From positions 1 to 51,471 of IMG/VR virus record IMGVR_UViG_3300028025_001688: a stretch of 51,471 bases of DNA; one strand, 5' to 3'. The notes below the pieces were generated by a model. That model worked only from the letters and a program-made list of their open reading frames with translations, searched no databases and was not told the DNA's origin. A program made the translations under genes and the position numbers. Shown here piece by piece: positions 1-51,471 of the stretch (positions are counted from its first letter, which is position 1; every line of letters starts with the position of its first letter). Source of the stretch: a virus.

Positions 1-343
1 TTACAATATCGCCAGCAAGTGGTCTTGCTTTCTCAACTTCAATTTTTACATCAACAACACATGTATGACGATTGTTCTTTACTTTCTGACTTACAACTTT
101 CTTAAGAACACCAGCAGTTTCTATCTCTGTTCTTTTTATAAACTCACATGAAACACCAGTCGAGTTAGTTTCTCTGCATGTATGTCTCTTGATTACCTCA
201 AATTCTTTTTCTGCATATCGTTCCAATGCATTATTAACTGCATATGCTTTGGCTATGTTACAGTCGTTATGTTCGCCTGTACCAAATTCTACATCTGATG
301 CATATACACTACCAGAAATAAGCAGTGCAAGTAGAAATCTCAT
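1..343 (-). CDS. Secreted protein, 3' end beyond the window
   Basis: Open frame of 114 codons starting at the ATG at 343 and running off the left edge, so the C-terminus is missing. The N-terminus (MRFLLALLISGSVYAS) is a typical signal peptide with likely cleavage after YA, so the product should be exported to the periplasm or envelope. The rest has several cysteines and a central stretch rich in Glu/Lys. The start overlaps the stop of the preceding gene by ATGA (343-340), which supports both starts. I do not recognise the family. Confidence 0.75.
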   Translation of the reverse strand, partial: MRFLLALLISGSVYASDVEFGTGEHNDCNIAKAYAVNNALERYAEKEFEVIKRHTCRETNSTGVSCEFIKRTEIETAGVLKKVVSQKVKNNRHTCVVDVKIEVEKARPLAGDIV

Positions 344-825
344 TCTGTTTCATCTTTATTTTCTTCTACCCAATTCTCATGCTCTTCCATTAGACCACCA
401 AAGTCAACCAACTCTTCTGGAAGATCTTCGATTGAAGCACGATCTGTGATATCATACTCATGACAATCATCATATCCATCTACATATGAACCAATATATG
501 CCATACCACCCTCGTGATACAATGCATTTACAGTCCAACCATTATCTTGCATAAATTCATACAAAGTAATTGGTGGAGACCACGGAGAGTCAAAGTGCAT
601 CACAATTGTGGTGTCATCTTCTCGTTGCCAATCATGCGGAGTTATATCCCACTTACAACCCCAGTTGTTGATGTTCCAATCATACCAATTTTCTTCTTGG
701 TCTGCTGGACGAGGACGCAAATGTTGAAAAGGATTACTCTCTTCTTTTTGCAACTCTTGCTCAAGAGCATCAATCTGTTCTTTGCTAGCAGTTAGCGTAG
801 CTGTATTGTAGCACCAATTAGGCAT
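340..825 (-). CDS. Api92-like / YubB ferredoxin-like domain protein
   Basis: 161 residues beginning MPNWCYN, the hallmark start of the Api92-like family found in many phages and plasmids, which carries a ferredoxin-like fold of unknown role. Acidic C-terminal tail. A sigma70-like promoter lies just upstream (852-880), inside the end of the neighbouring gene, so this gene can be transcribed on its own. Function in the phage is not known; an early host-takeover role is only a guess. Confidence 0.7.
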   Translation of the reverse strand: MPNWCYNTATLTASKEQIDALEQELQKEESNPFQHLRPRPADQEENWYDWNINNWGCKWDITPHDWQREDDTTIVMHFDSPWSPPITLYEFMQDNGWTVNALYHEGGMAYIGSYVDGYDDCHEYDITDRASIEDLPEELVDFGGLMEEHENWVEENKDETE

Positions 826-851
826 AGTTCACTCCATTCATAATAAGATTA

Positions 852-880
852 ATTATACTACTCTGCGTCTTGCAACGCAA
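852..880 (-). promoter_or_regulatory. Sigma70-like promoter
   Basis: On the minus strand TTGCGT (880-875) and TATAAT (857-852) are separated by exactly 17 bp. It lies in the last codons of the gene at 858-1295 and points at the gene starting at 825. It lacks the conserved spacer found in the other early promoters of this window. Confidence 0.55.
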
Positions 881-1295
881 CTTTTTCTTTCTTTGCAGGT
901 GCTGGAATAATGCCAGCATCAGATACAAGTTTCCATGTAATCTTAGGATAGAGTTTCTGCAACTTCTGATCCTTAACTGCAATTAGAACTTTTGCTTCTT
1001 CAGGATGAATACCCTCTAGCAATCCTACAAACAAAGACTCTCGTTTGATAGGTTTAAGATCTTCACGCATGAACACATACATTTTCTTTGCTTCAACAAA
1101 CAGGTTTGTATCAGTCATACCCAATGGCTGGTCAGCAGGTTTAAATGGTGGCTCACCCTCTGGTAGAATAAACTTATGTGTAGGTAAAAATGCATGAGCA
1201 AAGATTACCTTGAGTAAGAATTCACTCTTGTAATTGTCAATTGCCTTTGGATTGTCATTAATTTCCTTCAGCATTTCTGTAAGATATTTTTTCAT
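858..1295 (-). CDS. Conserved T4-like phage protein (DUF6433-like)
   Basis: 145 residues from the ATG at 1295, which overlaps the RNase H stop as TAATG; the longer frame to 1331 would run back into RNase H and has no clear ribosome site. The product (MKKYLTEMLKEINDNP...) resembles a small protein family next to RNase H in T4-like marine phages. No catalytic motif seen; predicted soluble and mostly helical at the N-terminus. Probably co-transcribed with RNase H. Function unknown. Confidence 0.7.
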   Translation of the reverse strand: MKKYLTEMLKEINDNPKAIDNYKSEFLLKVIFAHAFLPTHKFILPEGEPPFKPADQPLGMTDTNLFVEAKKMYVFMREDLKPIKRESLFVGLLEGIHPEEAKVLIAVKDQKLQKLYPKITWKLVSDAGIIPAPAKKEKVALQDAE

Positions 1296-2188
1296 TAAAA
1301 GTCCTCGATTTCGTCTAATAGTAATCGGCAACGATGTTCCATAAGATAATTCATAATAGACATCTTATCGCCCTTTGGTTTACTACTTATGTATGATACA
1401 ATAATTGATTCTTTAACATCAGGCGGAATATGATCAAAGTCCACAAGAGTCGTATTACGATGCCAATTGCGTCTTTCTTCATCATTCCTACAAGCAGTAA
1501 AACCATTATCAAAAAATTCTTGTAGTCGTTTAGCACTCATTGGCTTTTGTCGTTCGCCCTTCATGAATACATCGTCTTTGCTTAGGATATTTGGCACTCC
1601 ATCACCAGTATCACCCTTAACGATATGCTCAATCTTATGTTCGATAATTTCTTTCTTTGTTGCAGTAATATATTTCTTCTGCATTGGAGACCACTGCTTA
1701 ACAGTAGGATACAATTGCAGTTGCTTGAAGTCTTTATCAGACGACAAGATCAAAATCTTCTGTGGTTCTTCAACCAATCCCTCTTGAATTAAGAGATTCT
1801 CTTGAAGATATTGTGTCATAACTGCAATGATATCATCTGCTTCTGCACGATCAATATGCATAACACGATATGGAAAGTGTTGTGAAATATCCTCACGCAT
1901 TTCTGATAGCGTATCAAAGATCAACTTCCAATCGAGATCTGATTTATCACGATTGCTCTTACGCATACCTTTATAGAACTCAAAGAATTCCTTACGCCAA
2001 TACTTACGACCATCGCAACAAATGACTAACTCGCCATACTCTTTACCATACTTCTTCTTGTATGATTTAAGGGTGGACAAAGTCACATGACGAATAAGAT
2101 TCTTCACTTCGGACTCTGTCCCCTTCAACTCACGCTGGAAGGTAAGGATGGCTGCAAGTGCCACCTGACTATAATCAACTAATATCAT
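1295..2188 (-). CDS. rnh: RNase H / 5'-3' exonuclease (T4 Rnh-like, FEN family)
   Basis: 297 residues from the ATG at 2188 (TGATG overlap with the upstream gene). Removes RNA primers and flaps during lagging-strand synthesis. FEN-type acidic motifs are in order: VDYS near the start, CCDGRKYWR, EADDIIA, SSDKDFKQLQ and GDTGDGVPN. The length matches T4 RNase H (about 305 residues). The C-terminus ends in LDEIEDF, hydrophobic and acidic. Downstream of an early-type promoter at 3333-3361 with the 371-residue gene. Confidence 0.93.
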   Translation of the reverse strand: MILVDYSQVALAAILTFQRELKGTESEVKNLIRHVTLSTLKSYKKKYGKEYGELVICCDGRKYWRKEFFEFYKGMRKSNRDKSDLDWKLIFDTLSEMREDISQHFPYRVMHIDRAEADDIIAVMTQYLQENLLIQEGLVEEPQKILILSSDKDFKQLQLYPTVKQWSPMQKKYITATKKEIIEHKIEHIVKGDTGDGVPNILSKDDVFMKGERQKPMSAKRLQEFFDNGFTACRNDEERRNWHRNTTLVDFDHIPPDVKESIIVSYISSKPKGDKMSIMNYLMEHRCRLLLDEIEDF

Positions 2189-3303
2189 CAAAATGCTCCC
2201 AGCAAAATACACTCTTCATTAATACGACCATTCGGCACAGTTGGCTTTGTGGTCAATGTCTTCATCGCACTATTCAATGGTCGTTTACCTAATGTCAATC
2301 CTTTAAAGAATACATCTGGCTTACGCAACATTAGTGTCTTAGATTCTTTCACATCAAAGCCAATCAGAGTCGTACCCTTAACTGTCAGCACATCATTGAT
2401 GGCTTTATACACAGTCACCTTACGATACTTCGTGTTGTATACCCATACTTCAGACGATCCAACGATAGTCTCTGGCTTGATAGACTTGAGATTGAACTCA
2501 GCAAATTCTTTCATATACTTCATTTTGGCAACCACTTTACTCGGTGGTTGTGGTTTGCGTTTGCGTGGTGCACGACTTGCTTTGGCAGTTTGCACTTGTT
2601 GCTGGCAATCAGCAATCATAGTCTCAATAAACTCTGCAAACTTCTTAAGTTCTCTCTTCGTAAAGTGTGAGTATCCTTCAGCAAGTTGCTCATCGTCGCC
2701 ATCAATGGCTTCACGAATTTCTTGTGCAGTGCCAACAAACAATTCACCGATTCGTTTAGCAATGGGTGCACTCACCTCATTTGACATGAGATAATTCTTA
2801 GCAGAGAATGTGCTCTTACCTTTAGTGACAACCCACTCGTCAATCGCACCTTCGAATTCACCAGCATGTTCTCTGGCTTTTTCTTCCATTCGTTCTTGAA
2901 TGCTAATTACATTTGTTGGTGTTTTCACAATCTCAATCTCTTCGATATATTTCTTGGCATCATCCAATAACTCTTTCAATCTATTTGTAAAGAATGGACT
3001 AGCATTATTTAATTGCTTTAAGTCTGTCTGATCATTGGACATGATGCGACATAGTGAACCAAATGTCTGAAATTTATGATCGGGGAGTTTCTTAAGTTGT
3101 TTGGCAATCTTGGGTTCTTTCTTTGAGAAGAACTCAATCGCAAATAACTTCTGCTCTTTCGCACCAGTGTACGCAGAGTAATAAGCCAACGCACGACTCA
3201 AACTACTCGTATAGTTCAGTTGGTCGATTGTTGGTTCGTGTTTCTTTTGTGATGCAAGAATTGCATTATTCTTTGCACGACGCTTTGCAGTATTCACAGC
3301 CAT
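2188..3303 (-). CDS. Conserved phage protein of unknown function
   Basis: 371 residues. The N-terminal two thirds is predicted helical and charged; a basic patch (SRAPRKRKPQPPSK, around residues 243-256) separates it from a C-terminal part that looks beta-rich (SSEVWVYNTKYRKVTVYKA). The ATG at 3303 is preceded by GGAGG and by a strong early promoter whose leader is about 25-30 nt. I associate this protein with the RNase H neighbourhood of T4-like marine phages; a nucleic-acid-binding role is only an inference from the basic linker. Confidence 0.75.
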   Translation of the reverse strand: MAVNTAKRRAKNNAILASQKKHEPTIDQLNYTSSLSRALAYYSAYTGAKEQKLFAIEFFSKKEPKIAKQLKKLPDHKFQTFGSLCRIMSNDQTDLKQLNNASPFFTNRLKELLDDAKKYIEEIEIVKTPTNVISIQERMEEKAREHAGEFEGAIDEWVVTKGKSTFSAKNYLMSNEVSAPIAKRIGELFVGTAQEIREAIDGDDEQLAEGYSHFTKRELKKFAEFIETMIADCQQQVQTAKASRAPRKRKPQPPSKVVAKMKYMKEFAEFNLKSIKPETIVGSSEVWVYNTKYRKVTVYKAINDVLTVKGTTLIGFDVKESKTLMLRKPDVFFKGLTLGKRPLNSAMKTLTTKPTVPNGRINEECILLGAF

Positions 3304-3332
3304 AGGTTTGTAACCTCCATAATATAATATCT

Positions 3333-3361
3333 ATTATACCGCAAGTCGCAATTAAAGACAA
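3333..3361 (-). promoter_or_regulatory. Early-type promoter with conserved spacer
   Basis: Minus strand TTGTCT (3361-3356), 17 bp spacer starting TTAATTGC, then TATAAT (3338-3333). The same spacer start recurs at 6218, 30590, 49220 and 49877. Drives the gene starting at 3303. Confidence 0.8.
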
Positions 3362-3364
3362 GCA

Positions 3365-3622
3365 CTATTTTGCAGTAATTTTCTCGTAGAGAGCAACGAA
3401 GTCCTCGTGGTCTGCAACTTCTTGATGCAGATTCTGCTTGTGATATGTTTTTGCAATCTTGGAAATAACTTTCTTTGGAATTTGCAAAGTGTCTGACTGA
3501 TCTTTTACGATCTCTTTAATCAGATCTCGTTCTGCTTCAGTTCGTGTCATTGAATCACTAATCTCACGAATGGCTTTTTGCAAGTCATTCTTTTGCTCTG
3601 GTGTTAAAGCATAATTCATCAT
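3365..3622 (-). CDS. dsbA: DsbA-like double-stranded DNA-binding protein
   Basis: 85 residues; the second ATG (3619) has better spacing from AAGGA than the first (3622). The C-terminal half, with R..LIKEIV, then K.I..YHKQN and the acidic end EDFVALYEKI, resembles T4 DsbA, a small DNA-binding protein that affects late transcription. The match is by pattern and length (T4 DsbA is 89 residues) rather than high identity. Start overlaps the stop of the upstream membrane-protein gene. Confidence 0.55.
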   Translation of the reverse strand: MMNYALTPEQKNDLQKAIREISDSMTRTEAERDLIKEIVKDQSDTLQIPKKVISKIAKTYHKQNLHQEVADHEDFVALYEKITAK

Positions 3623-3822
3623 TTATCCTTTTTGTAACTAATAGATGTTTTAAAGAAAATTTGTAGTAGGACAACTGCTGACCAAGTCTCCAGCGTATAA
3701 GGGATAGTCAGCGAGAACAAAGTGTTCACTGCCCAAATAGTTAAGAGTGGAAATACAATAGCAATACCAATAATAATGGCGATGCCTACAATCACTCCAA
3801 ATGTTGTTAAGATTTTATTCAT
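3619..3822 (-). CDS. Small membrane protein
   Basis: 67 residues with two hydrophobic segments (about residues 6-32 and 36-60) and a basic tail (SYKKDK). A family of short inner-membrane proteins of this kind, with the IWAVNTLF motif, recurs in T4-like phages. No enzymatic motif. Overlaps both neighbours by 4 bases, so it is translationally coupled. Function unknown. Confidence 0.65.
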   Translation of the reverse strand: MNKILTTFGVIVGIAIIIGIAIVFPLLTIWAVNTLFSLTIPYTLETWSAVVLLQIFFKTSISYKKDK

Positions 3823-4121
3823 AGATTAAAACTCACTTTCGTTACGGATTCCCAGCGGAAGGATCTCCATTCTTGTTTTTCTGTATCGAAGACACGAACT
3901 GCGGATCCAGAAGTTTGGCTACTTTTTCCTTCGTTGGTTGGTGTCTTGTCTGCTGGAATTCGTCCTGCACTGAGAGTGCATCGCATATCTCTAACTGTAC
4001 CATCTTTTTTGGTGAAAGTAATGCACAAATCTTTGGCATTTTCATCGTGAAGTATCCCTAGAGTCCATGTTTTAAATTCCTCGAATTCTTTATCCGTTTT
4101 GAACACTGTCTGAAATGTCAT
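3819..4121 (-). CDS. SH3-barrel-like phage protein (DUF2693-like)
   Basis: 100 residues from the ATG at 4121; the frame extends to a TTG at 4127, but the ATG has a GAGAG ribosome site at good spacing. The pattern KKDGTVRDMRCTL ... VFDTEKQEWRSFRWESV is typical of small phage proteins predicted to adopt an SH3-like barrel. Overlaps the preceding gene by about 30 bases in another frame. Role unknown; likely a small early protein. Confidence 0.65.
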   Translation of the reverse strand: MTFQTVFKTDKEFEEFKTWTLGILHDENAKDLCITFTKKDGTVRDMRCTLSAGRIPADKTPTNEGKSSQTSGSAVRVFDTEKQEWRSFRWESVTKVSFNL

Positions 4122-4356
4122 TGTCAATTCTCTCTTTCATATCATTAAAAATTGGACCAAAAAATTCTTTAAACTCTTTTGGAGAAAAGAAAGAAGTGTG
4201 TCCAGTGTCAATTATAACTTTACCATTATCATCAGTCAACTTATTCTTGATTGTGAATTCAATCGTTTCATAAGATGTACCCATGTTATGTTCCTTAATC
4301 TTAACAGTCTTTAACAGACCATTGCGATAGAACTCTGCCTCATAATTAAGACTCAT
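4090..4356 (-). CDS. Small conserved protein
   Basis: 88 residues from the ATG at 4356 (MSLNYEAEFYRNG), preceded by AAGGA at 5 bases. The longer frame to 4449 is rejected because it would cover the small basic protein at 4346-4483. The product is soluble, with an N-terminal half that looks beta-rich and an acidic helical C-terminus. Not recognised beyond being phage-typical. Confidence 0.6.
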   Translation of the reverse strand: MSLNYEAEFYRNGLLKTVKIKEHNMGTSYETIEFTIKNKLTDDNGKVIIDTGHTSFFSPKEFKEFFGPIFNDMKERIDNDISDSVQNG

Positions 4357-4483
4357 ATGTGTCCTTTTTGTGCTTAGGTTTACGAATGTACTGAACCTTG
4401 CTCTCCACTTTTCGCATGCGATACTTTGGAGTGCGGAGATCCTTTGCAATAGGATTTCTAGGTTTCAAGGTTCTATTATACAT
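4346..4483 (-). CDS. Small basic protein, 45 aa
   Basis: Complete 45-residue frame starting at the ATG at 4483 and ending TAA at 4348-4346: MYNRTLKPRNPIAKDL, then RTPKYRMRKVESK and KHKKDTYES. Very basic. The NRxLKPRNPxAKDLRTPKYR pattern is one I recognise from tiny proteins of T4-like phages. It starts one base after the upstream stop (4484) and overlaps the next gene by 11 bases. Probably nucleic-acid-binding from composition; function unknown. Confidence 0.7.
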   Translation of the reverse strand: MYNRTLKPRNPIAKDLRTPKYRMRKVESKVQYIRKPKHKKDTYES

Positions 4484-4720
4484 TTACTTTCTTTGCAAGG
4501 CAAATTTCTTTAGGTATTCTTTTGCTTCTTTATATTGTGTTTGTTCTATTGCTTCTTCAGCGTGTGCAAGGATAATCATCTCTTGCAAATAGTCTGCAAG
4601 TTTTTGGTCTTCATCATCCAATAAATTGTACCACTCGAAGAACTCTTCTTCTGTCTCAAGAGTCCACATATGGTCTAACATTTCGACTTCATAAGGTGAT
4701 AGATTATTAATCTGAATCAT
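4484..4720 (-). CDS. Small acidic phage protein
   Basis: 78 residues, all predicted helical and acidic (MIQINNLSPYEVEMLDHMW...). The opening NNLSPYEVxMLDxMW recurs in a widespread small phage family. ATGA overlap with the MazG-like gene. No known function. Confidence 0.65.
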   Translation of the reverse strand: MIQINNLSPYEVEMLDHMWTLETEEEFFEWYNLLDDEDQKLADYLQEMIILAHAEEAIEQTQYKEAKEYLKKFALQRK

Positions 4721-5007
4721 TTTATGTTACTCCACTTTGCAAGTTTATGTCTTTTATTTACTGTGGCACGATGCACAACATTCGCATCTAGAATTTGATT
4801 CTCTATCATAAGATCAATCATGCACAATAGATCGCCAACTTCTTCTTCGAGTCGTTCACGATTAGTAAATCCATTATGCTCACCTTCAATTCCAAATCGA
4901 AATACTTTACTTATTGCTTGTGTGACTTCAGCACACTCTTCTTGAGCAATAAGAAGAATCTCTTTGTTCTGTTCATTAATCGCTTTATTCAATACAAACT
5001 TATCCAT
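4717..5007 (-). CDS. MazG-like nucleotide pyrophosphohydrolase
   Basis: 96 residues from the ATG at 5007 (MDKFVLNKAINEQ). Contains the MazG/all-alpha NTP pyrophosphatase signature: EECAEV at about residues 22-27, followed by RLEEEVGDLLCMIDLM, giving the ExxE-12to28-ExxD metal-binding pattern. Would hydrolyse (d)NTPs to monophosphates, possibly cleaning the nucleotide pool or altering host nucleotide signalling; substrate unknown. Phage MazG is common in marine myoviruses. Confidence 0.75.
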   Translation of the reverse strand: MDKFVLNKAINEQNKEILLIAQEECAEVTQAISKVFRFGIEGEHNGFTNRERLEEEVGDLLCMIDLMIENQILDANVVHRATVNKRHKLAKWSNIK

Positions 5008-5008
5008 T

Positions 5009-5221
5009 TTACATCCTATAAAAAATTCCACCGACATACACGAGCAGTAAACCAGCGTTCACTGCAATCATCGCTTTTTCTTTGATTAGGACACCCCAAA
5101 TCAAAAACAAGAAAGCACCTAAATTTAACAGCCAGATGTTTAATGGGTCAATCATTAATGCAGTTGCGATAGCACCTGCGATTGTAACGATGGTGGCAAC
5201 CCACTTCAACACATTAATCAT
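5009..5221 (-). CDS. Small membrane protein
   Basis: 70 residues, three closely spaced hydrophobic segments (about 8-24, 29-46, 51-66) with an internal KEKAM loop. Resembles a short membrane family (LNLGAFLFLIWG ... IKEKAMIAVNAGLL) common in T4-like phages. Overlaps its upstream neighbour by 4 bases. Function unknown. Confidence 0.65.
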   Translation of the reverse strand: MINVLKWVATIVTIAGAIATALMIDPLNIWLLNLGAFLFLIWGVLIKEKAMIAVNAGLLLVYVGGIFYRM

Positions 5222-5427
5222 CTTACTTCCTCAACAGTTACACGATAACACTTTCCATTTCTGTCAACAACAGACATGGTCTTTTTGGTAGAAAGGAATT
5301 CTCCCTTCTCTCCGAGATCCCACTGGATCTTTCCAACATTATCAATGTAAGACATATAATTATTAGTCGAGTCTTTCTTCATTGATTCGCTAATCACTTT
5401 AGCGATGTAATCACAATATGCTAACAT
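5218..5427 (-). CDS. Small hypothetical protein
   Basis: 69 residues beginning MLAYCDYIAKVISESMKK; the C-terminal part appears beta-rich (MSVVDRNGKCYRVTVEEVR). AAGGAG sits at good distance from the start. It is the first gene after a 187-base leader containing repeated stem-loops (5449-5584). Not recognised. Confidence 0.6.
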   Translation of the reverse strand: MLAYCDYIAKVISESMKKDSTNNYMSYIDNVGKIQWDLGEKGEFLSTKKTMSVVDRNGKCYRVTVEEVR

Positions 5428-5448
5428 AACAACTCCTTCAAAATTAGT

Positions 5449-5584
5449 GCTGGTTTTTCTTTATAGTCTGTAACCAGCAAAAATAGACTGCATCAGTTTA
5501 TGACTCTTTCTTTATAGTCTCTCAGTCAAAGGACGCAACGACCTGTAGATATAGACTGCTGTTTTGGCTGTTTAAAGTCTGCCA
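5449..5584 (-). repeat. Tandem stem-loops with shared loop sequence
   Basis: The 187-base gap between genes (5428-5614) holds at least three small inverted repeats. Hairpin 1: GCTGGTT (5449-5455) with AACCAGC (5472-5478). Hairpin 2: TGACT (5501-5505) with AGTCA (5524-5528). Both loops contain TTTCTTTATAGTCT. Hairpin 3 is weaker: TGGC (5565-5568) with GCCA (5581-5584), loop TTTAAAGTCT. The stems differ while the loop is kept, as expected of an RNA element. ATAGACTGC also recurs at 5483 and 5551. Lies in the 5' leader of the gene at 5218-5427. Confidence 0.6.
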
Positions 5585-5614
5585 CGGATATTCCTCCAGT
5601 AAGACTTTGGGGTT

Positions 5615-5851
5615 TTAATCCCAACTCTTTTTACCACCAAACTGCTCATTGTATTCGTAACCCATAAAGTATGCACGCATTTCTGCAATACTCATATCTT
5701 TAGGTTCAACTCGTTTACCATGACCAGTTCCCTCTGGATACCAGTGTGGATCTTGTGGACGACTGTACCAGCTATCAGCACTGCCACGATCGAAGGGACT
5801 TCCATGAGTACGATCAAAAGTTTGACCACGATATTCAATAGGTTTAAGCAT
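5615..5851 (-). CDS. Small hypothetical protein with FDRGSADSWY motif
   Basis: 78 residues from the ATG at 5851, chosen because GGAG lies 7 bases upstream; the longer frame to 5902 runs through the preceding gene. Contains SPFDRGSADSWYSR followed by PHWYPEG, a pattern shared by small proteins of many large phages. C-terminus YNEQFGGKKSWD. Probably soluble; function unknown. Confidence 0.65.
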   Translation of the reverse strand: MLKPIEYRGQTFDRTHGSPFDRGSADSWYSRPQDPHWYPEGTGHGKRVEPKDMSIAEMRAYFMGYEYNEQFGGKKSWD

Positions 5852-6029
5852 TTTGTTCTCCATAAGACATAAATTCATGTTGTTTCTGCAATTCAAGTTC
5901 ATGACGCTGAAAAATGTATTGCATCGCTAAATCATAAGAAACACCGAGTTGATTGCTAATTTCAGTAGCAGTGAAACCCTGCTCGACCATTTCTTCCAAA
6001 GTAATCAAAGACTCTTTTAATTTACCCAT
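5844..6029 (-). CDS. Small helix-turn-helix protein
   Basis: 61 residues. The segment FTATEISNQLGVSYDLAMQYI (about residues 19-39) fits a helix-turn-helix of the sort in resolvases and small regulators: helix, Gly turn, recognition helix. A small DNA-binding regulator is the simplest reading. Start overlaps the previous stop (TAATG); co-expressed from the early promoter at 6218-6246. Confidence 0.6.
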   Translation of the reverse strand: MGKLKESLITLEEMVEQGFTATEISNQLGVSYDLAMQYIFQRHELELQKQHEFMSYGEQNA

Positions 6030-6187
6030 TATACACGCTCCATTGCTTTAGCACCAGAGTACATCAAACCTAAACCAACTGCAGCAAGAGCAAGTCCTGC
6101 GAACAGAGGATTCTCTGGATTGTCTAGACCACCAACAGCACCAAACACGAGAAGAAACCCAACAACTAAACGAATCGAACCCTTCAT
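6029..6187 (-). CDS. Small membrane protein, 52 aa
   Basis: Start chosen at the ATG at 6187, which follows AAGGAG by 5 bases; the frame to 6250 would begin upstream of the promoter. Two hydrophobic stretches (about 6-20 and 28-44), so a small double-spanning inner-membrane protein. First gene behind the promoter at 6218-6246. Function unknown. Confidence 0.65.
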   Translation of the reverse strand: MKGSIRLVVGFLLVFGAVGGLDNPENPLFAGLALAAVGLGLMYSGAKAMERV

Positions 6188-6217
6188 TGCAACTCCTTTT
6201 TCACTTTTCATACATCT

Positions 6218-6246
6218 ATTATGCCCTAATTTGCAATTAAAGACAA
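6218..6246 (-). promoter_or_regulatory. Early-type promoter with conserved spacer
   Basis: Minus strand TTGTCT (6246-6241), 17 bp spacer beginning TTAATTGCAAATT, then CATAAT (6223-6218). Drives the small-gene cluster from 6187. Sits directly after a terminator (6261-6287). Confidence 0.75.
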
Positions 6247-6260
6247 GCACTTTTTACAAG

Positions 6261-6315
6261 AAAAAACCCCTGTATCTACAGGGGTTTAGGATAACCTTAC
6301 AGCCTGTAGGGTTAT
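6261..6315 (-). terminator. Rho-independent terminator plus second hairpin
   Basis: Hairpin A: AAACCCCTGTA (6264-6274) with TACAGGGGTTT (6277-6287), followed on the minus strand by TTTTTT (6266-6261). Hairpin B: ATAACCTTACA (6291-6301) with TGTAGGGTTAT (6305-6315). A third, shorter inverted repeat CCTAT/ATAGG is at 6328-6343. Ends the transcript carrying 6391-6870. Confidence 0.8.
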
Positions 6316-6390
6316 TTGGAGACGATTCCTATGATTTTATAGGGCAAAAACCACAGTTCCAACATGGCTCTTACCCATACATCAAAAGGA

Positions 6391-6870
6391 TTAATCATTA
6401 CGGAAGTTTCTGTGAGTAGGATCTCCAGGTTCTAAGTCTGGCATTCTAGTCATTACTGGTGCACCTGCACTCATTCCAAAACCAGTAGCACCTGCTGCAA
6501 TTCCACTCATCATTCCACCAATTGATGGACGAGGTGGCATACCACCAGAAGATGGTGCTGGCGCAGGTGGTGTTGGTGGTTTATCCCAACCTTTGTTTGC
6601 TGCTTGTAGTGCTAGTTTCTGTGCTTCAGGATCTTTACCAGCCAACATAATGCCTGACAAAGTTCCAGTCAAGAATGTAGCGATAGGAATAATTAACTCA
6701 AAGAATTTTTGGTCAATTGGAGAGATAGCGTTTAGTGGTTGTGTTACAAAAATAATTGAATATAAAACCACGAAAACGATGCCAGTCAATGTTAGTGCTA
6801 AACAGATTCCGATAAAGAATCTTAGTCGAGCCATCAACTGGTCTTCTGTGTACATAAATTGTTCACTCAT
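6391..6870 (-). CDS. Membrane protein with proline/glycine-rich tail
   Basis: 159 residues from the ATG at 6870, set by GGAG 7 bases upstream and an ATGA overlap with the previous stop. Two transmembrane segments (about residues 17-43 and 55-77), then a soluble Pro/Gly/Met-rich tail with PTPPAPAPSSGGMPP. Topology is compatible with a holin-like or envelope protein but I see no family signature. Last gene of the late membrane/secreted cluster, just before a strong terminator. Confidence 0.6.
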   Translation of the reverse strand: MSEQFMYTEDQLMARLRFFIGICLALTLTGIVFVVLYSIIFVTQPLNAISPIDQKFFELIIPIATFLTGTLSGIMLAGKDPEAQKLALQAANKGWDKPPTPPAPAPSSGGMPPRPSIGGMMSGIAAGATGFGMSAGAPVMTRMPDLEPGDPTHRNFRND

Positions 6871-7148
6871 TTGCATGCTCCTGCTGGTTGTTGACATATT
6901 GGTGCTGGTGTTGCACCCATTGGTTCTACTCTAGTTGGTGGTGGACCAAGTCTAGGATCTCGTTGTCCTTTGAAGATATGTTCAGGACAAGTTCTGGTTA
7001 CATCACATCGAGGCATTTTACACATCTCTTTGTCCCAGTTGTCTGGATCTTGACATGGATATCTAAAACGATCTCCACCGAAGTATGCCAAACCAATTGG
7101 TAACAAAAGAAGTAAAATTATCCATTTAAATAATTTTTTATCATTCAT
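6867..7148 (-). CDS. Cysteine-rich membrane-anchored protein
   Basis: 93 residues: short cytoplasmic basic start (MNDKKLFK), one hydrophobic helix (8-22), then a periplasmic part with eight cysteines (PCQDPDNWDKEMCKMPRCDVTRTCPEHIF...). Odd for a phage: the Cys spacing suggests disulfides in the periplasm. I associate the PCQDP...CK.P.C...TCPE pattern with T4-like marine phages. Function unknown; lies in the cluster with the other exported proteins. Confidence 0.6.
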   Translation of the reverse strand: MNDKKLFKWIILLLLLPIGLAYFGGDRFRYPCQDPDNWDKEMCKMPRCDVTRTCPEHIFKGQRDPRLGPPPTRVEPMGATPAPICQQPAGACK

Positions 7149-7164
7149 GGTCAGTTCCTTATTA

Positions 7165-7644
7165 TTATTTTCCTGCCAATGGATTATCTAACGCTTTTTG
7201 GATCTTACTATCTATTTCTTTTCGTAAGTTGCGAACATCTTGCTCAGTCTCTCTTTGAGATTGTTTAGATGATCTTTCCACACTTTCAACAACTCCCTCT
7301 AGACGACGGATGTCGTTCTTAAGATCGTTCTTGATATCACGAGTATAATCAGATGACTTTTGAGAATTCTCTTCAACAATAGCCAACTTCTTTTCAATTT
7401 CTGTTAGGTCTGGTGCAACATACTTTTCGATTTTAGTCTTCATATCTTGATATGATTTATAGACTTCAAATGCTCCGTATAGTCCACCGAGTAATGATGA
7501 CACAATAGTTGCAGCTATCATAAGTTTAGCTGGAGTGAATTCATATCCACCAATGCTTATGACTGTATCTTTGCTAGCATACTTCTTAACACCTGCTTCT
7601 AACTCATCAATCTTTTTATTTACATCTTTAATTTGCTCTGCCAT
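7165..7644 (-). CDS. Coiled-coil membrane protein, paralogue 1
   Basis: 159 residues; paralogue of the gene immediately upstream. Nearly the same N-terminus (MAE.IKDVN.KIDE.EA.VKKYASKDTVISIGGYEFTPAKLM), one transmembrane helix (about 38-62), then a long charged coiled coil ending KALDNPLAGK. Probably anchored in the inner membrane with a rod in one compartment. Unknown role; a lysis or envelope role is possible from context. Confidence 0.65.
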   Translation of the reverse strand: MAEQIKDVNKKIDELEAGVKKYASKDTVISIGGYEFTPAKLMIAATIVSSLLGGLYGAFEVYKSYQDMKTKIEKYVAPDLTEIEKKLAIVEENSQKSSDYTRDIKNDLKNDIRRLEGVVESVERSSKQSQRETEQDVRNLRKEIDSKIQKALDNPLAGK

Positions 7645-7654
7645 TTCTCTTTTC

Positions 7655-8251
7655 CTAGTTTGATAGAGGATTATCCAATGCTTTTTTAATCTTCATATCA
7701 ACTTCGCTTCTCAACGCACGGATTTCCGCTGTTGTTTCTTTTTGGTTTTTTACCAGTTCACGATTTACATCTCTAATTGTTTCATCAGTGTATCTTCTGA
7801 TTTCTTTAACTGTTGCGTCGTTCTCACGCTTGATGTCTTTGACTGTGGCATCTGTCAAACGCTGATCTGTTTTGCTAGATCTTTCAACATTTTCTACTAC
7901 ACCTTCTAGTCTACGAACATCATTCTTTAAGTCGCCTTTAATAGATTCAGTATACTCAACCATCTTACTAGTGTTAGCATCTAACACTTCCATCTTTTTA
8001 TAGATTTCAGTGAGATCTGGTGTAACATACTCAGCGATCTTTTTCTTCATACCCATATAATCTTTATAAACTTCGAAGCACCCATATAGACCACCAAGCA
8101 ATGATGATACTAAAGTAAATGCTACCATAAGTTTAGCTGGAGTAAACTCATAGCCACCGATACTAATTACAGTATCTTTGCTGGCATATTTTTTTACTGC
8201 AGCTTCTGCCTCGTCAATCTTTGCATTGACATCTTTAATTTCTTCTGCCAT
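7655..8251 (-). CDS. Coiled-coil membrane protein, paralogue 2 (longer)
   Basis: 198 residues, starting with AAGGAG-spaced ATG at 8251. Same plan as the downstream copy but with about 40 extra residues in the rod. The extra stretch is made of near-repeats: TDATVKDIKREN, DATVKEIRRYT, DETIRDVNREL. So the pair looks like a tandem duplication followed by growth of the rod by an 11-residue unit. Ends KALDNPLSN like its twin. Confidence 0.65.
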   Translation of the reverse strand: MAEEIKDVNAKIDEAEAAVKKYASKDTVISIGGYEFTPAKLMVAFTLVSSLLGGLYGCFEVYKDYMGMKKKIAEYVTPDLTEIYKKMEVLDANTSKMVEYTESIKGDLKNDVRRLEGVVENVERSSKTDQRLTDATVKDIKRENDATVKEIRRYTDETIRDVNRELVKNQKETTAEIRALRSEVDMKIKKALDNPLSN

Positions 8252-8261
8252 CTTGTACTCC

Positions 8262-8438
8262 TTAGTCCCAATGACCTTTTAATTTCTGTGCTTTTGTAGG
8301 TTGTCGTTGGATGTGATGTCTGTCTTTTGGTTGATGTAATCTATCTTTAAGTTCACTTAAAAGATAAGCCACATATATCGATATTGCTAGAGCCACAACT
8401 GCTAAAATATAAGCCACTAGTGCTAATTGTGTTTCCAT
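8262..8438 (-). CDS. Small single-span membrane protein, 58 aa
   Basis: Complete frame, ATG at 8438 and TAA at 8264-8262, preceded by AAGG. Starts METQLALVAYILAVVALAIS, one transmembrane helix (about 5-27), then a short basic tail (KDRLHQPKDRHHIQRQ...). It lies 2 bases after the stop of the large secreted protein and 10 bases before the next gene, so it fills what would otherwise be a 187-base gap. Function unknown. Confidence 0.7.
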   Translation of the reverse strand: METQLALVAYILAVVALAISIYVAYLLSELKDRLHQPKDRHHIQRQPTKAQKLKGHWD

Positions 8439-8440
8439 AA

Positions 8441-10411
8441 TTACCTTTTATATTGAGATTCAATCATTTGTTGATGTACTGAATCGGTGCCACCAAACAT
8501 TCTCAATGTGCTACGATTTTCAACATTTCTCTGATTAGTATAAACTGCGTATGGTTTATATCCTGCAACATCTGGTAACATTGTTTTACCATAGGTGTCG
8601 AATCCAGGTGTGAATCCCATTGCTTGAATAACTACATTCTGAACTTGTTTTTGCTGTTCCATGTTGTCAGCTTTTCCCATTTCGCTGGCAAGATTTTTAC
8701 CCTTTTCTATTGCTTCTGCTTTTGCTGCAGCTTCTCTTCGTTCTTGGAGTGCTTGGCGAGCAGTTGGTGCTGCTGGCTTATCAGATGACGATGCAGTATT
8801 ATTAGTATTCTGTGACGGAGAACTGCCTCCAGAGCCTTTCGGAGCATCATCTTTTTTGTCCTCTTGTTTATTGGCATTACCCTTTGGTTCGTTCGAACCA
8901 CCCTTTGGTTCGTTCTGTGCCATTTGTTGTTGTGGTGGTGGTGGAGGTGCTAACTGAACTGGAGCAGATGGTGCTGCAGCAGAATTTGTAGTTGGTGTTG
9001 GAGAAGCAATTGCTTTATCCACATTAGAATCACCTGTTGTGGAAACTCCAACAGAAACTACACCATCTGAACCAACTGTAGTTGAAGCAGTTGTTGTAGA
9101 AACAGGTGCATTGGCAGGATCATTTCTTGCCACCGTACCTGCTGTTGCTACTATTGATGCTGTACCTTGTTGCTCAAGCAACATTTTAGTTGCATAAGCA
9201 GTTGCATAATTTGGACATGTTCTGTCATACAATCCATCTAATGCACATTGTTGTGCTTTATATGCCTCAGCATATCCAGAACAAGTTGTAGAGTAAAGAG
9301 GATTAGCAGTACATTGTTGGTTATGATATGCTGATGCATAACCTGTGCAAGTTGTTGCGTATAATGGATTTATTGAACACTGTTGGTCGTGATACGCTTG
9401 TTGATATCCAGCACAAGTAGTGCTATACAATGGATCAATTGAACATTGGTATGTTAAATATGCTGATGCGTATCCAGGACATGATACATCAAACAATGGA
9501 TTGGCAGTACACTGTTGAGTAAAATATGCTGTAGCGTATCCAGGACATGATGGGTTATATAATGCACTTATGGTGCACTGTTGTGCTGTATATGCTGCTT
9601 GGTATCCAGGACATGCAGGAGATGATAATGGGTTTATTATACACATATCAACAGCACCAGTACCACTCAATGCTTGCCAGCTAAAAATACTTGAACTTCC
9701 AGGAGTAATGTTTATACCTTGACTATGATATGATTGAAAATATTCACCCTTTAACAAATCACCTGCCATACCAGATGTAACTCTGTTCCAACTCACCATA
9801 GCACCAGCAATTCTAGTGTCTACTAAACCAGATGAGTTGATTTTAATTTCAAAACTATTTCCACCTTGTGATGAACAACATTGACTTGAGTTATACCAAC
9901 CATAAGTCATTTCGTTTGTGCCACGAAGATAATATTGATTATCAGTCCACGAATATAAATCAGTATGCATACCATAGATGGTATAGTTATATCTTGAATC
10001 TCTCGTGGTGCGTAAATCTATACCTTCACAGCAAGCACCACCCAATCCAGATGTCGCTGGGTTCTGGAATGTAACCAAACCATTAGTCATTGCCCATGAT
10101 GTAGTAAAGTTTTGTCCATAGAATGGAAAATCAAATCCAAGTGGTACTTCTGTATAATAATCATCCCATGTTGAGATGTTTACAGCATTTGGATTATTCT
10201 TTATTTCCTGAAGTGGTAATGCAGCAGAGCCAGTACCAACAGTTACTGATAAACCAGAACCACCTGGAATTGGTACTGATACTAAACCACCTGTTCCACC
10301 ATTAACTGGTGTTAAAGTAAAATCTGTTCCTGGAAGTTGTATTTGTGCTTTAACTCTTGGTGTGATTAGCACCAAGCCCAAGACAATAACCAGTAAACCC
10401 CAGAATCTCAT
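8441..10411 (-). CDS. Large secreted protein with seven Cys repeats
   Basis: 656 residues. Signal peptide (1-22, ending VKA). Residues 25-255 form a beta-rich region (GFDFPFYGQNFTTSWAMTNG...) that recalls NIDO-like extracellular domains. Residues 257-410 are seven 22-residue repeats of the type C-x4-L-[YF]-x3-C-x2-Y-x2-AY-x2-QQ. Then a Thr/Ser/Pro/Gly/Asn-rich linker and a charged C-terminal helical part. Likely exported or virion-surface; the Cys pairs suggest periplasmic oxidation. TAATG-coupled to the preceding secreted protein behind a candidate late promoter. Confidence 0.7.
   Translation of the reverse strand: MRFWGLLVIVLGLVLITPRVKAQIQLPGTDFTLTPVNGGTGGLVSVPIPGGSGLSVTVGTGSAALPLQEIKNNPNAVNISTWDDYYTEVPLGFDFPFYGQNFTTSWAMTNGLVTFQNPATSGLGGACCEGIDLRTTRDSRYNYTIYGMHTDLYSWTDNQYYLRGTNEMTYGWYNSSQCCSSQGGNSFEIKINSSGLVDTRIAGAMVSWNRVTSGMAGDLLKGEYFQSYHSQGINITPGSSSIFSWQALSGTGAVDMCIINPLSSPACPGYQAAYTAQQCTISALYNPSCPGYATAYFTQQCTANPLFDVSCPGYASAYLTYQCSIDPLYSTTCAGYQQAYHDQQCSINPLYATTCTGYASAYHNQQCTANPLYSTTCSGYAEAYKAQQCALDGLYDRTCPNYATAYATKMLLEQQGTASIVATAGTVARNDPANAPVSTTTASTTVGSDGVVSVGVSTTGDSNVDKAIASPTPTTNSAAAPSAPVQLAPPPPPQQQMAQNEPKGGSNEPKGNANKQEDKKDDAPKGSGGSSPSQNTNNTASSSDKPAAPTARQALQERREAAAKAEAIEKGKNLASEMGKADNMEQQKQVQNVVIQAMGFTPGFDTYGKTMLPDVAGYKPYAVYTNQRNVENRSTLRMFGGTDSVHQQMIESQYKR
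9182..9643 (-). repeat. Seven tandem 66-bp coding repeats
   Basis: In-frame repeats encoding the 22-residue Cys unit of the large secreted protein (residues 257-410). Units are diverged, not identical, so this is an old, selected array. Each unit has two Cys ten residues apart. Confidence 0.75.
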
Positions 10412-10884
10412 TAGTCTTTACTCTTAACTTTTTGTGGGACTCTGTCTGGATTTTCTTCCCAGATTTTCTTGGCTTGCTCGCCAATTTTACCATCTACTGG
10501 ACATGGAGTTCCAGCATTCATCATTGCTGTAAATACTCTTTCGTCTTGACACATAATAGCAACTGCTGCTACTTTCATACCCATGTCATATGTAGAACGA
10601 GCTAATTTTAATCTTTCGCAATTCTTGTCGGTCATAGTAGCACCGAATGAAATACCAAGAATTTGAGTTTGAGTTGCACCAGATACAGCAACTGCACACA
10701 CATCACTATTGATAATCGTGATTGCTGGAGCCACTGCTGTTGGTGGAGGAGATTTTATTGTTGTAGTGCTATTTGAAGTAGAATCAGTTGTACTTCTACT
10801 AGTCGAATCAGTCACGATGGGATCAGCCATCGCAGAAGACAAATACATGACAAAAAGCACCGCTGTAGCGATCTTTTTGGTCAT
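10411..10884 (-). CDS. Secreted protein of unknown function
   Basis: 157 residues with a signal peptide (MTKKIATAVLFVMYLSSAMA), a Ser/Thr-rich spacer (22-44) and a conserved core with four cysteines (SDVCAVAV ... NCERLKLARS ... MCQDERVF ... GTPCPVDG). First gene after a candidate late promoter at 10941-10950; coupled to the large secreted protein. Pattern known to me from marine T4-like phages, without a function. Probably periplasmic or virion-associated. Confidence 0.65.
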   Translation of the reverse strand: MTKKIATAVLFVMYLSSAMADPIVTDSTSRSTTDSTSNSTTTIKSPPPTAVAPAITIINSDVCAVAVSGATQTQILGISFGATMTDKNCERLKLARSTYDMGMKVAAVAIMCQDERVFTAMMNAGTPCPVDGKIGEQAKKIWEENPDRVPQKVKSKD

Positions 10885-10940
10885 TTTTAAACCTTTTTTT
10901 AGTTATACGGTAATAATGAGTATACTACTATCACTCTAAT

Positions 10941-10950
10941 ATTATTTAGG
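10941..10950 (-). promoter_or_regulatory. Candidate late promoter CCTAAATAAT
   Basis: Minus-strand CCTAAATAAT, 57 bases upstream of the start at 10884. Resembles the T4 late promoter TATAAATA and matches sites at 28148-28157 and 32708-32717, also ahead of presumed late genes. Confidence 0.5.
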
Positions 10951-10959
10951 AACTAAGGG

Positions 10960-12105
10960 TTATTTCTTTTGTAACTCTTCTACTTCTTTTTCGATAGTTT
11001 TTACACTAGGGGATGAAAACACTTCTTGTACTTTATTTAAGAAAGATTGTGTTTTAGTTGGAGGGTTTAATTCTTCTTCTGTAATAGGAGTAATTCTTCT
11101 TCCTGCAGAATCATACTCTATCTTTTTAACCTGTTTTCTATCAAACAGTTCTGGTTCCCAGTCTTTGTTATGTTCATCTACTTCTATCTCTGGTAACTCT
11201 GAATCTTGTTCTTTTGGATTAAATGCATCTTTAAATTCTATATTGTCTTCTATAACAATGTGTTTAATCTCAGGTTCTTTGTCTGGAAAATCATTTGCTG
11301 GTTCTTTTTTGAAAAACTTGTCCCATACTTTTTCTTTGATGGGTTCTGGTTCAATAGTTCCTCTGTCTTTTCTCAATTGCCAGTTTGCTGCAACTAACAT
11401 TAAAACAGCAAGTGGATCAAATACAAGAACAATTAATATGGTGACAAACCTAACTGCCTTTTCTAAAAGATCAGTATCAGCGTCACCATAGATTACTTGA
11501 GCAATGTATTTAATTGGTCCTACTTCTGCTTCGACTTTACGGACTTCGCTGGCGATTGGAGCACGCTCTTCGTTGAGTTTGGCGATCTTGGTTTGCGCAC
11601 TACCGATTTCGGTAAGGATTCTGTTTCTATCTTTTTGCTGGTTTCTTCTGATTTGGATGGCTCGTTCTGTTCCACCTTGATCTGTGGTGCGGGAGATAGT
11701 TTGATCCAATTGAGCATCGAGTTGAGAAAGTTCTTTACGACTTGCATTAATGTTCTCCTTTTCTGTTTTGATTTTCTCATCAATCAATGCTAATTTAGAT
11801 TGAACATCTCCTGTAGGAATTGCTTGGTCTAAATGTGCTTTTGATAAGAATCCGAAAATGCCCATTGAAGTTAGTAACATCAACACAACTAGGGCTACGG
11901 TAAAATATGACTTTAAGAGAACTGGTATTTCTTTCCAGTTTCTATAAAGCCATGATGCCACTACGAGTTTCGATGCTTCTAACAAAGAACCCATAATTGC
12001 AATTGGAATCACAGCTGCAGCAAAAATGGCAATCAGACCAACAACTGCATAATATGCAGCTACTGCTGAAAGTCCTAGTGCAACTGCGAATAGTAAGTAT
12101 GTCAT
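10960..12105 (-). CDS. Membrane protein with periplasmic or cytoplasmic coiled coil
   Basis: 381 residues. Three N-terminal hydrophobic segments (about 2-24, 28-50, 66-88), a coiled coil (about 100-200), another transmembrane segment (about 217-242; VTILIVLVFDPLAVLMLVAAN) and a long acidic soluble tail. The VFDPLAVLMLVAAN segment recurs in membrane proteins of T4-like marine phages. Role unknown; an infection-related envelope protein is likely from topology. Overlaps the GIY-YIG gene by ATGA. Confidence 0.65.
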   Translation of the reverse strand: MTYLLFAVALGLSAVAAYYAVVGLIAIFAAAVIPIAIMGSLLEASKLVVASWLYRNWKEIPVLLKSYFTVALVVLMLLTSMGIFGFLSKAHLDQAIPTGDVQSKLALIDEKIKTEKENINASRKELSQLDAQLDQTISRTTDQGGTERAIQIRRNQQKDRNRILTEIGSAQTKIAKLNEERAPIASEVRKVEAEVGPIKYIAQVIYGDADTDLLEKAVRFVTILIVLVFDPLAVLMLVAANWQLRKDRGTIEPEPIKEKVWDKFFKKEPANDFPDKEPEIKHIVIEDNIEFKDAFNPKEQDSELPEIEVDEHNKDWEPELFDRKQVKKIEYDSAGRRITPITEEELNPPTKTQSFLNKVQEVFSSPSVKTIEKEVEELQKK

Positions 12106-12530
12106 AGTTTGTTTTTAATATGAGATCCGTGAACTCTTACAGATATTTGTCCGTTATAAAATTCATCAGATTCTAATACCTTTCGTGCAAACTGTTCTCG
12201 TGCTTCTATGTATGAACATTCTGCTTTTGATTTACAGAAAAATAGAATTTCTCTGGTGAAGTTGTCCCTTCCCAGTAACTCTACATCTTTATTTAGTTCT
12301 ATACTTGAACCATAATACTCTAGCCAATCAGAGTCTATTTTACTACGGATCTTTTTCTTCTTCTTCGTTCCGTTTTTTTGTTTGATTATTTTGTATGTAG
12401 TTTTAGAGAACTTTGCTAATTTCTTACCCACATACATACGACTGGTGGCTTTGTTCGTAATTAAATAAACAAAGCCAACGCAATCTTCAGGCAATTCCTC
12501 TACGGGATTGTTTTGATAATACCAAGTCAT
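12102..12530 (-). CDS. GIY-YIG nuclease-like protein
   Basis: 142 residues. VGFVYLITN (about 18-26) and SRMYVGKK (about 30-37) form the GIY-YIG signature; R and E residues of the catalytic set may lie downstream in the helical region. Basic lysine cluster (KKKKKIRSK) mid-protein. Could be a freestanding Seg-type endonuclease or a recombination/repair nuclease. Coupled to the zinc-ribbon microprotein upstream and the membrane protein downstream. Confidence 0.65.
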   Translation of the reverse strand: MTWYYQNNPVEELPEDCVGFVYLITNKATSRMYVGKKLAKFSKTTYKIIKQKNGTKKKKKIRSKIDSDWLEYYGSSIELNKDVELLGRDNFTREILFFCKSKAECSYIEAREQFARKVLESDEFYNGQISVRVHGSHIKNKL

Positions 12531-12676
12531 TCTTCATCGTCAAGATCCTCCTCTTCATAGATGTCAGCAGAACAGACTGGGCAATATACCAAATCTTCCG
12601 TGCTGTGGTCATCTCCTTTGAGGACAATCTTTCCTCTCGCTCCACATTCATTACACTCAAAGTATTTAGTTGTCAT
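12527..12676 (-). CDS. Zinc-ribbon microprotein, 49 aa
   Basis: Complete frame (ATG at 12676, TGA at 12529-12527), ATGA overlap with the GIY-YIG gene. Two CxxC knuckles, CNEC (8-11) and CPVC (32-35), then an acidic tail EEEDLDDEE. A small zinc ribbon of the type found in phage regulators. It sits 8 bases downstream of the IscA gene, in the same operon. Confidence 0.75.
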   Translation of the reverse strand: MTTKYFECNECGARGKIVLKGDDHSTEDLVYCPVCSADIYEEEDLDDEE

Positions 12677-12684
12677 CTATTGTC

Positions 12685-12996
12685 CTATACTGAAAACGAA
12701 CTACCACAACCGCATGTAGTTTTTGCGTTTGGGTTAGTTATTACAAATTGTGAACCTTTTAATTTATCACTGGTAAAGTCAATCGTGGCATTGTCAAAAT
12801 ATTGCATGCTCATTGAATCGACTATAAGATTATCAATAACAAAGTCATTTTCTTCTTTGTTCTCTTCAAGAGTGAATCCATAGTTGAAACCAGAGCACCC
12901 ACCACCAGAGATAAATGCTCTTACAAATTTGGCAGTTGGCTCATCCAAAAGAATTTCGTTGAGTTGTGTTTTTGCTGCTTCTGTTACGGTAATCAT
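12685..12996 (-). CDS. iscA: A-type Fe-S carrier (IscA/SufA/ErpA-like)
   Basis: 103 residues from the ATG at 12996 (ATGA overlap with IscU). The three cluster-binding cysteines are present: GGGCSGF (C34) and TTCGCG (C95, C97), at the spacing of IscA. Would accept a cluster from the IscU-type scaffold and hand it to apo-targets in the host cytoplasm. Full length for the family. Known as an occasional auxiliary gene of marine T4-like phages. Confidence 0.93.
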   Translation of the reverse strand: MITVTEAAKTQLNEILLDEPTAKFVRAFISGGGCSGFNYGFTLEENKEENDFVIDNLIVDSMSMQYFDNATIDFTSDKLKGSQFVITNPNAKTTCGCGSSFSV

Positions 12997-13376
12997 GCGC
13001 ACTCACATTTTAATTGATAGTCGTTTATTGCTGCTCTGATGGCATCTTCAGCAAGGATGCTACAATGGATTTTGACTGGTGGCAATGCGAGTTCTTGAGC
13101 AATGTCTGAATTTTTAATAACTGCTGCTTGCTCCAGTGTCTTTCCTTTAACCCATTCGGTAACAAGAGAGGAACTTGCAATTGCAGATCCACACCCATAT
13201 GTTTTAAATTTCGCATCAGTAATAATCCCATCTTCAACTTTAATCTGTAATTTCATTACATCACCACATGCTGGTGCACCAACCATACCTGTGCCAATAT
13301 TTTTATCGCTCTTATCAAAACTTCCTACATTTCTAGGATTCTCATAATGATCTATAACCTTATCTGAGTAAGCCAT
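12993..13376 (-). CDS. iscU: Fe-S cluster scaffold IscU
   Basis: 127 residues, full length. Key residues are all there: C37 and D39 (APACGDV), C62 (YGCGSA), LPPVK at 98-102 (the HscA chaperone recognition site in bacterial IscU), H104 and C105 (IHCSILAEDAI). Fe-S clusters are built on it by host IscS. Directly coupled to IscA and TAATG-coupled to the desaturase. No IscS, HscA or HscB in the window, so it must borrow the host machinery. Confidence 0.95.
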   Translation of the reverse strand: MAYSDKVIDHYENPRNVGSFDKSDKNIGTGMVGAPACGDVMKLQIKVEDGIITDAKFKTYGCGSAIASSSLVTEWVKGKTLEQAAVIKNSDIAQELALPPVKIHCSILAEDAIRAAINDYQLKCECA

Positions 13377-14080
13377 TATTGTCTTTCCTTTGATAAACCT
13401 AATTTATTAAAAATCTTAAACCACATCCAGCCCATATCAAACTCTAGTGGCTTTCTACTTAGTTTTGGATTTGCTGGATCTCCATGATGATTGTTATGCA
13501 GTTCTTCACCACCAATAATAATTCCCCATGGAACTATATTAGTTGATTTATCTTTGCTGTCATAATTTCTATATCCATAGTAATGACCAACACCATTCAC
13601 AACACCTGCTGCCCAAAATGGAATCCATACCATTTGAACTGCCCAGAACCAAATACCCCACCAACCAAACAGCATTAAACTAATTGCTAGCATTAGCACT
13701 ATTCCAGCATATGGGAATCTAGAATAAACATTTCTCTCCACCCAGTCATCTGGAGTGCCAACACCATACTTCTGAATCATTTCTTTATCTCTTGCTGATT
13801 GAACATAGCAAGAAACCCCAGCGAATAAAACAAACCAGATACCCTCATTGTGAGGACTATGAGGATCTCCCTCTTTGTCCGAGTTCTGATGGTGTTTACG
13901 ATGTATCGCAACCCATTCTTTTGTAACCATGCCAGTTGTTAACCACAACCAGAATCTCATAAAATGAGATAGTCCAGAGTGAAACTCTAAACCCCTATGT
14001 GTTTGTCCTCTATGTAAAAACAAAGTAACACAAACAATGGTGATGTGTGTCATCACCAACAGATAAATTAACTCAGCCAT
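13376..14080 (-). CDS. Fatty acid desaturase (delta-9 type)
   Basis: 234 residues, integral membrane, four or so hydrophobic segments. Three histidine boxes of the membrane di-iron desaturases: HRGQTHR (about 23-29), HRKHHQ (about 60-65), HNNHH (about 195-199). Introduces a double bond into acyl chains, so it could alter membrane fluidity during infection. Somewhat short compared with bacterial members (about 260-300). Overlaps the neighbouring conserved gene by 8 bases. Confidence 0.88.
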   Translation of the reverse strand: MAELIYLLVMTHITIVCVTLFLHRGQTHRGLEFHSGLSHFMRFWLWLTTGMVTKEWVAIHRKHHQNSDKEGDPHSPHNEGIWFVLFAGVSCYVQSARDKEMIQKYGVGTPDDWVERNVYSRFPYAGIVLMLAISLMLFGWWGIWFWAVQMVWIPFWAAGVVNGVGHYYGYRNYDSKDKSTNIVPWGIIIGGEELHNNHHGDPANPKLSRKPLEFDMGWMWFKIFNKLGLSKERQ

Positions 14081-14711
14081 CTTGCCTTTCGTACATTACG
14101 GTATTGGTATCTCCCAATGACCATTTTGCGTTTGTTTCGACAGACCATCGTTTAGTTGCTACTCTAAAATCTGGTGTCTTAAGTTCTTTTGGATTACTAC
14201 TTGGCTCTAATATAATTAAACGATTATTTGGCTGAGCAGCAAACTGCCCATTATCACACTGAATAAAATTATAAGACTTATGGTCTTCGACATCCTCAGA
14301 AAAGCCAGTATCAAGAATGTTAAAATCAGGATGGGCACTATCGACTGTAAAAAGATATACTCCATACATCCAATCTCCATTCTTTAATTTAAACTTACAT
14401 CTCATTGATTGTAGTTGTGCTTTCTTCAGCACAGTTATGTCATATGATAAACAATCCCACAACTGAAGATAATCTAATGGTAATGGTTCACCATCAATTG
14501 GTTTCCAGCAATATGCATGTAGTGGTAGTTTATCATAGAGAGCACCATACTTGTTGAGATAAGATTCAATACGAAATGCTTGCCCTCTTAAAGACTTAAT
14601 ACTTATCCACCAGCAAGGTTCAAGTTCTCCATGACCTTTCTCAAAGTCATAGAGAAACTCTCTGCGAACGAAACACTTCACAGGTGGAAGGTTCGCAATT
14701 ATATGTGCCAT
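14073..14711 (-). CDS. Conserved T4-like phage protein next to nrdB
   Basis: 212 residues beginning MAHIIANLPPVKCFVRREF. I recognise this as a protein found with nucleotide-metabolism genes in marine T4-like phages, without known activity. Rich in aromatic residues and likely mixed alpha/beta. TAATG or near-overlap coupling to NrdB upstream and the desaturase downstream. No catalytic motif visible. Confidence 0.65.
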   Translation of the reverse strand: MAHIIANLPPVKCFVRREFLYDFEKGHGELEPCWWISIKSLRGQAFRIESYLNKYGALYDKLPLHAYCWKPIDGEPLPLDYLQLWDCLSYDITVLKKAQLQSMRCKFKLKNGDWMYGVYLFTVDSAHPDFNILDTGFSEDVEDHKSYNFIQCDNGQFAAQPNNRLIILEPSSNPKELKTPDFRVATKRWSVETNAKWSLGDTNTVMYERQDG

Positions 14712-15703
14712 TATGCAGCTTTAGCCCAAACATCTTCCCATGTACCAGACAAAGCACCTTTAGCATAGTCAGTGACACGATTCTCAAAGAAGTTACCATG
14801 CACTGGGGCATTGATCATTTCTTCAACCCATGGCAGTGGATTCTTCTTAACTTTAAAGATGCCTTTCATGCCAAGAGAAATCAAGCGACGATCTGCGATA
14901 TAACGAATGTATTGTTTAACATCTTCTGGTTCTAGATCACGCATGTGTGTTCCATTAAAAGATAGATCAATAAACTTATCTTCCAACTGAACCATCTTTT
15001 CAGCGATTGTATAAATCTTACCTTTTAATTCATCACCCCAGATCTCTGGGTTTTCTTTAATATATTCTTTGAACAGTTTGATCATTGATTCAGCATGCAT
15101 TGTTTCATCAACAATAGACCAAGTAACAATCTGTCCCATTCCTTTCATGATGCCATGACGAGGAAAATTAAGCAACATGATAAAAGAACTAAAAAGCTGC
15201 ATACCCTCTGTAAAAGCAGAGAAGACAGCGATGTGTGTCGCAGTTGATTCAAGAGTACCATTCTTCGAACTGAGTTCCGTAACATAATCGTGTTTATCCT
15301 TCATTTCTTGGTATTCAAGAAACTCACTGTAAGTGGATTCTGGCATACCAAGTGTTTCAATTAGATGAGAATATGCAGCAATGTGTAATGCTTCTCTTGC
15401 AGCAAAACCAGATAACATCATACGAATTTCTGGTTGTGGAAAATAAGGAAGATAGTTCTTAACATATCCACCTGCCACATCGATGTCGCCTTGTGTAAAG
15501 AAACGGAAGATATTAGTGAGGAATTGTTTTTCTTCAGCAGTTAGTTTCTTCTTCCAATCTTTTACATCCTCTGCCATTGGAACTTCTGTATGTAGCCAAT
15601 GTGCTTGCTCATGTTTTAACCATGCATCGTATGCCCAAGGATAATTGAATGGTTTGAAATATGTTCGTTCATCCGTCATCCTACTTTGAGTCTTCTTAAT
15701 CAT
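14711..15703 (-). CDS. nrdB: Ribonucleotide reductase small subunit (class I)
   Basis: 330 residues from the ATG at 15703; the longer frame to 15748 would overlap nrdA. Di-iron ligands and radical site are seen in order: D in FFTQGDID, E..H...Y in EALHIAAYSH (tyrosyl radical Tyr retained), E in FTEGMQ, and E..H in VDETMHAES. Generates the radical for NrdA. The C-terminus ends TWEDVWAKAA, which should be the NrdA-binding tail. Last enzymatic step pair with nrdA 20 bases upstream. Confidence 0.94.
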   Translation of the reverse strand: MIKKTQSRMTDERTYFKPFNYPWAYDAWLKHEQAHWLHTEVPMAEDVKDWKKKLTAEEKQFLTNIFRFFTQGDIDVAGGYVKNYLPYFPQPEIRMMLSGFAAREALHIAAYSHLIETLGMPESTYSEFLEYQEMKDKHDYVTELSSKNGTLESTATHIAVFSAFTEGMQLFSSFIMLLNFPRHGIMKGMGQIVTWSIVDETMHAESMIKLFKEYIKENPEIWGDELKGKIYTIAEKMVQLEDKFIDLSFNGTHMRDLEPEDVKQYIRYIADRRLISLGMKGIFKVKKNPLPWVEEMINAPVHGNFFENRVTDYAKGALSGTWEDVWAKAA

Positions 15704-15722
15704 TTCTTTTTCTCTCTTATTG

Positions 15723-17519
15723 TTATCCTTCACAAGCCAGACATGCACCTTCGTCTGTTGTGAGTGCTGTTAAGTCAATCTCTTTAATAATTTCTCGTTC
15801 AATTCTCTTAGAGACTTTGTCTGCTTTAGCAATCTTATCGCTTCGGCAATAATACATGGTTTTCAATCCAGACTTCCATGCTTGAAAATGCACAGCATGA
15901 ATGTATTTGATATGAGAATCTGGACGGAAGAATACATTTAACGATTGTGCTTGGTCAATGTATTCTTGTCTGTCCGCTGCATGTTGGACCACCCAACGCT
16001 GGTCAATTTCCATAGATGTTTTGAAAACATCTTTTGTCCATTCTTCCATCCAATCAAGGTGCTGAACGCTACCATCATTCGCAATAATACTACGCCAAAC
16101 TTCTTCTGCCCATCCTTCATTATGTTTACCTGCTTCGATTTGAATTATCTTATCAAGATAACGATTCTTGTTTAAGTGAGACCCCGACAGAGTGTCCTGC
16201 CTATAAGCATTAGCCCTATAAGGTTCAATACTAGGAGAAGTATTCCCCATAAGAATGGAAGAAGAAGCATTGGGAGCAATTGCCATGAGATGGCTGAAAC
16301 GATTACCAGTACCTTCAGCATCAGGAGCCTCACCTCTCTCCACTCCAAGTTCTTTATTAGCTGCATCTAGTTTTCCTCTAACACTTGCGAAAATTGTTTT
16401 GTTAAGACCAACAGCCATAGATGATTCCCATGGAATGTTCTTACGCTGTAGTAGTGCATGCCAACCCAATGCACCGATACCAATACTTCTTTCACGAATG
16501 GCAGAATACTTTGCTCGTTTGATTTCTTTTGGAGCATTGTCAATAAAATACTGAAGAACATTATCTAGCATTTCAGCGACATCTTTTAGGAACAACGCAT
16601 CATCTTTCCAATCATCATAATACTCTAGATTGAGAGAAGATAAACAACAAACTGCTGTTCGTTTCTCATTTGTCGGGAGAATAATCTCTGAGCAGAGATT
16701 TGATTGGTGGACTTTGAGTCCTTTGTCTTTTAACCATTGTGGTAAATGACGATTGCTCGTATCAATAAAATGTAGATATGGTTCACCAGTCATCATACGC
16801 ATCTCAAGAATTCTTTGCCACAATTCTTTTGCACTTACCTTCTCACGAACAATCAATGATGCTGGATCGATAAGTTCCCATGAGTCATCAAACTCTGGAT
16901 CAATCATTGATTGTTCAATGATTTGCATAAATGTATCTGGAATATTAATACCATGATGCATGTTCAGGGTTCTCATATTCTGATCCCCTGTTGGTTTACG
17001 CATCTCTAAGAAATTAATAATATCTGGATGGCTAATGTCAAGATAAGCAGCATAACTGCCACGACGGGTACGACCTTGGCGATATGCCAAACTCGACGCA
17101 TCGTAAATTTTGAGGTGAGGCATAACTCCAGTCGATTTATCATCTGCCGAACGAATACCAAAACCAATACCGACACCGCCACCAAGCATACTAAGCCAAT
17201 TAGTTTCACTAAGATTATCAACTAAACCCTCCGCTGTATCTTCAATATAATTTAAAAAACATGAGATTGGCAAACCACGCTTGCTTCGACCAAACGATAA
17301 GATAGGTGTTGAATACGACAACCAATGTTTGCTACTGTATTCGTATAATCTCTGTGCATGTTCTGGATTAGAACTAAACTTACTACTAACAAAAGCGAAT
17401 CTCTCTTGAGGACTCACTTCATCATCTTTCATATAACTTTCTTTTAATCGTAACTTACCTAAATCGTCAAACAAATTATCACGAGTGTAATCAACCTTTA
17501 TGCCATGCACAATTTCCAT
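15723..17519 (-). CDS. nrdA: Ribonucleotide reductase large subunit (class I)
   Basis: 598 residues from the ATG at 17519 (the frame extends to a TTG at 17531). Active-site set: C in LPISCFLN, N-x-C-x-E in SNLCSEI, C in AVCCLSSLNL, YY in TMYYCRS, and the C-terminal redox pair CLACEG. About 160 residues shorter than E. coli NrdA, with no N-terminal ATP cone, so it should lack dATP feedback inhibition. Reduces NDPs to dNDPs; electrons may come from the phage thioredoxin at 41523. Confidence 0.94.
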   Translation of the reverse strand: MEIVHGIKVDYTRDNLFDDLGKLRLKESYMKDDEVSPQERFAFVSSKFSSNPEHAQRLYEYSSKHWLSYSTPILSFGRSKRGLPISCFLNYIEDTAEGLVDNLSETNWLSMLGGGVGIGFGIRSADDKSTGVMPHLKIYDASSLAYRQGRTRRGSYAAYLDISHPDIINFLEMRKPTGDQNMRTLNMHHGINIPDTFMQIIEQSMIDPEFDDSWELIDPASLIVREKVSAKELWQRILEMRMMTGEPYLHFIDTSNRHLPQWLKDKGLKVHQSNLCSEIILPTNEKRTAVCCLSSLNLEYYDDWKDDALFLKDVAEMLDNVLQYFIDNAPKEIKRAKYSAIRERSIGIGALGWHALLQRKNIPWESSMAVGLNKTIFASVRGKLDAANKELGVERGEAPDAEGTGNRFSHLMAIAPNASSSILMGNTSPSIEPYRANAYRQDTLSGSHLNKNRYLDKIIQIEAGKHNEGWAEEVWRSIIANDGSVQHLDWMEEWTKDVFKTSMEIDQRWVVQHAADRQEYIDQAQSLNVFFRPDSHIKYIHAVHFQAWKSGLKTMYYCRSDKIAKADKVSKRIEREIIKEIDLTALTTDEGACLACEG

Positions 17520-17536
17520 ATCTTGCCCCAATATTA

Positions 17537-18205
17537 TTATAGTTTTACTAATTCTTTTGCCAAAGGAAATACTTCAGCAATAACCTTTGCGCATTCTCGT
17601 GCGACTTCTTGATGTTCCTTTTGTGTGCCATTTGCAGAACGGAGTTCAATAAAATGAATCCAGCTACGCAATGTACCATTCATGTATAAACGACTGACAG
17701 TCAATCCTTCTGGCAATACTGCTCTTGCTTGTTCTTTGGCAATACCATTAGTGATTGCCCATTCATAAGCATTCTTCGCTTCTTCAATTACTCGCTTCTG
17801 TCTTTCTTCCCACCAAGCAGCCAATGCTAGATTCGTATTCTCAACACTATTTTGACGATTCTTCGTATCTTGAAGTCGGGCTTCCCTAAGAACGAAAGAT
17901 AAGTCTTTTGTTGGATCAGCATATCGCTGACTGAATTCTTGGAACGAGAAAGAGCGGTGACGCAAGATCTGTCTTGCTATATCACGAGTAGTTTCAATTT
18001 CTAAACACGCACTGACCATTTCTAGTGGTGACCAATGCTGATGTTTAATCAAATACTTAATTAACTTCTCTGATGTCTCTGTGTTGAACTGGTTGCTAGG
18101 ATTACTCACTCTTGCGCAAAAGGCAACTAACTCTTGCACATCAACTAAACCCTCGTCATACATCTCACGAGATGGTTTACTATAACTCACCATTCTAACA
18201 TTCAT
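17537..18205 (-). CDS. thyX: Flavin-dependent thymidylate synthase ThyX
   Basis: 222 residues from the ATG at 18205 (ATGA overlap with the primase stop, GGAAG at 5 bases). ThyX motif RHRSFSFQEFSQRY at residues 82-95 fits RHRxxSxxExSxRY. Methylates dUMP to dTMP with FAD and NADPH. The presence of a true ThyX, and no dUMP hydroxymethylase in the window, matters for the modification island: 5-hydroxymethyl bases would have to be made on DNA. Confidence 0.94.
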   Translation of the reverse strand: MNVRMVSYSKPSREMYDEGLVDVQELVAFCARVSNPSNQFNTETSEKLIKYLIKHQHWSPLEMVSACLEIETTRDIARQILRHRSFSFQEFSQRYADPTKDLSFVLREARLQDTKNRQNSVENTNLALAAWWEERQKRVIEEAKNAYEWAITNGIAKEQARAVLPEGLTVSRLYMNGTLRSWIHFIELRSANGTQKEHQEVARECAKVIAEVFPLAKELVKL

Positions 18206-19233
18206 ATTTTCTTCCATGTGCTGAATTTCAATTTTGCTTCCATACCAGTATAGGTGTTTGTATTTATTAGATCCATAATCTCATTGGCAGTCTTTCCGCC
18301 ATGTAAAATCATTTCATTGATATCTTTTTGCTCTATGAAATCTGGGAACATACAAACACTATAACCTAAATTGATATACTTCTCTAACTGTTTGACAATG
18401 TCTTTATTTCTTGGTTCATTGTCCATTACTATAGTAGCATTAGTAAGGATGCTACGAATAGTAGGGGTATCAAAACTTGCTCCTGAAACAGCCACTGCAT
18501 TTTGTAGAAACAGTGAGTCAATTGGACCTTCCACAACGATAATTCTTTTAGCATAATCAATCCTTTCAAGACCATAAATCTTTTCCTGCGTCTCATCTAC
18601 CTTGATGGTATAATACTTAGGCTCTTCATTTCCATACGCTCTAGCCTGAAATGCAAAACACTTCCCAGCGGAAGTGAAGTATGGAATAATCATCCTTGGA
18701 TGTTCATCAACAATTGGCTCTACAAACTTCGGTGTAATAGAGTTTGTGTATGCTTTAAACTTTGCAGTGAAGTAAAGAAGATACCATTTGTCACGAGGAA
18801 TCTTTCTGTTCTCTACATATTTTATCGCAGGATGATCTGGTTTGTCAAGTGCAAGTTTATCAAGACGAGTTAATCCACCGAGGATATCGTCTTCAAGTAA
18901 TTCTTGTTTCGGTTGCTCTATTATTGCAGCAACATCTTTGTGCGCATTGTAACGAGTAGCACCAGATTTATATCTCTCAAGCACATACTGATCATACAAT
19001 ATTGGATCGACATACTTAATTAGATTGCCGATGTTCGTACCATAACCACAATTATGACACTTACAAAATAGATCTGACTCTGCACGATAGATGTAACCTC
19101 GTGCCTTCAACTTATTTTTAGATGAGTCACCACACACTGGACAAGAATAGTTCCAGAGATAATCTTTCTTTTGTTTGAAGTTTCGCAAGCGACTACCCAG
19201 TATTTGGGCATACTTTGCATCAATGTATAACAT
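18202..19233 (-). CDS. 61: DNA primase (T4 gp61-like)
   Basis: 343 residues. N-terminal zinc finger CPVC (31-34) and CKCHNC (57-62); TOPRIM core EGPID (235-239) with the following acidic motif MDNEP (270-274). Makes RNA primers for the lagging strand with gp41 (38778-40166). Behind its own promoter at 19259-19287 and coupled to thyX. Confidence 0.9.
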   Translation of the reverse strand: MLYIDAKYAQILGSRLRNFKQKKDYLWNYSCPVCGDSSKNKLKARGYIYRAESDLFCKCHNCGYGTNIGNLIKYVDPILYDQYVLERYKSGATRYNAHKDVAAIIEQPKQELLEDDILGGLTRLDKLALDKPDHPAIKYVENRKIPRDKWYLLYFTAKFKAYTNSITPKFVEPIVDEHPRMIIPYFTSAGKCFAFQARAYGNEEPKYYTIKVDETQEKIYGLERIDYAKRIIVVEGPIDSLFLQNAVAVSGASFDTPTIRSILTNATIVMDNEPRNKDIVKQLEKYINLGYSVCMFPDFIEQKDINEMILHGGKTANEIMDLINTNTYTGMEAKLKFSTWKKI

Positions 19234-19258
19234 TACAAATCTCCACTAATAGAGTACA

Positions 19259-19287
19259 ATTATACTCTACATATCATTACAAAGCAA
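19259..19287 (-). promoter_or_regulatory. Sigma70-like promoter upstream of primase
   Basis: Minus strand TTGCTT (19287-19282), 17 bp, TATAAT (19264-19259). Lacks the TTAATTGC spacer. Leader of about 20 bases to the ATG at 19233. Confidence 0.55.
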
Positions 19288-19290
19288 ATT

Positions 19291-19647
19291 TTATTTTAGA
19301 TATTTTGCAATTTCGTTGATGTGACCAAGAACAAAACCAACTGTTGCTGCACCACCAATAACATACCACTTCCACTGCTCAAGAGCGGATACTCGGTTGT
19401 TCATTTTCTCTAGATCTTCAACAACATCTTTTTTAATCTCAGCGTGTTGCTGTTGCGATATTTGTGATGTTGCTTGCATCTTATGCTCAAGACGAGTTTG
19501 CATATCGTCAATCTTATCAACGATTTCTCTATTAGAGGTAGTGATACGAGAGTGAATCTCTTTGATGTCATGTTTCACTTCTGTGACATCTTCTTTCAGG
19601 GCATCCATTTGTGCTTCCAATTTAGCAATTCTTTCTGGCGATTCCAT
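19291..19647 (-). CDS. Coiled-coil protein with C-terminal membrane helix (XhlA-like)
   Basis: 118 residues: long N-terminal coiled coil (about 1-90), then WKWYVIGGAATVGFVLGHI as a single transmembrane helix near the C-terminus. This resembles the XhlA/haemolysin-like phage accessory lysis proteins. It directly follows two spanin-like genes, which supports a lysis role. Candidate holin partner; not proven. Confidence 0.55.
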   Translation of the reverse strand: MESPERIAKLEAQMDALKEDVTEVKHDIKEIHSRITTSNREIVDKIDDMQTRLEHKMQATSQISQQQHAEIKKDVVEDLEKMNNRVSALEQWKWYVIGGAATVGFVLGHINEIAKYLK

Positions 19648-19911
19648 TTATTTTACACTCTCAAAAATGTCTTTTTGTGTCTTATACCATTCTACCCAAG
19701 TGTCAACTTTAACTTTGCATTCATGATACTGCCCATAGTTATCAACAACGACTTTAAGAACCTCAGATAACTTCTCAGTGGACTCTGTTTTCTTTAAATC
19801 AGGGCATGCTTCCATAAGTTCTTTTGGCACTTCTGGAAAGTTTCGTTTGACAGGAGTTGACACTAAACATCCTGTCAATAATAATACTGGTAATATTAAC
19901 AGAAGTCTCAT
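19648..19911 (-). CDS. Lipoprotein, probable outer-membrane spanin (Rz1-like)
   Basis: 87 residues with a lipobox (LLLTGC, lipidated Cys at about 15), then a periplasmic part FPEVPKELMEACPDL and a helical tail. Size, lipobox and position right after an i-spanin-like gene (ATGA overlap) fit an o-spanin. Would join the inner-membrane partner to fuse the membranes at lysis. Confidence 0.65.
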   Translation of the reverse strand: MRLLLILPVLLLTGCLVSTPVKRNFPEVPKELMEACPDLKKTESTEKLSEVLKVVVDNYGQYHECKVKVDTWVEWYKTQKDIFESVK

Positions 19912-20366
19912 TTCTTAACTCCTGTGTTTATTGCATCGTTTAAAATTGTTATTGTTTCTGGAACAACTTTACACTCTGCATCAATAATCTTTTCTTTCTC
20001 AACAATCTTTTCTTGAACAACTATTTGTTTCTCTTTAACAACTCTTACTTTGTCCACATAAACTTTTTGTATCTGAATGTTTGTCTCTTTGGACTTTGCT
20101 TCAGACTCTTTAATCTGTGCTTCTAATTGAGCAACTCTTGCTCGCCATTCCATCTCAACACCAACACCACCTTTAAAATATACACCACCAATTAGAAGAA
20201 TCAAACTGATGATTTGCAGAGGCATTCGTATCGCATATAATTGCGGAATGAACCTAGCGAAGAATCCAAAGAAGAATGAAACAATCGTACCAACGATACC
20301 GCTGATAAGGACTGCATTTACTACCCAAAGAATTAGGGCATCAGGAATAAAATTAAGTAGGAACAT
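19908..20366 (-). CDS. Inner-membrane spanin-like protein (Rz-like)
   Basis: 152 residues. Hydrophobic N-terminal half (about 10-35 and 45-65), then a periplasmic coiled coil rich in Lys/Glu (about 75-130) and a conserved ECKVVPETITILNDA near the end, a pattern I associate with T4-like Rz proteins. Two or three membrane segments is more than a classical single-span i-spanin, so it may be a fusion or a variant. Confidence 0.6.
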   Translation of the reverse strand: MFLLNFIPDALILWVVNAVLISGIVGTIVSFFFGFFARFIPQLYAIRMPLQIISLILLIGGVYFKGGVGVEMEWRARVAQLEAQIKESEAKSKETNIQIQKVYVDKVRVVKEKQIVVQEKIVEKEKIIDAECKVVPETITILNDAINTGVKK

Positions 20367-20862
20367 TTACAGGTTTTCTCCTAGCCATAACCTGATATTT
20401 CTTGATGTCTTTCTTTTGGATCTTTGGTTCGCTTACTGCAGCACCAGCAGTAGAGTTCGCAGGTGCTTCTTCATCAAGAAACTTCTTAACAATAATCTCT
20501 TCTTCAACAAGGACACAGTTATTATCCAACAACTTCATCACTCTGTCAAATTTATCTTCCATTAATGCAGTTGAACGATTACCAGATTCATACTGCTCTT
20601 TGACTAACCATAGTGCTGCAACTAAAGATTTAAGTTTGTTTTCACCACCAATTTTATTGATGATTTTCTTCATGTTGAAAACTAAACGAGTCAGATAAGT
20701 GTAAGCATCCTTCTCTTCAGATGTCTTAAGAGTGCTTGCTTTCTTTAGATTTTTACCATTCTTATCAATGATATTTAATTTGTATGCTTTTGTATCTTCA
20801 AAGTTAGTTACTAACATTGAAAGGATTTTATAAGCAACCAAATTATCTACAATGCGACTCAT
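20353..20862 (-). CDS. Conserved T4-like phage protein
   Basis: 169 residues, beginning MSRIVDNLVAYKILSMLVTNF. The core ASTLKT.EEKDAYTYL.RLVFNMKKIINKIGGENKLKSLVAALWLVKE is strongly patterned and recurs in T4-like marine phages, usually in the structural-gene region. The C-terminus is Ala/Ser-rich and basic. Virion or assembly role is an inference from position only. TAATG-type coupling to the upstream gene. Confidence 0.6.
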   Translation of the reverse strand: MSRIVDNLVAYKILSMLVTNFEDTKAYKLNIIDKNGKNLKKASTLKTSEEKDAYTYLTRLVFNMKKIINKIGGENKLKSLVAALWLVKEQYESGNRSTALMEDKFDRVMKLLDNNCVLVEEEIIVKKFLDEEAPANSTAGAAVSEPKIQKKDIKKYQVMARRKPVNVPT

Positions 20863-21242
20863 TAAATCTTCCTTAGTATTGCAATAATCGTTTCATCCAA
20901 AGCAATTTCAGATAAAACAATATTAAATTCTGGCAGAGACTCAGGCATTCTATCAAGATAGACCAAGAATGTTATTAAAGCATCCCAGCAGGATTCTTCA
21001 ATTTTATGAAACAACATCCTTGTTGCAGCATCTCCGAATATATTGTAAAGCACAATAATGTGATTGAGGATTAATCTTTCTCTCAGTTCACCATTGTTCT
21101 TATACCTCGAAAGTAATTTCTTAAGATATAAAAACTTTTTGATGTCTTCTTCAAACTCTGCTAAACTATGACACTGTGGGTTATCATAGTGATGCATCGC
21201 ATAAACAAGAAAGTTACCTTCATTTATTTTTTCACTAACCAT
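20862..21242 (-). CDS. Conserved T4-like phage protein
   Basis: 126 residues from the ATG at 21242, which has GAAGAG at 5 bases; the longer frame to 21272 begins inside a terminator hairpin and is rejected. Sequence MVSEKINEGNFLVYAMHHYDNPQC ... ERLILNHIIVLYNIFG ... is a pattern seen in many T4-like marine phages near structural genes. All-helical, soluble. Function unknown. Confidence 0.65.
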   Translation of the reverse strand: MVSEKINEGNFLVYAMHHYDNPQCHSLAEFEEDIKKFLYLKKLLSRYKNNGELRERLILNHIIVLYNIFGDAATRMLFHKIEESCWDALITFLVYLDRMPESLPEFNIVLSEIALDETIIAILRKI

Positions 21243-21259
21243 ATTCTCTTCACAGGAAT

Positions 21260-21281
21260 AGAGGGAGAACATTCTCCCTCT
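21260..21281 (-). terminator. Strong hairpin between virion gene and next gene
   Basis: Perfect inverted repeat AGAGGGAGAA (21260-21269) with TTCTCCCTCT (21272-21281). No U-tract follows on the minus strand, so it may be an attenuator or an mRNA 3'-end stabiliser for the structural gene upstream rather than a full terminator. Confidence 0.6.
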
Positions 21282-21297
21282 TTACATCATGTATTTA

Positions 21298-22050
21298 TTA
21301 TGCGTCTGGTAGAACTGTATCGTCAGATGCGTCGCTAGACAATGAGCCCATAGCAACAATAGTTTCATAGTGAACACGACCAGCACGACCACCAGTACCT
21401 ACTGTGCGTAGATTCCAACCAGCGTGAGCAGCACCACCAACAGTGCCTTCACCTAGTGCAGCAGTTGCTGTTGCAGCAGTAGATGCTACCTTCTCAAAGT
21501 ACTGAGCATTGTTACCAGTATCAGAAATATCAACTGCAGTACCACCTGAAGTAGCAGAAACTTTAAATGCATCTGCAGTTAAACCAGAAGCGATAACATA
21601 ATATGTTGTACCTGAAGTTAAACCAGTAGCAGAAGTACCACCACCATTGTTATAAACAACTGCATCAGTAGCAGATAATCCGTGAGCAGTATAAGAAATA
21701 ACATCAGTTGTTGTATTAACACCAGAAGTAGGAATTGTTACTCGTGCTTTTGGAATTGTAACAGTTGGAGCAGAAGTGTATGCTGAGCCAACATTGGTTA
21801 CTGTAATAGCAGTAACTGCGCCAGCAGAAATAGTAGCAGTGGCTGCAGCACTTGATCCAGCACCGCCAGAAAATGTTACTGTTGGTGCTTCTACATATAA
21901 TGTTCCGCCACCAGCAACTGCGACTGATGTTACATTATCGCCACCTGATTTAATCTCAGTGGTATCCATACCAAATGTTCTTGTTTTTTCAGCAGCAGTT
22001 AGAAAAAGTGGTTTTCCACCAGAGTTGTCAGTTGATGTCCATAGTGCCAT
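21298..22050 (-). CDS. Virion structural protein, beta-rich
   Basis: 250 residues, low in charge, rich in Gly, Ala, Thr, Val. Start MALW.STD and end [30 protein letters not shown] are, in my recollection, those of a virion protein of T4-like cyanophages. Between them lie repetitive segments such as [17 protein letters not shown] and [16 protein letters not shown] of the kind found in tail or decoration proteins. Single gene between an upstream CTS-type gene and a strong hairpin. High expression is likely. Confidence 0.7.
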
Positions 22051-22068
22051 TTTTAATTCTCCTTAAAT

Positions 22069-23457
22069 TTATTTTGTATGCAGTTTAGAACTGCCAAAGT
22101 TTTTGCGTGCACCAGATTGTGATCCAGCTGGGCGACCACGACCACGCTTCTCAGCTGTAGGTTTCATTGGTTTTTTGTCATCATAATCATCAGCACCTTC
22201 TGGGTCAGAGTAATCTGCACCATAAGAGTGACCTTTAATTCTACGAACAGGTAAGTCGGCTAACTTAATTTCGTTAATCATCATTAATTCTGTATAAGAA
22301 AACTTTACTTCTTCGTCTTCTTTTAGTTTTTGTCCTGGACGAACTTCTTTGTATCCATCGCTAGTGTAGTTGTCAATGTTTTTACGATTGATTACAACAC
22401 GACTTTTAGTTTCTGGATGAACCATAACAGCATGATTCTTGAACTTCATTCCTGGAACTGGAGCAACTGGTGCTTGCTCATCCAACTCAGACATCAGATA
22501 GTCATGAGCAGTTTGCATATAATCTGTTGCTAGAGTAATCTTAGATTGTACCCACTCTGGCAGATTAGTATCTGGTTTCATCTTTGCTTGTAATGCTTCA
22601 GCGTGACGAGAAATAGTCTTAAGTTGAGTAACAGCCATCTCACCTTCGTAGTTATACTCTGAATCATCTTTCTCAAACAAACGATCAATATCTTCTTTCA
22701 TTGATTTCTTCATAGCCATTTTTGCTAAATGTTTGGCACGACTCATTGGTGAGTGAACTGCACCAGACTTGTCTGTAGTATTACCTTTAGCCTTAGTGTA
22801 TGGACCATCGAATGGCACATCATTCTTAGAAGAACCACCACCAATTTCATCACCCTTACGACGATAAGCAGATGCTGGTTTTTCATAATAACCTTCTTTG
22901 CGCAAGGCACGACCAATTGCTACATTATGTGCTCTAGCATTTTTGTGTTCTGGTTCTGCATCTGGAACTGGATTATTAAGTTTAAAACGAGCACCACGAG
23001 ATGCGTCCATCATATTCTTCATTGTCTTATTTTGTTTTGCTTGATCAGATTTTTCATCTAATTCTTCAGCTTCTTCTTTCATTGCCATTTTAGTGGCAGT
23101 AGCATACATAACAGTTTCAGCACGATCGCCATAACGATCTTTAAATCCTGCTTTGTCTTTCTTCATTGACTTGACGATTTCTTCACGCTTTTTCATCTGC
23201 GCATCAGTCATTTCTTCTTTAACTGTTTCTTTTGTTTTGTCTTCTTCACCAGAAGTAAAAACAATTTCTTTGTGAGATTTGCGACCAGATGGACTAACTT
23301 TGTAATCTGCACGAGCCATGCGATCTTCAGATTCTTCTATTTCTTGTTCTTCTTTTCGAAGCAATTTGAAGTCGTGAGCATCGATCTGACCATTCTTATT
23401 CTTGTCGATCTTGTGCTGTTTACCTTTCAATGCTTCCATAAATGATTTAAATTGCAT
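22069..23457 (-). CDS. Candidate internal head protein with EF-hand-like and AT-hook motifs
   Basis: 462 residues. Begins MQFKSFMEAL, similar to a T4 capsid-targeting peptide with an FME cleavage-like site. Then an EF-hand-like loop DKNKNGQIDAHD (about 18-29), a conserved block MTDAQMKKREEIVKSM ... YGDRAETVMYATATKMA, a helical block around EWVQSKITLATDYMQTAHDYL, and a C-terminal AT-hook KRGRGRPAG. Charged and probably disordered between blocks. DNA binding inside the head is a reasonable inference. Confidence 0.6.
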   Translation of the reverse strand: MQFKSFMEALKGKQHKIDKNKNGQIDAHDFKLLRKEEQEIEESEDRMARADYKVSPSGRKSHKEIVFTSGEEDKTKETVKEEMTDAQMKKREEIVKSMKKDKAGFKDRYGDRAETVMYATATKMAMKEEAEELDEKSDQAKQNKTMKNMMDASRGARFKLNNPVPDAEPEHKNARAHNVAIGRALRKEGYYEKPASAYRRKGDEIGGGSSKNDVPFDGPYTKAKGNTTDKSGAVHSPMSRAKHLAKMAMKKSMKEDIDRLFEKDDSEYNYEGEMAVTQLKTISRHAEALQAKMKPDTNLPEWVQSKITLATDYMQTAHDYLMSELDEQAPVAPVPGMKFKNHAVMVHPETKSRVVINRKNIDNYTSDGYKEVRPGQKLKEDEEVKFSYTELMMINEIKLADLPVRRIKGHSYGADYSDPEGADDYDDKKPMKPTAEKRGRGRPAGSQSGARKNFGSSKLHTK

Positions 23458-23458
23458 C

Positions 23459-23908
23459 TTATTCTCCAGTTTTCTTAAGACTTGAACGAATCATCCAAGC
23501 ATGTTTCTTATGTGAATCCAATCTTCCTGCTGCCCAGTCCGCTAAACCCTGTTCGTTCTGTGCATTTGCTAATTCGAATAATTTATTTAGGCTGTCTATC
23601 ACTTTAGAGTTTGCAGTCTGTAAGTTCTGTAGCATGGCACTTACATTGGCTGGTTTATCATCGTCTTCTTGGATGGTTTTAAATGTGTGAATCTCTTCAA
23701 TAGAGATCGGAGCATACTCATCCAACGCTCTTAGTTCCTCTGCAGCAGTATCAATTGAAGCATAAACTTCTTGATAAATGTTACCGAAGAAATCATGAAA
23801 CTGAGAGAAGAACATCCCCTCAACATTCCAGTGATATGATTGTGCCTTAAAGTACATAAAGAACTTATCGGCTAGAACAATTTTAAGTGCTACTTTTAAT
23901 TCATCCAT
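23459..23908 (-). CDS. dps: Dps-like ferritin-family protein
   Basis: 149 residues. The ferroxidase segment AQSYHWNVEGMFFSQFHDFF and the following E...D..AE..RAL pattern match Dps/bacterioferritin-like proteins; size is right for a Dps monomer. Would sequester iron and protect DNA in a 12-mer. Odd neighbourhood: it sits among structural and internal-head candidates and overlaps the upstream gene by TAATG. No N-terminal Lys-rich DNA-binding tail. Confidence 0.85.
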   Translation of the reverse strand: MDELKVALKIVLADKFFMYFKAQSYHWNVEGMFFSQFHDFFGNIYQEVYASIDTAAEELRALDEYAPISIEEIHTFKTIQEDDDKPANVSAMLQNLQTANSKVIDSLNKLFELANAQNEQGLADWAAGRLDSHKKHAWMIRSSLKKTGE

Positions 23909-24384
23909 TATGAACCTACCACGCTTTCGTTATCGTATGGACCAAATACGGCAGTCTCAACTTTAGGATTCCAACCTTCTTTTCTTAATTTAATAATTAA
24001 GTGTGCTGGACCATCTGATGTTAATCTAAGATCTTTATTAGCATAAATTCTATCAGCAAACCCAGCGTAATCAAAAGAACCATTGTTAACCAAATAATAA
24101 TGATTATGTAGAGTAGGAGTAGCATCTAGTAATCTAGCAACATCCCAGTGTTTATTGTGTTTACATCCCCAGTGAAGTTCAGTGATGTAAACTCTTGATC
24201 CAGTGTATTGAACAAGAGCACCACCCGATTCATCAGGAATTGATGTTGGTGCTACATACGACTGAGTAGATTTTGTCATATCAGTTTGTAAACTTAAATC
24301 AATAGTTCCACCTGAAGAATCTGTAATATAACACTTAAAGACAATTTCTGTCTCTGTGTGAGAGATAATGTGTTTGCCAGCCAT
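23908..24384 (-). CDS. Probable virion-region protein of unknown function
   Basis: 158 residues, predicted beta-rich: MAGKHIISHTETEIVFKCYITDSSGGTIDLS... then ELHWGCKHNKHWDVARLLD and FDYAGFADRIYANKDL. No signal peptide. Only one base separates it from the upstream gene. The beta-sandwich-like composition suggests a capsid or tail accessory protein; I have no family match. Confidence 0.55.
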   Translation of the reverse strand: MAGKHIISHTETEIVFKCYITDSSGGTIDLSLQTDMTKSTQSYVAPTSIPDESGGALVQYTGSRVYITELHWGCKHNKHWDVARLLDATPTLHNHYYLVNNGSFDYAGFADRIYANKDLRLTSDGPAHLIIKLRKEGWNPKVETAVFGPYDNESVVGS

Positions 24385-24804
24385 TTAACAGTTCCACTTT
24401 CTAAGAGCAAGTGCTTTACGAGTTGGACGACCCTTATCATCTTTCATTGGACCTTCCATGCCACCCATTCGTGCACAGAAAGATCTTCTGCGTTTTGCTG
24501 CTTTGCTATCAGGTTTTAGTTTAGAAGGTGGTGTAGTAACTGGTGCTTGTAGATTAGCACCTTTAGCATTATATGCGTCACGACCTTTTTGTGTCAATCC
24601 ACCAGTTGAAGACTTATGTCCTTTGGCATCGACTGCTGCTTCATAAAGAGCAACATCATCTACCACTTCAAACTTTTCCCAAACAGTTTCTGGATCGACA
24701 TTATATTCCTCTGCCATTGCCATTACCATTTCTTCGATGACATCAAACTGTTCATCAAGAGATAATTGCTCGTTTATGTATTGGTTAAATGATTTAAAAG
24801 ACAC
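24385..24804 (-). CDS. DUF6321-like protein with capsid-targeting-like N-terminus
   Basis: 139 residues from a GTG at 24804 with GGGGAG 8 bases upstream. N-terminus MSFKSFNQYINEQ resembles the T4 capsid-targeting peptide with an INE cleavage-like site. C-terminal domain KGHKSSTGGLTQKGRDAYN ... SKAAKRRRSFCARMGG ... GRPTRKALALRKWNC is the conserved, basic DUF6321-type block with two Cys. Could be DNA-binding and packaged with the genome. Overlaps the end of the 1107-residue gene by 11 bases. Confidence 0.65.
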   Translation of the reverse strand: MSFKSFNQYINEQLSLDEQFDVIEEMVMAMAEEYNVDPETVWEKFEVVDDVALYEAAVDAKGHKSSTGGLTQKGRDAYNAKGANLQAPVTTPPSKLKPDSKAAKRRRSFCARMGGMEGPMKDDKGRPTRKALALRKWNC

Positions 24805-27800
24805 TTGGTTGGCTCCCCTGAGTATATTTTGTATGAGACAATCTTGCTTTCTCTACTTTACGAACACGAGGTGCTAAGCGAGTGGCAATACGACCAATAA
24901 TTGCTTTTCTTTTCTCTAATGTTCTTTCGATTCTTTCTTTCTCACCAACAGAAACCTTTGATGGATCTCTGCCACGAAGTAATCTTTTCTTCATTAGTTT
25001 AATTGCAAGTCTGCGTGCTCGTTTATTGATTGTAGCAGTATTTGAATATCGTTTTAGTGCAATCTTAGTTGCTCGTTCACGCTTTGCTTTTGTGCGACGA
25101 ATTCTTGCTTTGGCTTTCATTCGTTCGATGCGAGATAAAACTTCCATCAAAGCAGATTCTTTGAGTTTCTTTTCTTCCTCTTCATCTGCTTCTAATTCTT
25201 CTCCAGTTTCATCATCAACGATACCTAATTCATCTTCTTCATAAGTGTCTAGGTAATCATCATCTGATAATTCATCTGCCATACTATCAATTTCATCGTC
25301 AGATGGCTCTGGGAAGTCAAACTCATCTTCATCTTCTTTGAACATCGCATCAAATGGTTTGTCTGTTGCAACTGGACCAGCATTTGGTTTCTCGCACTCA
25401 CATGGACTCTTACCACAAACTGGGCAAACTTCTGCTTCTTCATTCTTTGGTACGCAGTCAGGAACCATGCGGTCGCCTTTCTTCTTCATACCAACTTGTT
25501 TGTGAGTATCCCAGCATGCTTCATACAATTCTTCGTTCATGTCTTCATTAAACATTGCACGATACTTTAATGTATGCTTGCTTGGTTTAGTTTTGGCAGT
25601 TGCATCTCCAGGTGCTGGTTCGTATGCTGATGGATCGCTATCGCTTTTCTTATCCATTTTATCCCAATGTGCTGCTCTTGCTTTTGCAGTTGCATTAGAT
25701 AATCCTGCCACATATTTCTTTGGAAGACCAGACTCTTTATCTTTTGGCACTTCTGGTAATTTCTTTTCGTTTAGTTCTTCCTCACGAAGATCTTTATCTG
25801 CTCCGTGATATGTTCCCTTACCTTTTGTGATGTAAGAGTTTACACGAGCCATACCCCACTGCTGTGGAGTTGTTCCTGGACGATGACCAGAGTTCCATGC
25901 AGCTACACCACGACGATAAACTTTGCGCAATGTGCCGATTGAAACACCAGACTTCTCTGCTTTAGCAGCAAGTCCTGCTTCTGCTGTTTCGCAGATTTGT
26001 ACTTCTTCTTTTAGATCAGTATGTTTAACTTTAGTAGAACTACCATTGTTAGCACCTTGGAAATGAACTTCATCGCCTTTACGACGAGCAGTCCAATGTT
26101 TTCCATCTTCAGTTTTAAACTTATGTTCTTGTTCGTCTTTTAATTTTGCAATGGCTTGATGATGTTCTGGATGTAGAGGAATAGAGAAATCTGCACCATG
26201 ATGAACAGTCTTCATAGTTCCCCATGAATACTTTTGAGTCTTAACAGTCGCTTCTTCTAATTGAATTTCTTCATGTAGATCTGCATAAACAGATTTATGT
26301 GGTGATTTTTTAACATGATCAGCAAAGTTTTTAGCATCTGACTGAGATTTAAATTTGAAGTAAGCACCCTTGTCAGAATGCCCATCAAATTCACCACCAT
26401 GTTTTTTAACTCCAGCATTAACATGCTCTACATCTTTAGGATGTGGTTTGTCACCGTAATTACTACCATCATCAACATGAACAATGTGTTCTTCTTTTAA
26501 TGATTCTTTTTCTCTGGCATGTTTGTCAGCAAGAGATTCTTTTTCTCTCGCATGCTTAGCCATTAGATTTGCTTTGGCAGTCTCTAATGCAGCTTTGTCT
26601 TTTTGCTCTGTCATACCCTGCATCTTGTCAAGGAAAGACTTGGCTAATTTCTTTTGTTTAGCAGTATGCTCTGGATTAGTGGCGATATGCTGTGCAGTGT
26701 TCTCGTGTCCTGCTTCATCACCATATGATGTCATATCTACATGAGGAATCTTGTGTTGCTCACCTAGATGATACTTAATTTTACGACGACGGAGATTGTC
26801 TTGTTTTCCTGCACCAACTAATGTATGACCAACTTCTGTCGGATCTGTAATCTGTACTTGATGTTCGTAGTCATGATCAGACTCGTTGTCTTTTTTATCG
26901 TCATTCTCAGACTCTTCATGTTCCTGCATCTTTTGCAGTTTCTTAAAGTCATTGAAACGAAGAATGTCTTTTGCGAAATTATACTTGCTATTCTTATTCA
27001 CAACAACTGAATCTGTTGGTGTTTCAATTTTATCTGTGCCACCAATCTGCATCGCACCTTCTTTTAATTTAGATGGTTTTAATGTAGCATCGTATTGAAT
27101 ACCTTGCTCTGTGGCAAGATTAAGCATTTTGTCGAGGATATGAAGTGCTTCTGGATTAAGTGCCTTTGTGCGAACTTTACGCAGTGCTTGATTGATAAGA
27201 TTCTCTGGATTAGATGATGTCTCTGCATTATCAACACCAAGCATGGTTGCGATAATACGAGCGACTTTAATCTTGTCGTTTGGTCTTAGTGTCTTGTCTG
27301 TAAGTGCTTCGTTCATATCTTCTTTTTCTTCTGTTGGTTGAACATCTTGAATCCACTTTGATACTAGGTTTCCAGATGCTTCTTTTAGTAGTAAATGATT
27401 TGAACCACGCTTGACGATTGTAAATCTTTCGCCAGCGGACTCTACAATATCTCCCTCATTAAAGATCTCTCCACGAAAAAACTTCTCACGAAGTTCATCT
27501 TTAACAAGGATAATCTGTTCTTTGATGGGTTCAAGACCCATACCATCACGAATGTCATTCATCAATCGTTTACCATCAATGTCACGAACAGTGGATGGCA
27601 AACCTTTTTTAAATTCTGAGTAGCTACCTTTAACAGCAAGACTACGCATCTTAGATGCAGACATGCCTGTAGCGTCATCCGCATCAGGATCTCTTTCACC
27701 TGCAGATACAACTTCAATGGTATCAAAGTTAAACTCTTTACCATTATATGTATTTAACAATCGTTTAAATTCAGCAATACGATCTGAACCAGCAATCATA

Positions 27801-28117
27801 ATAATGTTCTTATACTTCTTATTCAGTGCCTTTGCTGCTTCAATGAATGTTCTTTCCTGATCATTGGCTGCAGCAAAGTTAGTGCTCTTAAACATCAGCT
27901 TAAGATACTTAACCTTTTTCTCTACAGATAGGGGATTCTTTTTAGCATCTTGTGACCTAGATGCATAGATTACATGGTCAGCGTTTCTTTGCTGAGCCAG
28001 TTTTTTGACTGCCTTAACCAATAGTTCATGACCGATAGTCGGAGGATTGAATCTTCCGAATGCGAATACCACAGACTTCGCTGGTAGTTCTTTGATTAGC
28101 TGTTTGTAATCTTTCAT
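24794..28117 (-). CDS. 1107-aa mosaic: nucleotidyltransferase fused to many small domains
   Basis: Residues 15-200 form a cytidylyltransferase/NMN-adenylyltransferase-like domain: GRFNPPTIGH (21-30) is the HxGH-type motif and SASKMR (153-158) the ISSxxxR equivalent. Then a small beta-domain (about 203-262), a coiled-coil region with two copies of KHAREKESL (521-540), a DUF5824-like block (about 713-766), a CPVCGKSPCEC knuckle (898-908), a long acidic stretch (927-984) and a very basic tail (1000-1107). Begins MKDYKQLIKE, capsid-targeting-like. Repeated LxEE and IxE sites between blocks suggest processing. Late promoter at 28148-28157. Confidence 0.75.
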   Translation of the reverse strand: MKDYKQLIKELPAKSVVFAFGRFNPPTIGHELLVKAVKKLAQQRNADHVIYASRSQDAKKNPLSVEKKVKYLKLMFKSTNFAAANDQERTFIEAAKALNKKYKNIIMIAGSDRIAEFKRLLNTYNGKEFNFDTIEVVSAGERDPDADDATGMSASKMRSLAVKGSYSEFKKGLPSTVRDIDGKRLMNDIRDGMGLEPIKEQIILVKDELREKFFRGEIFNEGDIVESAGERFTIVKRGSNHLLLKEASGNLVSKWIQDVQPTEEKEDMNEALTDKTLRPNDKIKVARIIATMLGVDNAETSSNPENLINQALRKVRTKALNPEALHILDKMLNLATEQGIQYDATLKPSKLKEGAMQIGGTDKIETPTDSVVVNKNSKYNFAKDILRFNDFKKLQKMQEHEESENDDKKDNESDHDYEHQVQITDPTEVGHTLVGAGKQDNLRRRKIKYHLGEQHKIPHVDMTSYGDEAGHENTAQHIATNPEHTAKQKKLAKSFLDKMQGMTEQKDKAALETAKANLMAKHAREKESLADKHAREKESLKEEHIVHVDDGSNYGDKPHPKDVEHVNAGVKKHGGEFDGHSDKGAYFKFKSQSDAKNFADHVKKSPHKSVYADLHEEIQLEEATVKTQKYSWGTMKTVHHGADFSIPLHPEHHQAIAKLKDEQEHKFKTEDGKHWTARRKGDEVHFQGANNGSSTKVKHTDLKEEVQICETAEAGLAAKAEKSGVSIGTLRKVYRRGVAAWNSGHRPGTTPQQWGMARVNSYITKGKGTYHGADKDLREEELNEKKLPEVPKDKESGLPKKYVAGLSNATAKARAAHWDKMDKKSDSDPSAYEPAPGDATAKTKPSKHTLKYRAMFNEDMNEELYEACWDTHKQVGMKKKGDRMVPDCVPKNEEAEVCPVCGKSPCECEKPNAGPVATDKPFDAMFKEDEDEFDFPEPSDDEIDSMADELSDDDYLDTYEEDELGIVDDETGEELEADEEEEKKLKESALMEVLSRIERMKAKARIRRTKAKRERATKIALKRYSNTATINKRARRLAIKLMKKRLLRGRDPSKVSVGEKERIERTLEKRKAIIGRIATRLAPRVRKVEKARLSHTKYTQGSQPSVF

Positions 28118-28147
28118 TTAATCCATCTATAAAAAGGGTTTTACTAC

Positions 28148-28157
28148 ATTATTTAGG
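28148..28157 (-). promoter_or_regulatory. Candidate late promoter CCTAAATAAT
   Basis: Minus-strand CCTAAATAAT followed by GTAGTA, 31 bases upstream of the ATG at 28117. Same core as at 10941 and 32708. Confidence 0.55.
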
Positions 28158-28159
28158 AG

Positions 28160-28396
28160 TTATGCTACTGCAATCAATGCCTCTGCTGCAGCAACGATCC
28201 AACGACAGGCGATCTCGTCTGACGCTAATTCTTGTTGAGCACGGATACTGGCGATCTCTTGTAATAGGAACTCGTATTCTTCTTTGGTTAATTGTCCTTG
28301 CTCGTAGTTCTCACGAATTACTAGCATTTCGTTGGCTAATACTGCAGCTGGACCACCAAGTCCTGCTTGCTCTCTTAGGGAATTCATTATGCTCAT
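28160..28396 (-). CDS. Small helical phage protein
   Basis: 78 residues from the ATG at 28396, which has GGAAG 4 bases upstream and overlaps the lipoprotein stop by ATGA. MSIMNSLREQAGLGGPAAVLANEMLVIRENYE ... LTKEEYEFLLQEIASIR: helical, with a hydrophobic C-terminus (IVAAAEALIAVA). Similar small proteins accompany structural genes in T4-like marine phages. Function unknown. Confidence 0.6.
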   Translation of the reverse strand: MSIMNSLREQAGLGGPAAVLANEMLVIRENYEQGQLTKEEYEFLLQEIASIRAQQELASDEIACRWIVAAAEALIAVA

Positions 28397-28740
28397 TTTC
28401 TTCCTTTCCATGCATCGATGGCTACATCGACTCTAGTTCTGTTAAGTTTTAGGACACTTTCACAAAAGGTAACACTCTTACTATCATATGCTTTAGTGAC
28501 AGCATCTTGTAAACTCTTTAATGCTGGAGCCTGTGGATCGTCTCTCAAATCAGAATAGACTTTGACAGTCTCGATTTTATCCATCACAGGTTTCCAATCT
28601 TGTTTTGCGTCACAACTAACCTTACTCAATCCTACTTTAACATCAACCATATATCCAAACATAACTGGATCATGTGGCTTTGGGAAAATAAATGCACAAC
28701 CAGATAAAGCAAGTGCTAGAACTACTATAAGTTTTTTCAT
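28393..28740 (-). CDS. Small lipoprotein
   Basis: 115 residues from the ATG at 28740 (ATGA overlap with the upstream gene). Signal sequence MKKLIVVLALALSGC with lipobox LSGC, lipidated Cys at about 15, then a mature part of 100 residues with two further Cys. Exported and anchored in a membrane. Too long for a classical Rz1; might act in superinfection exclusion or lysis, but nothing specific is visible. Confidence 0.65.
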   Translation of the reverse strand: MKKLIVVLALALSGCAFIFPKPHDPVMFGYMVDVKVGLSKVSCDAKQDWKPVMDKIETVKVYSDLRDDPQAPALKSLQDAVTKAYDSKSVTFCESVLKLNRTRVDVAIDAWKGRK

Positions 28741-29966
28741 CGTTGCCATCCTTTAATAATATCAGCAGAGAAGTTAGACTTGCTAAACTCTAAACGATCT
28801 ACAATCTTAACTGCTCCGCCAGTTAGGTGATCAATCGCCACGAATCCTTCAACACCAGTCACTTTATAACCATTGGTAGTTTTAAGGAATGTATTGATAT
28901 GACCTGCATCATTCATCTTTGTTATAATCATTAGTTTTGCTTTGGCGAGTAAATTAACCAAATCAAATATCTTTACAATCTCTGCTTTATCATGAGTTGC
29001 AAAGAAAGATAAAACTGCTTTTCGCTTTTCTTCTTTTCCAGCCTTACCCTTTTCTGTTTTTAGTTTATCAATTTCACCTTGATACTTATCGTGGATATAA
29101 TTAAACAAACCAACCACATGAGCATGAGTGTCGGTGATTTGTTCACCAGCACGAACTTTAGAGTTATTGTATGTATTGACTGCCATGTTAAGATCTTCAT
29201 TGTCTTTAATGGCATTAAGAGTTGCAGCAGGAATAGAACTAAACAATGTTCCAGCCTGTGACAGAATGGCAGTTAGTTCTTTGGTCTGCTCTTGAGTAAA
29301 TGTGGCAGTACCAGAGTAATCTTTATAGTTTGCATCGTCCATCCAGACAGATGCAGATTGCGTCATTTTTGATACGATTGATTTACCAAACGATGCAGTC
29401 ATTGACTCAAATGTAGAGCCAGTGTATGTTGTGTGCCACACTACACCAATCTTTGCTTTCATAATCTTATTGGCTAACTCTGTGCCAACAGGAACAGCAT
29501 AGACGATTGTATTTGGATGAAAGGTAACATATTTCTGTCCATCAATAGTGACAATCTTTTTATCGTCAGTGAACATAAGGTCACCTTGATAAACACCAGA
29601 CTTAATACCGAGTTTCTTAAACTCAGCAAGAGCCACCTTTAACTTTGCAGCAAGATCGCCAGAGGTATCGGCATCAATCTGTGCATTTGTTTTGTAGACT
29701 ATTGGATTCTTATTGAAGACACCTTTCTTAGCAACAAAGAACTTCTTGTCTGTCGGATCGATACCAGCAAACACTGCTGGTGCACCATCCCACTTTACAG
29801 TGGCAGTAATTTTAGTCTTTGAATTGCCAGCAAGCATATCACGGAGATCTTGAAGGAACTTAATTGCTTGACGAGTGCCATCAACACCACCATCAAATAC
29901 CAGATCTTCCACATGAGTCATGTGAGTGTTCTTTTGTTCAACGATATAATTCTTTAGTGTTTTCAC
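28737..29966 (-). CDS. Ligase-like nucleotidyltransferase (DUF6267-like), capsid-targeting-like N-terminus
   Basis: 409 residues from a GTG at 29966 (GTGA overlap with the HAD gene). KWDGAPAVF (58-66) looks like ligase motif I (KxDG); GVYQGDLMFT, EGFVAIDH and VKIVDRLEF could be motifs III, IV and V of the covalent nucleotidyltransferase fold. This would make it an RNA/DNA ligase or nucleotidyltransferase, but this is read from motifs only. The N-terminus MKTLKNYIVE|Q matches a T4 capsid-targeting peptide in length and cleavage-like site. Confidence 0.6.
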   Translation of the reverse strand: MKTLKNYIVEQKNTHMTHVEDLVFDGGVDGTRQAIKFLQDLRDMLAGNSKTKITATVKWDGAPAVFAGIDPTDKKFFVAKKGVFNKNPIVYKTNAQIDADTSGDLAAKLKVALAEFKKLGIKSGVYQGDLMFTDDKKIVTIDGQKYVTFHPNTIVYAVPVGTELANKIMKAKIGVVWHTTYTGSTFESMTASFGKSIVSKMTQSASVWMDDANYKDYSGTATFTQEQTKELTAILSQAGTLFSSIPAATLNAIKDNEDLNMAVNTYNNSKVRAGEQITDTHAHVVGLFNYIHDKYQGEIDKLKTEKGKAGKEEKRKAVLSFFATHDKAEIVKIFDLVNLLAKAKLMIITKMNDAGHINTFLKTTNGYKVTGVEGFVAIDHLTGGAVKIVDRLEFSKSNFSADIIKGWQR

Positions 29967-30583
29967 TTAATAACCTTTACTGAACCATCTGGATTTGCGA
30001 AGAATGCTTCGAACTTAATATTTCTAAACTCTGTTCTTAACTTTAAGAACTCTCGTAGATTACTCATTGAGTCATCAAATAATCTTACTTTACCGTATTG
30101 ATTGCTTTGTAGATATTTTCTAACGATGACTACTTTCTTAATAGCTGGAATCTCATTTCCAACTAATTCACCTGCTCTTTCAACACGAACTCTGTCGATG
30201 TCGAAACCATACTTGCGGAATGTTGATAGGAATTTATCTCTATCATCAAAGTTTGCACGAGCAGTAAGAATGATAACTTTACTTAATGGATTCTTGACAG
30301 AGTTAGTCAAGATTGCTTTCGCTTTTGCCAGCATTCTACCAATTGGTTTGCTTTCATGATAGAACTTATGTGCATCTTTAAACTCAGAGAAGTCAAACGA
30401 CTCTCCGTCACCTAATTTGTAGTTGTTGAATTCTTGATTGGTAAGTTTAGCGATAGTCTTACCATCTTTGACAACTGCGATTTGAGCAGTGGTGTGGAAC
30501 AGAGTGTCATCGATATCGAATATCGTTAGACTCCCAGTCGGCTCTACCACCGCTTCTTCTATGTATTCTCTAAACCTTTTCAT
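29963..30583 (-). CDS. HAD-superfamily phosphatase-like protein
   Basis: 206 residues from the ATG at 30583. HAD motif I FDIDDTLFH (D23, D25), motif II IILTARANF, and a motif IV-like LFDDS near 175. Likely a small-molecule or nucleic-acid 3'-phosphatase; T4 polynucleotide kinase has a HAD phosphatase domain of this kind. Preceded by an early-type promoter whose -10 box is only 6 bases from the ATG, so the transcript may be leaderless. N-terminus MKRFREYIEE is capsid-targeting-like. Confidence 0.75.
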   Translation of the reverse strand: MKRFREYIEEAVVEPTGSLTIFDIDDTLFHTTAQIAVVKDGKTIAKLTNQEFNNYKLGDGESFDFSEFKDAHKFYHESKPIGRMLAKAKAILTNSVKNPLSKVIILTARANFDDRDKFLSTFRKYGFDIDRVRVERAGELVGNEIPAIKKVVIVRKYLQSNQYGKVRLFDDSMSNLREFLKLRTEFRNIKFEAFFANPDGSVKVIK

Positions 30584-30589
30584 ACCTCT

Positions 30590-30618
30590 ATTATACCGCA
30601 AGTTGCAATTAAAGACAA
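30590..30618 (-). promoter_or_regulatory. Early-type promoter with conserved spacer
   Basis: Minus strand TTGTCT (30618-30613), 17 bp spacer beginning TTAATTGCAACTT, TATAAT (30595-30590). The ATG of the HAD gene is at 30583, so transcription should start at or next to the start codon. Confidence 0.75.
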
Positions 30619-30630
30619 CACCTTTCTATA

Positions 30631-30657
30631 ATAACCCTACAGACTTGAGGGGATTAT
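30631..30657 (-). terminator. Hairpin at end of the 406-aa gene
   Basis: ATAACCCT (30631-30638) pairs with AGGGGATTAT (30648-30657) with small bulges; it overlaps the stop codon of the gene ending at 30654 and stands just before the promoter at 30590-30618. Imperfect stem and no clear U-tract, so weak or factor-dependent. Confidence 0.4.
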
Positions 30658-31874
30658 CCTAGAGTGAAAGTGCCATTGGCTCCCTTGTGTGGACCAGAAG
30701 ATCCCTTCATAGTCATGGTCGCCACATTCATAATCTTACCAGTTTTCTTATGTGTACCTTTAATGTTGACAGCGATGCCACCATTATGAACTACATGAAG
30801 ATTCTCAAAATTATCTAAGTGTTCATCAGCAATTTTATGTGCAGGTTTCACTACAGGTTTTGATGAACCATCATCTTGAACATGAGAGTGAGCCACAGTG
30901 TGTGGAATTTTAGTTGGTGCGGATACATGCTGATTAACAATTTCTCTAAGTTTAGTATCATCATGTGTAGCCAAACCATCTGCAAATTTCTTAGCGATTG
31001 CTCGTTTGGCAATCAATGCACCTTCTTCAGCAGACTTTGCTCTTGCTGCAGCCATCTGTAGAAACTCATCTGGTTTCTTATGCTTGTCGTGAGCACTAAC
31101 AAACATCTCAAAATGTTTATGCGTATTCTTTTCTTTTGCGGATAGTTTTCTACCAGAGGAAAGTAGTCCAGAAAGACGAGCATGCTCTGCTCTTACCTTC
31201 TCAATGCCCATACTGTCTGCTTTGTATTGAGCATGGCGATCTTCAGCTGAACCAGTATAACCTATTTTTTCCATGGCTGATGCATGTACTTTTAAATGCG
31301 AGTTTAAAGAACCAGCTGGGATGTTTGCAGTTTTCTCTAAAGAGTCAAGTCCTGGATTGCGATAGTTTGGTTGTTTGTTTGTTCCGTACTTTGCTGAGAT
31401 TCCATGGTGTCCAATAACTTTACCATTTTTATCATGAATCTCGGCAATCAAATCTGCGTTTGAGTTTACATCTTTAATACCAGTAGTCTTCTCATGATCT
31501 CCAGGTTTGTTTGGTTTGTCAGCGTTGGATGTCCAATAAACATTTCCAATCTTATGTCCAGGTTTGATATGTCCCTGTTGAACTAGATGATCGTATAATG
31601 CTTTGGCTGTAGACTTTGCGTGGGAATCAATTTCATTGTATGCAGCATCGCCAATCTTTTTCTTTAAACGATCGTGAACTTGTTGTGGTGTGCCAGCATG
31701 GTCTTCATTTTCAGATTCTGCACGATGGTGATCAGGCAATTTAGTTTCTGGGTGCAGGTGTTTTGATAAAAGGATTTCATGCAACTTACCTTTGTCATCA
31801 CTGTCAACTGCACTGCTAAGTGCCTTCTCTACTAGTATAGTTTCTTCTTTTAAGAATGATTTAAAATTTAACAT
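30654..31874 (-). CDS. Nuclease-like protein with capsid-targeting-like N-terminus
   Basis: 406 residues beginning MLNFKSFLKE|E, T4 capsid-targeting-like. KGKLHEILL (28-36), then DLIAEI (141-146) and HGISAKYG (157-164) resemble the helix-E, D and (S/E)xK elements of PD-(D/E)xK nucleases. The C-terminal part is His-rich (THKKTGK, AHSHVQDD) and may fold separately. If packaged, it could be a DNase delivered at infection. Evidence for nuclease activity is motif-level only. Confidence 0.55.
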   Translation of the reverse strand: MLNFKSFLKEETILVEKALSSAVDSDDKGKLHEILLSKHLHPETKLPDHHRAESENEDHAGTPQQVHDRLKKKIGDAAYNEIDSHAKSTAKALYDHLVQQGHIKPGHKIGNVYWTSNADKPNKPGDHEKTTGIKDVNSNADLIAEIHDKNGKVIGHHGISAKYGTNKQPNYRNPGLDSLEKTANIPAGSLNSHLKVHASAMEKIGYTGSAEDRHAQYKADSMGIEKVRAEHARLSGLLSSGRKLSAKEKNTHKHFEMFVSAHDKHKKPDEFLQMAAARAKSAEEGALIAKRAIAKKFADGLATHDDTKLREIVNQHVSAPTKIPHTVAHSHVQDDGSSKPVVKPAHKIADEHLDNFENLHVVHNGGIAVNIKGTHKKTGKIMNVATMTMKGSSGPHKGANGTFTLG

Positions 31875-32683
31875 TACGCAAATGCTCCGATTAACTGTTT
31901 GTTGTACTCTGTCTGATATGCCATCTCATTAATTGTTATATTAGATGCATTCATAACTGGTGCAATATTATATAATGATTTAGCCATTTTACTAAACTCT
32001 AATGTCATGACAAATTGATAATCCCCAGAACCTTTATATTGGCATCGCACTCTAATTCTAGATGATGCAATGTCAGCAAAGTCTGGGATTTTGTTCTTCA
32101 GTTTTTGATTTAGTTTTAATGGATCTGCTTTGTTTAGTAAAAAGAATCCATGTGTGCCAACATTAATATATGCACACTTCTTTGAGTTATAGTAGTCGCA
32201 AATTGCTTTGGCTGGGACAGGTATATGGACTTCGTTTGGACCACTAAACTGCTTTATGTCTTCTTTGTAGGCATCTGCTTTAGTCTTACCACTTGGAACA
32301 ATCTTCTTACCTGCTTTATCATTTTGTAAAAAAGGAACTTTACCTCTCCAATTCTTACCATATGTACCTGAGACATTCATCTCATTTAATAGTTTGTATT
32401 TGTTTCCAAGTGCTACTAATAATTCCTTTTCAGGATCATCATCAGTCACACCATATGCCCATTTACCATCATAGTATTTAAGGACTAGTGAACCTGCTGC
32501 AGTGGGTGCAATCTTTAACTCGCATCCCTCTTTATTGACACCTGTTTTATCTCTAATAAGTTTGATTTCTAGATCTGGGCGATCGGACGATGCTCCAGCT
32601 GCACCTGACCCAGCACTGATACCGAATTTGGCAAGTGCTTTGTATGCATTGTTTTCGTAGGCGAAGCCCTGTTGTGCTGCCAT
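31874..32683 (-). CDS. PD-(D/E)xK nuclease-like protein
   Basis: 269 residues from the ATG at 32683 (frame extends to GTG at 32686; AGGGA 5 bases upstream). Starts MAAQQGFAYENNAYKAL (helix with E10), PD at 36-37 and E55-L-K57 give a complete PD-(D/E)xK pattern. Typical of restriction-type and recombination nucleases. Candidate late promoter directly upstream (32708-32717), so it is probably a late or virion protein. Coupled by TAATG to the 406-residue nuclease-like gene. Confidence 0.6.
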   Translation of the reverse strand: MAAQQGFAYENNAYKALAKFGISAGSGAAGASSDRPDLEIKLIRDKTGVNKEGCELKIAPTAAGSLVLKYYDGKWAYGVTDDDPEKELLVALGNKYKLLNEMNVSGTYGKNWRGKVPFLQNDKAGKKIVPSGKTKADAYKEDIKQFSGPNEVHIPVPAKAICDYYNSKKCAYINVGTHGFFLLNKADPLKLNQKLKNKIPDFADIASSRIRVRCQYKGSGDYQFVMTLEFSKMAKSLYNIAPVMNASNITINEMAYQTEYNKQLIGAFA

Positions 32684-32707
32684 CACTGTCCCTATTAGTA
32701 AATACTA

Positions 32708-32717
32708 ATTATTTAGG
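32708..32717 (-). promoter_or_regulatory. Candidate late promoter CCTAAATAAT
   Basis: Minus-strand CCTAAATAAT followed by TAGTA; overlaps the last codons and stop of the metallopeptidase gene and lies 25 bases before the ATG at 32683. Confidence 0.55.
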
Positions 32718-33425
32718 ACGACGAGATGCTCGGACTGTTTTTTGATATTTACGATCCCACTTGATAATCTGTTGCATAATCTTTGGGATTGCAACATTGT
32801 TCTTGTAGTCGTAATTGAAGGACTTTAGATAGGATCTAAGGGTTGATGAGTCTCTGTATTTCTTTGCACGAGATAACAGAATGTCAATAGGAACATTTGG
32901 ACGATAGGTTTTAAAGTCTAACAAACAGCAATGTGCATATGCTTGTATTTCATCAAACTCAGAGAGATACTTTCTCTCGTCGTTCTTCTTTTGTGACTTA
33001 ACCTTTTTGTAAGGAACTACATACCCACTCCACTCGTCTCCTCTACGATCGAACTGCATGAAGTGTATTAACTCATGCATAGTCACTTGAATTAGACGAT
33101 ACTTGAATTTGTCCCAAGTTTTATCTGTGAATGGGAATTCATCGAAGTAATAGGTGTAGATGAATATTGTAGACTGGCGAGTAGTGGGATCGTATTCTCC
33201 ACCACAAGCCACATAGGATTCATACATCTTGGCTTTGGATGGCTCTGGTCGAAACTCTATCTTTGTTCGCCACTTACGGAAGTAGTTGGAAAGACCCTTG
33301 CCATCGTTGCGATAGAGATCAAGATCTTTCCAAACCTTTGCAGGAATGAACTTCGCTCTGAATGGTCGTTCCCCAAAGTTGAGTAGATCCATCCAGTCGA
33401 AATTGGCATTTTCTAGGAACTTCAT
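32709..33425 (-). CDS. Zinc metallopeptidase-like protein
   Basis: 238 residues. VTMHELIHFMQF holds HExxH (H117, E118, H121) and SEFDEIQAYAH (155-165) supplies a likely third zinc ligand, as in gluzincin-type peptidases. No signal peptide. Possible roles: virion maturation or host protein cleavage. The N-terminus (MKFLENANFDWMDLLNF) is not clearly capsid-targeting. Begins 21 bases after the kinase gene, thus at the border of the hypermodification island. Confidence 0.65.
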   Translation of the reverse strand: MKFLENANFDWMDLLNFGERPFRAKFIPAKVWKDLDLYRNDGKGLSNYFRKWRTKIEFRPEPSKAKMYESYVACGGEYDPTTRQSTIFIYTYYFDEFPFTDKTWDKFKYRLIQVTMHELIHFMQFDRRGDEWSGYVVPYKKVKSQKKNDERKYLSEFDEIQAYAHCCLLDFKTYRPNVPIDILLSRAKKYRDSSTLRSYLKSFNYDYKNNVAIPKIMQQIIKWDRKYQKTVRASRRPK

Positions 33426-33446
33426 TTTACATCCTAGAAAGGCATT

Positions 33447-34055
33447 TTATCTCTTGAAATGTCCTTCCAAGAAACTCAAAACCTTTCCCTGCTCCTCTAA
33501 GTTAGTATTAACGAACTCTGTAATGTAGGGCATCAGTTCAAAATTAGACAATATATTACTATATTTAGTCGCACGACCTTTTAGGAAAGTCTCAGATTGG
33601 TCGGATCCTCGTTCTGCATAGCGTTCTTTTAGCATAGCATCTGGAACTTTAAGGTAAATTACCTGAAGATCCGTATTAGGAAGTCCCATTGCAAACTCTA
33701 GGAAGGACTGATTAAAGATTCGGTCTCCCTCGAATAGAATATTGGAGGTGGTCTCTCTAACAAATTCCTGTGCCACTGGTTGAACAGCCATACTTAGACG
33801 ATCTGTGCCAGCAAAGGTTTCTCCATCATCATACTTACCTAGAATGTATAGGTCTAGTTCTTTACAATATAGAGCAGGAAGCATCTTTTTAGGTTCGACT
33901 TTCTCCCATTGATACTTCTCCATAAACTTACGGAATAGAGTGGTTTTACCAGTTCCAGGTTGACCACCCACAGCGATTAGTTTACGCACCTGTGGTTCTC
34001 CACGAATAATCTGAATTGAAATTTGATCAGTTGTTCCTACAATTTCTTTAAGCAT
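33447..34055 (-). CDS. P-loop kinase, candidate DNA-base (5-hmdU) kinase subunit
   Basis: 202 residues. Walker A GQPGTGKT at 31-38; a second conserved patch DDGETFAGTDRLS (about 76-88) resembles small-molecule/nucleotide kinases, and ILFEGDRIF (about 107-115) is the Walker B region. Predicted to transfer phosphate from ATP to a hydroxyl. Position at the end of the modification island next to the helical AGPT/HMUDK-like gene suggests it phosphorylates a hydroxymethylated base; alternatively an ordinary (d)NMP kinase. Confidence 0.65.
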   Translation of the reverse strand: MLKEIVGTTDQISIQIIRGEPQVRKLIAVGGQPGTGKTTLFRKFMEKYQWEKVEPKKMLPALYCKELDLYILGKYDDGETFAGTDRLSMAVQPVAQEFVRETTSNILFEGDRIFNQSFLEFAMGLPNTDLQVIYLKVPDAMLKERYAERGSDQSETFLKGRATKYSNILSNFELMPYITEFVNTNLEEQGKVLSFLEGHFKR

Positions 34056-34443
34056 GTTTCACTTCCTCAATAAGTTTTCTTAGTTCTTCCTCTGTAAATA
34101 CCCAGACTCTTCCAATAAAGTGATGCACATCAGAGTCAACATCATGTTTCTTTGTAAAGGTAATCTTCTTTACCAATTCTCTTGATGCATTCTTAGCAAG
34201 GTTTTCTTTAATCTCGTCTGCATAAGTTGGAACAGTATCTTTTAACTTTAAGAGTTCATGTGCTGATACTTTATGATCAACAGTTAGTTTATTAAACTCA
34301 TACTTGTCTAGTAAGTCATCGGTTATTACACCCATGGCAATGGTTCCATAACTACCACTGGTGTTTGATATAGTTATACTCCCAGTGGTCATATCACTAA
34401 TGCTTACTGGTAAAGAAACAGAACTTGTCGTTGTTAAACTCAT
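34048..34443 (-). CDS. Small unknown protein inside the modification island
   Basis: 131 residues. Ser/Thr-rich beta-like N-terminus (1-40), then a charged helical C-terminus (KKHDVDSDVHHFIGRVWVFTEEELRKLIEEVK). Overlaps the kinase by 8 bases and the helical-protein gene by ATGA, so the three are translated as a unit. Might be a subunit bridging the kinase and the helical protein; nothing direct supports this. Confidence 0.55.
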   Translation of the reverse strand: MSLTTTSSVSLPVSISDMTTGSITISNTSGSYGTIAMGVITDDLLDKYEFNKLTVDHKVSAHELLKLKDTVPTYADEIKENLAKNASRELVKKITFTKKHDVDSDVHHFIGRVWVFTEEELRKLIEEVKHA

Positions 34444-35462
34444 GCAAAAATCTCCAATCCATTTAATATAGGTTGCTCATCATCAAACATCCACTCTAAA
34501 TTCTCTAGTCTTCCTGTATTAATAAAACTAGAAAATCTTTCTTTATCAATTCCTCTTCTGTGGTCTAATCTCAAGTCGATAGTTTCTTCTCGTGATTGCC
34601 ACAAAACATCCCAATCAATACCATACCATCCATCCTTCTCACACTGCATAATTTCTTCTGCCTGTCTATCAAGATAGTATCCAAGATAACGACCATGATG
34701 TGCTCTAAAGATCTTCTTAAAAGAACACAAACAAGTTTCCATGGTAAAGTAATCTATCTGATCAATTAGTTCTGGAAATCTCGCTTTCGTCTCGCAAAGA
34801 ATCTCGTACGCTTGTGCTTCAAGGTTGCTATAATGTCCTCCAGTGAGTTTTCTATCCACAAAGTCTTCCTGTCCAACGGCATAAAGCAATCCATTACGAT
34901 GAGAGCGAGAGCCATCATAATCATCCAACATGAGAGAAGTAGGATTGATACGGACACCAGCAGTATGCTTAAGATGCTGAAGATAAAACCAAGTGGAATA
35001 ACGACCAAACTTATGCAACCCAGACTTAATGCCTGTCCACAGGTTATTAAAGTTCTCTTCTTCATTGTGTCCATAATATTCTTCCAACCTTTCTCTCTGT
35101 GTTTTGTCTCCCACAAATTGTTGGTAAGAAGCGAACATGGTAGGGAGGTGTCCTTTGTTCCACTTTGTATCTGTTTGGTATCTTAATCGTTTATAGTTTG
35201 TAGTGTTCCACTGTGTCATACGATCTACAGTGGCTAACTCGAAGTCTGGAAACTCGTTCATTAGAATCCATGCAGTTGGAAGATAGTATGTATTACCATA
35301 CAACCAACACAACCACAACTTCTGCTCATCATTATGTTCATAACGATTGTTCAGATAGTTTGTTGCCCATACAGCAGGGTCGCAGTCATCATATTTCAAT
35401 GACCAAGCATACCAGCGAATGAACGCTTCTTTACGATTTTGTTCTAGTCTGTAATCAGGCAT
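34440..35462 (-). CDS. AGPT/PPT-pyrophosphorylase-like (5-hmdU DNA kinase helical domain-like) protein
   Basis: 340 residues from the ATG at 35462 (AAGAG 5 bases upstream); a longer frame reaches 35492. Highly patterned helical core: LYGNTYYLPTAWILMNEFPDF, LRYQTDTKWNKGHLP, then MFASYQQF, HYSNLEAQAYEILCE and AHHGRYLGYYLDRQAEEI. I recognise this as the family first described as alpha-glutamyl/putrescinyl thymine pyrophosphorylase, one clade of which is now taken as the helical part of 5-hmdU DNA kinases. Acts on DNA carrying a hydroxymethyl base. Family call is from memory of the pattern. Confidence 0.6.
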   Translation of the reverse strand: MPDYRLEQNRKEAFIRWYAWSLKYDDCDPAVWATNYLNNRYEHNDEQKLWLCWLYGNTYYLPTAWILMNEFPDFELATVDRMTQWNTTNYKRLRYQTDTKWNKGHLPTMFASYQQFVGDKTQRERLEEYYGHNEEENFNNLWTGIKSGLHKFGRYSTWFYLQHLKHTAGVRINPTSLMLDDYDGSRSHRNGLLYAVGQEDFVDRKLTGGHYSNLEAQAYEILCETKARFPELIDQIDYFTMETCLCSFKKIFRAHHGRYLGYYLDRQAEEIMQCEKDGWYGIDWDVLWQSREETIDLRLDHRRGIDKERFSSFINTGRLENLEWMFDDEQPILNGLEIFA

Positions 35463-36132
35463 ACCATCTCTTAAATGAAGTCTCAGGAACATCCCAGCAT
35501 AATTGGTTTTCCCATCTTTCGTTTTTATAAAACAACTCGTCTTTTATATCTTTTAAATTTACAATGGCATATGTGCCAGTGAACAATCCAATTAGAAAAC
35601 AATAGGATGCTCCATCATGTTTCAATGCATGGTCAACCTTATGTCTTTTAATAGTCGCCACACCTTCACCTGTTCCACATTGAACATCAATACGAACATC
35701 GGCAGTCTTATCAATCAAATCTGCATCACCTGTTCGTTTAAAAGTATCAATGCTCGTTAGGTCATCTCCACCATTTCTTTCTAGTTTACCTAGTATCAAT
35801 TTATCAACGATGAATGGTGTGAATATCTTTTCAGTTAGATAACCAAGCATCCAACTATAATAAACATCTTCCATGGCACGACCATTATTTCTCATACGAG
35901 GAAGAATATTGTTATTCTTAATCTGCATAAATGTATCAATGATGTCTTGGCTAATGTTTCCATCGTATGGAACTTCCAATCTCTGATTGATTTTATTGAA
36001 GATATTATCTAAACGAGAATTTTGTTTTTGAATCAGTGTCCAGTTTGGCTCTTTAATATCCTTTGCTGAGAGATACTTTTGGAATTCATCTTTACGAGTA
36101 AACCCCATCGCTTTACGATATTCTTTTGTCAT
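35455..36132 (-). CDS. Nuclease-fold-like protein in the modification island
   Basis: 225 residues from the ATG at 36132 (ATGA overlap with GNAT). DADLID (136-141) then RIDVQCG (147-153) and a Lys-rich IKRHKVDHALK recall the D...(D/E)x(K/Q) core of restriction-like folds, followed by a hydrophobic strand CFLIGLF. Ends ETSFKRWYA. Could be a DNA-binding or cleaving partner, or an inactive structural relative, as the catalytic Lys appears to be Gln. Low certainty. Confidence 0.45.
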   Translation of the reverse strand: MTKEYRKAMGFTRKDEFQKYLSAKDIKEPNWTLIQKQNSRLDNIFNKINQRLEVPYDGNISQDIIDTFMQIKNNNILPRMRNNGRAMEDVYYSWMLGYLTEKIFTPFIVDKLILGKLERNGGDDLTSIDTFKRTGDADLIDKTADVRIDVQCGTGEGVATIKRHKVDHALKHDGASYCFLIGLFTGTYAIVNLKDIKDELFYKNERWENQLCWDVPETSFKRWYA

Positions 36133-36770
36133 ACTAAAAACTCTTCCAATGATGGTTGTTCCATCAATGCCTCTCTCAACCATGCTTTACCCACTGCATC
36201 AATTGCTGCTTGGCTCTTTGCTTTCTTTTTCTCACCCCACTTGTAGGATTCTAATCCCTCTAATCGGAATTGTTCTCTGGCTTTGTATGGTGGTAGTGCT
36301 TGAAGTGGATTCACAATAGCATAATCTCGATAAGCAATCTGCTCTACTCTCGTTGGAAACAATGGCTGATCAGAACGAAGTGAACCTGTTGGATCTACTG
36401 CCCACCAAATCAAACCATTTTTGTAGTGCCATGTAACAGATGATGGTGTGCAGGACATTTTCAATCGAGTCATCTTTCTTTCTTTGACTGCATAATCAAT
36501 CCATGCATCCCAACATTTGGATGCGTATCCTTTACCTTCATGCCCTTCAAGTGTAACAATCTCATATAGATTTGAGTAGTTGTCACGATTGAATGTAGCG
36601 AAGATAAGAGATACAACTTCACCATTTACTTCATAGGTCATTGGTGGTGCTTTGTCATAATTGTGAAAGCGATACCACAATGAGTGTGCAGCCGATAAGA
36701 ACTTAGTGTTCTTACCAGCTGGACTGTTTTTAATTAGTTCTTCTACTCTCGTAGAATTAACAAAGTTCAT
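36129..36770 (-). CDS. GNAT acyltransferase with sliding-clamp-type C-terminus
   Basis: 213 residues. VTLEGHEGKGYASKCWDAWIDYA (about 90-112) is a clear GNAT motif A (acetyl-CoA binding, xxGxGxA). The N-terminal 60 residues and a C-terminal extension (170-213) flank it. The last residues QPSLEEFLV fit Q-x-x-L-x-x-F-L, a PIP-box-like clamp-binding peptide, as in the phage polymerase. Likely acylates an amino group on a modified base; this substrate is inferred from the neighbours. Confidence 0.7.
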   Translation of the reverse strand: MNFVNSTRVEELIKNSPAGKNTKFLSAAHSLWYRFHNYDKAPPMTYEVNGEVVSLIFATFNRDNYSNLYEIVTLEGHEGKGYASKCWDAWIDYAVKERKMTRLKMSCTPSSVTWHYKNGLIWWAVDPTGSLRSDQPLFPTRVEQIAYRDYAIVNPLQALPPYKAREQFRLEGLESYKWGEKKKAKSQAAIDAVGKAWLREALMEQPSLEEFLV

Positions 36771-37452
36771 AGTGTTGAAAATCCACTGCGTCGGCTATCG
36801 TTTCTTTCTCAACCATCATAGCCAATGCATCATCAAAAGTTATATAAGTGTTCAAAGGTAACTCAGTTGTAAATCCTTCAATACCTGCTCGTGCAGGAAT
36901 GTTTTCAGTAGAGGTAATTATACATCCATTGTTGAAAGTTGTCAAATATAATGGTCGTTTACCATTGCGATATGCACGAATAACTCTATCAACATGCAAC
37001 TCACAAACTGCAAGACTGGAATCTTTCCAACGAATTAACGGAGAGATGCAATCTTCTGCTGTATGTAAGATTAGTTCTGTATCATTTTTAGTTTCACAAT
37101 CATAACCATACAACTCTTTCCATCTCTCTGGTAGTTCTTGAGTAATAACTCCATTGTGAACTACTGAAAGATTTTCATTAGCGATTGGCTGATTATACTC
37201 AAGATCACTAGTGCTATAACGACAGTGCCCAACAAGGTATAGATTTCCATCTTCATTGACATACGCTGGCAAATTAAAAGGAAATTCATTAGCTGGAACT
37301 GGATACTTTTCAGTATGGATTTTACCATGCTTAACATAAGAGATTCCTGTGGCATGCATCCCACGAATCTTAGACTCATGGAATACACGAAGTAGATTTT
37401 CAAAATCCTTTGTTGAAGGATTCTGAATGATTGTTCCAATTACGGCACACAT
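36757..37452 (-). CDS. Class II glutamine amidotransferase (Ntn hydrolase)
   Basis: 231 residues. Cys2 as nucleophile after Met removal (MCAVIG), GHCRYSTS (75-82) with the glutamine-binding Arg, NGVI (100-103), and ND-T-E (about 122-126) complete the GATase II pocket. It has no synthetase domain, so it must pass ammonia to another enzyme. TAATG-coupled to the dioxygenase and overlaps the GNAT by 14 bases. In this setting it could supply nitrogen to an activated base. Confidence 0.85.
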   Translation of the reverse strand: MCAVIGTIIQNPSTKDFENLLRVFHESKIRGMHATGISYVKHGKIHTEKYPVPANEFPFNLPAYVNEDGNLYLVGHCRYSTSDLEYNQPIANENLSVVHNGVITQELPERWKELYGYDCETKNDTELILHTAEDCISPLIRWKDSSLAVCELHVDRVIRAYRNGKRPLYLTTFNNGCIITSTENIPARAGIEGFTTELPLNTYITFDDALAMMVEKETIADAVDFQHYELC

Positions 37453-38768
37453 TATCCGAAGAACTCCTCGAGTGCATTGACAGTTGTAGTCTTTGGTGGA
37501 TGATACTTGTTCAATACTTCTATGCCTAGTTTTGATTCTAGATAGTCAAACCATTCTTTAGAATCCCACATTGATGGTGATACACCATTCCACAATGGTC
37601 GTTGCTCTGGATGTTCTTTATTAAGTCTACGAGATTCAACGAAATCATAACGACAATCTTCATACTCTTTAGAACCCAACTCAAGCATCTTCTCACGGAA
37701 ATACACAACCAATGAAATTCTTTCTGCCACATCGTCAAGCAATTCAATCTGAGTATTACCATGCATCACTTCATGATTGTTAATCAAAAGCAGATCTCCA
37801 GGTCTTGGATTTACTGCGACACGATACTCTGGTGCAACAAGATGACATCCTTTGTAGTTACCATTGTTTGATAATGTCAATAGATTTGATAGACCAGAAG
37901 TTAGGTCACCTGCGTCAAAGTGGCATGCAGTTCTAAAAGATCTATTCACAGTGACAGTAGTAAATGGAGTTTCTGGAACTAAGAAACGAGGATCCATTTT
38001 CTTTGCTGCTTCCATCTGGTTACCATATCTCCATGGCAATAGATCTTTGAAACCCTGTGCAAGTTGCTGGAGGAATGGATATGCCATTGCAAACTTATCT
38101 GGATGATTCGCAGTATAAGAAGTGGCACGACCATAAGGAATGCGAGGATAACGATCGAACCATCCAGCAATACCAGAGAACACACCATTGGCATAAGTTG
38201 TTGCACAGATATATTTCTCAGCAACTTTTTTTGCTTCTGCACGCATTTCGTTTTCAGAAAGTTTTCGTGTTGATTCAACCCAGTCTTCAAAGACAAAGTT
38301 ATCTTTCTTTACAGTAGAAATACCCCAAACATTATTACGATTGGATGGAGATGGTTTCTTGTTCTTGTGTGACTGGCGAATTGCTTCAATGGGATCTTCA
38401 CCAAACAGATTGGCTTTAGGATTGCTAAAGTAATCAATGATATCATATTCATACTCAGTGACCCATTCACGATTGCCCAATTTCTCTGCTCTTGGTCCAG
38501 CTGCAAGTCCACGATTCTGTGTCTCAGTTGCAGCTTCACGAAGTCCAATGTATGCTTGGTCTTGTTGTTCTTTTGTAAAATAATTCTTACGGAACTTAAG
38601 AACAATTCGTTCTTCTGAATATGTCAGTTCAGGATGACCTGGAATCTCTGGCATATAGACATCGGTGTCTTCTTCAATGAGGTGATCATAATGCGACTCG
38701 TCAGGGAACTGTCCCAACATATGAGTCATATCATGTTTTTGTTTTGCTACAATAACTTTTACTGACAT
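37452..38768 (-). CDS. TET/JBP-type 2-oxoglutarate/Fe(II) dioxygenase
   Basis: 438 residues. RIPYGRATSYTANHPDKF (209-226), HFD (283-285) as HxD iron ligands, H336 (MHGNT) as distal His and R350 as 2-oxoglutarate ligand give a complete TET/JBP-type core: TVNRSFRTACHFDAGD ... NPRPGDLLLINNHEVMHG. Oxidises the 5-methyl of thymine or 5-methylcytosine in DNA to hydroxymethyl. No cytosine methylase is in the window, so thymine is the simpler substrate. C-terminus NALEEFFG is polymerase-like and may bind the clamp. Confidence 0.8.
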   Translation of the reverse strand: MSVKVIVAKQKHDMTHMLGQFPDESHYDHLIEEDTDVYMPEIPGHPELTYSEERIVLKFRKNYFTKEQQDQAYIGLREAATETQNRGLAAGPRAEKLGNREWVTEYEYDIIDYFSNPKANLFGEDPIEAIRQSHKNKKPSPSNRNNVWGISTVKKDNFVFEDWVESTRKLSENEMRAEAKKVAEKYICATTYANGVFSGIAGWFDRYPRIPYGRATSYTANHPDKFAMAYPFLQQLAQGFKDLLPWRYGNQMEAAKKMDPRFLVPETPFTTVTVNRSFRTACHFDAGDLTSGLSNLLTLSNNGNYKGCHLVAPEYRVAVNPRPGDLLLINNHEVMHGNTQIELLDDVAERISLVVYFREKMLELGSKEYEDCRYDFVESRRLNKEHPEQRPLWNGVSPSMWDSKEWFDYLESKLGIEVLNKYHPPKTTTVNALEEFFG

Positions 38769-38777
38769 ATCCTTCTC

Positions 38778-40166
38778 CTAAAACTTAAATCCCTCGAATG
38801 ATTCTGCTTTTTGTCTGCGACCAAAACTACTCTTATCAAACACTGGTTCATCATCTTGACCAGAGTCACTTATATTAACTTGAGCAGATGCTTCTGTGTC
38901 ATACAATTTCATCTTTGCTCTATCAATTCCAATCACAAATCGTTTGTAGAAACTAGGATCGTTGTAACGATTCTTTAATTGTTTCACAAGAATCTGATTT
39001 AATGCTTCCAATTCTTCATTGCTGACCAAAGCAAACATAAAGTCAGCTGTCGCTGGCAAACCAAATGATTCACTCGTATCTTCTAGTCCTGGATCTGAGT
39101 TTGTGTATCCAGAACGAGTCGTTTGAGTTGCTGAAACGATTGGCACATTATACTCTACTGCCAAACCTCTCAACTCTTCTGCGATTGCCTTAATATATGT
39201 ATAAGAATTAATACTTCCACCTTGCTTCATTCTCTGACTTGCACAAATATTAAGATAGTCAATAAAGATTATGTCAGGTCTAAAGTCTCGTTTCAGTTTC
39301 AATTCTTCCAACAATGCACGGAAATGACCAGAGTGAGCACTTGCTGTTGGATATTCTTTGACAATTAGTTTACCTTTTGTCTTGCTTGTAATCTTTGCGA
39401 TACGAGTTTCAAAGATATCCTTGTCAATGACTTTCAATTCATCCATGGTAAGGTTCAAAAGATTCGCATCAATCCTCTCAGCGATTCTTTCTTCTGCCAT
39501 TTCCATAGTTATGTATAATACATTTTTACCCTGTGTCAAACAACCAGCACTCATGTGACACATGAATAATGACTTACCGACACCAGTACCAGCCAAAGCA
39601 ATGTTTAAGGTTTTCTTTGAGAGTCCACCTTTGGTGATTTTGTTGAACATGTCAAGGTCGAAAGGAATCTTCTCTTCAACCCTGTGATAAAAATCAAACC
39701 TCGAAAGATGGTCATCCAGATAGTCATGACCGATGTGATTATCAAAAGAAACAGCGAGTGCATCGCTAAGGATGCTAGGTATCGCATCTTTTGTATGAAT
39801 TTTATCTCGCCCATCGATGATACTAATTGAATTAAGGATCGCATTATAAACCGCTCTATCTTTACAAAACTTCTCGGTGTTTTCTAGCATCCAGTCTTCA
39901 TTGACTGGTTCATGATTCAAACTACCGATATAATCGGTGATTTCAACTAACTCTTTGTCGTTAAGATCTTTTCTATTACTAACTTCAATAGACAAGATTT
40001 CTTTTGTTACTGGTTTGTTATACTTTGTGAAGAAAGAAACAATCTCGCTTGTGAGTATTGCTTCTTTACGATCTGTAAAATACTCTTTCTTTAGAAACGG
40101 AATTACCTTACGACAATAATGCTCATCATGTATCAGATTGCTTAGAATCTTCTGTTCTATTCTCAT
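38778..40166 (-). CDS. 41: Replicative helicase (T4 gp41-like, DnaB family)
   Basis: 462 residues from the ATG at 40166 (a TTG three bases upstream extends the frame). Walker A AGTGVGKS (192-199), Walker B IIFIDYLNIC (about 294), and the R-rich arginine-finger segment near NRYNDPSFYKRF. Hexameric 5'-3' helicase at the fork, partner of primase gp61. Begins inside the end of the preceding gene (41-base overlap). Confidence 0.93.
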   Translation of the reverse strand: MRIEQKILSNLIHDEHYCRKVIPFLKKEYFTDRKEAILTSEIVSFFTKYNKPVTKEILSIEVSNRKDLNDKELVEITDYIGSLNHEPVNEDWMLENTEKFCKDRAVYNAILNSISIIDGRDKIHTKDAIPSILSDALAVSFDNHIGHDYLDDHLSRFDFYHRVEEKIPFDLDMFNKITKGGLSKKTLNIALAGTGVGKSLFMCHMSAGCLTQGKNVLYITMEMAEERIAERIDANLLNLTMDELKVIDKDIFETRIAKITSKTKGKLIVKEYPTASAHSGHFRALLEELKLKRDFRPDIIFIDYLNICASQRMKQGGSINSYTYIKAIAEELRGLAVEYNVPIVSATQTTRSGYTNSDPGLEDTSESFGLPATADFMFALVSNEELEALNQILVKQLKNRYNDPSFYKRFVIGIDRAKMKLYDTEASAQVNISDSGQDDEPVFDKSSFGRRQKAESFEGFKF

Positions 40167-40458
40167 CAACTCCGCCTGTATATGTTAAATTATTTTCTTG
40201 GATACCTTCATGAATCAAGTGTTCAAGAATATTTCCAATGTATTTCTCAAATGGTTTTTTATCAGACAATCCTTTTTCGGCATAGTCTAAAATCTCATAA
40301 TCAAATTTTAATGTTGCAGAATCATTTTCTTCATCTGTTTCAAATTCAACTTTACCATAACAATAGATTATACCAGCAAATGGTTCTTCTGTCAACTTAA
40401 TTGCTTGTTGCCCATCTCGTTTATCTTCGAGGACAATAATTGGAAGATTACTCTTCAT
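40126..40458 (-). CDS. Conserved protein between uvsX and helicase
   Basis: 110 residues, acidic, beta-rich N-terminal half (LPIIVLEDKRDGQQAIKLTEEPFAGIIYCYGKVEF), hydrophilic C-terminus. Always-present position between uvsX and gene 41 in the marine T4-like phages I recall. No catalytic motif. Overlaps both neighbours, 11 bases with uvsX and 41 with the helicase. A recombination or loading accessory is a guess from position. Confidence 0.65.
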   Translation of the reverse strand: MKSNLPIIVLEDKRDGQQAIKLTEEPFAGIIYCYGKVEFETDEENDSATLKFDYEILDYAEKGLSDKKPFEKYIGNILEHLIHEGIQENNLTYTGGVDENRTEDSKQSDT

Positions 40459-41521
40459 CGAATTCCAATTCCTCTAGTGCTTTATCTAAGTCATCTGCCC
40501 TAATCATGTCACCCTGACCCATTGAATATTTGTTCTTGACATAGTCATAAAATGTTTTATCTGTAAGAAGTGGCAACCAGAACTCTTTAGTGTCAGTATC
40601 TTTTATACGATATTTCTTTTCTTCTACTTCGCCTGTGACTGGATCACATTTGGAATACCAACCATTGGATGGTTTGACCACATGTTTGGACTCAAGAGCA
40701 ATATCAAGCAAACCGCTCCACTTACTAAGACCACCATCAAAAGATACGCTAACAGGTATCTTAGATTTTTCTTTAACATAACGACTCTTCTCGACATTAA
40801 TAATAAAATTGTAACCAGTCAATTCAGTTCCATCTTTCTCTTGCTGACGACCAAGAATAAAGATGTTATCAGCTGAGTAGTAAGAACCAGTGCCACCACC
40901 AACGATGTCTTTTGGATAAAGACCAATCTCTTTATATGTATGATTCACTACAACGAGTGGAATATCTTTCATTGACAAATGAGGTGTAACCATACGGAAC
41001 AAAGACTTCATCTGCTTTGCACGACTCATATCAGCAACTGCCTTCTGATCCAATGCATCCTCTACTTCTTTCTTGGAAGCAAGGTTTCCTATCGAATCAA
41101 TGATGATGATGAGGTGATCTCCTCTTTCGACTGTTGACAATTGTTGCATAATATCGAACTTGAGTTGTTCAACATCTGTGACAGGAGTATGGAGAACTCG
41201 CTTTGTATCAATACCAAAAGTATCGAAATAAGATTGAGGAGTACCAAACTCGGAATCATAAAACAGTAACGCTGCATCTTCATATTTGTCCAGATAAGAT
41301 TTTGCCATGAGCAAACTGAAAGCTGTTTTGAAGTGCTTGCTTGGACCAGCCCACATCGTCAATCCTGGAACCAATCCACCATCAAGACGACCTGATAAAG
41401 CCACATTGATAATTGGTACTGAGGTTGGAATCATATCCTTCTTAGCGAAGAATTTAGACTGAGCAAGAATTGCTGAATCTTTGATTGTTGTATTCTTTTT
41501 AATTTTGTCTAGTATGCTCAT
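40448..41521 (-). CDS. uvsX: Recombinase UvsX (RecA family)
   Basis: 357 residues. Walker A GPSKHFKT (59-66) is the UvsX-type variant; Walker B LIIIIDSIGNL follows at about 137. C-terminus acidic (DKALEELEFDEE), as expected for DNA-binding regulation. Forms filaments on single-stranded DNA for recombination-dependent replication. Length slightly under T4 UvsX (391). Confidence 0.93.
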   Translation of the reverse strand: MSILDKIKKNTTIKDSAILAQSKFFAKKDMIPTSVPIINVALSGRLDGGLVPGLTMWAGPSKHFKTAFSLLMAKSYLDKYEDAALLFYDSEFGTPQSYFDTFGIDTKRVLHTPVTDVEQLKFDIMQQLSTVERGDHLIIIIDSIGNLASKKEVEDALDQKAVADMSRAKQMKSLFRMVTPHLSMKDIPLVVVNHTYKEIGLYPKDIVGGGTGSYYSADNIFILGRQQEKDGTELTGYNFIINVEKSRYVKEKSKIPVSVSFDGGLSKWSGLLDIALESKHVVKPSNGWYSKCDPVTGEVEEKKYRIKDTDTKEFWLPLLTDKTFYDYVKNKYSMGQGDMIRADDLDKALEELEFDEE

Positions 41522-41522
41522 A

Positions 41523-41774
41523 TTAACCTTTCAGGAATTCTAATAATTTCTCTTCATTCACTAAACCGACATGTCGTTTAATTTCATTTTCAGTATCATC
41601 AACCAATACCATAGTCGGAACAGAACGAACTCTAAACTCTTGTGCAAGAAAAATGTTTTCATCGATGTTTACATTCTCAACTGGGATTGTAACTTTCTCT
41701 CCAGCATTATTAATTACTTGAGTCAATGCTTTGCATGGACCACACCAGTCGGCATAAAATTTTAACACTTTCAT
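41523..41774 (-). CDS. Thioredoxin
   Basis: 83 residues with the active site WCGPC at 10-14 and cis-Pro in SVPTM (about 51-55). Shorter than E. coli thioredoxin (109). Likely electron donor for the phage ribonucleotide reductase (redox tail CLACEG in NrdA). Own promoter at 41786-41814, which overlaps its ribosome site. Confidence 0.9.
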   Translation of the reverse strand: MKVLKFYADWCGPCKALTQVINNAGEKVTIPVENVNIDENIFLAQEFRVRSVPTMVLVDDTENEIKRHVGLVNEEKLLEFLKG

Positions 41775-41785
41775 TTATATCTCCT

Positions 41786-41814
41786 ATTATACAATAACTT
41801 TTGTTGCAAGACAA
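41786..41814 (-). promoter_or_regulatory. Promoter overlapping the thioredoxin ribosome site
   Basis: Minus strand TTGTCT (41814-41809), 17 bp, TATAAT (41791-41786), then AGGAG immediately. Transcription from this promoter would start within or after AGGAG, leaving almost no leader before the ATG at 41774. Spacer begins TGCAAC rather than TTAATTGC. Confidence 0.65.
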
Positions 41815-42366
41815 TTATGGATTGTTCTTGGAATGTGGAACATCAAACACAAATGTAATTCTTACAACATCTCCAACATTCTTTGTTCCATGAGATTGTT
41901 TATTATCAAACCAAATCAAGTCACCTTCTTCTACTCTTACAGTCTCTCCTCCAACTGTATAGTCATATGCACCTTGGATTGCAAGATGGTATCTGTCTCT
42001 TGTTTGATAGTAAGACCCAATATCAATATGTTGCCCAACTTCTCCACCCACTGGCAATGATAGGAATCCACATCTATCAAATTTCTTAAAGTGTCTCTTT
42101 AAGAAAGAAATAATCTCTGTATGATGATTGCATGCAGGTGTTGATGTAGAGATCTCACTGTCACCAACATACTGGTCTTTAGATGAGATAACTCCCATGA
42201 CTAATTGCAGAACACCTGCTTCAACTGCAGGGAATCCACAATCATCTACAAGATCTCCCACACCCTCAATGTTTTTCTGAGCACCCCAATCCTCTGGATA
42301 CTGATGCAATTGTTTCAGTATCTTAGATACATTTATTCCTTTTTTAATTACTCTGATATTAGCCAA
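41815..42366 (-). CDS. Aspartyl/asparaginyl beta-hydroxylase-like 2OG oxygenase
   Basis: 183 residues from a TTG at 42366, the only plausible start; GGAGG lies 6 bases upstream, inside the last codons of the polymerase gene. HID (113-115), H159 and R169 form the iron/2-oxoglutarate site of the Asp/Asn hydroxylase family: GFLSLPVGGEVGQHIDIG ... IWFDNKQSHGT. Would hydroxylate a protein side chain or a small molecule. Seen in other marine T4-like phages; substrate unknown. Confidence 0.82.
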   Translation of the reverse strand: MANIRVIKKGINVSKILKQLHQYPEDWGAQKNIEGVGDLVDDCGFPAVEAGVLQLVMGVISSKDQYVGDSEISTSTPACNHHTEIISFLKRHFKKFDRCGFLSLPVGGEVGQHIDIGSYYQTRDRYHLAIQGAYDYTVGGETVRVEEGDLIWFDNKQSHGTKNVGDVVRITFVFDVPHSKNNP

Positions 42367-44845
42367 AGAAATCCTCCAATGAACTTTCTTCTTGCGTCTT
42401 CCAACCTAGTGGTTCAATGACAATCTGTAGAGCATCAAGAAATACCTTTTCAAATTGTTTGTCATAATCTATGTATGCTTCCAGTCCAAACTCTTTTGGA
42501 AGATGCTGACTAAAAGCAATCACATCTTCTTGTAGAGGATTTGGTGTGCGGACATAAACAAACTTAATCTTATCACCATCACGAATTGGTTGATACTTCT
42601 TATCTAATCCCATTCGTTTGCAGTGGTGATTGTAAAGCAATGCACCACGAACATGAATTGGTGTTCCCTTTGTATAAATCGGAGAACCAGCATACTGCTT
42701 CATACCATTCACACCACGAGGAAATGCCACTTCATGCACTGGCAGTTTATCAAACTCTTTCTTAAAAGCTGTTACATATGTATGTAGGTCTTTTTGATCG
42801 CCAGCAAGAATAACTTGTAGCGAATCCCTAAGTTTGTCACGAATAACCGCAGGTGTAGACGACTTGACCATCTCCAAACCCATAACTTTGATTTTAGGTT
42901 TCGCAAATTGCACTCCTTCCGAATTATGAACATTAATAACATATCGTTTCTTGGCAGTCCAGATTGCTTTGTCAGCTAGAACTTCTCGTTTCATTTGCAT
43001 CTTCTGACCATATGCATTCATGTAGTCAGCCAATTCGCTGTAACCTTGATCAATGAATGGTTGAAATACTTCTTCGCAGATTTTGTCCATCGTTTTAATC
43101 TTCTGCTCAATAGTTTTACCTTCACAAATCTTCTCAATCAGTTCTTCCAAAGTCAGATAGATTGAGTCAGTATCAATAGCAACAACGAAATCTTTACCCT
43201 CTGTCTTGAGAGTTTTGTTGAGGAATGCATTCAACTTGTTCGCCATCCAACGAATGGATAGCTGACCACTGGTGGTAATACCTTCAGCCATACGAATATC
43301 AAAGTAACGGAAGTACTGATTACCCATTGCACCATAAGCAGAGTTGAGAGCAATCTTCATAGCCATCTGTAGATTGTTTAGACGAGAGATATCTTTTAAT
43401 AGATGAACCTTTGTCTTATCGTTTTGATATTCTTGTTCAACCTTCAACATCTGTTTCTTAAACTTGGAACGATTTATATACATCTGTTCCATCAACTCTG
43501 GCATAAAACCTTTGATGTCTTTACGATATGTCCAACCATTTGCAGTTAAGGTGAGGTCTCTTCGTTTAACATAAGATGTATCCACTTCTTGATTAAGCAA
43601 TTTATCAACGCTGACAGAAAGTTTCTCGCTGGTCAATGTCTCAGGACTTATGTTGTACTGCATAATCAAGTGTGGATACAAACTGTTTAAGTCAAAGGAT
43701 GCTACCCATTTATGCATACCGATAATTGGGTCTTTAACGAAAGCACCTTCGAACTGTGCATCTTTACCTGAAGAAGTCTTTGCTGGAATGACAATACCTT
43801 TCTTGCGCAGGTGATTGTAAATGATAGTATCCCACATACGAACTTGTGAATAAACATCTTCAGGATTAATCTTAGCATTGTATGCCATGGTAAGATGCAG
43901 TTCAATCAAACGCATCTTGTCTTCGAGTTGATCAACCAACTCCACATCGTGAATATTATATTCAACAAACTTATCCCAGTAGTTTGTATAGAAATCTTTG
44001 AAGTCTGTTCCTGGATTCTCTTTCTTCTTGTCGCCCAATTCTTCTTGTGCGATATAATCCAAACGATAAGACTCTTGCTTTGTATATGTATATTTTTTGT
44101 AAAGTTCCAAATAGTCTAGTTGAGAAATACCTAGAATGTCATAGTGAAGTTCTTCGTTACCTTTGATGAATGTCTTGCGTTCATTGATGTAACCCCATGG
44201 ACTAATTTTCTTGGAGAATGAATCACCGAGTTCTCTGTCTAATCTTTTGATAAGATATGGGACATCAAAGAAGTCTGTATTCCAACCAGTGATACAATCT
44301 GGGTAGTTCTGTTGCCACCAAATTATAAACTCTTTCAGCAGTTGTTGTTCATCACGACAATAAACATACTGACAATCTTCTCGTTTGTTTTCATATGGCT
44401 TAGTGCCAAAGGTGATAATGTTCTTTGTTTGTAGATTCTTAATCGTAATTAGAAGAATCTCTTCATTGGCACTGCGGATATCTGGGAATCCATTTTCAGT
44501 GGCAGTTTCAATGTCAATGGTGAACACTTTGATTTGTTCCATGTCCCAATTGACATCGTCTTGATAAGTGTCGCTGATATATTGATATGCGTAATTGGTA
44601 TTACCATACACAGCAAAACCTTCTACATCTTCGTAGCGTTTGACAAACTCTCTTGTATCTTTAATCGTTCCAGGTTTTACTTCATCAACATATGTATCAT
44701 CCAAAGTCTTCCACTTAGATTGCTTCTTAGAAGTGACAAAAAGCGTAGGGTAGAAATCTACCTTACGCTGATATGCTCTTCCTTTATCGTACCCTCTAAC
44801 GAGTATCTTATCGCCCAGTGGATGGACGCTTGTGTAAAATTCCAT
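42359..44845 (-). CDS. 43: DNA polymerase (T4 gp43-like, family B)
   Basis: 828 residues. Exonuclease motif FTIDIET (108-114), ITGWNTDFFDVPYL (185-198), YNIHDVEL (296-303); polymerase motif A FDLNSLYP (384-391), motif B KIALNSAYG (497-505), motif C AIDTDSIY (556-563). Proofreading and polymerase both intact. C-terminus QEESSLEDFFG is the clamp-binding-type peptide expected of a gp43 enzyme. TAATG-coupled to the DexA-like gene upstream. Confidence 0.96.
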   Translation of the reverse strand: MEFYTSVHPLGDKILVRGYDKGRAYQRKVDFYPTLFVTSKKQSKWKTLDDTYVDEVKPGTIKDTREFVKRYEDVEGFAVYGNTNYAYQYISDTYQDDVNWDMEQIKVFTIDIETATENGFPDIRSANEEILLITIKNLQTKNIITFGTKPYENKREDCQYVYCRDEQQLLKEFIIWWQQNYPDCITGWNTDFFDVPYLIKRLDRELGDSFSKKISPWGYINERKTFIKGNEELHYDILGISQLDYLELYKKYTYTKQESYRLDYIAQEELGDKKKENPGTDFKDFYTNYWDKFVEYNIHDVELVDQLEDKMRLIELHLTMAYNAKINPEDVYSQVRMWDTIIYNHLRKKGIVIPAKTSSGKDAQFEGAFVKDPIIGMHKWVASFDLNSLYPHLIMQYNISPETLTSEKLSVSVDKLLNQEVDTSYVKRRDLTLTANGWTYRKDIKGFMPELMEQMYINRSKFKKQMLKVEQEYQNDKTKVHLLKDISRLNNLQMAMKIALNSAYGAMGNQYFRYFDIRMAEGITTSGQLSIRWMANKLNAFLNKTLKTEGKDFVVAIDTDSIYLTLEELIEKICEGKTIEQKIKTMDKICEEVFQPFIDQGYSELADYMNAYGQKMQMKREVLADKAIWTAKKRYVINVHNSEGVQFAKPKIKVMGLEMVKSSTPAVIRDKLRDSLQVILAGDQKDLHTYVTAFKKEFDKLPVHEVAFPRGVNGMKQYAGSPIYTKGTPIHVRGALLYNHHCKRMGLDKKYQPIRDGDKIKFVYVRTPNPLQEDVIAFSQHLPKEFGLEAYIDYDKQFEKVFLDALQIVIEPLGWKTQEESSLEDFFG

Positions 44846-45414
44846 TAAGTTGTTTTTCCATACATTAGTTGCATAGCATCAAGTGCACAGTCGTGGACAG
44901 GATGATGTTTGATCACTTCATGTCGTTTAAATAGTGGATGGTCTACATCTACATATCCATTTGTAGTGCCATAGAGAATATCAATAGCAGTTCTGACATC
45001 TCTCCATACATTATACCCTGTAATTTCTTGCATGTCAACTCTAACTGCCAATGAATCGATTGCCATCTGATCAAGTGAACCTCGTGCCCACATTGTTTGT
45101 TTATCGGCATTTGCAAACTTACTCATATAGTTATAGAATGCATTCAATCCATTTTCTACAGTCATGTCTTCACGAGATGGATCCAAAGAAACCTTACGAA
45201 CATATTCGTGCTGTCCTTTCCACCAATCAAGTGTGCCCTTGGATGATGTTCTTCCTAGTTGTAGTTGCTCCTTCACATCAAACTTTACGAAACATGCATT
45301 GTCAAGTAAGTCTTGATATGTTGGTCGCTTCTCTGGATCAAAGTGAACCATAGCTGCAGAGAGAATCACACAAGTTGATTCTACTCCCAGCGTCTCAACA
45401 TCAAACATAAACAT
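44845..45414 (-). CDS. dexA: DexA-like 3'-5' exonuclease (DEDD family)
   Basis: 189 residues. MFMFDVETLG supplies the first D and E (D5, E7); a second acidic site is at RGSLDQMAID and the last at HDCALDAMQL. Family of T4 DexA and Rv2179c-like RNases. Could degrade host DNA or RNA ends. Sits just upstream of gp43 with TAATG coupling. Confidence 0.82.
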   Translation of the reverse strand: MFMFDVETLGVESTCVILSAAMVHFDPEKRPTYQDLLDNACFVKFDVKEQLQLGRTSSKGTLDWWKGQHEYVRKVSLDPSREDMTVENGLNAFYNYMSKFANADKQTMWARGSLDQMAIDSLAVRVDMQEITGYNVWRDVRTAIDILYGTTNGYVDVDHPLFKRHEVIKHHPVHDCALDAMQLMYGKTT

Positions 45415-45716
45415 TAGAATCCCCGACCTTCACCCTCTTTGGTAAAGAATGCATTAATCTTTTGCTCTTTAGTCCACCCATTAGTGTAATCATTATCAAT
45501 ATCACAAAGGATGAGTGCTTCATCTTCAGAGAGAACACGATGTGATGTGATCACTTCTGGTAATGCCAATTGAGAAAACTCTTTGGCATCTTCCATTGTT
45601 ACATCATCCATGGCATACTCTGGATTAGTTGCTGGTGCTTCGACCATGTAACGCATACGATATGATTGAATCGCTTCAACCATTACCCACACAGAACCTT
45701 CTTTCAAATTACTCAT
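45414..45716 (-). CDS. Small conserved phage protein
   Basis: 100 residues from the ATG at 45716 (GGTGAT upstream). LKEGSVWVMVEAIQSYRMRYMVEAP then DDVTMEDAKEFSQL: beta strand then helices; a recurrent small phage family. C-terminus KINAFFTKEGEGRGF. Overlaps the neighbour by 8 bases. No known function. Confidence 0.65.
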   Translation of the reverse strand: MSNLKEGSVWVMVEAIQSYRMRYMVEAPATNPEYAMDDVTMEDAKEFSQLALPEVITSHRVLSEDEALILCDIDNDYTNGWTKEQKINAFFTKEGEGRGF

Positions 45717-46074
45717 CGCTATCACCTTTCATTGCTAGTGCTTTACCTAAAGATTTCTGCGCAGTACGCAGACCAAATTCCATCTCTCGTTTTTGTTTTC
45801 TTGCCATACTCAACTGACTAAGAGTTTCTTGATATTGTTCATACAAGTCTGTGGTGCTTTTCTGTAGTGATTCAACATATGTAGTTAGTTTATGAATAGT
45901 CACCCATGAACCATCAGCAAGTTTAGTATGCCCATCACGAATACGAAATTCATCAGTCCATCTTTCGTTTAGTTTATACTCTGGCATTGGTTCAAATACA
46001 AACAATTCCTGCTCACCCAACTTCTTTAGGACTGGAGCAAACTGTATAGCGACACTTTCTTTACCATAAAACAT
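45709..46074 (-). CDS. Small protein with C-terminal coiled coil
   Basis: 121 residues. First 60 residues appear mixed (FVFEPMPEYKLNERWTDEFRIRDGHTKLADGSWVTIHKL); the rest is a coiled coil (LQKSTTDLYEQYQETLSQLSMARKQK). Probably oligomeric. Not recognised. One-base coupling to the upstream zinc-site protein. Confidence 0.6.
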   Translation of the reverse strand: MFYGKESVAIQFAPVLKKLGEQELFVFEPMPEYKLNERWTDEFRIRDGHTKLADGSWVTIHKLTTYVESLQKSTTDLYEQYQETLSQLSMARKQKREMEFGLRTAQKSLGKALAMKGDSDE

Positions 46075-46604
46075 TATTCATTCTCCTCATACTCATATTC
46101 TTCCTCACGACCAGCCATTGCTGCATGAACATCACAAAGAGTAGTATGCCAACCATCAGTATATGTTTTTCCTGGAGCACCACATTCTTCGCATGTACGA
46201 TAACTCATACTCTCTGCAAAGTTGATATAACTCCAATGTTTGTCAGTTGCACCATTAACATAGAATCGAAGTCCACCGAACTTCTCTTTTACTTGAACAG
46301 CAACTGGAACCTTCAATGTTTCTTCATCAAGTTTTGCTTTGGCTTCGTCAATCTTTTCTTGGGTGATAATATTTTTACTACCTTCCCACTGTGGTTGATC
46401 AACTTTATCTTTGATAGATTCGTAACGACTCTTGGCTTGACGATAATCACTGGTTAAAAGACCACAAAGAATATCGATGATGTTATACCAACCATCACCA
46501 CATTCAAAACCCCAACACATGGCTGTGACTTGCATATTCTCATGACGATCTCTAAAGATCAGAGGATATTTTGCACAGAGTGATTCGTCTAATTCTTTAC
46601 GCAT
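46074..46604 (-). CDS. Phage protein with C-terminal zinc site
   Basis: 176 residues from the ATG at 46604 (GGAG 6 bases upstream). MRKELDESLCAKYPLIFRDR opening and the middle VQVKEKFGGLRFYV are a common phage pattern; near the end RTCEECGAPGKTYTDGWHTTLC gives a CxxC...C.. zinc site. Acidic tail. May bind nucleic acid. Role unknown. Confidence 0.65.
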   Translation of the reverse strand: MRKELDESLCAKYPLIFRDRHENMQVTAMCWGFECGDGWYNIIDILCGLLTSDYRQAKSRYESIKDKVDQPQWEGSKNIITQEKIDEAKAKLDEETLKVPVAVQVKEKFGGLRFYVNGATDKHWSYINFAESMSYRTCEECGAPGKTYTDGWHTTLCDVHAAMAGREEEYEYEENE

Positions 46605-46606
46605 AA

Positions 46607-46969
46607 TTAACTCCAAGTCCTATGGTCTTCAGCCACATGTTCAATACCATCATACTCATGAATGTGCCATTTAACACCATCAGGAATTTCTACAATACCA
46701 ATTTCTGCTGCCCAACCATTTGCTGACTCACCCAGTTCTTCAAGCACTGCAATTAGATCTGGATCAGAACGATCGTTGTAAAACTCATAATCACTTAGAT
46801 AATGCTCATCATCACCAGCATGACCTGCTTCGTAATAAGAAGCACCAAGAAATGCAGAGTTCTCTTTCTCTACTTTATCAAAAGCGATGCCCTTACGATC
46901 TAGTAATTTCTCAAACGCTTCATTTGAGATACCAAACCCACCGAAACATCTATTAATTGCTACTTTCAT
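46607..46969 (-). CDS. Small conserved phage protein (MKVAINRCFGGFG family)
   Basis: 120 residues from the ATG at 46969; the frame extends upstream to 46987 but MKVAINRCFGGFGIS is the family's usual start. Acidic centre, ends EIPDGVKWHIHEYDGIEHVAEDHRTW. Common in large phages with no assigned role. Overlaps the preceding gene by 17 bases. Confidence 0.65.
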   Translation of the reverse strand: MKVAINRCFGGFGISNEAFEKLLDRKGIAFDKVEKENSAFLGASYYEAGHAGDDEHYLSDYEFYNDRSDPDLIAVLEELGESANGWAAEIGIVEIPDGVKWHIHEYDGIEHVAEDHRTWS

Positions 46970-47198
46970 TTTGTTCTCCGAATACATGATGGAATCTATT
47001 GAATTTTATTCCCAGTGTATGATGTATGACTTTATCTTTAACCATATCTGGAATTGTTGTGTAAGGAAATTCAAGATAGAATGGACATCCATCATTTCCC
47101 CATGTCTGGTCTTTAATAAATCTTTTTACAAGATTCATATCCTGTTTTGATTTAACATCAAAAAATCTTTTTGGTTTTAATCTACTTTCGAGTATCAT
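46953..47198 (-). CDS. Small conserved T4-like protein
   Basis: 81 residues, MILESRLKPKRFFDVKSKQD ... WGNDGCPFYLEFPYTTIPDMVKDKVIHHTLGI. The WG..GCPF.LE.P..TIPDMVKDK pattern recurs next to DNA ligase in T4-like marine phages. ATGA overlap with the ligase stop. Function unknown. Confidence 0.65.
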   Translation of the reverse strand: MILESRLKPKRFFDVKSKQDMNLVKRFIKDQTWGNDGCPFYLEFPYTTIPDMVKDKVIHHTLGIKFNRFHHVFGEQNESSN

Positions 47199-48499
47199 TT
47201 AATAATTTTTGAAGAATCTGCAACATCTTTGTCGTCACGGATTTCTACAAAGACAGGTAGGAACAGACTCTCTTCACCTTGTTTGTTTTTGATTCTAGCA
47301 TTATACTTCACTGCCACGATTTTGTCAACTAAATTTTCTTTCCAATATTGCTTTCGTTGTGCATCATTGAAACCAGATCCTACATTTACCTTTACAATTC
47401 CATCTGCAGACTCGCAAATAATTGCACCAAGCATACCTACTGCCTTACCCTTACCTTCTTCGACTGCAACAATCTTAAGATCGCATTCCAATTCACCTTT
47501 GAATTTAATCTGAGTCTTGCTTCGTTTGTCTTCCCAGATACCACTACCATCTTTAAGAATGATTCCTTCGTAACCAAGAGACAAGTATTCTTGGAAGATC
47601 TCTTGTGCTTGTTCTATTGTTTCTACAATTGTAGATGATACAGCCCATATCTTTTTACCATCTGACTTTTGATTGTTTACAATCTGTTCCAAAGTCGAGA
47701 ATCGTTTTGAGTATGGAGTCGAACACTGACCTGCTTCAAACATAACATAAGGAATTAAATCCCAAACAGATGCGTGTACCATCGATGCTTCTTCAGCAGA
47801 GATCGTACCCTTGTTTGCTTTGTTAAGAATACCATTACCTGTTTGACGATCTGCGAACTGGTGATCACCCTCAAGCATAACCAACAACTCACCATCAAAC
47901 ACACAATCAATATTTCCTGCCAGTCCAGCGAATTCTTTCTCCAGATTACCCAAGAGATGAATCTGTTTACCATTTCGGCTACGGAATTCTACCTTACCAT
48001 CACGAACAATGGCATTGAATCGCATACCATCCATCTTCATCTGAGCATAGGCTGGGAACTTAATCTTGTCAACTAACTTCTGTTCAAATGGACTGCATAA
48101 CATGCAGGGATACTCAGCAATCAATCCACTCCAAACTTTATTGGCAGTGGATACATCAACACCACATTTCAGATCTTTCTGAATGATTCGTTCGATAACT
48201 TTAGCATCATCTGGTGATAAAGATGCGAGCAACATACGAAGATATTCGATTGCTGCATTACCTGTAACAGTGCGAGAAGATAAATCATAAAGTGCTCCAA
48301 GTACATTCTCCAAAGAGGTTTGTTTAGAATCAGTAACATACTGAGGGATCTTACGCTGATAGAATTGCGTAAATGGGTCGAGAGCCAGACGAATGACCTC
48401 ACGCAGAGTTTCGTTATCGCTCTGTGCGTTTAATTGGTCGATCTTGAAATTGCGTGAGGCATTCGCAGCTAGACTATCAAGAAATTTGTTTATGTTCAT
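47195..48499 (-). CDS. 30: ATP-dependent DNA ligase (T4 gp30-like)
   Basis: 434 residues. KMDGMRF (about residue 155) is motif I with the AMP-binding Lys; FDGELLV is motif III, EGIILKD motif IV and IKFKGEL motif V. N-terminal domain like that of T4 ligase. Seals nicks in replication and repair. Starts within the SWIM gene's end (23-base overlap). Confidence 0.94.
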   Translation of the reverse strand: MNINKFLDSLAANASRNFKIDQLNAQSDNETLREVIRLALDPFTQFYQRKIPQYVTDSKQTSLENVLGALYDLSSRTVTGNAAIEYLRMLLASLSPDDAKVIERIIQKDLKCGVDVSTANKVWSGLIAEYPCMLCSPFEQKLVDKIKFPAYAQMKMDGMRFNAIVRDGKVEFRSRNGKQIHLLGNLEKEFAGLAGNIDCVFDGELLVMLEGDHQFADRQTGNGILNKANKGTISAEEASMVHASVWDLIPYVMFEAGQCSTPYSKRFSTLEQIVNNQKSDGKKIWAVSSTIVETIEQAQEIFQEYLSLGYEGIILKDGSGIWEDKRSKTQIKFKGELECDLKIVAVEEGKGKAVGMLGAIICESADGIVKVNVGSGFNDAQRKQYWKENLVDKIVAVKYNARIKNKQGEESLFLPVFVEIRDDKDVADSSKIIK

Positions 48500-48833
48500 T
48501 CACAACTCCATCAATATGTTTACATTTACCGTGATATTTAAAACCAATACATGTGCATGACATTCCATTGTCTGTTTCTTCTACATAATACACATGGTCT
48601 TTACTACCATTAATCTTCCATCGTTTGGCATTTGATTTGTCTTCATAACGCTGGAGGATTTTGAATTTGCGATAACGAGTATCGAATCTTAGTGGATTCT
48701 TAAACTTCATGAAGTCTTTCGGATTGTTCCACTTGAAATATCCAATGATTTTATCCATTGAATCATTCATTAGATATGTATGGTTTGGTTGAAAGTCTGT
48801 AGACCAGACAGTGATTTCTTTAGCAAGAATCAT
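48477..48833 (-). CDS. Small protein with SWIM-type zinc finger
   Basis: 118 residues. CTCIGFKYHGKCKHI near 93-107 fits CxCx(n)CxH, the SWIM zinc finger, used in DNA or protein binding. N-terminal half basic (FMKFKNPLRFDTRYRKFKILQRYEDKSNAKR). Probably DNA-binding. Overlaps the ligase start by 23 bases and its upstream neighbour by 4. Confidence 0.7.
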   Translation of the reverse strand: MILAKEITVWSTDFQPNHTYLMNDSMDKIIGYFKWNNPKDFMKFKNPLRFDTRYRKFKILQRYEDKSNAKRWKINGSKDHVYYVEETDNGMSCTCIGFKYHGKCKHIDGVVNEHKQIS

Positions 48834-49195
48834 GCAGCATCCTTGAAGTAACCATAGGGCAGACCATTAAGGAAACAGAAATATTCCCAGTCGCCATCTG
48901 CTTGACTGGCATCCATAATCCAGCGAAGTGCAGTGGCACGATCTTTCGCACCCATGCAGATGGTATTGGTGACATGCTGTTCAAACTTAGCAGTGGCTTC
49001 TGCTTCTGCTTTCTTCTCTTCAGCGAATACAACTTCAGCCTGTTTGCTGAGTGAGTCCAACTCTTGCTCGAGTTCTTGCTCAGTCATTGCATCGTAGTTC
49101 ATCCAGCGAGGACGCACACCATGAACATCTTTATAAAAGTCATAGTGGGTTGCAGCTAACTGTTCTTTACGACTCAATTCTTCCCAAGATTTCAT
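48830..49195 (-). CDS. Small conserved phage protein
   Basis: 121 residues from the ATG at 49195 (GGAG 6 bases upstream), MKSWEELSRKEQLAATHYDFYKDVHG..., a common start among large phages. Mostly helical and acidic, ending FLNGLPYGYFKDAA. First gene behind the early promoter at 49220-49248. Confidence 0.65.
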   Translation of the reverse strand: MKSWEELSRKEQLAATHYDFYKDVHGVRPRWMNYDAMTEQELEQELDSLSKQAEVVFAEEKKAEAEATAKFEQHVTNTICMGAKDRATALRWIMDASQADGDWEYFCFLNGLPYGYFKDAA

Positions 49196-49219
49196 CACAT
49201 TCTCCATCATAATATAACT

Positions 49220-49248
49220 ATTATACACTAACTCGCAATTAAAGACAA
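49220..49248 (-). promoter_or_regulatory. Early-type promoter with conserved spacer
   Basis: Minus strand TTGTCT (49248-49243), 17 bp spacer beginning TTAATTGCGAGTT, TATAAT (49225-49220). Drives the operon starting at 49195 that includes SWIM protein and ligase. Confidence 0.78.
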
Positions 49249-49251
49249 CTA

Positions 49252-49491
49252 TTAAATTGCAAGACTTTTGCGTGGGAATCCATTTGCAAACCCACCAGTG
49301 CCAGACACAAAGCCACGAGATGACTTTGCAGACATCTTGGACTTAGGTGCACGACGCTTCTTCTCGTCAACTTGAATCACACCACCTTTACGCAAGAATG
49401 CTTTCAATGCCTTCTCACCTTCAGCACGGATCTCTGCTTTGGTTTGCATAGAACGATTGTAAATCACAGCAACAACTTTTTTGTTTTTCAT
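49252..49491 (-). CDS. Small basic protein
   Basis: 79 residues from the ATG at 49491 (frame extends to a GTG at 49527). MKNKKVVAVIYNRSMQTKAEI then a long basic, Ser/Gly-rich tail (KKRRAPKSKMSAKSSRG). Basic composition suggests nucleic-acid or membrane-surface binding. Co-transcribed from the promoter at 49877. Function unknown. Confidence 0.6.
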   Translation of the reverse strand: MKNKKVVAVIYNRSMQTKAEIRAEGEKALKAFLRKGGVIQVDEKKRRAPKSKMSAKSSRGFVSGTGGFANGFPRKSLAI

Positions 49492-49504
49492 AATATAGTT
49501 CCTT

Positions 49505-49846
49505 TTAGTTAAAAGACACAGAGCCAAAACCGATGCGATCTACAAATTTTGCAGTTCCATCTTCACGAACAACCACATCACCAACAGAAACAGAGTGCAT
49601 GCGATCGTGACGAGTAATATTTTTTTCTGGACCAATATTACCGATTTCAAAAACCTGTCCAAAATTTTCTGCTTCGATCGTAGCAACTTTCTTGAAATAT
49701 TCTTTTGCTTCAAGGATCGACTCAGCAGTCGGTTTCCAAGTCACATTCAAATACTTTTCATAGAAAACAGGACGCTGACTCTCAGAAGAATTCACTTCAT
49801 CAATCATTGAGTCGCTAAGCACAAACTGGTAAACATCGTATTTCAT
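49505..49846 (-). CDS. Small conserved phage protein
   Basis: 113 residues from the ATG at 49846 (AAAGGTGAT upstream): MKYDVYQFVLSDSMIDEVNSSESQ ... RPVFYEKYLNVTWKP ... FGQVFEIGNI. Mixed alpha/beta, acidic. First gene of the operon behind the promoter at 49877-49905. Similar proteins occur in marine T4-like phages; no known function. Confidence 0.6.
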   Translation of the reverse strand: MKYDVYQFVLSDSMIDEVNSSESQRPVFYEKYLNVTWKPTAESILEAKEYFKKVATIEAENFGQVFEIGNIGPEKNITRHDRMHSVSVGDVVVREDGTAKFVDRIGFGSVSFN

Positions 49847-49876
49847 CTTATCACCTTTCTTCATCATAATATAACT

Positions 49877-49905
49877 ATTATGCCCTAAGTTGCAATTAAA
49901 GACAA
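49877..49905 (-). promoter_or_regulatory. Early-type promoter with conserved spacer
   Basis: Minus strand TTGTCT (49905-49900), 17 bp spacer beginning TTAATTGCAACTT, CATAAT (49882-49877). Directly follows a terminator (49917-49964). Confidence 0.75.
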
Positions 49906-49916
49906 CAACTAAATGC

Positions 49917-49964
49917 AAAAAACCCTACTGAAAGTAGGGTTATTCTAGCCCTGTCTCTACAGGG
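49917..49964 (-). terminator. Rho-independent terminator, double hairpin
   Basis: AACCCTACT (49921-49929) with AGTAGGGTT (49933-49941), followed on the minus strand by TTTTTT (49922-49917). A second hairpin CCCTGT (49949-49954) with ACAGGG (49959-49964) precedes it. Ends the transcript of the 49994-51413 genes. Confidence 0.78.
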
Positions 49965-49993
49965 TCTCTCGTCTCTAGTAAGTTAGTGCTTAC

Positions 49994-50287
49994 TTACTTA
50001 AGAGCCGATGCTGAGGCTATTTGGATACCAGAGCCAAAAAGTCGGCTATATTCGTTGACTAGTTGAGTGTCGGGTTCAGCGTCTGATGCGATGGCAGTTC
50101 TGTGTAGATCAATGTTTCCTGTCGCATAAGGCATGTATGGTGCGAGTCCAACTCCAACACCTTGCTCAGTTCTTTGCATTACGATTGATGCTGGTTTCTT
50201 TAATTCAATGTGGCGATCAAAATGATTAAAAATCTGTGCAATAAGTTCTTCACCACTGATCAATTTAAATACTCTAATGTCGTTCAT
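49994..50287 (-). CDS. Sm-like small protein
   Basis: 97 residues, MNDIRVFKLISGEELIAQI: the SGEELIA turn after the first strand is typical of Sm-like folds in T4-like phages. Beta-rich through about residue 50, with LAPYMPYATG in place of the usual second motif. Might bind RNA. Not certain. Confidence 0.55.
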   Translation of the reverse strand: MNDIRVFKLISGEELIAQIFNHFDRHIELKKPASIVMQRTEQGVGVGLAPYMPYATGNIDLHRTAIASDAEPDTQLVNEYSRLFGSGIQIASASALK

Positions 50288-50288
50288 T

Positions 50289-50495
50289 CTATTCCTCTAT
50301 AACAAGTTGTTCAATAAAATCTGCAGCATGATTTTGGTCAGTGAAGAATTTAATTAGCAATCTTTCCAACTCATAACAATGCTGTGCAATTACCATTATC
50401 TGTCTGTTCTTAAACACAGATATTTTTAAGATCCATTCGCCACGACGAACTGTGACAAATGAAATCATGTTGGGTGATAGTTTTGCTCTCATCAT
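50289..50495 (-). CDS. Small hypothetical protein
   Basis: 68 residues (two adjacent ATGs at 50495 and 50492). Basic strand-rich first half (ISFVTVRRGEWILKISVFKNRQIMVIAQH), acidic helical end. Its start lies 9 bases after the hairpin at 50504-50529. Not recognised. Confidence 0.55.
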   Translation of the reverse strand: MMRAKLSPNMISFVTVRRGEWILKISVFKNRQIMVIAQHCYELERLLIKFFTDQNHAADFIEQLVIEE

Positions 50496-50503
50496 AGAAA
50501 GTA

Positions 50504-50529
50504 TTTAGGGAATCCGAAGACTCCCTAAA
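50504..50529 (-). terminator. UUCG-tetraloop hairpin terminator
   Basis: Stem TTTAGGGA (50504-50511) with TCCCTAAA (50522-50529) and two inner base pairs closing a minus-strand C(TTCG)G tetraloop. Very stable. Only short U runs follow, so partial read-through into the gene at 50495 is likely. Confidence 0.7.
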
Positions 50530-50533
50530 GTTT

Positions 50534-50611
50534 CTACGACTTGGCTGGTTTAGGTTGTTTACCGTTTACCCAATCCCAATCATCATCTGTCATTGGGATC
50601 CAGTTGGTCAT
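50534..50611 (-). CDS. 25-aa microprotein
   Basis: Frame ATG (50611) to TAG (50536-50534): MTNWIPMTDDDWDWVNGKQP, ending KPAKS. ATGA overlap with the preceding 44-residue gene and GGGGAA upstream. Two Trp-rich motifs. Ends just before the UUCG hairpin. Short, so coding status is not certain, but the coupling is precise. Confidence 0.45.
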   Translation of the reverse strand: MTNWIPMTDDDWDWVNGKQPKPAKS

Positions 50612-50742
50612 TTGCATTCCCCATAAGCAGCCATTAACTTCTGGGCTTCCTTATGTTTACCATTTCTGGCGAGGTCTGCTGCAGCTTTTGCGTAACCTAA
50701 ACCCTTTAAACAGATATAAACTTTGCGGAAAAATGATTTCAT
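50608..50742 (-). CDS. Small basic protein, 44 aa
   Basis: Frame ATG (50742) to TGA (50610-50608), TGATG overlap with the Hsp20 stop and GGAGAAG upstream. MKSFFRKVYICLKGLGYAKA then ADLARNGKHKEAQKLMAAYG. Amphipathic, basic helix pair. Recurrent small protein type in pelagic T4-like phages to my memory. Fills a 246-base gap with the microprotein. Confidence 0.6.
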   Translation of the reverse strand: MKSFFRKVYICLKGLGYAKAAADLARNGKHKEAQKLMAAYGECK

Positions 50743-51218
50743 CACTTCTCCTCATTCAATAACTGTTTCTCACCTGTTGACTTAACTGCGATCTTCTTTG
50801 GTTTCTTTGCTTCTGGAATCAAACGCTCCAAAGCAATCTTAAGCATACCATTAAAAATCTCGGCATCTCTAACTTCAACTTCATCATTTAATGCGAATGA
50901 ACGAGTGAAAGCACGATTAGCGATACCTTTGAACAAGAAACTATCCTCTTGTTCTTCAGTTTTAATATTACCACGAACAACTAATTTGCCACCATCAATT
51001 TCAATATCAATATCTTGCTGAGCAAAACCTGCGACAGCAATCTCAATTGTGTAGTGAGTGTCATCATGTTTCTTGATATTGTATGGAGGATAGTTAGGAA
51101 TATTTTTAGTGACATCTTCGTGCAACTTTTGCAGACGAGCGAACTGGTCATCAAAGCCAACAAAGAATTTATCCATGTCTTTAGTTCCCCACAGTGTAGG
51201 GATAAAATTGTTTGTCAT
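50742..51218 (-). CDS. hsp20: Small heat-shock protein Hsp20 (IbpA-like)
   Basis: 158 residues. Alpha-crystallin domain from about residue 45: YNIKKHDDTHYTIEIAVAGF, DGGKLVVRG, then FTRSFALNDEVEV and the C-terminal NGMLKIALE. Prevents aggregation of host or phage proteins. Common in T4-like marine phages. Short spacing to the phasin-like gene upstream (9 bases). Confidence 0.92.
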   Translation of the reverse strand: MTNNFIPTLWGTKDMDKFFVGFDDQFARLQKLHEDVTKNIPNYPPYNIKKHDDTHYTIEIAVAGFAQQDIDIEIDGGKLVVRGNIKTEEQEDSFLFKGIANRAFTRSFALNDEVEVRDAEIFNGMLKIALERLIPEAKKPKKIAVKSTGEKQLLNEEK

Positions 51219-51227
51219 GGGATCTCC

Positions 51228-51413
51228 TTACTTAACTACAATAGCTGTGAAGAAATCATTAGTAGATTTCGCTACAGTTTTTGCAAAAGATGCTTGTGCA
51301 TCAATATAAGTTTGGAGTTGTTTTGCGATCTTTTCGTCTTTGACAAAAGTCTTAACGAATTGAGTCTTTGCACCAGAGATGGTGTCGATGGATGTGTTTA
51401 CTGCTTGTAACAT
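51228..51413 (-). CDS. Phasin-like small helical protein
   Basis: 61 residues, amphipathic helices: MLQAVNTSIDTISGAKTQFV and QASFAKTVAKSTNDFFTAI. Composition recalls the N-terminal part of phasins (granule- or membrane-surface proteins). Ribosome site AGGAG upstream. Promoter not seen; just downstream of a terminator at 51440-51470. Function unknown. Confidence 0.5.
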   Translation of the reverse strand: MLQAVNTSIDTISGAKTQFVKTFVKDEKIAKQLQTYIDAQASFAKTVAKSTNDFFTAIVVK

Positions 51414-51439
51414 ATAGTTCTCCTATTAAGCGAGATTAA

Positions 51440-51470
51440 ATAAAAACTCTACCCCAAATGGGCATAGAGG
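51440..51470 (-). terminator. Rho-independent terminator of an upstream gene
   Basis: CTCTA (51447-51451) and CCC (53-55 of the same block) pair with GGG and TAGAG (51460-51469) around an AAAT loop, with a small internal bulge; on the minus strand TTTTTATTT follows. Ends a gene lying outside the window. Confidence 0.65.
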
Positions 51471-51471
51471 G

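Follow-up and report, generated by a model that had tools for sequence, protein, structure and literature searches.

The window, a stretch of 51,471 nucleotides from an environmental virus record (IMGVR_UViG_3300028025_001688), carries on the minus strand, between positions 33447 and 38768, seven overlapping open reading frames for proteins of 438, 231, 213, 242, 350, 131, and 202 amino acids. The initial annotation had described seven overlapping genes on one strand; these are intact and real, their order is as it stated and their sizes nearly so, and the residues that it picked out (HFD 283-285, H336, R350, C2, GHCRYS, and GQPGTGKT) were all found in the window proteins. Four of the products scored above the curated Pfam cutoff (a TET/JBP oxygenase, a class II glutamine amidotransferase [GAT], a GNAT acyltransferase, and an ADDT protein), and the kinase matched Ploopntkinase3 and phrog_800. 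A nucleotide search for relatives of the window among named phages returned none. Among IMG/VR loci, a neighborhood comparison of the kind that had been proposed showed the gene order to recur in about 100, between gp41 and one constant downstream gene, and with so many loci keeping it the order is far beyond chance. The order of TET, GAT, ADDT, and kinase was fixed even where the TET proteins differ by half their residues, and all 40 GAT loci whose downstream sequence extends for 6 kb or more held these four genes together, along with a GNAT or an amidoligase. Thus, the view that the locus merely gathers unrelated auxiliary genes, which could appeal to the 242- and 131-amino-acid genes coming and going, is already contradicted by the co-occurrence of the other four, and we consider it extremely improbable.

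The 438-amino-acid protein (37452 to 38768, minus strand) is a TET/JBP-type Fe(II)/2-oxoglutarate oxygenase and the proposed hydroxylase of the thymine methyl group on DNA. It matched Pfam Tet_JBP at 3e-25 (88.8 bits versus a cutoff of 34.9) and phrog_24024 at 6e-154. PDB searches with the oxygenase, ADDT, or GAT sequence gave no meaningful match; TET2 was found by the oxygenase profile only (2.9e-6), with the metal- and 2-oxoglutarate-binding residues aligned. The HxD...H metal triad and the 2-oxoglutarate-binding arginine are present, and H283, D285, H336, and R350 were each at least 97% conserved in 116 homologs. At the position that we take to be the base contact of TET2 (His1904), the aligned residue is Arg358, which could mean any changed specificity. 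The tailoring genes behind this constant oxygenase changed at least 17 times on the TET tree, where the minimum possible number was 5, and some sister cassettes combined TET with glycosyltransferases in place of the kinase and ADDT. A TET that produces a hydroxymethyl handle of general use would be expected to stay while the tailoring genes are swapped.

The P-loop kinase (202 amino acids; 33447 to 34055, minus strand) is a proposed 5-hydroxymethyluracil-DNA kinase. It matched Ploopntkinase3 at 2.3e-11, and its Walker A motif and many other positions were at least 97% conserved in 68 homologs. Its match to phrog_800 (7e-18) places it with the kinases of phages Vi01, M6, and phiW-14 (1e-69 to 9e-42), in a family that general P-loop proteins also match in all 14 control genomes. 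A profile made from the window clade alone recovered, of those three known kinases, only that of M6, and weakly, so the link to them runs through phrog_800. The ADDT protein (amino acid:DNA transferase, or aGPT-Pplase2-like; 350-amino-acid reading frame, 34440 to 35492, minus strand) matched Pfam ADDT (PF18724) at 2e-19 (70.7 bits versus a cutoff of 26.2) and phrog_3271 at 4e-54, and it was 27% identical to the Vi01 protein over 295 amino acids (E value, 1.6e-24). Since homologs without the upstream insertion begin at window residue 10 to 13, the true start is probably the internal Met11, for a length of about 340 amino acids. The same Pfam family occurs in Vi01, M6, phiW-14, and Caulobacter phage Cr30. 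Salmonella phage Vi01 is reported to carry 5-NeOmdU and Pseudomonas phage M6 to carry 5-NedU, and Delftia phage phiW-14 is likewise reported to be thymidine modifying (PMC6449724, PMC11721090). As positive controls, all three yielded an ADDT-family transferase, a phrog_800-family kinase, and a PF00303 gene. They thus share the transferase and kinase with the window, which supports the earlier assignment of the locus to DNA base hypermodification; in contrast, their hydroxymethylase is of the PF00303 type and acts on the nucleotide, where the window has TET, ThyX, and the GAT and GNAT genes.

The stand-alone class II GAT (231 amino acids, catalytic Cys2; 36757 to 37452, minus strand) matched GATase_6 at 2.8e-10 (40.7 bits versus a cutoff of 27). 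Its N-terminal cysteine and glutamine-binding motifs (GHCRYS, NG, and ND) are present and conserved, with C2, R78, N100, G101, and D124 at least 97% conserved in 88 homologs, and the gene occurred with one ADDT subfamily only. The adjacent GNAT acyltransferase (213 amino acids; 36129 to 36770, minus strand; Acetyltransf_1, 3e-6) is proposed to N-acylate the installed amine. In related cassettes, its slot was taken by an amidoligase with another GNAT or by an amidoligase with a phosphatase.

Membership in a single pathway, as claimed earlier for the seven genes, found no support for two of them. The 242-amino-acid gene (35455 to 36183, minus strand), previously called restriction-fold-like and placed in the pathway, proved to be an optional insertion of 640 bp, carried by 24 of 103 loci; it is missing from L006, L007, L008, L029, and L083, near-identical relatives by their TET (98%), GNAT (99%), and ADDT (98%) proteins, and its product is probably not a pathway enzyme. 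Pfam and PHROG searches gave no family match for this product, which has a nuclease-like motif (G-x-A-D155-L ... I-D166-V-Q168) with D155 and D166-V-Q168 invariant in 15 sequences; these residues were weighed against the D...(D/E)xK motif of PD-(D/E)XK nucleases, for which the protein is at most a candidate. It might be a working nuclease that cuts unmodified DNA, as a counterpart of the ParB-like proteins of other TET/kinase operons and no mobile element. Actinobacteriophages have such ParB-like genes together with TET and kinase (PMC11955845), and the slot before ADDT in sister cassettes appears, from sequence readings, to hold an HNH-like gene or a member of a GIY-YIG/ParB-like family related to a protein of phage Melnitz (E value, 1.2e-9). 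However, the gene is absent from about three-quarters of the cassettes, near-identical ones included, and a nuclease fold is only putative, as the predicted model was too poor to use (pLDDT, 47.5); we regard a nuclease role as possible but less likely than not. The idea that all nuclease-like genes before ADDT are homing endonucleases was weakened by the relationship of the GIY-YIG/ParB-like family to the Melnitz TET/kinase operon gene. The 131-amino-acid gene (34048 to 34443, minus strand) is an optional accessory, found in most cassettes of the window type and missing from several otherwise complete ones. Its product had no family match in Pfam and PHROG searches, and its predicted model (pLDDT, 59) best matched uncharacterized phage proteins.

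Elsewhere in the window lies a gene for a ThyX thymidylate synthase (17537 to 18217, minus strand; PF02511, 4e-46), which would supply dTMP and not 5-hydroxymethyl-dUMP. Ten IMG/VR relatives were tested for ThyX, and all nine of at least 40 kb (eight close relatives of at least 50 kb and one of 40 kb) carried it. A PF00303 hydroxymethylase-type gene was absent from the window and 16 large TET-bearing relatives (50 to 197 kb), and a PF00145 C5-cytosine methylase was absent from the window, 18 IMG/VR relatives (seven of them 161 to 197 kb), Cr30, DLP6, and C48C1; for the IMG/VR records, these absences were judged on metagenomic contigs, which may be incomplete. With ThyX present and neither of the other families found, thymine is the likely substrate of the oxygenase, as deduced from the absence of other routes. 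Given thymine and no PF00303 gene, oxidation in DNA would replace the precursor-level route. The initial annotation had proposed this replacement from the presence of ThyX and the lack of a dUMP hydroxymethylase; family searches confirmed both observations in the window, and the proposal gains support from the missing PF00303 gene and from the kinase and transferase families.

Cytosine could serve instead, with TET acting on 5-methylcytosine made by the host or by an unrecognized methyltransferase and the kinase and transferase building on 5-hydroxymethylcytosine. Most characterized TET proteins act on 5-methylcytosine, and TET is known to occur together with a C5-methylase in some phages (Burke 2021, cited in PMC12730594). 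Additionally, Methylophilales phage Melnitz has TET, a C5-cytosine methylase, and a kinase of the window family (37% identical) side by side, and the kinase alone thus does not prove thymine. In Melnitz, however, the methylase adjoins TET, which shows that the cytosine version brings its own methylase, and no ADDT was present among the five genes examined, while ADDT otherwise occurs in phages that modify thymine; together with the lack of a C5-methylase in the window and in the relatives and phages searched, this makes the cytosine version unlikely.

The best explanation, which we hold to be probable, is that a T4-like phage hypermodifies its thymine after replication. ThyX would, by homology, make ordinary dTMP, and the phage would replicate with T; the TET/JBP oxygenase would then hydroxylate the thymine methyl group in DNA to give 5-hydroxymethyluracil. 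The kinase, judging by its family in Vi01, M6, and phiW-14, would phosphorylate the hydroxyl to 5-phosphomethyluracil, and ADDT would displace the phosphate with a nitrogen nucleophile, which may be either an amino acid, as in the name of the ADDT family, or ammonia from glutamine via the partner amidotransferase, which is compatible with the strict co-occurrence of GAT and its ADDT subfamily. GNAT would acylate the resulting amine, on which an amidoligase would build instead in sister cassettes. The modified base expected from these steps is a bulky, N-acylated thymine of the 5-aminomethyl type, which would block restriction nucleases. The 242-amino-acid nuclease-like gene would be a separable insertion and the 131-amino-acid gene an accessory. 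Within this thymine pathway, it is a serious possibility, if short of probable, that ADDT attaches an amino acid, like its counterparts in Vi01 and M6, and that GAT, with the amidoligase where present, amidates a carboxylate or trims a glutamyl group and provides no ammonia for displacement. The family name and the homology with the transferases of Vi01 and M6 argue for this route, as do the pairing of GAT with an amidoligase in one sister cassette (cassette C) and the proximity of genes of these two kinds in the 7-deazaguanine cluster of a Vibrio phage. However, the window has no amidoligase beside its GAT, and the ADDT of Cr30, which has no GAT, scored 181 bits versus the Pfam family, whereas GAT-linked ADDTs scored 72 to 87 bits, a distance suggesting that the GAT-linked enzymes use another donor. 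A more doubtful proposal is that GAT and ADDT form a glutamine-dependent DNA aminase, which would convert TET-made, kinase-activated 5-hydroxymethyluracil to 5-aminomethyluracil for acylation by GNAT or the amidoligase. We know of no described hypermodification system with such nitrogen transfer on intact DNA. If an aminase is at work, one thymine oxygenase would be backed by interchangeable tailoring modules.

Should the thymine pathway be correct, a phage can enter thymine hypermodification by oxidizing thymine in DNA, without a special nucleotide, and one oxygenase would be a socket for swappable tailoring cassettes (N-acyl, amide, glycosyl, and possibly inositol). The swappable cassettes suggest that common environmental phages contain several DNA bases not yet described, and the phage TET/JBP enzymes offer a test of how thymine and 5-methylcytosine are discriminated. 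The proposed hydroxylation of thymine in DNA by a TET/JBP-family enzyme resembles base J synthesis by kinetoplastid JBP1 and JBP2, except that J is glucosylated, whereas the window would use phosphorylation and amine transfer. Phage C5-cytosine hypermodification reportedly combines a C5-methylase, TET, and glycosyltransferases (Burke 2021). There, too, TET makes a hydroxymethyl handle, and a TET-associated glycosyltransferase (PF20691) occurs in one sister cassette, but the window lacks the C5-methylase and would use the kinase and ADDT. The earlier description of an unusual combination was overstated. Rhodococcus phage Tonitrus has a reported THM set of a ParB-like gene, a tet-like J-binding protein, aGPT-Pplase2, a 5-hmU DNA kinase, and a hypothetical gene (PMC11955845); the core trio, there known by annotation only, is thus not new, and environmental phage contigs commonly carry the whole set. 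Tonitrus is a different phage type, with the ParB-like gene and no reported GAT, GNAT, or amidoligase (PMC11955845). The left end of mycobacteriophage ChrisnMich likewise holds ParB-like, TET, and kinase genes. The DLP6 paper describes a digest with 18 enzymes, and its printed result sentence is silent on cutting. Of the isolated phages that have the core trio, Cr30 is the nearest; it is T4-like and carries TET (46% identical), ADDT (27%), and kinase (39%) within about 9 kb. Its stretch differs in having no GAT or GNAT and in an inositol-1-phosphate synthase between ADDT and the kinase. Cr30 also has a strong PF00303 gene, which speaks against the thymine pathway as proposed here; this gene scored 3.9e-113, versus 8e-15 to 5e-20 for those of the three control phages, which suggests that it may be a normal ThyA. 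In this described Caulobacter phage, the core prediction is directly testable.

The T4-like phage behind this 51,471-bp IMG/VR virus record encodes a gp41-like helicase (38778-40169), a protein that we read from its sequence as UvsX/RecA-like (40448-41521), a family B DNA polymerase (42359-44845), T4 RNase H (1295-2212), DNA ligase (47195-48499), ribonucleotide reductase (15723-17531), and ThyX (17537-18217). Directly downstream of the gp41 gene, seven overlapping minus-strand open reading frames fill positions 38768-33447, confirming the arrangement described in the initial annotation. Pfam matched the oxygenase (TET) to Tet_JBP (3e-25), the glutamine amidotransferase (GAT) to GATase_6 (2.8e-10), the acyltransferase (GNAT) to Acetyltransf_1 (3e-6), the amino acid:DNA transferase to ADDT (2e-19), and the kinase to Ploopntkinase3 (2.3e-11), while family searches, including Pfam, found no match for the 242-aa and 131-aa proteins. 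Because the active-site residues of TET, GAT, and kinase are kept across 68 to 116 homologues, these look like working genes. Elsewhere, a second 2OG oxygenase-like protein (Asp_Arg_Hydrox/cupin; 41815-42366) adjoins the DNA polymerase and thioredoxin genes, and positions 24794-28117 encode a 1,107-aa protein whose N-terminal domain resembles a cytidylyltransferase and which also contains DUF5824.

From the homology of TET, kinase, ADDT, and GNAT to their families, we infer a pathway in which TET would convert thymine in DNA to 5hmU, the kinase would convert this to 5-phosphomethyluracil, ADDT would turn that into an N-substituted product, and GNAT would acylate it. Scans of IMG/VR gave 310 confirmed matches for the TET protein and 209 for ADDT, and the order uvsX-gp41-TET-GAT-GNAT-(242)-ADDT-131-kinase-next gene recurred repeatedly among the fetched loci. 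The full cassette was not found in any named phage of the collection searched. Caulobacter phage Cr30 carries TET, ADDT, and kinase within about 9 kb (46, 27, and 39% identical to those of the window, respectively); TET also occurs in Stenotrophomonas phage DLP6 and phage C48C1, where the kinase-family matches are weak and ADDT was not found. GAT relatives among named phages were at most about 28% identical and belonged to other phage groups. The deposited records of Cr30, DLP6, and S-CBWM1 label the TET/JBP proteins "SNF2 DNA repair protein," so keyword searches miss them.

The positive controls, the hypermodifying phages Vi01, M6, and phiW-14, all (3/3) had an ADDT, a phrog_800 kinase, and a PF00303 (hydroxymethylase/thymidylate synthase-type) protein. 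TET was present in the window and 16 large relatives (50 to 197 kb; seven of at least 161 kb), and neither PF00303 nor the C5-cytosine methylase family PF00145 was found in any of them, absences to be read with the fragmentary state of some relatives' records. This pattern supports the earlier proposal that the oxygenase takes the place of a precursor-level hydroxymethylase, and such a clean replacement in a widespread T4-like phage group would be new. ThyX occurred in the window and in 8/8 tested close relatives of at least 50 kb. Since no enzyme for 5-methylcytosine, 5-hydroxymethyl-dCMP, or 5-hydroxymethyl-dUMP was recognised, thymine in DNA would be the simplest TET substrate. However, methylation by the host is possible, and Cr30 has a strong ThyA-type gene. 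A cytosine version of the kinase/TET logic probably exists, because in Methylophilales phage Melnitz a related kinase adjoins a C5-methylase and TET. Four consecutive genes of the Melnitz-3 record (MZ577098; locus L248, 2457-6537) code for a PF00145 methylase, Tet_JBP, a GIY-YIG/ParB-like protein, and a kinase sharing 37% identity with that of the window; this isolated phage may hypermodify cytosine by a kinase-dependent system. At the position aligned to His1904 of TET2, the residue is Arg358 in the window (conserved at 97% or more across its clade), Asp in Melnitz, and Leu in ChrisnMich; this variation fits changed base recognition but does not identify the base.

GAT was restricted to loci with one ADDT subfamily, a new link. 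The GAT-linked ADDTs formed one clade (SH-aLRT of 89; quick tree, long branches), and GAT, ADDT, kinase, and GNAT or amidoligase occurred together in all 40 GAT-bearing loci with 6 kb or more of downstream sequence. The Cr30 ADDT, which lacks an accompanying GAT, scored 181 bits with the family profile versus 72 to 87 for GAT-linked ADDTs. These patterns fit the idea in the initial annotation that GAT supplies ammonia from glutamine for the ADDT displacement, which we consider rather unlikely; they also fit an amino acid donor with later amidation, a plausible reading that falls short of probable. Amidoligase and GAT look like general base-tailoring tools, because Vibrio phage 2.275.O (locus L250, 7866-12126) also has an amidoligase, together with a weak match to GATase, in its gene cluster for 7-deazaguanine DNA modification.

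The cassettes behind TET proved modular, which is also new. A search led by the Cr30 TET added about 70 loci. Cassette A (Cr30, L178, L208, and L221) has ADDT, inositol-1-phosphate synthase, a small protein that we read as HAD phosphatase-like, and kinase; B is the window type; C has GAT, an amidoligase (PF12224), another GNAT, an optional nuclease-like gene, ADDT, and kinase; C' has GAT, a TET-associated glycosyltransferase (PF20691), amidoligase, LMW phosphatase, ADDT, and kinase; and D has a glycosyltransferase, in some loci plus a cytidylyltransferase, and neither ADDT nor kinase. Single loci have a radical SAM enzyme or extra 2OG oxygenases after TET. On a quick TET tree, the cassette label switched at least 17 times versus a minimum of 5. 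Varying followers behind an unchanging TET would be predicted if TET performs a general first step that makes the hydroxymethyl group.

The myo-inositol-1-phosphate synthase, which might be the source of an unusual group on the base, lies between ADDT and kinase in L178 (13009-14235; Pfam tested), L208 (10778-12055), L221 (8333-9544), and Cr30 (L136, 13290-14471; annotated). Four loci, L190 (10001-13557), L192 (10001-13100), L197 (6674-9792), and L229 (10001-13212), pair a relative of this TET with a downstream glycosyltransferase, either alone or joined by a cytidylyltransferase, and show no kinase or ADDT nearby; they are candidates for a phage base J-like glycosyl-hydroxymethyluracil cassette, and no C5-methylase was found in the L190 and L229 records. 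Sewage phage Simon (PQ683277; L249, 9968-11381) has the amidoligase and LMW phosphatase pair of cassette C', and profiles found no TET, ADDT, or kinase within 10 kb of it. In one cassette, a radical SAM enzyme separates the 131-aa gene from the kinase (L025, 6777-8201).

The 242-aa gene, previously counted as a pathway member, is newly removed from the core. It was found in 24/103 loci; in the closest relatives that lack it (L006, L007, L008, L029, and L083), TET, GNAT, and ADDT are about 98, 99, and 98% identical; there GNAT directly abuts ADDT, with a 640-bp gap where the gene is present. The gene is thus an optional insertion. Its slot is constant, even in a divergent lineage where an amidoligase replaces GNAT, and the invariant residues D155 and D166-V-Q168 fit a nuclease-like motif (the structure model was unusable). 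In sister cassettes, the same slot holds other nuclease-like genes: one HNH-like by our reading, and a GIY-YIG/ParB-like family related to a gene of the Melnitz TET/kinase operon (E value of 1.2e-9). The absence of the 242-aa gene from near-identical loci, its fixed slot, its motif, and the sister-slot genes mark it as a homing-type insertion or, alternatively, a nuclease acting as an optional partner; it is probably not a base-modifying step. In L002 (5956-7101), a GNAT without its C-terminal part runs in frame into the 242-aa protein, giving a 381-aa fusion that is either a deletion or an assembly artefact.
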